A stretch of DNA of 36,173 nt from Deltaproteobacteria bacterium (GCA_015494155.1 WGBU01000190.1:1-36173); one strand, 5' to 3'; shown: positions 1 to 36,173, numbered from the stretch's first letter. Program-made: numbers and translations. The notes: generated by a model from the letters alone, not told the origin.

Positions 1-2
1 CG

Positions 3-1397
3 CAGGCAAGGTCTCTTTCAGAAGGGGCAGGTGGAAGGCTCCTTGAAGATGAGGCGCTCCTCGAACTCAATACGTTCCTGGTGGAATATCCCTATTGTGT
101 CCTTGGAGATTTTGACAAGGCCTTTCTCTCCCTACCAGAGGAGGTCCTCATAACTGTTATGAAGGAGCACCAGAAGTATTTTGCAGTGGTGGATCAGGAC
201 GGAAGGCTTATGCCCCACTTCATAGCAGTGAACAACATTGAGCCAAGGGATGAGACACTCCTTAGGAGGGGGCATGAGAGGGTCTTGAGGGCCAGGTTGA
301 ACGATGCCAAGTTCTTTTTTGACGAAGACCTTAAGAGGCCCCTTGAGGCGTACTGTGAGGAGCTAAAGGGCGTCATATTCCACAAGGACCTAGGGAGCCT
401 CTACGACAAGGTAGAGAGGATAGTGAAGATCGCGGCCTATTTGGCAGATCTTGTGGCCCCTGATCAAAAGTCCTCTATAGAACGGGCCGCCTACCTCTCC
501 AAGGCAGACCTGGTCACTGAGATGGTAGGAGAATTCCCCGACCTCCAAGGGGTGATGGGAAGGGTCTATGGAGAGCTCTCTGGCGAACCCAAAAATGTGG
601 CCAATGCCATATATGAACACTATCTCCCAACACGGTCAGGGGGTGAGATACCCAAATCCATTGAAGGTGCCATAGTTGGTATCTCAGATCGGTGCGATAC
701 CATCTGTTCCACCTTTGCCCTGGGTATGCGCCCCACAGGCGGCCAAGATCCCTTTGGTCTGAGACGTCATGCCCTTGCCATAATCCACATCCTTGAGGGG
801 TTTGGGCTCCACATCGACCTCGAAGATCTCATCCAGAAGGGCCTACAGGTGCTGGCAGAAGGCACTGGGCTTACTATTGATGAGGGGGAACTCACCCAGG
901 AGATCCTGGAATTTTTTAAGGTGAGGCTCAAGAATGAGCTTGTCCAGCGGGGTATTCGTCCAGATACAGCAGAGGCTGCACTGAGTGCCCATTTTGATGA
1001 CCCAGTGGATGCCATCATGAGGGCCAAGGCCATAGAGGCCGTAAGGCACAGGCCCGAATTTGAGCCACTCAGCATCGCCTTTAAAAGATGCATGAACATC
1101 TTGAAGGGGCAAGAGATCACCTCCTTTGATCCAGCCCTCCTTAGGGAGGATGCTGAAAGGGGACTTTTTGATGCGCTGGAAAAGGCAAGCACCAGGGTCG
1201 AGCCCCTCTTTCGTGAGAGGAAGTATGAGGATGCCATGATCGTATTGCTCGAGCTCAAGCCTTCTGTAGACACCTTTTTCGATGAGGTGCTCGTCATGGC
1301 AGAAGAGAGTCTCCTTCGTGCCAACAGGCTCGCCCTGGTGGCCAGGATAGTGGAACTCTTTTTAAGGGTTGGAGACCTTTCTGCCATAAGCAGTTAG
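3..1397 (+). CDS. glyS: Glycine--tRNA ligase beta subunit, 5' end outside window
   Basis: Beta subunit of the alpha2-beta2 bacterial glycyl-tRNA synthetase, which charges tRNA-Gly with glycine in the cytoplasm. The frame is open from base 3, so this is the C-terminal ~464 residues of a protein that is usually about 690. The stretch LVEYP...LPEEVLITVMKEHQKYF, near the left edge, is typical of the GlyS core. The C-terminal DALR-like helical anticodon-binding region is also recognisable (AKAIEAVRHRPEFEPLSIAF, then VEPLFRERKYEDAM and FFDEVLVMAE). The GTG at 81 is the valine of LVEYP and not a start. The catalytic alpha subunit (glyQ) would be expected upstream of the window. The gene ends TAG 4 bases before the next start, so it is probably co-transcribed with ispH-ubiA. 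The identification is firm. Confidence 0.95.
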   Translation, partial: QARSLSEGAGGRLLEDEALLELNTFLVEYPYCVLGDFDKAFLSLPEEVLITVMKEHQKYFAVVDQDGRLMPHFIAVNNIEPRDETLLRRGHERVLRARLNDAKFFFDEDLKRPLEAYCEELKGVIFHKDLGSLYDKVERIVKIAAYLADLVAPDQKSSIERAAYLSKADLVTEMVGEFPDLQGVMGRVYGELSGEPKNVANAIYEHYLPTRSGGEIPKSIEGAIVGISDRCDTICSTFALGMRPTGGQDPFGLRRHALAIIHILEGFGLHIDLEDLIQKGLQVLAEGTGLTIDEGELTQEILEFFKVRLKNELVQRGIRPDTAEAALSAHFDDPVDAIMRAKAIEAVRHRPEFEPLSIAFKRCMNILKGQEITSFDPALLREDAERGLFDALEKASTRVEPLFRERKYEDAMIVLLELKPSVDTFFDEVLVMAEESLLRANRLALVARIVELFLRVGDLSAISS

Positions 1398-1401
1398 AGA
1401 G

Positions 1402-3093
1402 GTGAAGGTAAGACTTGCGCGCATAGCCGGCTTTTGTATGGGCGTTCGAGAGGCCATGGAGCTCGCCCTGGACGTGAGTGCCCAGGACCCTGGCCCCATC
1501 TTCACCTATGGGCCGCTCATTCACAATCCATCTGCCTTGCAACTCCTAAGAGAAAAGGGCATTGAGGTGCTCTCTGAGATCCCGGCCCACGGAGAGGGTA
1601 CTGTGATCATCAGGGCACACGGTGTCACCCCAGATGAAAAAAAGGCCTTAGAGGAGGCAGGTTTTTTTGTAATAGATGGCACATGCCCCCGTGTCATCAA
1701 GGTCCAATCTCTGGCAGGCCACTATGCACAAAAGGGCTATACCATTGTGGTAGTTGGCGACAAAGGGCACCCAGAGGTGAAGGGGATTCTAGGTCATGCA
1801 GGTGGAAAGGGCATATTGCTATCTGATGAGTCTGATCTAGAGGCCCTCTCCATCGAGGGACCATATATCATTGTGGCCCAGACCACCCAGGACAGGGAGC
1901 GATTCGAGGAGTGGTCTAAGCGGATCCTCGAGAGATTTCCCAATGGAAGACTCTTTGATACCATTTGCGACTCCACAAAAAAGAGGCAAGACGAGGTGAG
2001 GAGGCTTGCCCGAGAGGTAGATGCCATAATTGTGGTCGGTGGTAAAAAGAGTGCCAATACTACAAGGCTTGCAGAGATCGCCGCAGAGGAGGGTAAAGAG
2101 GTCTTTTTTGTGGAGACGGAGGCTGAGATAGACGAAGATGCCCTAAAGAAGTTTTCAGTAGTGGGGGTCACTGCCGGTGCCTCTACTCCCAACTGGGTGA
2201 TAAATGGGGTGCTAAGACGAGTAGAGGCCATCCCAGGAAGCGATGAGTCCTTTTTCCACAGGGCGCTCTGGCGTACCCTGCGCTTCCTGCACGAGAGCAA
2301 CCTTTGGACAGGTTTGTCTGGTGCAGCACTCTGTGTGGGTTCTTCCATAATAATGGATTCCCCTCTTGGGATCGCCCCGCTTCTGGCGTTTTTTACAGTG
2401 TTTGCCATGCATACATTGAACCGCATCTTGGACCACAGGAGTGGCAGGTTCAACGACCCCCTAAGGACCGCCTTCCTCCTAAGATACAGGGAGATCTTTC
2501 TGGCGTCGTCTGTGGTAAGTATTTGCCTCAGCATCTTTTTGGCTGCAACACTTGGATGGATCAAGCTCCTCTTCCTGCTCCTCATCGTGGCCCTTGGGAT
2601 CGTCTACACCCTGACACCTCTAAAGGACCTGGCAGGGTCAAAGACTCTGTTTGTAGCTGGGGCGTGGGCCACAGTCTCTGTCTTGGTCCCGTGTGAAAAT
2701 CCGTTTGGAGACCCTCTATGTTGGCTCATTGCCCTCTTTTCATTCCTCTTGGTGGTGTTGAGGGACATCCTCATGGAGATCATAGATGTACAGGGTGACA
2801 GGCTTGTGGGGCGGGAGACCCTTACGATCCTCCTTGGAGAAGAACGTATGCTTTCTCTGGCATCCAGGGCAACTCTTGTCCTGGCAATTCTATCGTTCAT
2901 TGCACCCCTTTTGATTCCTGGCATAGAAGGGGACTTTTGGGCCTATGGGGTGGCCTTTTTATATGGGCTGTTTCTCACCAAATCCTTTGCAAGGGAGAGA
3001 CTGGGGAAGAATCTAAGGCTCGAAATCTTGGTAGAGGCGATCTCCATGGTATTTATGACCGCAGCCATCTTGTTCAATATCTCACCATCATAG
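1402..3093 (+). CDS. ispH: Fused IspH (HMBPP reductase) - UbiA-family prenyltransferase
   Basis: The N-terminal ~275 residues are a complete IspH, the [4Fe-4S] enzyme of the MEP pathway that reduces HMBPP to IPP and DMAPP. The cluster cysteines C12 (GFCMGV), C95 (GTCPRV) and C189 (ICDST) are present. So are H41, H123/E125 (GHPEV), T161-T162, S217-A-N219 and S261. Residues ~285-563 are a membrane domain with 7-9 hydrophobic segments. Its second Asp motif, D462-VQG-D466 followed by GRETL, is typical of UbiA prenyltransferases. The first Asp motif is degenerate (N340-R-I-L-D344, later N351-D352). UbiA enzymes attach polyprenyl chains to aromatic rings, for example in menaquinone synthesis. The start is GTG, because the next Met (M13) would remove C12. 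The frame is continuous with no stop between domains. The prenyl acceptor cannot be read from sequence. Confidence 0.88.
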   Translation: MKVRLARIAGFCMGVREAMELALDVSAQDPGPIFTYGPLIHNPSALQLLREKGIEVLSEIPAHGEGTVIIRAHGVTPDEKKALEEAGFFVIDGTCPRVIKVQSLAGHYAQKGYTIVVVGDKGHPEVKGILGHAGGKGILLSDESDLEALSIEGPYIIVAQTTQDRERFEEWSKRILERFPNGRLFDTICDSTKKRQDEVRRLAREVDAIIVVGGKKSANTTRLAEIAAEEGKEVFFVETEAEIDEDALKKFSVVGVTAGASTPNWVINGVLRRVEAIPGSDESFFHRALWRTLRFLHESNLWTGLSGAALCVGSSIIMDSPLGIAPLLAFFTVFAMHTLNRILDHRSGRFNDPLRTAFLLRYREIFLASSVVSICLSIFLAATLGWIKLLFLLLIVALGIVYTLTPLKDLAGSKTLFVAGAWATVSVLVPCENPFGDPLCWLIALFSFLLVVLRDILMEIIDVQGDRLVGRETLTILLGEERMLSLASRATLVLAILSFIAPLLIPGIEGDFWAYGVAFLYGLFLTKSFARERLGKNLRLEILVEAISMVFMTAAILFNISPS

Positions 3094-3100
3094 ACAGACA

Positions 3101-3128
3101 AAAAGAGTTTACTCTTTTCTCATTTTTT
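3101..3128 (+). terminator. Intrinsic terminator after ispH-ubiA
   Basis: AAAAGAG, a TTTA loop and CTCTTTT form a perfect 7-bp stem (3101-3107 with 3112-3118), followed by a T6 run at 3123-3128. It lies 8 bases after the stop of the fusion gene and fits a rho-independent terminator with an A/T-rich stem. Confidence 0.65.
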
Positions 3129-3153
3129 CCGTTACTCCTCCATTTTTTTGTGG

Positions 3154-3172
3154 TATATTTTTAAAAAATATA
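3154..3172. repeat. Perfect A/T palindrome upstream of the zwf promoter
   Basis: TATATTTTTAAAAAATATA is a perfect 9-bp inverted repeat around one central A. It lies 55 bases upstream of the -35 box proposed for zwf. It could be an operator, an upstream activating A/T element, or part of the upstream terminator region. Nothing in the sequence decides between these. Confidence 0.4.
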
Positions 3173-3226
3173 ATTGACTCTGTTTTAGATAGGATGGAGA
3201 TGTCTTAGCTCACCTCTTTTTTCTAA

Positions 3227-3256
3227 TTGACAAGGCAATACAAATAAAAGTAATAT
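3227..3256 (+). promoter_or_regulatory. Sigma-70-type promoter for the zwf operon
   Basis: TTGACA at 3227-3232 is a perfect -35 match. An 18-base spacer leads to TAATAT at 3251-3256. The expected transcription start is near 3263, giving a leader of about 20 bases that carries the ribosome binding site GAAAGGA (3272-3278), 6 bases before the GTG start. The same -35, spacer length and -10 recur upstream of the RND operon. Confidence 0.6.
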
Positions 3257-3284
3257 TCATTATTAATTTCTGAAAGGATTTTTT

Positions 3285-4745
3285 GTGACACTACAGAGAC
3301 CATGTGATTTTACCATCTTTGGGGTTTTAGGAGACCTTTCTAGGCGTAAACTCATCCCATCGCTCTATCAGCTTGAAAAAGGGGGGCTGATCCATCCAGA
3401 TACAAGGGTCATTGGTGTGGCACGTCACGAATTGTCTCAAGAGGACTTTAGGGTTCGTATGGCCGATGCCCTAAAGACCCATTTGGAGGAAGACTTAGAT
3501 CAAGACGTGTTAAACAGGCTCTTGTCAAGGATGCACTATGTCCTCATAAACCTCGACCGCCCAGATGAATACACTCGGCTTAAAGAGGTTATTGACCAAG
3601 GGGAGCGGGTATTCATAAGCTATTTTTCAGTGGCACCAAGCCTCTTCGAGGCCATCTGTATGGGGCTTCACCATGCAGACTGTATAAGGGACGACACTAG
3701 GGTGGTGCTGGAAAAGCCCATTGGAAAAGACCTTGAGTCTTCTAGGGAGATCAACGACATGGTGGCCCGTTTCTTTGACGAGGGCCAGATCTACAGGATC
3801 GACCACTACCTGGGCAAGGAGACGGTCTTGAATCTGATCGCCCTTCGCTTTGCCAATTCCATATTCACTACCAACTGGGATCACAATACCATTGACCACG
3901 TCCAGATTACAGTGGCAGAACAGGTGGGAATAGAGGGGCGCTGGGGTTATTTTGACCAGTCTGGACAGTTGAGGGACATGGTCCAAAATCATCTCATGCA
4001 GATCCTCACCCTCATTGCCATGGAGCCCCCTGTAACCCTGGATGCAGAGAGCCTTCGAAATGAGAAGTTGAAGGTCCTCAAGGCACTTCGCCCCATAACA
4101 GAGGACAATGTAGATGAAAAGGTGGTACGTGGCCAGTATGGGCCAGGATTCGTTAAGGGACGCCCTGTGCCAGGCTACCTTGAAGAAGAGGGTGCAAACC
4201 CAGAGTCCACAACAGAGACGTTTGTGGCCATAAGGGTGGACATCGACAACTGGCGGTGGGCCGATGTACCATTCTATTTAAGGACTGGAAAGGCCATGGC
4301 CACCAAGCGCTCTGAGGTAGTGATAAGCTTTAAGAGGCTGCCGCATAACATCTTTGCAAGCTCCTATAAGAGCCTCCCGCCCAATAAACTCATCATCAAG
4401 CTCCAACCAGACGAAGGGGTCGAAATCGAGATGCTCAATAAGGTGCCTGGACTGGGCCAGGGTGTACGGCTCCAGCGCACCATGCTCGACCTGAGCTTTT
4501 CAGATGCCTTCAAGGGGCAGCGCATTGCAGATGCCTATGAACGATTGATCCTGGAGATCATGAATGGCAACCAGGCCCTCTTTGTACACAGAGACGAGGT
4601 GGAGCTTTCGTGGAAGTGGATCGATTCTATCCACGAGGCATGGGAAAAGAGTGAAGAGCGCCCAAAGCCATATCCAGCAGGGAGCTGGGGGCCAGTGGCA
4701 TCTGTAGCCTTACTTGCCAGAGATGGCCGGGAATGGGAAGAGTAG
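3285..4745 (+). CDS. zwf: Glucose-6-phosphate 1-dehydrogenase
   Basis: Oxidises glucose-6-phosphate to 6-phosphogluconolactone with NAD(P)+, the entry step of the oxidative Entner-Doudoroff route. The 486 residues match the family's usual length. The N-terminal nucleotide-binding loop is FGVLGDLSRRKL (residues ~12-23), the EKP loop is at 143-145, and the active-site signature RIDHYLGKE is at 171-179. The start is GTG 3285, supported by GAAAGGA 6 bases upstream and by the position of the Rossmann loop. It is the first gene of an operon whose members are separated by a few bases, and a good promoter lies just upstream. NADP versus NAD preference cannot be assigned with confidence. Confidence 0.97.
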   Translation: MTLQRPCDFTIFGVLGDLSRRKLIPSLYQLEKGGLIHPDTRVIGVARHELSQEDFRVRMADALKTHLEEDLDQDVLNRLLSRMHYVLINLDRPDEYTRLKEVIDQGERVFISYFSVAPSLFEAICMGLHHADCIRDDTRVVLEKPIGKDLESSREINDMVARFFDEGQIYRIDHYLGKETVLNLIALRFANSIFTTNWDHNTIDHVQITVAEQVGIEGRWGYFDQSGQLRDMVQNHLMQILTLIAMEPPVTLDAESLRNEKLKVLKALRPITEDNVDEKVVRGQYGPGFVKGRPVPGYLEEEGANPESTTETFVAIRVDIDNWRWADVPFYLRTGKAMATKRSEVVISFKRLPHNIFASSYKSLPPNKLIIKLQPDEGVEIEMLNKVPGLGQGVRLQRTMLDLSFSDAFKGQRIADAYERLILEIMNGNQALFVHRDEVELSWKWIDSIHEAWEKSEERPKPYPAGSWGPVASVALLARDGREWEE

Positions 4746-4746
4746 T

Positions 4747-5445
4747 GTGGCGATTTTAAAAGAGTTTCCCAAAAGGGATCATCTCGTCCAAAAGCTAGTC
4801 GAACGCATGGCAAATATCCTGAAAGAGGGTGTGAGGGGGCGTGGTAGGGCAAGTCTCGCACTTTCAGGGGGAAAGACACCCAAGGATTTCTTCGAGGCCC
4901 TCAGCCAGGAAGAGCTCCCATGGAGCTCTACGCTGATTACCCTCGTAGATGAGAGATGGGTTGAGCCCACGTCCAAGGACTCCAATGAGCGGTTGGTGCG
5001 AGAGTTTCTCCTCAAAAACAGGGCCAAAACCGCCCGTTTTCTCGGTCTCAAGGCCCCATTTGAAAGGGCCAGAGATGCAGAAGGGTATGTGAGTGCACTT
5101 ATACGAGACAATGTGCCCCTTCCCTTTGATGGGGTAGTGCTTGGTATGGGCGAAGACGGCCACACTGCCTCCATCTTTCCTGGGGCAGCACGTCTTAAAG
5201 AGGCAGTGGACCCAGAGTACCCCCTCCACTGTATTGCCATCCAACCTCTTGATGCCCCCCACGAGCGTATGACACTGGCCCTCAACACCATACTCAATAG
5301 TAGAGAGATCTTCATACACATCCAGGGAGAGAAAAAACGGGAGGTCCTGGAGAGGGCAATGGCCCAGGGCCCCATGGAAGAGATGCCCATCCGATACGTA
5401 CTCCACCAGGACAAAGTGCCAGTGGAGATCTACTGGGCACCATAG
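4747..5445 (+). CDS. pgl: 6-phosphogluconolactonase (DevB/Pgl type)
   Basis: Hydrolyses 6-phosphogluconolactone to 6-phosphogluconate. Family landmarks are ALSGGKTP near the N-terminus, the DERWVEPTSKDSN motif, and GMGEDGHTASIFPGA, which contains the catalytic histidine region. I prefer GTG 4747 as start. It follows GGGAAGAG (4735-4742) and begins just before AILKEFPKRDHL, where DevB proteins normally begin, giving 232 residues. TTG 4714 and ATG 4723 are in-frame alternatives that would overlap the end of zwf by up to 32 bases and lack a clear Shine-Dalgarno. The gene starts one base after the zwf stop, so translational coupling with zwf is likely. Confidence 0.93.
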   Translation: MAILKEFPKRDHLVQKLVERMANILKEGVRGRGRASLALSGGKTPKDFFEALSQEELPWSSTLITLVDERWVEPTSKDSNERLVREFLLKNRAKTARFLGLKAPFERARDAEGYVSALIRDNVPLPFDGVVLGMGEDGHTASIFPGAARLKEAVDPEYPLHCIAIQPLDAPHERMTLALNTILNSREIFIHIQGEKKREVLERAMAQGPMEEMPIRYVLHQDKVPVEIYWAP

Positions 5446-5459
5446 GAGGCGAGAGATCA

Positions 5460-7337
5460 ATGAATGATATAGTGGCAAGGGTAACCAACAGGATTATAGA
5501 GAAGAGCGCCCCACACCGTGAAAAATACCTCGGCCATCTGGAACGGTTGGCCTCATCTGCACATGGAAGGCCCTTAAGATCGCTGCTTCCCATGAGTAAT
5601 CTTGCCCATGACCTGGCTGCGTGCGACCCTGGTTGTAGGGAGGTCTTAAAGGAGTGGAAGGGGGCCAATATTGCCATCATCTCCTCTTACAACGACGTAC
5701 TCTCTGCCCATGAACCATATAAGGCTTATCCAGAGGTCATCCGAGACGAGATACGCAGGGTGGGAGGAGGAGTGGCCCAGTTCGCAGGTGGTGTCCCTGC
5801 CATGTGCGATGGCGTGACCCAGGGGATGCCTGGTATGGATCTGAGCCTCATGTCGAGAGATGTGATTGCCATGTCCACAGTGATAGCCCTGAGCCACAAT
5901 GTATTCGATGGGGCACTCCTCTTGGGAGTCTGCGACAAGATCATGCCAGGCCTGCTCATGGGTGCCCTCCAATATGGACACCTCCCCATGATACTGGTGC
6001 CAGCAGGTCCAATGCCCCCAGGTCTCCCCAATAGGGAAAAGGCACGGGCCAGGGAACGGTTCGCCATGGGCGAGATTACAGAGGCGGAGATGCTGGAGGT
6101 GGAGTTGAAGTCGTATCACAGTCCAGGGACGTGTACCTTCTACGGCACGGCAAACTCCAATCAGTTGATGGCAGAGATGATGGGCCTCCATCTGCCTGGA
6201 GCATCCTTTGTCAATGCCAACACGCCCCTTAGGGAGGCGCTCACACGGGCGGCTGCAAGGCGCATCCTGGAGCTCACACACCTTGGGGACGAATATCTTC
6301 CCATTGGAAGGATCGTGAGTGAAAAGAATATAGTCAACGCCATGGTAGGCCTCCTTGCAAGTGGTGGCTCCACCAACGAGACCATGCATCTTGTGGCCAT
6401 TGCAAGGGCGGCTGGGGTCAGGATCGACTGGGACGACTTTGACGAACTATCAAAGGTTGTGCCACAAATAGTAAAGATATATCCAAATGGGCCTGGTGAC
6501 ATAAATTCATTCGAGGCCGCTGGAGGAATGGCAGTCCTAATAAAGGAATTGCTCAAAGGAGGCCTGCTCCACCCAGACGTGGAGACAGTGGCTGGTCACG
6601 GCCTCGAACACTACCTCAAGGTACCGTGTCTGGACCAAGGGGGGCTTACGTGGAAAGATGGTCCAGATGCCTCCTTGAACCAAGAGGTAATCTCGTCCAC
6701 AGGCCAACCATTTAGCCTACATGGTGGGATCAAGGTGCTATCTGGAAACCTAGGGCGTGCCATTATGAAGGTCTCGTCCCTTGAACATGGGGAAGACACT
6801 CTGGTGGAGGCACCGGCCAAGGTGTTTGACTCACAGGAAGAGCTTGAGAATGCCTTTCACAAGGGCCTGCTCTACGAGGACCACATTGCAGTGGTCCGAT
6901 TCCAGGGGCCAAGGGCCAATGGAATGCCAGAGCTACACAAGCTCATCACCTTTCTCTCAGTGGTGATGAACAGGGGATATCAGGTGGGACTCGTCACAGA
7001 TGGGAGGCTTTCTGGTGCATCAGGCAAGGTACCATTTGCCATTCACTGTACGCCAGAGGCCGTATGTGGTGGGCTACTCGCCAAGGTCATAGATGGGGAC
7101 ATTATTAGGATAGACGCAAGGGCTGGACGTCTAGAGCTTAGGGTGCCAGAGGACCAGTTGGAAAAGAGGGACTATGCCACCCCTAGGGGAATAGAGGATG
7201 TCCGTCAAGGATTTGGCAGACAGATCTTTTCCCCCCTCAGGCGGAACCTTTTGGGGGCAGAAGAGGGGGCCACCTCAATATTCACCTATTCAGAAGAAAA
7301 GGGTGAGGTGTGCCCCATAATCACAGGAAAGGAGTAG
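5460..7337 (+). CDS. edd: 6-phosphogluconate dehydratase
   Basis: The defining first enzyme of the Entner-Doudoroff pathway, converting 6-phosphogluconate to KDPG in the cytoplasm. It belongs to the IlvD/Edd family of Fe-S dehydratases. Visible family blocks are CDGVTQGMPGMDLS (C116), GVCDKI (C158), GTCTFYGTANSNQ (C225), ASGGSTNETMH and TDGRLSGASGKVP. C158 and C225 correspond to the cluster ligands known in the family. The block spacing and the 625-residue length, together with pgl before and eda after, favour Edd over dihydroxyacid dehydratase. ATG 5460 follows a GGAGG 14 bases after the pgl stop. Confidence 0.96.
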   Translation: MNDIVARVTNRIIEKSAPHREKYLGHLERLASSAHGRPLRSLLPMSNLAHDLAACDPGCREVLKEWKGANIAIISSYNDVLSAHEPYKAYPEVIRDEIRRVGGGVAQFAGGVPAMCDGVTQGMPGMDLSLMSRDVIAMSTVIALSHNVFDGALLLGVCDKIMPGLLMGALQYGHLPMILVPAGPMPPGLPNREKARARERFAMGEITEAEMLEVELKSYHSPGTCTFYGTANSNQLMAEMMGLHLPGASFVNANTPLREALTRAAARRILELTHLGDEYLPIGRIVSEKNIVNAMVGLLASGGSTNETMHLVAIARAAGVRIDWDDFDELSKVVPQIVKIYPNGPGDINSFEAAGGMAVLIKELLKGGLLHPDVETVAGHGLEHYLKVPCLDQGGLTWKDGPDASLNQEVISSTGQPFSLHGGIKVLSGNLGRAIMKVSSLEHGEDTLVEAPAKVFDSQEELENAFHKGLLYEDHIAVVRFQGPRANGMPELHKLITFLSVVMNRGYQVGLVTDGRLSGASGKVPFAIHCTPEAVCGGLLAKVIDGDIIRIDARAGRLELRVPEDQLEKRDYATPRGIEDVRQGFGRQIFSPLRRNLLGAEEGATSIFTYSEEKGEVCPIITGKE

Positions 7338-8003
7338 ATGTTAGTAATGCAGCAGGTTTTGAGATCCTGGAGGCACTCTCCAGAAAAGGTGTTAAAGGCC
7401 AGCCCAATCATCCCGGTCTTGGTGGTGGATGAGGTGAAGGATGCCATTCCACTGGCAAGGGCACTCCTCGAAGGAGGGATCTCGGTCCTAGAGATCACTC
7501 TGAGGAGCAGTGCTGCCCTCGAGGCCATCATGACCATCAGGAACGAGGTGCCAGAGGCCATGGTAGGCGCTGGCACAGTACTCAACCCGGAGGACCTTTA
7601 TGGCGTGGAAAAGGCAGGGGCGCTCTTTGCCATAAGTCCAGGGATCACACCTGGGCTCTTGGAGGCCTCGTTCAAGGCGTCCATTCCCCTTATACCAGGG
7701 GTCTCCACAGTGTCGGAGCTCATGTTGGGGCTTGAGGCAGGGCTTCAAGTATTCAAGTTCTTTCCAGCAGAGGCGGCAGGAGGAGTGAGGATGTTAAGTG
7801 CGCTCAAGGGGCCCTTCCCAAAGGTGAAGTTTTGTCCCACAGGGGGCATCAATGGCGAGAATTTCCTCGAGTACCTGGCCCTGGATAATGTCATCTCAGT
7901 AGGTGGTTCCTGGGTGGCACCCAGGGAATTCATAAGGCGTGGTCGCTGGGGTGAGATTAGCGCCATGGTGAAGGAGGCATTGATGGTGGCTGGAAGGGGA
8001 TGA
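7338..8003 (+). CDS. eda: KDPG/KHG aldolase
   Basis: Cleaves 2-keto-3-deoxy-6-phosphogluconate to pyruvate and glyceraldehyde-3-phosphate, completing the Entner-Doudoroff pathway. It is a class I aldolase with a TIM-barrel fold. The Schiff-base lysine is K140 in VFKFFPAEAAGG, and the conserved catalytic glutamate is E52 in LEITLRS. The block GVSTVSELMLGLEAG is also typical. The 221-residue length is normal. ATG 7338 directly abuts the edd stop codon (zero spacing), which indicates translational coupling. ATG 7347 is a possible alternative start. Confidence 0.96.
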   Translation: MLVMQQVLRSWRHSPEKVLKASPIIPVLVVDEVKDAIPLARALLEGGISVLEITLRSSAALEAIMTIRNEVPEAMVGAGTVLNPEDLYGVEKAGALFAISPGITPGLLEASFKASIPLIPGVSTVSELMLGLEAGLQVFKFFPAEAAGGVRMLSALKGPFPKVKFCPTGGINGENFLEYLALDNVISVGGSWVAPREFIRRGRWGEISAMVKEALMVAGRG

Positions 8004-8007
8004 TGGT

Positions 8008-10116
8008 ATGAAGGTCAAGAACCTCTTCGTTGCATCCATGGAGCCAGGTGCAGGGAAGTTACTCATCACCATGGGTATCATGGAGATCCTCTCCAGGAGG
8101 TTGGGCCGTGTGGGCTTCTTCAGGCCGATCATTGATGCAGAAGATGGTGACAAGGACAATGATATCAAGCTGATGTTGAGGCGTTATTGCCCCTATATGG
8201 ACTACCACGAGACCTTTGGCTTCACAGTGGACGAGGTCAAGGAACTCGCTGCCCAGGGTAGATTTAAAGAGGTACTGAGCAACCTCATAGGTAAGCTCAA
8301 GTGGCTAAATGATCATTACGATTTTGTCCTGTGCGAAGGGTTGAACAGCCAGGGGTTCCTCTCTGCCTTTGACAAGGACATAAATATCGAGATAGCCAAG
8401 AATCTGGGCTGTCCATTCGTGAGCGTGATAAACGGCATTGGCCTGGGCGCCAAAGAGGTGGAAGAGGCCATAGTGATCACCCATGAGGCAGTGGAACGGT
8501 CTGGTTGTATCCACTTTGCCATATTTGTAAACAGGCTCGCACCGAATGTTCTGGGTGTCTTCAGGTCTGGGCAAGGTACAAAGGCAAGGGACGAGATGCC
8601 CCCAGTCTTTTTCATCCCAGAGATAGAAGAGCTGGACCGCCCCACACTAAAGGACATACAAGAGGGGCTTGGGGCACGCCAGGTACTTGGGCGCAAGGAA
8701 GACATGGGGCGCATAGTAAGACAGTTCAAGATCGCCTCGATGACCATGGAACACTTTCTCGATTATGTGGAAGATGGAGACCTCATAGTCGCTGCCGGGG
8801 ACAGGTCGGATATTGTCCTGGCCACAATAGTAAGCCTCTTTTCCCCCAATTATCAAAAGGTTGCAGGGATCATACTCACCGGTGGCTTTGTGCCCGGACC
8901 AAATGTCATGCGTCTTTTAAAGGGGCGGACACTGCCAGCACCTGTATTAAGTGTAGATACAGATACTTACACTACGGTAAAGAATATTACGGGCGTGCCA
9001 GTGGAGATATCGCCTACAGACGAACGAAAGATCGCCCTGGGCCTTGGGACCTTTGAGGAGAACGTGGACCCAGAGGCCCTCATTACCAGGGCAGAGATCA
9101 CCACATCCAGGATCATGACGCCAGTAATGTTTGAATACAGCCTATTTGAGAGGGCCAGGGCCGATGTGAGACATATCGTTCTGCCTGAAAGCGAGGACGA
9201 ACGCATTCTGAGGGCAACAGAGATCCTGATTAGGAGAAATGTGGTCCGCATAACGCTCCTTGGTGACCCAGACGAGATCGTGGCCCATGCAACATCCCTT
9301 GGGCTGGACATAGGCGATGTGGAGATCGTGGACCCAGAGACGTCTCAGTGGACAGAGGAATTCGTCCAAGAGTTGTATGAACTCAGGCGGCACAAGGGGC
9401 TCACCCTCGACGGTGCCAGAGACGCCATGAGCAATCCCTCTTACTATGGGACTATGATGGTCTATAAGGGCTATGTGGATGGCATGGTCTCTGGTGCAAT
9501 CCACACCACGGCAGATACCATCAGGCCTGCACTCCAGATAATAAAGACCAAAGAGGGATATTCCATAGTCTCAAGTGTATTCTTCATGTGCCTTTCCACT
9601 CGGGTGCTCGTCTATGGAGACTGCGCCATAAACCCAGACCCCAACGCAGAGGAACTGGCAGAGATCGCCGTTGCCTCTGCAGAGACTGCCAAGCAGTTTG
9701 GGATCGAGCCCTTGGTAGCTATGCTCTCATATTCTACTGGTGATTCTGGCCGCGGACAGGATGTGGAAAAGGTAAGACGTGCCACAGAGATCGTCCGTAC
9801 CCGCCGACCCGACATCCTCGTGGAGGGGCCAATACAATACGATGCCGCCATTGACCCTGAAGTTGCCAAAAAGAAGATGCCCGAAAGCCCAGTGGCAGGC
9901 AGAGCCACTGTCTTTATCTTCCCAGACCTCAACACAGGGAACAATACCTATAAGGCAGTACAGCGTTCTTCAGGCGCCATTGCCATAGGTCCAATACTCC
10001 AAGGGCTCAAGAGGCCTGTGAACGATCTCAGCAGGGGATGCACTGTGCCAGATATCGTCAACACAGTGGCCATTACTGCGATACAGGCACAGGAGAGGGG
10101 CACACCCCATGAGTGA
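8008..10116 (+). CDS. pta: Phosphate acetyltransferase, long form
   Basis: Converts acetyl-CoA and phosphate to acetyl phosphate. The order is the long three-domain form: an N-terminal P-loop (DTBS/CobB-like) domain at ~1-215, a DRTGG-type middle domain at ~215-335, and the catalytic PTA_PTB domain at ~380-702 (HIVLPESEDERILRA, GDSGRGQDVEKVR, PDLNTGNNTYKAVQRSSGA). The P-loop reads EPGAGKLL, so the Ser/Thr that normally follows the Walker A lysine is leucine. Nucleotide binding by this domain is therefore doubtful, while the catalytic domain looks intact. It starts 4 bases after the eda stop and pairs with ackA downstream. Confidence 0.95.
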   Translation: MKVKNLFVASMEPGAGKLLITMGIMEILSRRLGRVGFFRPIIDAEDGDKDNDIKLMLRRYCPYMDYHETFGFTVDEVKELAAQGRFKEVLSNLIGKLKWLNDHYDFVLCEGLNSQGFLSAFDKDINIEIAKNLGCPFVSVINGIGLGAKEVEEAIVITHEAVERSGCIHFAIFVNRLAPNVLGVFRSGQGTKARDEMPPVFFIPEIEELDRPTLKDIQEGLGARQVLGRKEDMGRIVRQFKIASMTMEHFLDYVEDGDLIVAAGDRSDIVLATIVSLFSPNYQKVAGIILTGGFVPGPNVMRLLKGRTLPAPVLSVDTDTYTTVKNITGVPVEISPTDERKIALGLGTFEENVDPEALITRAEITTSRIMTPVMFEYSLFERARADVRHIVLPESEDERILRATEILIRRNVVRITLLGDPDEIVAHATSLGLDIGDVEIVDPETSQWTEEFVQELYELRRHKGLTLDGARDAMSNPSYYGTMMVYKGYVDGMVSGAIHTTADTIRPALQIIKTKEGYSIVSSVFFMCLSTRVLVYGDCAINPDPNAEELAEIAVASAETAKQFGIEPLVAMLSYSTGDSGRGQDVEKVRRATEIVRTRRPDILVEGPIQYDAAIDPEVAKKKMPESPVAGRATVFIFPDLNTGNNTYKAVQRSSGAIAIGPILQGLKRPVNDLSRGCTVPDIVNTVAITAIQAQERGTPHE

Positions 10117-10170
10117 GGGAAGGTGGCATGCCCTTTGTATTGTAATTGCTGCATCTAGTTGTGGTGTAGT

Positions 10171-11397
10171 ATGAAGCAAAGACTCCTTGTACTCAATTCA
10201 GGCTCTTCTTCCCTAAAGTTTAAGCTCTTCGAGGTCCCAGACCTAATAGCACTGGCCTGGGGGGCCATTGAAGAGATAGGTGGAGAGGGACCAATTGGTC
10301 ATATAGAGGTCTCATCCAGTGGTAAGGAGCCAGTAAAACACTACCTTGGAGCTGGGGTCTCTGTAAAGGACCACAGGGAGGCCCTTGGCCAAATGGCATC
10401 TCTCTTCAAGGAGACCGCAGTCCTAGACTCCCTGCACGGCCTCTATGGCATTGGCCACAGGGTCGTCCATGGGGGTGAGCACTTCAAGGCCCCTGTATTG
10501 ATAGACCAGGAGGTCATGTCCACTATAAAGGCCCTTGTCCCCCTAGCACCCCTCCACAATCCATCTAATCTCCTGGGGATAGAGGTGGCGTTTGAGGGGG
10601 CACCAGAGGTCCCACAGGTAGCTGTGTTCGATACTGCTTTTCATCAGACCATCCCAGATCACGCCTTTATGTATGCAATTCCCAAGGAGTACTATACCCG
10701 CCACGGTATTAGGAGATATGGGTTCCACGGTACATCCCACTCTTTTGTTGCAAAACGTGCTGCAAAATACTTGGGGCGTCCCCTCCAGGACCTCAAGCTC
10801 ATCACATTACACCTCGGAAATGGTGCAAGCTGCGCGGCAATAGAAGGTGGAAGGTGCCTTGATACGTCCATGGGGTTTACACCCCTGGAGGGTCTGATGA
10901 TGGGGACCCGGTGTGGTGACATTGACCCTTCGATCCTGCCTTATCTCGCCCGAAATCTCCACATGGGGCTGGATGAGATCGAACAAGTCCTAAATAGGAG
11001 AAGTGGACTAAAGGGCATCTGTGGAGAGAGTGACATGAGGCGTATATTGGAGCGTTTTAAGGCAGGAGACCTAGATGCAGGGCTTGCGGTCAGGATGTTT
11101 ACATACAGGATAAAGAAGTACATTGGGGCATACACGGGGGTCCTTGGCGGGCTCGACTGCCTCGTCTTTACCGGAGGCATTGGGGAGAACTCCCCGGTGA
11201 TAAGGGAGATGAGCGTTGATGGCCTTAGATGCCTGGGGATAGAGATCGACCAGGAGAAAAACAGAATAGCAACGGGGCTGCCTGGGGCTATTACAGACAT
11301 TTCAAGGGGGGGTACTGGGGTGAGGGTGCTCGTTGTGCCAACAGACGAGGAGCAAGAGATAGCGCACCAGGCCCTTATGGTGATCGAGAATGGATAG
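10171..11397 (+). CDS. ackA: Acetate kinase
   Basis: Transfers phosphate between acetyl phosphate and ADP, giving acetate and ATP, or the reverse for acetate uptake. The N-terminal signature LVLNSGSSSLKFKL and the second signature YGFHGTSHSFV are clear. The C-terminal ATP-site block FTGGIGENSPVIRE is present. I chose ATG 10171 (408 residues) because the family begins directly with the MKxLVLNSGSSS strand. The in-frame TTG at 10159 would only add WCS-type residues and has no Shine-Dalgarno. A 54-base gap separates it from pta, the largest gap between zwf and glgP, and I see no convincing promoter in it. Confidence 0.96.
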   Translation: MKQRLLVLNSGSSSLKFKLFEVPDLIALAWGAIEEIGGEGPIGHIEVSSSGKEPVKHYLGAGVSVKDHREALGQMASLFKETAVLDSLHGLYGIGHRVVHGGEHFKAPVLIDQEVMSTIKALVPLAPLHNPSNLLGIEVAFEGAPEVPQVAVFDTAFHQTIPDHAFMYAIPKEYYTRHGIRRYGFHGTSHSFVAKRAAKYLGRPLQDLKLITLHLGNGASCAAIEGGRCLDTSMGFTPLEGLMMGTRCGDIDPSILPYLARNLHMGLDEIEQVLNRRSGLKGICGESDMRRILERFKAGDLDAGLAVRMFTYRIKKYIGAYTGVLGGLDCLVFTGGIGENSPVIREMSVDGLRCLGIEIDQEKNRIATGLPGAITDISRGGTGVRVLVVPTDEEQEIAHQALMVIENG

Positions 11398-12832
11398 GCC
11401 AAGTCAAAAGACCAGGATAATCTGCACCATTGGCCCAAGTTCTAGCTCTAAAGAGGTGCTTAAACGCCTCATGGAAGTGGGGATGAACATTGCCAGAATC
11501 AACTTTTCTCATGGCACCTTTGATTCCCACAGGGAGGTGATTGGAAGGATAAGGCAGGTAGCCAAACGCCTCGAGAAGCGCGTATCCATTATGGCAGATC
11601 TCCCTGGCCCCAAAATGCGCATCGGGACACTGGAAGAGGAGCCAGTAGAACTCCATCGCGGATCAGAGTTTGTGCTCACCACACGTAAGGTCCCTGGCAC
11701 AAAAGAGATGGTCTCCGTCTCCATTGACTGGTTGCCAAAGAGCGTCAGGCCTGGCCAGCGGATCTTTTTAAACGACGGACTCATTGAGTTGGAAGTTCAG
11801 CGGGTGGTGGGAGAAGAGATCGTCTGTAAAGTTATAGTGGGTGGAGAGCTGAGGTCTAAAAAGGGGATAAATGTGCCTGGGATTGACCTTGGTCAAGGCG
11901 CATTCACCGAGAAGGACAGAGAATGGTTGAAGTTTGCCATAGAGCAAGGGGTGGATGCAGTGAGTCAATCGTTTGTGGGGAGTGCAAAGGACGTAGAGGA
12001 CGTAAGAAGGGCTGCGAGGGAGCTTGGTGGCAATCCCTTTGTCATAGCCAAGATAGAACGCTCTAGCGTGCTTGAGAGGATAGACGAGGTCATAGATACA
12101 GCAGATGGGATCATGGTGGCCAGGGGTGATCTCGGGGTGGAGATACCCATCTACGAGATCGCCATAGCACAAAAGGGCATCACCTGGAGGGCACATGCCA
12201 AGGGGAAACCCGTGATCACGGCCACACAGATGCTTGAATCCATGACCCACAACAGGCGCCCTACTAGGGCAGAGGCTACAGACGTGGCCAATGCCATATT
12301 GGATGGAACAGACTGTGTGATGCTCTCTGAAGAGTCTGCCACTGGGAGTTTTCCTGTGGAGGCTGCCCAGACCCTGGCCAGAATTGCCCAGGCCATAGAG
12401 CCCTATATAGAGCGGCCGAGGTTCAAGTGGATGGTCAGGGACCTTGGACGCGCAGGCGCAGGCGCAGGCGCGCCAGACCTTATGGATACTATCTCGGAGA
12501 GTGTGGACTCCTTGGTGGATAGGCTGGATGTTGCCGCTGTCATCTGTCCCACAGAAAGTGGTCATACTGCGAGGATGGTGACGCGATTCAGGCTACCTTG
12601 TTGGGTGCTTGCCATAAGTAATTCCCAGAAGACGTGCCAGGAACTCATGTTTTCCTATGGGGTGATTCCAGTCTATATGACCGAAAAGCCGGCCTATTGG
12701 GGTGATGTAGCAGGAGAGATCTTGAGGGTCTATGGGCTTGAGGGTGATTACACGCTTCTGACCGAGGGTCCGTCAAGGGCACACCCTGGAGTGGATCATC
12801 GGATCGAGATAATAAGCCACAAAAAAAGCTAA
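11390..12832 (+). CDS. pyk: Pyruvate kinase
   Basis: Converts phosphoenolpyruvate and ADP to pyruvate and ATP. Family blocks in order are RINFSHGTFDSH, MADLPGPKMRIG, the catalytic lysine region KIERSSVLERIDEV, ADGIMVARGDLGVEIP, and TATQMLESMTHNRRPTRAE followed by DGTDCVMLSEESATG. The 480 residues are normal length, with a C-terminal allosteric-type domain. ATG 11390 overlaps the ackA stop by 8 bases (translational coupling). A short Gly-Ala run (GAGAGA), encoded by three GCAGGC hexamers near 12455-12472, sits in the linker before the C-terminal domain. In the operon it supplies the second substrate-level ATP step after KDPG cleavage. Confidence 0.96.
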   Translation: MDRPSQKTRIICTIGPSSSSKEVLKRLMEVGMNIARINFSHGTFDSHREVIGRIRQVAKRLEKRVSIMADLPGPKMRIGTLEEEPVELHRGSEFVLTTRKVPGTKEMVSVSIDWLPKSVRPGQRIFLNDGLIELEVQRVVGEEIVCKVIVGGELRSKKGINVPGIDLGQGAFTEKDREWLKFAIEQGVDAVSQSFVGSAKDVEDVRRAARELGGNPFVIAKIERSSVLERIDEVIDTADGIMVARGDLGVEIPIYEIAIAQKGITWRAHAKGKPVITATQMLESMTHNRRPTRAEATDVANAILDGTDCVMLSEESATGSFPVEAAQTLARIAQAIEPYIERPRFKWMVRDLGRAGAGAGAPDLMDTISESVDSLVDRLDVAAVICPTESGHTARMVTRFRLPCWVLAISNSQKTCQELMFSYGVIPVYMTEKPAYWGDVAGEILRVYGLEGDYTLLTEGPSRAHPGVDHRIEIISHKKS

Positions 12833-12843
12833 GGAGATATGAA

Positions 12844-15384
12844 ATGGTCAAAGGTGAAAAAAAGGGGACGAAAAGGGGAGCAACCAGTGGACGGTGCGAC
12901 AAGCGGATAGTGAATGAGCTTAAGAGGGCGTTTGCCTATAACCTCTTCTATCAACAGGGAAAACCTGTGGAAACAGCCACCCTTACCGATCTTTACATGG
13001 CAGTGGCCTACACGGTGAGGGACAGGATGCAACACCTATTCATCAACTCAGTAGAAAACCTCATGGAGAAGAAGATTAGGGTAGTATCCTATCTCTCGGC
13101 AGAGTTCCTCATGGGGCCGTATCTAAAGAACAATCTCTGTAATCTCGGCCTATTGGAAGAGGTGGAGCAGGCCCTTAGGGAGACTGGTCTTGACCTCGAA
13201 GAAATTGCCGATGCAGAACCAGAGCCAGGCCTTGGAAATGGGGGCCTAGGACGCCTTGCAGCCTGTTATTTAGACTCCCTCTCTACCCTCCAGATCCCTG
13301 CCATCGGCTATGGTATCCGTTATGAGCACGGGATGTTCCACCAGGTGATTGAAGATGGGTGGCAACGGGAATTGAGCGATCAGTGGCTACACTATGGCAA
13401 TCCCTGGGAGATAAAAAAGCCTGATGTGTGCTATTCCATAGGTTTTGGGGGGCGAACAGAGCAGTACACAGACGATGCAGGCAGGTTCAGGGTCCGCTGG
13501 CTGCCAGCGCGCATGGTAAATGCAGTTGCCTATGACACACCCATCCCAGGTTATAGGGTGAATAATGTGAATCTCCTGCGCCTGTGGAGTGCCGAGGCAG
13601 TAGATTCGTTCGATTTCGAAGAGTTTAATATTGGGGACTATTATGGGGCCATTGAGGAGAAAGTTAAGGCAGAGAATATCACCAAGGTCCTATACCCCAA
13701 CGACGAACAGTACCAGGGGAAGAGACTGCGGCTCGAACAACAATACTTCTTTGTCTCTGCCTCACTCCAAGACATGATCCGTATTCACCTCTTCAAGAAT
13801 CGAGACCTCACCAATTTTCACGAGACATTTGCCGTACAGTTGAACGACACACACCCAGCAGTTGCGATCCCAGAACTCATGAGGCTACTCATGGATGAAT
13901 ATGCCATGGGTTGGGATGAGGCATGGGAGATCACCACAAAGACCATGTCCTATACCAATCACACACTGCTCCCAGAGGCAATGGAAAAGTGGCCCCTTGA
14001 ACTCTTTGGCTCCTTGTTGCCACGACATTTGGAGATCATCTATGAGATAAATTATAGATTCTTAGAAGATGTGAAGGCGCGTTTCCCAGAAGACAATGAG
14101 AGGCTGAGCAGGATGTCCCTCATCGACGAGTCTGGGGGGCGTCATGTGCGTATGGCAAATTTGGCCTGTGTGGGAAGCCATGCCATAAATGGCGTCGCCG
14201 CCCTTCATACCGATCTTTTGAGGCGACACACGCTGAGAGATTTTGAAGAGATGTGGCCTGGTAAGGTCAAAAACGTCACCAATGGTGTGACGCCAAGGCG
14301 ATGGATGCTAGTGGCCAACCCGAGACTCTCGGCACTCATCAGCGAGGCCATTGGAGACCAGTGGATAAAGGATCTGTCACAACTCAAGAAACTGGAGCCC
14401 TTGGCAGATGACCCAGCCTTTAGGGACAAGTGGCGTAAGGTTCAAGAGGCAAACAAGGCTGAGGCGGCCAAGAAGGCTGGGGCAAGCGGTATAAAGGTGG
14501 ATCCGAGCTCCATGTTCGACGTCCAGGTAAAGCGTATCCACGAGTACAAGCGCCAGCACCTCAATGTCCTACACATCATCACACTCTATAACAGGATCAA
14601 GGAGTCGCCCTCACTAGATATCACACCGAGGACATTCATATTCGGAGGCAAGGCCGCACCTGGCTATTTTATGGCAAAACTTATTATAAAGCTCATAAAC
14701 TCAGTGGCCGAGGTGGTGAACAATGACCCTGACGTGCAAGACCGCCTAAAGGTGATATTCATACAAAATTACAACGTAAAGACAGGTCATATAGTCTATC
14801 CCATGGCTGACCTCTCAGAGCAGATATCCCTCGCTGGCAAGGAGGCCTCTGGTACAGGCAATATGAAGTTCTCTATGAATGGTGCCCTTACCATAGGGAC
14901 CTTGGATGGTGCCAATGTGGAAATAAGGGAAGAGGTGGGGGCAGAGAACTTCTTCCTGTTTGGTCTAAGGGTGGAAGAGGTGATGTCTTTGAAGGCCCAG
15001 GGGTATGATCCAATGGTCTATTACAACAGCGATCCAGAGTTGAAGCAGGTAATCGACCTCATAGATTCAGGCCACTTTTCCAAGGGAGACCGAGGACTCT
15101 TTAGGCCACTGGTGGAATCGCTGAAATACCATGACGAATATATGTTGTTTGCAGATTACCGTCCATATATTGAGTGCCAGGAGGAGGTCTCCAGGGCCTA
15201 CATGGATCAGGCATACTGGACCAGGATGTCGATCTTGAATAGCGCGCGAATGGGAAAATTCTCTTCAGACAGGTCCATAGGGGAATATGCCCAGAAGATA
15301 TGGCACGTAGAGCCACAACCAGTGGAGTTAAAGTTTTCAAAGGTGCCAGAAGAGGGCCTCGTTTTAAGACCAAAAACAATATGA
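12844..15384 (+). CDS. glgP: Glycogen/starch alpha-glucan phosphorylase
   Basis: Releases glucose-1-phosphate from alpha-1,4-glucans using phosphate and pyridoxal phosphate. Its 846 residues match classical GT35 phosphorylases. The PLP lysine is K675 in EASGTGNMKFSMNGALTIG. Other landmarks are EPGLGNGGLGRLAACYLDS, NDTHPAVAIPELMRLLMDE, VTNGVTPRRWM and FDVQVKRIHEYKRQHLN. ATG 12844 is preceded by AAGGAG (12831-12836). An overlapping ATG at 12839 opens a different short frame and is not used. The position at the end of an Entner-Doudoroff/acetate operon implies that the operon consumes stored glycogen. Phosphoglucomutase, needed to link glucose-1-phosphate to Zwf, is not in the window. Confidence 0.97.
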   Translation: MVKGEKKGTKRGATSGRCDKRIVNELKRAFAYNLFYQQGKPVETATLTDLYMAVAYTVRDRMQHLFINSVENLMEKKIRVVSYLSAEFLMGPYLKNNLCNLGLLEEVEQALRETGLDLEEIADAEPEPGLGNGGLGRLAACYLDSLSTLQIPAIGYGIRYEHGMFHQVIEDGWQRELSDQWLHYGNPWEIKKPDVCYSIGFGGRTEQYTDDAGRFRVRWLPARMVNAVAYDTPIPGYRVNNVNLLRLWSAEAVDSFDFEEFNIGDYYGAIEEKVKAENITKVLYPNDEQYQGKRLRLEQQYFFVSASLQDMIRIHLFKNRDLTNFHETFAVQLNDTHPAVAIPELMRLLMDEYAMGWDEAWEITTKTMSYTNHTLLPEAMEKWPLELFGSLLPRHLEIIYEINYRFLEDVKARFPEDNERLSRMSLIDESGGRHVRMANLACVGSHAINGVAALHTDLLRRHTLRDFEEMWPGKVKNVTNGVTPRRWMLVANPRLSALISEAIGDQWIKDLSQLKKLEPLADDPAFRDKWRKVQEANKAEAAKKAGASGIKVDPSSMFDVQVKRIHEYKRQHLNVLHIITLYNRIKESPSLDITPRTFIFGGKAAPGYFMAKLIIKLINSVAEVVNNDPDVQDRLKVIFIQNYNVKTGHIVYPMADLSEQISLAGKEASGTGNMKFSMNGALTIGTLDGANVEIREEVGAENFFLFGLRVEEVMSLKAQGYDPMVYYNSDPELKQVIDLIDSGHFSKGDRGLFRPLVESLKYHDEYMLFADYRPYIECQEEVSRAYMDQAYWTRMSILNSARMGKFSSDRSIGEYAQKIWHVEPQPVELKFSKVPEEGLVLRPKTI

Positions 15385-15399
15385 GGGGTGTGTGAGAAG

Positions 15400-18117
15400 A
15401 TGAAGAGGACGATCTTTTCCGCAGTGATTTTGTCTTTAGTCTGTCTGTTTTTTGCCCAAGGATATTTAAATCTTTTTCATACAGGGGGACTAGGTGTAGC
15501 GTGGGCCAAGAAAGAGCAGAAAAAAGGGGCTAAGTCCGGCTCCAATGAACCAGACCCGTGGTTTCCCCGTAAACGCTCTGGCCCCAATGGCACTATCATC
15601 TTTTATGCACCTCAGATAGACTCCTGGAAGGATTTCAAGGTGATCGAGGTGTGGCAGGCCTTTTTGGCCACTCCCAAAGGGGAAAAGAGGGGCTATTACG
15701 GGTCATTGCACTACAAGGCGAATACAGAGGTAGATATAGATAAACGCGAGGTACTCCTTAGCAATGTGAAGATCCTAGAGCTTTCAATACCCAAGCTACC
15801 CAAGGATTCTCCACTATTTAAGATTGTAAAAAAGGGCCTTACAGCAGCTCCAGTGGTGGTGCCCCTTGATCTTGTGCTGGAGTATCTGCCAGAGGATATG
15901 GAAATTCCCTCTGTTAAGGGTCTCAATCCAAAGCCACCCAAGATATTCTATTCAACAAAACCAGCACTCCTCCTCTTTGTTGATGGTAAGCCCATATGGG
16001 TCCCCATTGAGAAGACGGGGATTGAGTTTCTGATAAATACCAACTGGGATCTCTTGAGGGAAAAGGGCAAGGAAAAGGGTCCATATTATCTGAGATACAA
16101 TACGAACTGGCTGACCTCAAACTCCTTCAAAGGGCCATGGACGTGGGCAAAATCGCTACCCAAGGGGCTTAAAAAGCTTCCAAAAGACAAGAACTGGAAG
16201 GCAGTACACAATGCCCTTCCCAAGGACCTCGATAAGATCGAGCCTCCAAAAGGGCCAGTGCCCAAGGTCTTCTACACCGATGAGCCAGCAGAGCTCATAC
16301 TCTTTGACGGGCCTCCAAAGTGGGAGCCCATAGGGAAGACTGGCCTTCAATATGGAGTTAATACAAAAGAAGAGGTTTTCAAGTTAAATGACAAATATTA
16401 TGTACTTTTTTCAGGTAGATGGTTCGAGGCTAAGGACCTTAGTGGCCCGTGGAAGTGGACTACAAAGCTCCCCAAGGCCTTTCTAAATATCCCCAAGGAC
16501 CACAAAAAGGCCTATGTGAGGAAAAACGTACCTGGGACCAGGGAGGCGTGGGAGGCCGCACTCCTTGCCAGTATCCCGAGGCGTGCCACTGTTAGTAAGA
16601 AGGCATCCAATCTGGCGCCAAAGGTGGAATATGTGGGTGAGCCCATCTTCAAGCCCATAGAGGGTACCAAGGTAGCCATGGCAGTGAACACCAAATATCA
16701 GGTGTTGAGATACAAGGGGAAATACTATCTCTGTTATAATGCCATATGGTTTGAGTCCAATGACCCAAAGGGGCCATGGGTCCTGACAGAGTCCATCCCA
16801 GCAGAGTTCAGTAAGATCCCACCTACCTCCCCTGCTTATAATACGACCTTCGTAAAGATTGCCGACAGCACAGATGAAAATGTCACTTATACCTACACCC
16901 CAGGATATGAGGGGTCATACGTGGTGCATACTACTGTTGTGTATGGGACAGGTTGGTGGCACCCCTGGCACTGGTATTGGGATGACTATGACTACTACTA
17001 TCCTTATCCATATTACCCATACTATCCCTATCCGCCCACCTACAATCATGGCAGTTGGTACGATCCAGAAACAGGCAGATTTGGCCGTTCTGTAGTGGGT
17101 TACGGTGCCTATGGCAATGCTGGCGTGGCTGCTGTCTTCAATCCAAAGACAGGGACATATGCAAGGGGTGCAGCCGTATGGGAAGACGATGAATACAGGA
17201 CCAAAGGCCTTGCCTTCAACCCAAACACCAACACCCAGACCTTTTCAAACCGCTATTTGGACCTGGAAAATAAAGAGGGCTGGAGCGAGCGGCTTACTAC
17301 CCGTGGAGATGAGTGGCGCTACAGAAAGAGCGAGTGGGAAGACGGGAGGTTAAAGAGCGAATTCGAGACCTCCTATGGTACAAAGGGCGAGATATATCGC
17401 CAGAAGGATGGGAACACGCTGAAGAGCCAGGGTACCATCTCGTACAAGGGGAAAGAGATGGAGTTTCAGTCCACTCGGGAGCGTCAAGGGGACAAGCTGG
17501 TGAACAAGGGTACTATAACTGGAGAGAATCGTTCTGCTCAATTCGAGAGCGAGTGGAAGAATGGACAGGGCAACATAGAGGTGCGCGGCTCTGAAGGTGG
17601 CACAGGCTCTATCAAGAGGGAGGTTGGCGGTGGTGAGATCACTGGCTCAGGTACCTTTACCAAGGGTGACACTACACTCAAGACAGAGATGAAACGCACT
17701 GCAGAAGGGGTCGTGCGTAAATATGAATCTAATACTGGATCAAAGGGTGCAACCTTTAAGCAGGGGGATACCAGGTCCTTTATTGCAGAGACCAGTGGTG
17801 GAGACATCTATGCTGGCCGTGATGGAAATGTGTACAAAAAGACTGATAATGGGTGGACCAAGGTGGAAAATCCAGGCGGAAAGGCCTGGGCGCTGGGAAA
17901 GGAGAGAAGTGCCAGATCTAATTCTAAGTCTGAGTTCTTGAAGAAGAGATATGGGGACAGAAGTGCACGGGCCACTCGTGATAGATCGAGGTCCATCAAC
18001 AGGCAGCGTCTAAATCGCGATTACAAGAGCCGCCACAGGGGGTTTCAGCGCTTTAAGGCGAGGAGGAGCTCCATGGGACGTGCAAGGGCAGGTGGCTTTA
18101 GAGGTCGCAGGAGATAG
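15400..18117 (+). CDS. Exported repeat protein with aromatic core and Arg-rich tail, function unknown
   Basis: A predicted secreted or surface protein of 905 residues. ATG 15400 follows GAGGGGTG at a normal distance and opens a signal peptide (MKRTIFSAVILSLVCLFFAQ, mature from about AWAKKE). An in-frame GTG at 15388 is less likely. Three degenerate ~80-residue repeats begin near bases 15930, 16260 and 16618. Each contains PK-[IV]-x-Y, a VNTK or INTN strand, a YY strand, and W-[FL]-x(5-7)-GPW followed by a lysine-rich turn. I recall similar repeats in proteobacterial proteins labelled carbohydrate-binding family V/XII, but the activity of that group is not established as far as I know. A segment very rich in Tyr, Trp, Pro and His (16945-17060) follows, then Gly/Thr/Lys-rich strands, and a tail with about 20 Arg in the last 75 residues. 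It starts 15 bases after glgP, so it probably shares its transcript. Confidence 0.8.
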   Translation: MKRTIFSAVILSLVCLFFAQGYLNLFHTGGLGVAWAKKEQKKGAKSGSNEPDPWFPRKRSGPNGTIIFYAPQIDSWKDFKVIEVWQAFLATPKGEKRGYYGSLHYKANTEVDIDKREVLLSNVKILELSIPKLPKDSPLFKIVKKGLTAAPVVVPLDLVLEYLPEDMEIPSVKGLNPKPPKIFYSTKPALLLFVDGKPIWVPIEKTGIEFLINTNWDLLREKGKEKGPYYLRYNTNWLTSNSFKGPWTWAKSLPKGLKKLPKDKNWKAVHNALPKDLDKIEPPKGPVPKVFYTDEPAELILFDGPPKWEPIGKTGLQYGVNTKEEVFKLNDKYYVLFSGRWFEAKDLSGPWKWTTKLPKAFLNIPKDHKKAYVRKNVPGTREAWEAALLASIPRRATVSKKASNLAPKVEYVGEPIFKPIEGTKVAMAVNTKYQVLRYKGKYYLCYNAIWFESNDPKGPWVLTESIPAEFSKIPPTSPAYNTTFVKIADSTDENVTYTYTPGYEGSYVVHTTVVYGTGWWHPWHWYWDDYDYYYPYPYYPYYPYPPTYNHGSWYDPETGRFGRSVVGYGAYGNAGVAAVFNPKTGTYARGAAVWEDDEYRTKGLAFNPNTNTQTFSNRYLDLENKEGWSERLTTRGDEWRYRKSEWEDGRLKSEFETSYGTKGEIYRQKDGNTLKSQGTISYKGKEMEFQSTRERQGDKLVNKGTITGENRSAQFESEWKNGQGNIEVRGSEGGTGSIKREVGGGEITGSGTFTKGDTTLKTEMKRTAEGVVRKYESNTGSKGATFKQGDTRSFIAETSGGDIYAGRDGNVYKKTDNGWTKVENPGGKAWALGKERSARSNSKSEFLKKRYGDRSARATRDRSRSINRQRLNRDYKSRHRGFQRFKARRSSMGRARAGGFRGRRR

Positions 18118-18162
18118 AAGGAAAAAAAGAAAAAAATGAATATTAAAAGGAGGCACAGGTGC

Positions 18163-19404
18163 ATGAATCTTAAAAAGATATTGTTGTTGGTTGTCCTAGG
18201 CCTATTCTTTTCAGGCCCTGTTTTGGCGGAAATGTCTCAGAGTTACGACTCCATTCCACTGGTAATGAGGGCACAGGACGTCCTTTCAAAGGGTTATCTC
18301 AAGGGCATGATCTACACGATTGGTCCAACTGTTTATAGTGATGGGCTAGTGAACATCTATGAATTTCACACCACCCTGGGCACACTCAGTGTAGAGAGCA
18401 CAGGACTTTTACAAAAACGCATCAGAGAGGCCCAGGCACTCTACTTCATGAAGGAGATGGAAAAGACGGATGTATTTAAAAAGGCCTTCAAAGAGGCCCT
18501 CAAAGGGCCAGTGAAGACAGTGAAGGGCCTTGTGACAGAGCCCGTGACCACAGTGACCAATAGTGTGAAGGGTGTTGGCCAATGGTTTTCCAGTGTTGGG
18601 CAGGCGATCTTCAGTGACTCCCCAGACCAGGAGGGGGTGGCCAAGACCGCCTTGGGCCATGCCGCTGCCAAGAGGGCCTTTGCCTATGAGTTTGGCATTG
18701 ACCCATATTCCAAGTGGGATGCAGTACAGGAGGAGTTGAATAAAATCGCCTGGGCGTCGGTCTCTGGGGGGATAACAGTCAAGGCCGCCTTTCACCTCAT
18801 CCCAGAGGGTGCAGGCATTGTAGTACGGGGGCTCGGTACCTCTGCTAGTGTCAGTAAGCTTGTAAGGGACAGCAGTGTGGGAGAACTGAGGAAATATAAT
18901 GGAGAACGCCTAAAGGAGATGGGTGTAAGGGAGGCCACTATAGACCTCTTTTTGAACAATCCCAACTATACCCCATATGAGCGCACATTTTTGGTAATGG
19001 AACTCATGGACATGAAGGGTGTAAGAGATCGAGCGGTCTACATGACCTACGCAGCAAGGGCCAATAGTGAGGCAGTGGCCATTTTCTGGAGGCTCAGTGC
19101 TGGCATGATGGAGAACTACATAAAGTCTACAGGTGATGTGGTACGACTAGTGGACCTAGCTGGAATTCCATTTATGCAGAGACGGGATGGGCAAATAATA
19201 GGCATGTTCGCCCTGGACAATCTTGCATGGACTCCCAGGATCGACAAGAAGCTCTCTTACGTGGATCGTGCCATCCGGTCACTTCCTAGTGCCAGGGGAA
19301 AGCAGATCTGGATTGCAGGGCGTATAACGCCCAGGGCAAAAGAGGCCCTTAAAGAAAGGGGCTGGGAAATCGTTGCCAATGTAGGTTTTTTGCCCAAAAA
19401 GTGA
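18163..19404 (+). CDS. Exported protein of unknown function, 413 residues
   Basis: I do not recognise the family. ATG 18163 is chosen because AGGAGG (18148-18153) sits 9 bases upstream and it gives a clean signal peptide, MNLKKILLLVVLGLFFSGPVLA, cut before EMSQ. An in-frame ATG at 18136 would put a charged extension in front and has a poor ribosome binding site. The mature protein has an amphipathic helical part (KKAFKEALKGPVKTVKGL...VKGVGQWFSSVGQAIF), a Gly/Ala-rich moderately hydrophobic segment (SVSGGITVKAAFHLIPEG), and a C-terminal alpha/beta part ending near KQIWIAGRITPRAKEALKER. It lies 45 bases after the repeat protein and probably belongs to the same transcript. A periplasmic or envelope location is inferred from the signal peptide only. 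Confidence 0.78.
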   Translation: MNLKKILLLVVLGLFFSGPVLAEMSQSYDSIPLVMRAQDVLSKGYLKGMIYTIGPTVYSDGLVNIYEFHTTLGTLSVESTGLLQKRIREAQALYFMKEMEKTDVFKKAFKEALKGPVKTVKGLVTEPVTTVTNSVKGVGQWFSSVGQAIFSDSPDQEGVAKTALGHAAAKRAFAYEFGIDPYSKWDAVQEELNKIAWASVSGGITVKAAFHLIPEGAGIVVRGLGTSASVSKLVRDSSVGELRKYNGERLKEMGVREATIDLFLNNPNYTPYERTFLVMELMDMKGVRDRAVYMTYAARANSEAVAIFWRLSAGMMENYIKSTGDVVRLVDLAGIPFMQRRDGQIIGMFALDNLAWTPRIDKKLSYVDRAIRSLPSARGKQIWIAGRITPRAKEALKERGWEIVANVGFLPKK

Positions 19405-19426
19405 GTGGTACGAGGCTTGAAATTCC

Positions 19427-19454
19427 TTGACAGTAAGAGACTATGGTGTAAAAA
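19427..19454 (+). promoter_or_regulatory. Possible promoter for the glycine-zipper gene
   Basis: TTGACA at 19427-19432 is a perfect -35 hexamer. The best -10 candidate is TAAAAA at 19449-19454 after 16 bases, which is weak. The region from 19433 to 19495 is A/T-rich. The -35 match is the main evidence. Confidence 0.35.
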
Positions 19455-19499
19455 AGATTATTAATTAAGAATAATAATGTTTAATAGGAAGGAGATAGT

Positions 19500-19988
19500 A
19501 TGAAACGGAGCATTTTGGTGGCAATTTTGAGTTTGGGCATGGTGCTACCAGTCATTTCAGGGGCACAGGAACTGGTGATTTACCCAGCAAAGGGCCAAAG
19601 CGCTCAACAGTTGGAAAAAGACAAGGCAGAGTGTTACAACTGGGCCAAGACCCAATCGGGCTTTGATCCCATGCAGCCCCCAACCCCATCCACACCACCA
19701 CCGCAGCAGACAGAGCCAAGGTCCAATGCAGTTAGGGGGGCAGTGAGGGGCGCACTCCTTGGTACAGCAGTGGGCGCTATTGCAGGCGATGTGGGAAAGG
19801 GTGCCGCCATAGGTGCAGCCTCTGGTGGATTGCTGGGGGGCATGAAAAAGAGAGACCAAGAGGCACAACAGAAGGCGGCCCAGGAGCAGTGGGCCAGGCA
19901 GGAGGCATCTCAGTATCAGCAGAAGCGCTCCTCTTATCTCAAGGCCTTTTCCGCCTGTATGGAGGGAAGAGGCTACACAGTAAAATAA
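19500..19988 (+). CDS. Small exported glycine-zipper protein
   Basis: A 162-residue envelope protein. A signal peptide (MKRSILVAILSLGMVLPVISGA) precedes QELVIYPAKGQSAQQLEKDKAECYNWA. A Pro/Gln-rich linker (PTPSTPPPQQ) leads to a glycine zipper, a Gly/Ala-patterned helix pair (AVRGALLGTAVGAIAGDVGKGAAIGAASGGLLGG). A Gln/Lys-rich helix with a final C-x-x-G-R-G-Y motif completes it. Glycine-zipper proteins of this sort insert in or associate with the outer membrane or peptidoglycan, and their role is usually unknown. AGGAAGGAG lies just upstream of ATG 19500. Two cysteines, C45 and one near the C-terminus, may pair in the periplasm. It is separated from its neighbours by 95 and 210 bases, so it may be an independent unit. 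Confidence 0.85.
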   Translation: MKRSILVAILSLGMVLPVISGAQELVIYPAKGQSAQQLEKDKAECYNWAKTQSGFDPMQPPTPSTPPPQQTEPRSNAVRGAVRGALLGTAVGAIAGDVGKGAAIGAASGGLLGGMKKRDQEAQQKAAQEQWARQEASQYQQKRSSYLKAFSACMEGRGYTVK

Positions 19989-20025
19989 CGTCTTTTGATC
20001 TAAATTAATGATGTTGTGGGTCGAG

Positions 20026-20072
20026 AGGCCCCATAACCCCTTGGATCACAGGGTGCGTGGGGCCTAGATTTT
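20026..20072 (+). terminator. Candidate terminator after the glycine-zipper gene
   Basis: AGGCCCC (20026-20032) and GGGGCCT (20059-20065) form a perfect 7-bp stem. ACCC (20036-20039) and GGGT (20051-20054) extend it inside, and a short TTTT run follows at 20069-20072. The T-tract is weak, so termination may be partial. Confidence 0.45.
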
Positions 20073-20084
20073 GATGGTGATTTG

Positions 20085-20114
20085 TTGACAATTATTTATC
20101 TTGTAAAGTAATAT
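20085..20114 (+). promoter_or_regulatory. Sigma-70-type promoter for the RND/transport operon
   Basis: TTGACA (20085-20090), an 18-base spacer, and TAATAT (20109-20114). The 12 bases AAAGTAATATTC around the -10 box are identical to those at the zwf promoter. The expected start of transcription is near 20121, inside the inverted repeat annotated next. Confidence 0.6.
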
Positions 20115-20116
20115 TC

Positions 20117-20133
20117 GATGAAAAGATTTCATC
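20117..20133. promoter_or_regulatory. Perfect inverted repeat at the RND operon start, candidate operator
   Basis: GATGAAA-AGA-TTTCATC is a perfect 7-3-7 inverted repeat. It begins 2 bases after the -10 box and covers the predicted transcription start, where a repressor would block initiation. No regulator gene adjoins it, so the binding protein is unknown. An RNA hairpin at the transcript's 5' end is the alternative. Confidence 0.5.
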
Positions 20134-20198
20134 TATTGCGAGGGGGGTAGCATTCGATTTCCGGTGTATTTCCATTTTCTTATACAAAAGGGGGACAT

Positions 20199-21302
20199 AT
20201 GTTGTCTTATTGGTTAAACAGGTCTAAGGGTCTTATAAAGCTCCTAATCCCATTTGTCGCCATCTCTTTTTTAGTCACAGGGTGCGGAAAGAAACAGGAG
20301 GAGAAAAGGCCAGAGGTGGTGCGTCCTGTAAAGCTCCTTACAGTGAAGGACGTGAACGAAGACTTGGTCCAGGGCTTTCCTGGCATGGTGCGTGCTGCGA
20401 GGAGGGCAGTCCTTTCATTCAAGGTGTCGGGGCGGATAGTGAAGCTACCAGTGGAAGAGGGGCAATTGGTCAAGCGTGGCGATCTCATTGCCCAATTAGA
20501 TCAGCGTGACTTCTTGAATGCAGTAAAGGCAGCACGGGCTAGGTTCAAGGAGGCAGAACAGCAGTTCAGGCGCTACAAAGAGCTCTATGCCAAAAAGCAG
20601 GTCTCGCGGGCAGACTATGACCGGTATCTGGCTGCAAGAGACGTGGCCAAGGCCAAACTGGATGAGGCATTGAACAGGTTGAAGGATACCACACTCAGGG
20701 CGCCTTTTGATGGTTACATTTCAAAGCGCTATGTGGAGCTCTATTACGAGGTCAAGGCCAACGATCCCATTGTAAACCTACAGGACATTTCAAAGATAGA
20801 GGTCCTGGTGGATCTGCCAGAACTCACCATGGCTGCAGTAAAGGAGGAGAACCTCGGAGAGATCGTGGCAGAGTTCGATGCCATCCCAGGTAAAAGGTTT
20901 CCGTTGACAGTCAAGGAATACTCCACAGAGGCAGATCCGGCTACCCAGACCTACCAAGTAGTATTTGTGATGGATCAGCCAAAGGGTGCAAATATACTTC
21001 CAGGCATGACTGCCACTGTCACTGCCTCCTTTAGGGAGGGGGCTGGCAAGGGACCAAGGATCATCGTACCGTCCCTGGCAGTACTCGATGCACCAACAGA
21101 CAAACCCTATGTATGGGTTTACGATCCCTCGTCGGGGACTGTGCACAGGCGCTATGTGAAGATTGGGGCCCTTGTGGACTCTGGGGGGATACTCATACGT
21201 GAAGGCCTCAAGCCAGGGGAACAGATAGTGATTGCAGGGGTTACTAAGCTCAAAGATGGCATGAAAGTGCGTCCGTGGGAGATGCAGAGGGAAGGGAAAT
21301 AG
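20199..21302 (+). CDS. RND efflux adaptor lipoprotein (HlyD/MFP family)
   Basis: Periplasmic adaptor linking an inner-membrane RND pump to an outer-membrane channel. The N-terminus is a lipoprotein signal with lipobox LVTGC (C29), so the mature protein should be lipid-anchored. The order is that of the family: a lipoyl-like half (VSGRIVKLPVEEGQLVKRGD), a coiled-coil hairpin (residues ~105-160, rich in Ala/Lys/Glu/Arg), the second lipoyl half (TTLRAPFDGYISKRYV), then beta-barrel and membrane-proximal domains with NILPGMTATV. ATG 20199 follows AGGGGGA. It ends 4 bases before the RND permease. The 367-residue length is usual. The substrate is not predictable from this gene. Confidence 0.93.
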   Translation: MLSYWLNRSKGLIKLLIPFVAISFLVTGCGKKQEEKRPEVVRPVKLLTVKDVNEDLVQGFPGMVRAARRAVLSFKVSGRIVKLPVEEGQLVKRGDLIAQLDQRDFLNAVKAARARFKEAEQQFRRYKELYAKKQVSRADYDRYLAARDVAKAKLDEALNRLKDTTLRAPFDGYISKRYVELYYEVKANDPIVNLQDISKIEVLVDLPELTMAAVKEENLGEIVAEFDAIPGKRFPLTVKEYSTEADPATQTYQVVFVMDQPKGANILPGMTATVTASFREGAGKGPRIIVPSLAVLDAPTDKPYVWVYDPSSGTVHRRYVKIGALVDSGGILIREGLKPGEQIVIAGVTKLKDGMKVRPWEMQREGK

Positions 21303-21306
21303 GCCC

Positions 21307-24300
21307 ATGAACATCGCTGAACTCTCCATAAAAAAGAGTGTCATCACATGGACCATGACAGTGGTAATGCTCTTCCTGGGCTATTTTGCCTACGAGGGGC
21401 TCCCCAGGCTCGAAGACCCTGAGTTCGCCATCAAAGAGGCAGTGATAGTCACACCCTATCCAGGTGCCTCTCCACAGGAGGTCCAGGAAGAGGTCACAGA
21501 GGTTATCGAGAAGGCGGTCCAGGAGATGGGGCAGCTCAAAAAGGTGGTCTCTTACTCTTCCAGGGGGATGTCACTGGTCCACGTCTATATAAAGGATCAA
21601 TACAGAAAGGAGCAGTTGCCCCAGGTCTGGGACGAGCTGAGGCGTCGCATGGCAGACCACGAGCATGAGCTCCCGCCAGGGGCAGGCCCCATAACAGTCA
21701 ACGACGACTTTGGCGACGTGTTTGGCGTCTATTTTGGGCTTGTAGGTGAGGGTTACACATATGCAGAGCTTAAGGCAGTGGCCGAGTTCCTGCAACGAGA
21801 GCTCCTCACAGTACAAGATGTGAAGAAGATAGAACTGTTTGGCCTGAGAAAAGAGGCGGTCTATGTGGAGATCTCAAGGGCCAAGATGGCAGCTCTGGGC
21901 ATCACTCAGGCAGACATCTACAATGCGCTCAGGGCCAAGAACCTGGCCGTTGACTCTGGCAGGATAGAGTTTGGCGTAGAGTATCTCGCCATAAACCCCA
22001 CAGGTGAATTCAAGAGTGAAAAGGACTTTGGCAACCTCTTTATCGCCTCAAAGGGGGGGCGGCTCATATTTTTGAAGGATATCGCGGAGATAAAGCGTGG
22101 ATATGTTGAGCCACCATCAAAGATCCTTCGTGTTGATGGGAGGCCTGCCATTGGGATCGCCATCTCAACTGTCCTTGGTGGAAATGCTGTCACCATGGGA
22201 AATGCAGTGTTAAAGCGCCTGGAGGCGCTTCAGGACCAGATCCCCTTGGGCATGGAACTCGTAGAGATCTCCATGCAGTCTAAGTCTGTGACCAAGGCAG
22301 TGAACGGTTTTGTCATAAATCTCCTGGAGTCCGTATGTATCGTCATAGTGGTCCTGGCGGTCTTCATGGGATTTCGTTCAGGGCTCATCATAGGGTTCAT
22401 TCTGCTCCTCACCATTGCCGCAACATTTGTGGTCATGGGTTATTACCACATCATCCTCCAGAGGATCTCCCTTGGGGCCCTGATTATTGCCTTGGGGATG
22501 TTGGTGGACAATGCAATAGTGGTAGTAGATGGTATGAAGGTCAAAATGAAGCAGGGGGTCGATGGGCTCACAGCCGCCAAGGAGGTTGTGGGCCAAAACG
22601 CCATTCCACTCCTTGCAGCTACGGCTGTAGCCATTATGGCCTTTGCCTCTATTGGAGGAATGAGCAACTCCACTGGTGAGTATTGTCAGAGCCTATACCA
22701 GGTGATTCTCATCTCGCTCTCGCTTTCCTGGATAACCGCTGTGACCACAGCACCCCTCATAACAAAGAAGTTTGTCCTGAGCAAAAAGGATCTCTCTTCT
22801 GGAGGTGGTGGCGAAGAGGCCTATAGTGGTAAATTCTATCAGATCTACAGGAAAATACTCACTGGCGCCATCAAGGCCAGGTGGGTCACCATTGCCATCG
22901 TGGTCGGCATGTTCATTGCCTCTGTGTATGGGTTCACATTTGTTAAACAGCTCTTTTTCCCTGCCTCCACCAGGCCGCAGTTCATTGTAGAGACCTTTTT
23001 TAGAGAAGGAATACACATCCGTGAGACAGAGCGCCAAGTGGCAAAGATGGAAAAGTATCTTAGCAAGCTAAAGGGCGTGACCCAGGTGGCATCGGCCATT
23101 GGCGGAGGGCATCCCAGGTTCCTCCTCACTTATTCTACACCAGTGGAAGGGGCGAACCAGTATGCAAATATCCTTGTATCTGTTGAGGATTACAGGATTA
23201 TCAATGATCTTGCCCCAAAGGTCCAAAAGGACCTTGAAGAGATGTTCCCAGATGCGTGTGTCAATGTGAAGAAGTTCAACCTAGGGCCTGCTACAGGTGG
23301 AAAGATCCAGTTGAGGATAAATGGTTCAGACCCAGAGAAATTGCGCGCTCTTGCGGAAAAGGCCGTGGCAATCTTTAGGGAAGAGGGCGCAAAGGCAGTG
23401 AGGACCGAGTGGGGTGAAAAGGTCAAGGTACCTGTACCCATTGTGGCAGAGGACAGGGCCATGGCCCTTGGGATCACTCGTCCCATGATCGCCCAGGCCA
23501 TCCAGGCAACGTTCTCGGGAAAGACAGTAGGGGTCTATCGCGAGGGTACAGAGCTCATCCCCATCATTGCCCGTGCCCCAGACGATGAAAGGGACACCAT
23601 TGAAGACCTGAGCGAGATCCAGATCTACAGCCCAGTGGCGAGACAATACGTGCCAATAATGCAGGTACTAAAGGGCATTGAGACCAGGTGGGAGACGGCT
23701 AGGCTCTCTCGCTGGCAGAGGCGCCCATTTATCAAATTACATGCAGATCCAAGAGACGAGCTACCAGCCGAACTCATGGCCAGGGTAAAACCGAGGATCG
23801 AGCAGGAACTCGGAGTAGACCTGGCCGCCTACAGAGGAACGCCCTTAAAAGAGGGAGAGAAGTGGACGGCCAAGACCATCCCCATCAAATATGACGACAT
23901 CATACCCCTTAAGGGAATGCCTGGGTATTTCATTGCATGGGGTGGAGAGCTTGAAGATTCTTCAGACTCCCAGGCGCAACTTGCTGCCAATATACCCATC
24001 TACTTTGGCATGATGATACTCATTGTGATCTTCATGTTCAATGCATTCCGCCAGCCACTCATCATCTGGCTCACAGTGCCATTGGCCTTGATAGGGGTTA
24101 CTGCAGGACTCCTGTTGCTCAAGCAGCCCTTTGGCTTCATGGCTCTATTGGGACTGATGAGTCTCTCTGGCATGCTCATCAAGAATGCAATAGTCCTCAT
24201 AGATCAGATCGACATCAACATCCGTTCTGGCATGAAGGGGCTCGATGCAATAGTTGAGTCCGGGGTCTCGAGGATGCAGCCAGTGATGATGGCTGCCCTC

Positions 24301-24447
24301 ACCACCATGATGGGTATGATCCCGCTCTTCCAGGATGCATTCTTTGTGTCCATGGCAGTGACCATCGTGTTTGGACTGGGCTTTGCAACAGTGCTCACCC
24401 TTGTATTCGTGCCAGTGCTTTACGCCACATTCTTTAGGATAAAGTGA
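21307..24447 (+). CDS. RND-family efflux permease
   Basis: Inner-membrane proton-driven exporter of the AcrB/HAE type, 1046 residues, with the normal duplicated layout: TM1 near residues 12-33, a large periplasmic loop, TM2-6, then the second half. TM4 carries GMLVDNAIVVVDG with D401. The second acidic position of the usual D-D pair is N402. The basic relay lysine is K959 in GMLIKNAIVLID. The first residues (MNIAELSIKKSVITW) and the LPRLEDPEFAIKEAVIVTPYPGAS block are typical of a subgroup common in Proteobacteria. It follows the adaptor by 4 bases and precedes a TolC-type gene, completing a tripartite pump. Drugs, metals, lipids or solvents are all possible substrates. Confidence 0.95.
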   Translation: MNIAELSIKKSVITWTMTVVMLFLGYFAYEGLPRLEDPEFAIKEAVIVTPYPGASPQEVQEEVTEVIEKAVQEMGQLKKVVSYSSRGMSLVHVYIKDQYRKEQLPQVWDELRRRMADHEHELPPGAGPITVNDDFGDVFGVYFGLVGEGYTYAELKAVAEFLQRELLTVQDVKKIELFGLRKEAVYVEISRAKMAALGITQADIYNALRAKNLAVDSGRIEFGVEYLAINPTGEFKSEKDFGNLFIASKGGRLIFLKDIAEIKRGYVEPPSKILRVDGRPAIGIAISTVLGGNAVTMGNAVLKRLEALQDQIPLGMELVEISMQSKSVTKAVNGFVINLLESVCIVIVVLAVFMGFRSGLIIGFILLLTIAATFVVMGYYHIILQRISLGALIIALGMLVDNAIVVVDGMKVKMKQGVDGLTAAKEVVGQNAIPLLAATAVAIMAFASIGGMSNSTGEYCQSLYQVILISLSLSWITAVTTAPLITKKFVLSKKDLSSGGGGEEAYSGKFYQIYRKILTGAIKARWVTIAIVVGMFIASVYGFTFVKQLFFPASTRPQFIVETFFREGIHIRETERQVAKMEKYLSKLKGVTQVASAIGGGHPRFLLTYSTPVEGANQYANILVSVEDYRIINDLAPKVQKDLEEMFPDACVNVKKFNLGPATGGKIQLRINGSDPEKLRALAEKAVAIFREEGAKAVRTEWGEKVKVPVPIVAEDRAMALGITRPMIAQAIQATFSGKTVGVYREGTELIPIIARAPDDERDTIEDLSEIQIYSPVARQYVPIMQVLKGIETRWETARLSRWQRRPFIKLHADPRDELPAELMARVKPRIEQELGVDLAAYRGTPLKEGEKWTAKTIPIKYDDIIPLKGMPGYFIAWGGELEDSSDSQAQLAANIPIYFGMMILIVIFMFNAFRQPLIIWLTVPLALIGVTAGLLLLKQPFGFMALLGLMSLSGMLIKNAIVLIDQIDINIRSGMKGLDAIVESGVSRMQPVMMAALTTMMGMIPLFQDAFFVSMAVTIVFGLGFATVLTLVFVPVLYATFFRIK

Positions 24448-24471
24448 GGAAAGGGCTAGGAGATGATAGTG

Positions 24472-26841
24472 ATGAAAGGACGAAGTAGGCTGCTTTCTTT
24501 AATGGTTTGCGTACTATTCACTCTATTTTTGGGAGGTGCCACCAAGGCTGCGGCGGCCTGTAAGAGGACTATAAAGATAGGGATACTCCTCGACGGCTCC
24601 ACACCTGGAGACAAGGCGCTATCCGCTACGTTCAAACAGGAGATCACCTCGATGCTGAGGCCCGATGTATGCGCCACCTTTCCATCCCAGTGGGAACTAG
24701 ATGGCAAGGATTCGAGGGAGGGGGTGAGAGAGGCCCTCTCTAAGTTGCTCAGAAAGGGTGGGCCAGATGTAGTACTCGCCCTGGGTGTCATTTCTTCCCT
24801 TGAGGTCCTAAGACGCGGTCCTCTGCCAAAGCCAGTGATTGCACCACTGGTTCCCAGGTTTGCCATAAAGAAGAACAAGGGTTCAAATACAAGTAATGTA
24901 AAAAATCTCATTTACATAGACTCTATCTATTATCTAGATAAGGACATAGAGATCTTTAAAAAGGTGGTGCGCTTTCACCACGTGGCCATCGTGCTGGACA
25001 AAAGGGAGCTCTATTCAATCCCAGATGTCTTCAGACTGGCCCAGGAGTTTGGAGAAAGGCACGGGCTCAAGGTATCCTTGGTGCCAGCAATGGGTTCTGC
25101 TCAAAAGGTGCTACAAGAGATCCCCGGGGGTGTCGATGCAGTGCTCGTTGGCCCACTTTGGCACTTTAGCGGTGGGGAGTTTAAGAAGCTCGTTGAGGGG
25201 CTTAAAAAGAGGCGTCTTCCTTCTTTTGGCATCTGGGATAGACACCAGGTAGAGATGGGGCTTTTTGCAGGGGCAGAGGCGAGTGATAAGGAGGTGATCC
25301 TTGCACGTCGCACAGCGGTGGCCATAATGGATATCCTCCAGGGTGAGGCCCCACACAGAATCGAGGTGAAGTTTAAGAGAAATCGTGAACTCACCATCAA
25401 CATGGCCACTGCCAGGGCCATATCGATCTATCCCGACCTTTTGGTGATGACAGAGGCCACTTTGCTGAATGAAGAGCCTGGCGAGGTCTCTAGGAGGCTA
25501 AATATAAAAAAGGCAGTGGAAGAGGCCATCTCGGCAAACCTGAGGTTAAAGTCAGTTACAGTGGATGTGATGGCAGGTGAACACAAGGTAAAAGAAGAGA
25601 GGGCAGATTTATTTCCACGCGTAGACCTTGCAACGGGCTACAGAATCATCGATTCAGACAGGGCCAGACAGGGCGCAGGTGTTAGCCCTCAACGGGCCTG
25701 GACAGGGACTGCAGGTGGATCGATTCTCCTTTATTCAGACAAGATCTGGGCAAAGTATAGGGCCCAGGAATACTTACAGCGTGCCCGTGAGATGAGGCGA
25801 GAGAAGACTAGGTTGGATGTGACCTACGATGCCTCTGTGGCCTATCTCAATGTCTTGCGTGCAAAGACCATAGAACGCATCTACAAGGAAAACCTCGCCC
25901 TTACCAAGGCAAACCTTGAACGCGCCAAGATAAAGGTGGAGACAGGCGCTGCTGGGCCAGATGAAGTGTACAGGTGGGAATCCAAGTTTGCCAACGACAG
26001 GCGCCTTGTACTATACCGTGAATCAGACACCCTGGATGCCATGGAGGCCTTGAATCGGATTCTCCACCGCCCCCTTGACGAACAATTTGTGCCAGAGGAG
26101 GCCACCTTGAAGGACCCCCTCTTCATGGTGGGCGACAACGCCTTTTTTAAATTCATGGAAAATCCATTGAAGATCCAGCGGTTCAAGGAGTTTGCCACCC
26201 GCGAGGCTGTGGAAAAGAGGCCAGAGATAAAGGTGTTAGACTCATTGATTGATGCCAAAGAGCGCCTTAAAAAATCTGCCAAACGCCAACTCTGGTTGCC
26301 AGACTTCACAGTGGAGTGGAATGTAGACCAGTACCTCGCCCAGGATGGACATGGCGAAAGAGACAACTCCTCCCTTGACGATACAGACTGGAACGTAGGT
26401 GTCTTTGCCCGTATCCCACTCTTTGAAGGAGGAAAGACCTATTACAGGGCGAGGAGGCTCCAAGAAGAGGTCTCTAAACTCTATGTGGACAAAGATGCCC
26501 TAGTAGAGGCGATCTACCAAGAGGTAATGGCTGCCATAAACAAGACAAGGGCCTCATACCCTTCTATTTGGCTCACCCGGGATGCAGAAGTGGCGGCAAA
26601 GAAGAATCTGGACCTTGTGACCGACTCCTATGTCCAGGGCATCAAAAACATCATCGACCTTTTGGATGCGCAGAATCAATATCTAAATGCCAAATTGGAT
26701 GCGGCCAATGCAGTCTATAACTTCCTCATCGACTTCATGGGAGTCCAGCGCGCCATGGGTGAGTTTGTAATCTTCCTGCCAGGACCAGAGCGTGAGCAGT
26801 GGCTCGCAACCTTGAAGGAGATTCTGGCGGCGAAAGACTAG
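24472..26841 (+). CDS. TolC-type outer-membrane efflux protein fused to an ABC_sub_bind-like periplasmic domain
   Basis: Outer-membrane channel of the tripartite pump with an unusual N-terminal addition. ATG 24472 is preferred: AGGAG (24458-24462) is 9 bases upstream, while ATG 24463 directly touches it. A signal peptide covers residues 1-28. Residues ~30-315 resemble a type I periplasmic binding fold (KIGILLDGSTPGD, GPDVVLALG, HHVAIVLDKRELYSIP, VDAVLVGPL, then INMATARAISIYPDLL). The last block resembles the C-terminal signature of ABC_sub_bind (PF04392) proteins. From ~345 to the end the two long coiled-coil repeats of an outer-membrane efflux protein are seen (YDASVAYLNVLRAKTIERIY...; YQEVMAAINKTRASYPSIWL...VTDSYVQGIKNIIDLLDAQN). 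Its 789 residues compare with 430-500 for plain TolC. The frame is continuous across the junction, 24 bases after the permease. Confidence 0.85.
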   Translation: MKGRSRLLSLMVCVLFTLFLGGATKAAAACKRTIKIGILLDGSTPGDKALSATFKQEITSMLRPDVCATFPSQWELDGKDSREGVREALSKLLRKGGPDVVLALGVISSLEVLRRGPLPKPVIAPLVPRFAIKKNKGSNTSNVKNLIYIDSIYYLDKDIEIFKKVVRFHHVAIVLDKRELYSIPDVFRLAQEFGERHGLKVSLVPAMGSAQKVLQEIPGGVDAVLVGPLWHFSGGEFKKLVEGLKKRRLPSFGIWDRHQVEMGLFAGAEASDKEVILARRTAVAIMDILQGEAPHRIEVKFKRNRELTINMATARAISIYPDLLVMTEATLLNEEPGEVSRRLNIKKAVEEAISANLRLKSVTVDVMAGEHKVKEERADLFPRVDLATGYRIIDSDRARQGAGVSPQRAWTGTAGGSILLYSDKIWAKYRAQEYLQRAREMRREKTRLDVTYDASVAYLNVLRAKTIERIYKENLALTKANLERAKIKVETGAAGPDEVYRWESKFANDRRLVLYRESDTLDAMEALNRILHRPLDEQFVPEEATLKDPLFMVGDNAFFKFMENPLKIQRFKEFATREAVEKRPEIKVLDSLIDAKERLKKSAKRQLWLPDFTVEWNVDQYLAQDGHGERDNSSLDDTDWNVGVFARIPLFEGGKTYYRARRLQEEVSKLYVDKDALVEAIYQEVMAAINKTRASYPSIWLTRDAEVAAKKNLDLVTDSYVQGIKNIIDLLDAQNQYLNAKLDAANAVYNFLIDFMGVQRAMGEFVIFLPGPEREQWLATLKEILAAKD

Positions 26842-26874
26842 AGGGAGTGAGATAGTTCTCTTTTTTAGTGCCTG

Positions 26875-29040
26875 ATGGGCGGGAAAAGACTTACCCTATC
26901 CAATCAGATACTCATAGGAGTGGGGCTGGGCCTCTTCCTGGGGCTCTTCTTTGGAGAGCGTATGGCCTTTCTCCACGTTGTAGGGACCATCTACATAAAA
27001 CTCCTACAGGTTACAGTACTCCCGTACATAATCGTTTCACTCACTGGAAGCCTTGGAAAGCTCACCCTGGAGCAGGCCTCGGTGATGGCAAGGCGGGTCT
27101 CTATAATATTTCTCATCCTCTGGGTATTGACACTCCTCTCAGTGGTGCTTTCTGTCTTCTCGTTTCCAAACATCGAGACCGCCTCATTCTTCTCGTCCTC
27201 AATGATACCCAGCACCAAGGAGCCAGACTATCTGGCACTCTATATCCCATTTAATCCATTCTTTTCCCTTGCCCAGAACCTCGTGCCTGCTGTGGTGATA
27301 TTTTGTATTCTGATGGGTACTGCACTCATCACAGTGGAGAAAAAGGAACTCATTATCGAGCCCTTAGACGTTGCCTCTAAGGGGCTACTTAGGATCACAA
27401 ACTTCTTTGTAAAGCTGACCCCTATCGGCCTCTTTGCCATTGCTGCATCGGCAGCAGGCACCATGTATGTGGAGGACATAAAGCAGCTACAGGTCTATAT
27501 CCTGCTCTATATCGCACTTAGTCTAGTCTTTACGTTCTGGATCTTGCCTGCCCTTGTGTCCACCTTTACACGGGTCCCATATGTCAAGATCTTTGAGTAC
27601 TTCAAAGATGCACTGGTCATGGCGTTCTTTACCGGCAGTGTGTTCGTGGTGCTGCCCCTCATCACCGAGAAGGCTACAGAGATAATCAAGAGGTTTGTCA
27701 CAGAGGATCAGGACACCCAAAATGCAGTGGAAGTCATTGCCCCAGCCTCCTTCAATTTCCCTGGAAGCGGAAAGCTCTTGCTGCTCCTCTTTATTCCATT
27801 TGCTGGCTGGATGACCAACACCGACATTGGCCCAGGGCGCTTTATCGAGCTTGCAAGCCTCGGGTTCTTTACCTTTTTTGGCAGTGTGAATGTGGCCATT
27901 CCATGGCTCCTCGACTTCTTTCGCATTCCAGCAGACATATTCGACCTCTTTATGATGAGCGGGATCATAAATTCCCGTTTCTCAACCCTGGCATCTGCCA
28001 TGTTTACCATAGTAGTGAGTATCGCAGGTGCATGCGCCATGACCAGCAACCTCAGATTGAGCCTACCGCGGCTTGTGCGCTATGTGGTCACATCCATCTT
28101 GGGATGCATCGGGGTCATCCTGGTCATGGGCCTTATATTCAGGTTTGTGGTAAACATAAAATATGAAAAGCACGACATAGCCATGGAGATGTCCTTACAG
28201 TTGAAGGATGGTGTCGCTGCCAAGGTATACGACCATCAACCCCCGCCACTTCCAAGGCCCCCGTCCAATGTGCCTCTCACCACAGCCATCAAGGAGCGGG
28301 GAGTGATTCGGATCGGCTATCCGTTAGAGGACAAGATGCCTTTTTCATACCACAACAAGAAGGGCGAGCTTGTGGGGCTTTCCATTGATCTAGCGTATCA
28401 GTTGGCAAAGGATATGGGAGTAGGTCTTGAATTGGTCCCAATAGACGACAGGCACCTAGCCGAGGAGTTGAACAGTGCCAAGGTGGATGTGGTCATGGGA
28501 CACAATCTCATCATCCCCGAGACTGCCCTTCGGCTCAATTTTACCCAGCCCTTCATGTACGAGACCATGGCCCTTGTGATGGAAGACTACAAACGCTCCC
28601 TTTTCCAAGACATGAATGATCTCAGGGAGAAGGCCGTGGTGCTGGCTGTGCCAGACATCCCATATTATAAGAACATGATGAAGGATCTGTTTCCCAAGGC
28701 GAGGCTACGGCCCATTGGCTCTGTGAAGGATTTCTTCTTGGGAAGATACAAAGACGCAGATGCCATGGTCTACACTGCAGAGGGCGGGGCGTTCATGACG
28801 CTCATCTATCCCAGATATTCAGTAGTGGTGCCCAGGGGTCTAAATATTCGCCTTCCACTGGCATTTCCAGTGAGGATGGGCGGGCAGAGCCTGGCCCGTT
28901 TTATGGACGCCTGGATAGCCATGAAGACCCATGATGGTACACTGGATCGGCTGGTTAGTTATTGGATCAAGGGCGAGAATGCAAAACCAAAACGCCCCAG
29001 ATGGTGTATAGCAAGGGATCTCTTGCACATCATAGACTAG
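26875..29040 (+). CDS. DAACS-type symporter fused to a family-3 solute-binding domain
   Basis: Residues ~1-400 resemble the dicarboxylate/amino acid:cation symporter family, with hydrophobic segments in the expected pattern. The diagnostic sites diverge. The Ser-rich HP1 tip is TGSVFVVLP (~252-260) and the NMDGT motif is replaced by NFPGSG (294-299). A further hydrophobic segment at ~402-428 follows, then a Pro-rich linker and a family-3 solute-binding domain (~468-715: VIRIGYPLEDKMPFSYHNKKG, GLSIDLAYQLAKDMG, DVVMGHNLIIPETALRLNFT). ATG 26875 is the only likely start in frame and lacks a good Shine-Dalgarno, so translation may depend on the preceding gene 33 bases away. Substrates are probably amino or carboxylic acids, by family only. 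Confidence 0.85.
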   Translation: MGGKRLTLSNQILIGVGLGLFLGLFFGERMAFLHVVGTIYIKLLQVTVLPYIIVSLTGSLGKLTLEQASVMARRVSIIFLILWVLTLLSVVLSVFSFPNIETASFFSSSMIPSTKEPDYLALYIPFNPFFSLAQNLVPAVVIFCILMGTALITVEKKELIIEPLDVASKGLLRITNFFVKLTPIGLFAIAASAAGTMYVEDIKQLQVYILLYIALSLVFTFWILPALVSTFTRVPYVKIFEYFKDALVMAFFTGSVFVVLPLITEKATEIIKRFVTEDQDTQNAVEVIAPASFNFPGSGKLLLLLFIPFAGWMTNTDIGPGRFIELASLGFFTFFGSVNVAIPWLLDFFRIPADIFDLFMMSGIINSRFSTLASAMFTIVVSIAGACAMTSNLRLSLPRLVRYVVTSILGCIGVILVMGLIFRFVVNIKYEKHDIAMEMSLQLKDGVAAKVYDHQPPPLPRPPSNVPLTTAIKERGVIRIGYPLEDKMPFSYHNKKGELVGLSIDLAYQLAKDMGVGLELVPIDDRHLAEELNSAKVDVVMGHNLIIPETALRLNFTQPFMYETMALVMEDYKRSLFQDMNDLREKAVVLAVPDIPYYKNMMKDLFPKARLRPIGSVKDFFLGRYKDADAMVYTAEGGAFMTLIYPRYSVVVPRGLNIRLPLAFPVRMGGQSLARFMDAWIAMKTHDGTLDRLVSYWIKGENAKPKRPRWCIARDLLHIID

Positions 29041-29387
29041 GCATACTCTACCTTCTTGGTGACCTCCTTTTTGATCCTGTCAAGGGCATAACCCAGGGCA
29101 GATAAGGTATTTTCCCTAAAATCCCCTGCAACACCCAATAGCATGAGATCGTCCCCTACTCTAAGGGTCCCTTGTGCTATCTCCACATCCACTGCAATAA
29201 CCCCTGGAAGGCCCAAGGTCGCCTCCACTATCTCTTGCAATCTTTCGCGGTCAACCTCTACCTGGATCTTTGAACACTTGGACCCATCCCTAGATGTGGC
29301 CCTTACGATGCCATTGTGGATGAGGATCATCCCCGCCTTACCCATGGCCCTTTTCTTTAATCTGTCTCTAAAGCCCTCTATGTCCAT
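29037..29387 (-). CDS. MoaE-like protein (molybdopterin synthase large subunit family)
   Basis: A 116-residue protein resembling MoaE, which transfers sulfur with MoaD to form the dithiolene of molybdopterin, the cofactor also used with tungsten. Supporting stretches are AGMILIHNGIVRATSRDG, LPGVIAVDVEIAQGTLRVGD, DLMLLGVAGDFRENTLSALG and YALDRIKKEV, matching the order of MoaE strands and the long helix. The usual HR-x-G segment reads AQGT and the P-x-W-K-K motif is reduced to VTKK, so catalytic ability is uncertain. The start overlaps the stop of the aldehyde oxidoreductase gene by 10 bases, with GGGGGAG upstream, so the two are translationally coupled. The stop shares CTAG with the convergent symporter gene. 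Confidence 0.75.
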   Translation of the reverse strand: MDIEGFRDRLKKRAMGKAGMILIHNGIVRATSRDGSKCSKIQVEVDRERLQEIVEATLGLPGVIAVDVEIAQGTLRVGDDLMLLGVAGDFRENTLSALGYALDRIKKEVTKKVEYA

Positions 29388-31138
29388 TTTTTCTCCCCCT
29401 CACTCACTAGTTCCTCCAGCCTTTTGCCATAAGCCTCTTTTAGGCTATCTAAAAAGGCAGGGTCAACCTTTCCCTTCCAAGACTCCACCTTATAGAATCG
29501 TTTGGGGATGGTAACTTCTCTTGGTTTAAAACCAGTATCAAACCTGAGCTTCCACCTCCAGAACCTGATCTTCTCTGAAAGTTCCTCCATATTTTTGGCA
29601 ATCTCATGGTAGCCAACCGAGTCGAGGCACATGGCGAGATACTCGTTGGTATACACTGCTCTTGCAAATAGACACGATACCATGGAGTTGAGTAGGACCC
29701 GTCTTGCTTCGTCTTGGATCAGAAATTCTATTGCCTCCTCTAGATCAATGTCCTGCTCTTTCTGCTCCTTGGAATAGGCCCCAGTATCGAGGTGTGAATG
29801 CCTAAAACCCAGTGCCTGGGCAGTAAAGAAGAGCTCTCCTGTGGCATATCCAGCCATCTCCTGGCCGAGGACGCAGGAAAAGTCTTCTCCGCCGTAGTGC
29901 CTTGCTGCCTTTAAAGTGCCATGGGCAAGCAGCCTATAGAATTCATTTGCGCCCATGGCGAGGTGGCGTGCCGCCTCCAAATAGCCCTTTGTATGGCCGA
30001 AACGCAAGGTACAGAGTGTATGGTCTTTTCCGATAAGACCAGTTTGAAGGGCCTCTGTGGCCCAAGCGAGGGCGACCCCCGCTGAGATTACGTCTAGGCC
30101 AAGGGCATCTATCTCCAGGATGAGTTTTAGAACATCTACAGGATTTGTAATGCCCAACATGCAACCTACTGAGAATATTGGCTCATAGTCATAGGCCACC
30201 TGTTCAAAATAGTACCTGTGGTCCTTCATGAATTTTTCCCTGATGTAACCCAAGTGGATACAACCTATGGGACAACCTGAGCACGCAAGATTCCTCAATA
30301 GGTGCCTCTGGGCAAAGGTCTCTCCAGAGATCCGGTTCACGTCTGGGTCGTGTGTGTCGGTGAGATTCCTCCATGGGAGGGACTTTAGACGATTTAGTTG
30401 AACGAGGTTGGCAGGTGTTCCAAGGTCGTGATATTTCTTCATCATCCCGGATTCTTCAATCCGTTTGAATATTTCGCCATAGGCCTTTTTGTATTCCCTC
30501 TTGTCTGGTGCCTCAAATAGGGCATCTCCAAGGATTACGATGGCCTTGAGGTTTTTCCTCCCCATTACGGCACCTGCCCCGAGCCTTCCAAAATGTCTGT
30601 AGGTATCTGCATTTATGCACGCATATGCACAGAGATTTTCTCCAGCAGGACCGATCCTCAAGATACTCCTATGTCCCCTCGACTCATCAACAACCCTCCT
30701 TACGATCTTTCCAGTCTGGATGACGTCTAGCCCCCAGAGGTATCTGGCATCTTTTATCTCCACCTTTCTCGAGCCCACCACCAGCATACTAGGGGCCTTG
30801 GCCCGTCCTGTAATCACGAGGGCATCTAGGTCTGCGAAAAAGAGGCTGAGTGCAGAACGCCCCCCTGCGTGACTTTCAGTGAACTGATCGTGGTATGGGG
30901 ACTTGAAGGCACAGACCGTCTTGCTCATCAGTGGGAAATAACCAGTCAATGGCCCGATGGTGAAGATGAGTGGCTGGCCGTCACTGTGCCATGGTTCATC
31001 CTTTAAACCATATTTGCGGAAGAGGAGAGTCCCAAGGCCAGAGCCGCCAATGAACTCCTCTCTCCCCTCTATCTTCTCTATGCTGGCCCTTTCCTTTGTA
31101 AGATCGACTACCAAAACCCTAAAGTATTCTCTTGCCAT
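29378..31138 (-). CDS. Aldehyde ferredoxin oxidoreductase, tungsten type
   Basis: A member of the AOR family, which oxidises aldehydes to acids with ferredoxin as acceptor, or runs in reverse, using a tungsten (or molybdenum) bis-pterin and one [4Fe-4S] cluster. The 586 residues fit the family. The N-terminal domain has GGSGLGTLLF and the pterin-contact block GAVMGRKNLKAI (189-200). The cluster ligands are C286, C289 and C293 (CSGCPIGC), with a distal cysteine, C489, in SCLFARAVY. It sits between a polyferredoxin upstream (6-base gap) and a MoaE-like gene downstream (overlap), which fits an electron carrier and cofactor supply. The substrate aldehyde cannot be read from sequence. Confidence 0.93.
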   Translation of the reverse strand: MAREYFRVLVVDLTKERASIEKIEGREEFIGGSGLGTLLFRKYGLKDEPWHSDGQPLIFTIGPLTGYFPLMSKTVCAFKSPYHDQFTESHAGGRSALSLFFADLDALVITGRAKAPSMLVVGSRKVEIKDARYLWGLDVIQTGKIVRRVVDESRGHRSILRIGPAGENLCAYACINADTYRHFGRLGAGAVMGRKNLKAIVILGDALFEAPDKREYKKAYGEIFKRIEESGMMKKYHDLGTPANLVQLNRLKSLPWRNLTDTHDPDVNRISGETFAQRHLLRNLACSGCPIGCIHLGYIREKFMKDHRYYFEQVAYDYEPIFSVGCMLGITNPVDVLKLILEIDALGLDVISAGVALAWATEALQTGLIGKDHTLCTLRFGHTKGYLEAARHLAMGANEFYRLLAHGTLKAARHYGGEDFSCVLGQEMAGYATGELFFTAQALGFRHSHLDTGAYSKEQKEQDIDLEEAIEFLIQDEARRVLLNSMVSCLFARAVYTNEYLAMCLDSVGYHEIAKNMEELSEKIRFWRWKLRFDTGFKPREVTIPKRFYKVESWKGKVDPAFLDSLKEAYGKRLEELVSEGEKKWT

Positions 31139-31144
31139 GGCCTT

Positions 31145-31549
31145 TTACCCTTCGATCTCAATAAGTTCGAGACACTTGTGTGGGCAAAACTTTACACAAG
31201 TTCCACAATGAATACAGATTACTGGAAAGCCGTGGTCATCTTGTGCCACAGCCCCTACAGGACATGCCTTCTGGCACTCCATACACCTAATACACTCTGT
31301 CTTCTTTAGGATCACCCCTCCGCCCTTTCTTGCAACGAGGGCCCCTGTTGGACAGGCATCGAGACAGGCAGGATCTCTGCATGCAAGGCAAAAGTCTGCC
31401 TCAAAGCCTGTAGAGATACCGCCGGAGCTCCTAATCCTGATCCCAGATGCATTCCAGGATATCAACCCGTGCACCTGGCGCGCACAGGTCATGGAGCAAA
31501 TATGACACCCAATACATCTTTTTATATTTTTGGCACTCAATACCTTCAT
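31145..31549 (-). CDS. 4Fe-4S ferredoxin-type electron-transfer protein with four cluster motifs
   Basis: A 134-residue iron-sulfur protein with four cysteine quartets: C12-C15-C18-C22, C54-C57-C62-C66, C86-C89-C92-C96 and C112-C115-C118-C122, plus an extra C126. Each quartet is a CxxCxx(xx)CxxxC(P) type, predicting up to four [4Fe-4S] clusters. The layout resembles the HycB/DMSO-reductase beta-subunit type of ferredoxin often encoded beside aldehyde oxidoreductases. There is no signal peptide, so it should act in the cytoplasm. The start has AAGGAAGAG upstream. It is the first gene of the three-gene aldehyde oxidoreductase operon and the likely redox partner. Confidence 0.92.
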   Translation of the reverse strand: MKVLSAKNIKRCIGCHICSMTCARQVHGLISWNASGIRIRSSGGISTGFEADFCLACRDPACLDACPTGALVARKGGGVILKKTECIRCMECQKACPVGAVAQDDHGFPVICIHCGTCVKFCPHKCLELIEIEG

Positions 31550-31574
31550 GTCTCTTCCTTCTCTTAAAAGGTGT

Positions 31575-31591
31575 TCTGAATCTATCAGATT
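31575..31591. repeat. Short inverted repeat upstream of the ferredoxin gene
   Basis: TCTGA-ATCTA-TCAGA (31575-31589), overlapping AATCT-ATC-AGATT (31579-31591), gives two interleaved perfect 5-bp inverted repeats. They start 26 bases upstream of the ferredoxin start codon. An operator is possible, but the arms are short enough to be chance. Confidence 0.25.
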
Positions 31592-31688
31592 ACCCCAGTG
31601 TGCCCCTCAGTGGAAGAGGGGTGGAAATGCCATAAATTTGTTTTTCTTATGGTGTGTCTACTGTTAGTTCGGAGAAGACTTGAGGGTA

Positions 31689-31724
31689 GGGGAGGGGAGC
31701 ACCTTCCCCCCCTTCCCCCCTTTT
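31689..31724. terminator. G/C-tract hairpin after katG, possible terminator
   Basis: GGGGAGGGG (31689-31697) can pair with C7-TT-C6 (31706-31720). On the + strand a TTTT run follows (31721-31724), like an intrinsic terminator for transcripts moving rightward. On the - strand it lies 6-41 bases after the katG stop, without a following U-run. It probably ends or insulates katG transcription, though the mechanism is not clear. The rest of the 180-base gap shows no gene. Confidence 0.35.
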
Positions 31725-31729
31725 AGTTT

Positions 31730-33995
<2,266 letters not shown>

Positions 33996-34001
33996 TTTTA
34001 A

Positions 34002-34015
34002 ACAATATTTATTGT
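34002..34015. promoter_or_regulatory. Palindrome just upstream of the katG -35 box, candidate operator
   Basis: ACAATATTTATTGT is a perfect 6-2-6 inverted repeat ending 6 bases upstream of the proposed katG -35 box. Its A/T content, length and place resemble Fur/PerR-family operators, which commonly control katG, but it is not an exact match to either consensus. Regulation by peroxide or iron is therefore a suggestion. Confidence 0.45.
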
Positions 34016-34165
34016 CTCATATTAGTTTTAAAAAAACAATCTAACAGCGCCAAAATTTGTAATTTACACCAGGTTCCATGGACGACTCTTAAGGATACAA
34101 GTTACATCGTTGACTTATGGGAGCCATATGGGATGTTTATAGGTTTTTTTCTATTAAGGATAGAT

Positions 34166-34207
34166 TTAAAAACAAGGGGATTAGCCCAATCACCGGTCCA
34201 ATCCCCT
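34166..34207 (-). terminator. Intrinsic terminator of the exported propeller-like gene
   Basis: On the - strand AGGGGATT (34207-34200) and AATCCCCT (34182-34175) form a perfect 8-bp stem, followed by TGTTTTT. It lies 15 bases after the stop of the gene ending at 34222 and separates it from katG. Confidence 0.85.
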
Positions 34208-34221
34208 CAATCACTTATGAC

Positions 34222-35571
34222 TTATGGGATCTTTGTGCTATAGAGCATGAGGTATGAGCCATTTTTTAATCTTACTACAGCGGCCTCTTTTACCATCTGT
34301 GATTCAAGCTCTCCTTCCTCAAGGTCAATCCTAGTGCCTTCCTCCTCACTCCAATTATCTCCATCCCTTGTAAAGAAGGAGTAGATAGATTGCATGGTCA
34401 TAGGGTCATAACAATATGCCCTATAGCCTCCAGAGACAGGAATGACATTTGAGATGATGACGCCATGCCCATCAGAGGTACTGAGTTTTAACTGTTTTTC
34501 TGGGGTGAATAGGGTACCATCTGTAGAGGTCCCATGGAGGTCCCAGGCATATAGGTGCCAGGTGTTGCCGATCTTTACTACCGATGGATCAAAGACCATG
34601 GCGCCATTGTCACCAAAGGCCTTGCCCTTTAATTGGAAGTCCACCCCATTGGTGCCCTCTGCATAGTATGTATATGGCCCTGCCCCTTCTTCACTGCTGT
34701 AGGTCACATATAGTCTGAAGGTCCCGTCTTGCAGGATCACTACGTCTGGGTCCACAGGGGGGATCTTTCCCTCTGCCCCATCTATGTTCACATACTTGTA
34801 CACCCAGTGTTCACCATCATCGAATGAGATGGCAACACCAATCTTGTTGGTCTCCTCCCCCATGGTCCAGCCTACATAGTATGCATAGACCCAGCCTTTG
34901 TCATCCACAACTAGGTCAGATACATCTGCCTGATCTGTGAGGTATGTGTCTTTTTTTGTGAATGACAGGCCATCTGAGGACCTGGCAATCCTTAGGCGCA
35001 GTGCCCAGGGTCCTATACCGCCTCCGCCCGCCGGCCCATCAATTGTCCCTGCGCCATGCGGTGGCTGATAGTCACTTAAAATTGGCGCCACTACCTTAAA
35101 GGAATAGGCATTGTAAACAAGTTCTCTAGTATCATCTAGCTGATATCCATAATAAAAAATTGCATTCAGCCCTGTAGCCCCAGATAGATCAATAGCGCCG
35201 CCAAAAAAGTCGAAGTCCTGGACGGAAGAAAGGGCCTCTACCGGCCTTTGAAAAAGATAGCCCTGGGCTGTGTTTGGGAGAAACACATACATTAAAAGTG
35301 TTGCCCTCTTCCCTACGTCTTCAGCCCTTACACTTAGCTGTGGCGATAGTGTGACAGCGGAACAGGCTGGCACAACTACCTGGTTTTCAATCTCAAGGGG
35401 CCCACTCCCTGCACTAAAGAGGACCCCACTAAGGGGGCTGTGGGGGGAGCCTTTGGCAAAACATCCATCTTGAGTCTGGCCAAAGGCCGATCCATTGATA
35501 GAATTAGCGACAATAAAGAAAAAAACAAAAGTAAGCGCCCAGAGAATAAAGGTCCGTTTCTTGATTTCCAT
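34222..35571 (-). CDS. Exported protein with predicted beta-propeller (glycosidase/sialidase-like fold), function unknown
   Basis: A 449-residue secreted protein. The signal peptide covers about residues 1-32 (hydrophobic LWALTFVFFFIVA, then SAFGQ). Residues ~35-165 form a beta-rich domain of unknown type (FDFFGGAIDLSGATG; YYGYQLDDTRELVY). Residues ~195-449 repeat a pattern of about 45-50 residues: a G-x-F or D-x-x-W strand, then a D-P or similar turn, then a strand such as WHLYAWD, FRLYVTY, YRAYCYD or YLMLYST. This is the look of a five-bladed propeller as in GH43/GH32 or sialidase-like proteins. SFDDGEHW is Asp-box-like. I cannot place a catalytic triad, so enzymatic activity is open. ATG 35571 follows GGAGGGG by 8 bases. 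Confidence 0.8.
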   Translation of the reverse strand: MEIKKRTFILWALTFVFFFIVANSINGSAFGQTQDGCFAKGSPHSPLSGVLFSAGSGPLEIENQVVVPACSAVTLSPQLSVRAEDVGKRATLLMYVFLPNTAQGYLFQRPVEALSSVQDFDFFGGAIDLSGATGLNAIFYYGYQLDDTRELVYNAYSFKVVAPILSDYQPPHGAGTIDGPAGGGGIGPWALRLRIARSSDGLSFTKKDTYLTDQADVSDLVVDDKGWVYAYYVGWTMGEETNKIGVAISFDDGEHWVYKYVNIDGAEGKIPPVDPDVVILQDGTFRLYVTYSSEEGAGPYTYYAEGTNGVDFQLKGKAFGDNGAMVFDPSVVKIGNTWHLYAWDLHGTSTDGTLFTPEKQLKLSTSDGHGVIISNVIPVSGGYRAYCYDPMTMQSIYSFFTRDGDNWSEEEGTRIDLEEGELESQMVKEAAVVRLKNGSYLMLYSTKIP

Positions 35572-35580
35572 AAAATTCGC

Positions 35581-35623
35581 CCCTCCAGTTTTTAGTCTAT
35601 ATACCTTTATCGACCCTGGAGGG
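35581..35623 (-). promoter_or_regulatory. Leader hairpin covering the ribosome binding site
   Basis: In the - strand transcript CCCUCCAG (35623-35616) can pair perfectly over 8 bp with CUGGAGGG (35588-35581), across a 27-base loop. The second arm is the Shine-Dalgarno of the exported propeller-like gene. If transcription begins upstream of 35623, the hairpin would mask ribosome entry, as in a translational switch or thermometer. Confidence 0.5.
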
Positions 35624-35640
35624 CATTTGTTTAAAGAAAA

Positions 35641-35667
35641 TCTTAAGGTCTCAATCTCTTGTTAAGA
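35641..35667. repeat. Inverted repeat in the gap after the MerR gene
   Basis: TCTTAA (35641-35646) and TTAAGA (35662-35667) are perfect 6-bp arms separated by 15 bases. A second one, ATATCT (35698-35703) and AGATAT (35712-35717), lies nearby. Neither has a U-run that would make a clear terminator. Either could be an operator, and both could be chance in A/T-rich DNA. Otherwise the 35572-35763 gap shows only the leader hairpin. Confidence 0.25.
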
Positions 35668-35763
35668 AAAAACGCGCGAAGGAGAGAGTGTAAATACATA
35701 TCTCGTTTTTAAGATATTAGGCCTCTATTAAGGCAACCTTCAATGCCCGGTCTATCCTTCTAG

Positions 35764-36159
35764 TTATTTGGCGTGTGTCTTATATGCAGTACAGTTCTTC
35801 CTCTTTTCAGTGGGGCAATTTACGATGTTCCAGCATCCAGTAAACTCGAGTAGCTTTTTGATCCCAGCGATGCTGATGCCCTGGTCGTGTATCATGGACC
35901 TTATGCAAGTGATCCACTGGAGGTCATTGAGTGAGAAGTAGCGCCTCTGGCCCTTTCTAAGCGGTTTTATAAGCCCCTCTTTTTCATATATCCTCAGGGT
36001 ACGGGGGTGTATCTCGAGCATGTTCGATGCAGTACCTATGGTAAAGATGGGTTGATCTGGGTCTATCCCCTCTACTGCCTGCCAAATGCCGGTATCCTCT
36101 AGTTGTGCGCCTAAGGTATCATTTCCTTGATTTAGGAGTCTCTCTAAAGGGGCAGCCAT
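35764..36159 (-). CDS. MerR-family transcriptional regulator, HspR-like
   Basis: A 131-residue DNA-binding protein. The winged helix-turn-helix reads IFTIGTASNMLEIHPRTLRI (residues 38-57), then YEKEGLIKPLRKGQRRYFS and a helix LQWITCIRSMIHDQGISIAG. This matches HspR-type MerR regulators, best known as repressors of heat-shock genes. The C-terminus has a cysteine cluster, C109, C115 and C123 (CWNIVNCPTEKRKNC), that could bind metal or an Fe-S cluster. ATG 36159 has GGAAGG 8 bases upstream. An in-frame GTG at 36168 exists, and the frame is still open at the window edge, so a longer protein is not excluded. Chaperone genes, the usual neighbours, would lie beyond the window. Confidence 0.85.
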   Translation of the reverse strand: MAAPLERLLNQGNDTLGAQLEDTGIWQAVEGIDPDQPIFTIGTASNMLEIHPRTLRIYEKEGLIKPLRKGQRRYFSLNDLQWITCIRSMIHDQGISIAGIKKLLEFTGCWNIVNCPTEKRKNCTAYKTHAK

Positions 36160-36173
36160 TTTTTTCACCTTCC

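Follow-up and report, generated by a model that had tools for sequence, protein, structure and literature searches.

A conserved RND export pump with a solute-binding domain on its outer-membrane channel and an adjoining, divergent SDF-type fusion protein

Introduction

Outer-membrane channels are usually regarded as passive ducts. In TriABC-OpmH and MexJK of Pseudomonas, a channel of the TolC class serves an adaptor and a permease, and the locus described here shares this composition as well as a permease that is closest to MexK and TriC. Proteins of the TrpX and CD0873 type (ABC_sub_bind; 3lft, 6hni) are free lipoproteins of ABC importers, and their fold recurs in the N-terminal domain of the channel protein of this locus. 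GltPh and the other DAACS symporters represent the fold family of its fourth protein. Export systems with an additional part are also on record: CusCFBA likewise supplements an RND system with a further binding component in the periplasm (PMC8277102, PMC7682875), and in Bucl8 of Burkholderia, too, an efflux channel of the outer membrane bears an additional domain (PMC7682875).

Here we report a computational analysis of four adjacent genes in which a TolC-type channel and an SDF-type membrane protein are each fused to a binding domain. The stronger finding is a conserved pump with a binding-domain channel and a neighbourhood of NhaA, K+ channel and PqiAB genes, which ranks above the pairing of all four genes.

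Results

The window, by which we mean the whole stretch of 36,173 nucleotides that was analysed, is one entire draft-genome contig (G000:C190). Its relatives belong to the Thermodesulfobacteriota, many of them being MAGs filed as Deltaproteobacteria, and the host is akin to hydrothermal-vent sulfate-reducer lineages. For comparison we used the 46 genomes of the order, which are at the same time the whole class set, and a phylum sample of 395 genomes.

Four open reading frames at 20199-29040, all in the same direction, were confirmed to encode an adaptor lipoprotein, an RND permease, an SBP-TolC fusion and an SDF-SBP fusion. The gaps between them, given as 4, 24 and 33 bases in the first-pass annotation, were borne out along with the coordinates: 4 nt between adaptor and permease (21302/21307), 24 nt between permease and SBP-TolC, and 33 nt between the two fusions (26841/26875). 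The second of these values holds for an SBP-TolC start at ATG 24472, for which an AGGAG at 24458-24462 is properly spaced; the alternative start is the upstream ATG at 24463, 15 nt from the permease end (24447/24463). Ahead of the adaptor gene, a promoter-like match at 20085-20114 (TTGACA-18-TAATAT, plus strand) had the top score of the region (10/12), where promoter-like matches are no more numerous than expected by chance. No terminator-like sites were found in the intergenic gaps of the four genes, and Rfam and tRNA scans returned no matches. The one-directional layout supports an operon-like arrangement. Because each fusion was found in many independent genomes, both are real, and an assembly artefact as their source is ruled out. 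Open-licence literature, searched by domain accession and keyword, yielded no account of either fusion.

Upstream of this set, the window encodes a single protein of 563 aa that joins IspH (LytB) to a UbiA-type prenyltransferase (1402-3093), followed by a run of Entner-Doudoroff and acetate genes at 3285-15384 (G6PD, 6-phosphogluconolactonase, Edd, Eda, Pta, AckA, pyruvate kinase and glycogen phosphorylase). At 15388-19404 lie genes for a 909-aa and a 422-aa protein without Pfam match, both of which stand beside a glycine-zipper gene in a related genome, G004 (L154); the 422-aa protein was found just once more in the 46 order genomes.

The first two genes of the set encode the inner parts of a pump. 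The adaptor (20199-21302, plus strand) is a periplasmic membrane fusion lipoprotein of the RND type: its translation contains the lipobox LVTGC, and it matched RND_mfp (TIGR01730) with 267 bits against a cut-off of 94.9. The permease (21307-24447, plus strand) matched ACR_tran with 454 bits and falls on the TriC/MexK side of HAE-1, its closest solved structures being MexK and TriC. Its TM4 motif reads VDNA, with VDN in place of VDD: the second Asp is replaced by Asn, while the first Asp and the TM10 Lys of the proton relay are kept. The same VDNA is present in the permeases of 20 of 22 relatives, the remaining two being unmatched by the pattern used, and permease identity within the order is about 80-84% over the full length. 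Adaptor, permease and outer-membrane channel are thus encoded together, as in tripartite RND (HAE-1) systems, and the three genes would specify a complete exporter of this kind, with an H+-driven, TriC/MexK-like permease and a TolC channel.

The channel gene (24472-26841, plus strand) is the SBP-TolC fusion. Its channel part (25480-26838) consists of two OEP repeats (PF02321) and scored 144.5 bits, and its N-terminal domain (24562-25467) matched ABC_sub_bind (PF04392) with 27.4 bits against a cut-off of 25.9. This weak match is nevertheless solid, given that AlphaFold modelled the domain alone with confidence (pLDDT 90, pTM 0.86) and that the top PDB folds for the model were 3lkv (Foldseek E 6e-15), 3lft with bound L-Trp, and 6hni, the Clostridioides protein CD0873. 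Judged by this model, the N-terminal domain is a type I periplasmic-binding fold of the TrpX-like kind. The full-length model had low confidence (pLDDT 69) and was left unused. Helix H1, at the N-terminus of OMF channels, is part of the equatorial domain, which has been implicated in contact with the adaptor (PMC8277102). The binding domain, at the N-terminus of the channel, would therefore sit beside the equatorial belt where adaptors dock, and three such domains would ring each trimer.

Several features are those expected of a live ligand domain. Residues D44, G45, D179, R181, G230, L232, W233, W258, R282, R283 and N313 are invariant, as is a G-P-L-W segment in the second lobe, and the domain diverges faster than the channel (mean identity to 12 relatives 45% against 69%). 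Neither the window nor the annotated neighbours of the pump include an ABC permease or ATPase, and SBP-TolC thus lacks the ABC-importer partnership of ABC_sub_bind proteins. The domain may take a small periplasmic ligand for which the fold relatives allow a first guess only, namely aromatic or other amino-acid-like compounds. We also considered that it acts as a substrate carrier in the manner of CusF, capturing the export substrate in the periplasm and passing it to adaptor or permease without any gating. CusF indeed passes Cu+ through the adaptor CusB to the pump (PMC8277102), and a specificity part would be expected to evolve faster than the pump, as this domain does. Yet the domain sits on the outer-membrane channel rather than on the adaptor or permease, and the permease, at about 80-84%, is far more conserved than the domain, which ranges from 36 to 52% in relatives. 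We regard such a carrier as unlikely.

SBP-TolC was present in 18 of the 46 order genomes and in 23 of the 395 sampled phylum genomes. Adaptor and permease adjoin it in 22 loci beyond the window, from many families across the phylum, in the order adaptor-permease-channel or channel-adaptor-permease; two loci in which flanks are visible had SBP-TolC with no adjacent RND gene, L118 and L113, the latter being cut off downstream. The conserved unit is the trio of adaptor, RND permease and SBP-TolC, without the fourth gene, and its persistence in 22 further loci marks the fused channel as specific to this pump.

The usual partners of the trio in relatives, lying before or after it, are NhaA (a Na+/H+ antiporter), a K+ channel with TLGYGD as its selectivity filter, PqiA in one or two copies, a PqiB/MlaD protein and a small protein of unknown kind, and no symporter is among them. 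In co-distribution tests, which ignore phylogeny, the K+ channel was found in 17/18 pump-bearing against 1/28 pump-free order genomes and NhaA in 14/18 against 3/28. A glycine-zipper envelope protein, encoded in the window just before the pump as an accessory neighbour (19500-19988, plus strand; Pfam Gly-zipper), had homologs in 9/18 against 0/28. At the level of genera, four of the six with a pump being members of one family, the K+ channel separated as 6/6 with pump against 0/16 without, and the glycine zipper as 5/6 against 0/16. The control katG, from the same window, was unrelated to the pump (3 of its 10 carriers were pump-bearing). Glycine-zipper genes lie near the pump in L052 and L055 and near an SDF-SBP paralog in L075, and the genome of the window carries NhaA and the K+ channel on another contig (L145). 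Because NhaA, the K+ channel and PqiAB accompany the pump in relatives, an envelope and ion-homeostasis module is suggested.

Some arrangements around these loci deserve mention in their own right. In three distant families of the phylum, the RND pump with SBP-TolC has a K+ channel gene as its direct neighbour (L114:10071-10766, L121:9871-10584 and L129:6522-7235). In G387, genes for DUF3300 and DUF2950 proteins sit between the RND permease and SBP-TolC (L110:4755-7097). A free-standing homolog of the family-3 binding domain at L054:16541-18120 comes just before a K+ channel, two PqiA genes and PqiB, convergent with the pump, an arrangement that is reminiscent of ligand-gated K+ channels.

The fourth gene (26875-29040, plus strand) encodes the SDF-SBP fusion, with SDF matched at 146.9 bits over residues 8-382 (GltPh-type domain, 26896-28020) and SBP_bac_3 at 71.1 bits against a cut-off of 26.4 (28285-28980). 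Between the two domains lies an extra ninth transmembrane helix with an arginine-rich N-terminal side (28084-28140, residues 404-422, hydropathy peak 2.67). SDF proteins such as GltPh have cytoplasmic C-termini, and the ninth helix should therefore leave the binding domain at the C-terminus, which is of type II (family 3), on the periplasmic side.

The first-pass annotation had called this protein a symporter, a label that our alignment makes doubtful. Five canonical SDFs from relatives retain NMDGT, the HP1 serines (SSS), the HP2 tip and the TM8 Asp/Asp/Arg/Asn set (D-x3-D-x2-R-T-x2-N) with small variations. The window protein and all members of the fused family, in contrast, lack the DAACS/SDF symporter motifs: NMDGT is replaced by YSFPSVGT or similar, the serines of HP1 and the TM8 set are missing, and the HP2 tip has lost six residues. 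Since the replacement motifs FPSVGT, FGS..VAIPF and RF.T are themselves conserved in most of the family, the protein is not decaying.

The binding domain also departs from its family. The closest solved structures are AncCDT-1, an ancestral cyclohexadienyl dehydratase, and other family-3 amino-acid binding proteins. At the position that we take, from knowledge of the family, to be the alpha-carboxylate-binding Arg, the window and G004 proteins have Thr or Ser, while most second-clade proteins (see below) keep Arg; the presumed alpha-amino Asp position is not conserved in the fused family. The domain thus matches the profile and lacks the Arg/Asp pair of the family-3 pocket. As both the SDF residues and, in the window-type proteins, the carboxylate-binding Arg are lost, "Na+:dicarboxylate symporter" is unsuitable as a function name.

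Loss of NMDGT, of the HP2 tip and of the TM8 D/D/R/N residues could mean that the fusion does not transport at all and that its SDF part is a membrane scaffold which relays ligand binding, as in a receptor. The conserved replacement motifs, however, suggest an altered but active transport core, Pfam detected no attached signalling domain, and the genes next to paralogs, for a glutaminase and for RimK ligases, suggest a role in handling metabolites, so that a receptor-like role appears improbable to us. The working hypothesis of the first-pass annotation was a division of labour, in which import or sensing of one ligand at the inner membrane falls to the fourth protein and export of a related one to the pump. 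The operon layout and the predicted periplasmic position of both binding domains are in keeping with this idea. The two folds, however, are indeed unrelated, as had been noted (type I in SBP-TolC, type II in SDF-SBP), and the Na+ and amino-acid/dicarboxylate motifs of SDF are gone throughout the fused family. We consider an import/export pair very improbable.

Among the 46 order genomes, the window-type SDF-SBP clade has two members, those of the window and of G004, which are 75% identical. Proteins of a second clade, which includes paralogs in G000 and G004, are 35-38% identical to the window protein; none of their genes was found beside the pump among assembled relatives. In G004, contig C112 opens with 'QRAMREISLR*', which resembles the conserved SBP-TolC tail 'QRAMGEF', and after 15 bases continues with SDF-SBP, NhaA and the K+ channel, while the SBP-TolC gene of this genome runs off the end of contig C243. 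The adjacency spans two contig ends, and the 10-residue tail match was reached by 10 of 400 shuffles; because NhaA and the channel follow SBP-TolC in other relatives, we consider the adjacency likely. SDF-SBP is therefore probably directly behind SBP-TolC in both carriers of the window-type fusion. The flanks differ between the two: the genes for the 909-aa, 422-aa and glycine-zipper proteins stand before the pump in the window but on a pump-free contig in G004 (L154). A recent block transfer between G000 and G004 is unlikely, as their SBP-TolC proteins are just 58.5% identical, the same as to other families.

SDF-SBP proteins occur in 15/18 pump-bearing against 1/28 pump-free order genomes and, by genus, in 5/6 against 0/16, by the same counts that ignore phylogeny. 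Outside the order, both fusions occur together in just one genome of the phylum sample of 395, and there on different contigs. A RimK-type ligase adjoins 10 of 15 SDF-SBP paralogs, and in one phylum member glutaminase is directly behind the SDF-SBP gene (L124). PqiB (68% identical) and a glycine zipper adjoin SDF-SBP in L075, and a DUF4136 protein stands beside SDF-SBP-RimK in L070, L071, L074 and L077 and beside the pump in L052 and L055; accessory genes thus move between pump and SDF-SBP loci. Two side results concern these loci. The second SDF-SBP paralog of the window's genome (L066:51-3211, G000:C41) overlaps a gene for a RimK-family ligase, and this gene pair recurs in about ten genomes. 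An amidase (G391, G046) was ruled out as a partner common to both fusions, the identity being 32% in a very large family.

These data bear on whether the fourth gene is a mere passenger that became inserted behind the pump in a single lineage and shares its transcript without a functional connection. The SDF-SBP genes of all other assembled relatives lie elsewhere, mostly beside the RimK-type ligase, and other genes follow SBP-TolC. Against this stand the co-distribution of SDF-SBP with the pump within the order and the two families in which the genes are probably adjacent although both flanks have changed. A passenger is conceivable but on balance somewhat unlikely. The paired four-gene system first proposed is partly supported: the operon layout and the co-distribution speak in its favour, but the four genes are not the conserved unit: other relatives have the trio alone, and apart from the apparent neighbourhood of the fusions in G004, to which the complete set may also extend, no other assembled relative places the two fusions side by side.

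Discussion

The reading that we favour, with a probability of roughly one half, is that the locus encodes a ligand-sensing or ligand-capturing RND exporter which belongs to an envelope and ion module, joined by a recruited and repurposed transporter. In this exporter, the presence of a ligand on the channel's binding domain may couple to adaptor recruitment or channel opening, or the domain may keep substrate close to the pump. The fourth gene, encoding a divergent membrane protein of the SDF type whose family-3 domain would be tethered by the ninth helix on the periplasmic side, may have been recruited to the operon in one sublineage. Its product would most likely be a binding-protein-dependent secondary transporter with altered coupling, or else a ligand-responsive membrane protein, and could handle the same envelope condition as the pump or a related metabolite.

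A more specific version would combine a ligand-gated export pump with a new class of secondary transporter on an SDF scaffold that dispenses with the classical Na+/substrate site. In that version, the binding domain of the channel would control adaptor docking or opening, and a periplasmic metabolite would switch export on. We hold this stricter combination to be distinctly doubtful.

The locus is also of wider interest. A conserved duct with a solute-binding domain of its own makes sensing or gating of export at the outer membrane testable, and its linkage to NhaA and a K+ channel suggests a connection between some RND pumps and ion balance. In the SDF-SBP family, nature provides a test of how much change the ion and substrate sites of the glutamate-transporter fold can undergo.

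Each of the described systems differs from this locus in at least one defining part. Compared with TriABC-OpmH and MexJK, the channel here is encoded with the pump and bears a type I binding domain, and the permease has VDN in TM4 and K in TM10, as against VDD and R in MexK and TriC. CusF of CusCFBA is a separate, small, metal-binding protein, whereas here a 300-residue solute-binding fold is placed on the outer-membrane channel. The addition to Bucl8 is an extracellular, collagen-like C-terminal stalk, in contrast to the predicted periplasmic binding domain of SBP-TolC. Unlike in TrpX- and CD0873-type proteins, the ABC_sub_bind domain is fused to TolC and has an invariant G-P-L-W in its second lobe. 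Finally, the fourth protein differs from GltPh and the DAACS symporters in that it lacks their signature motifs and has gained a ninth helix and a family-3 binding domain.
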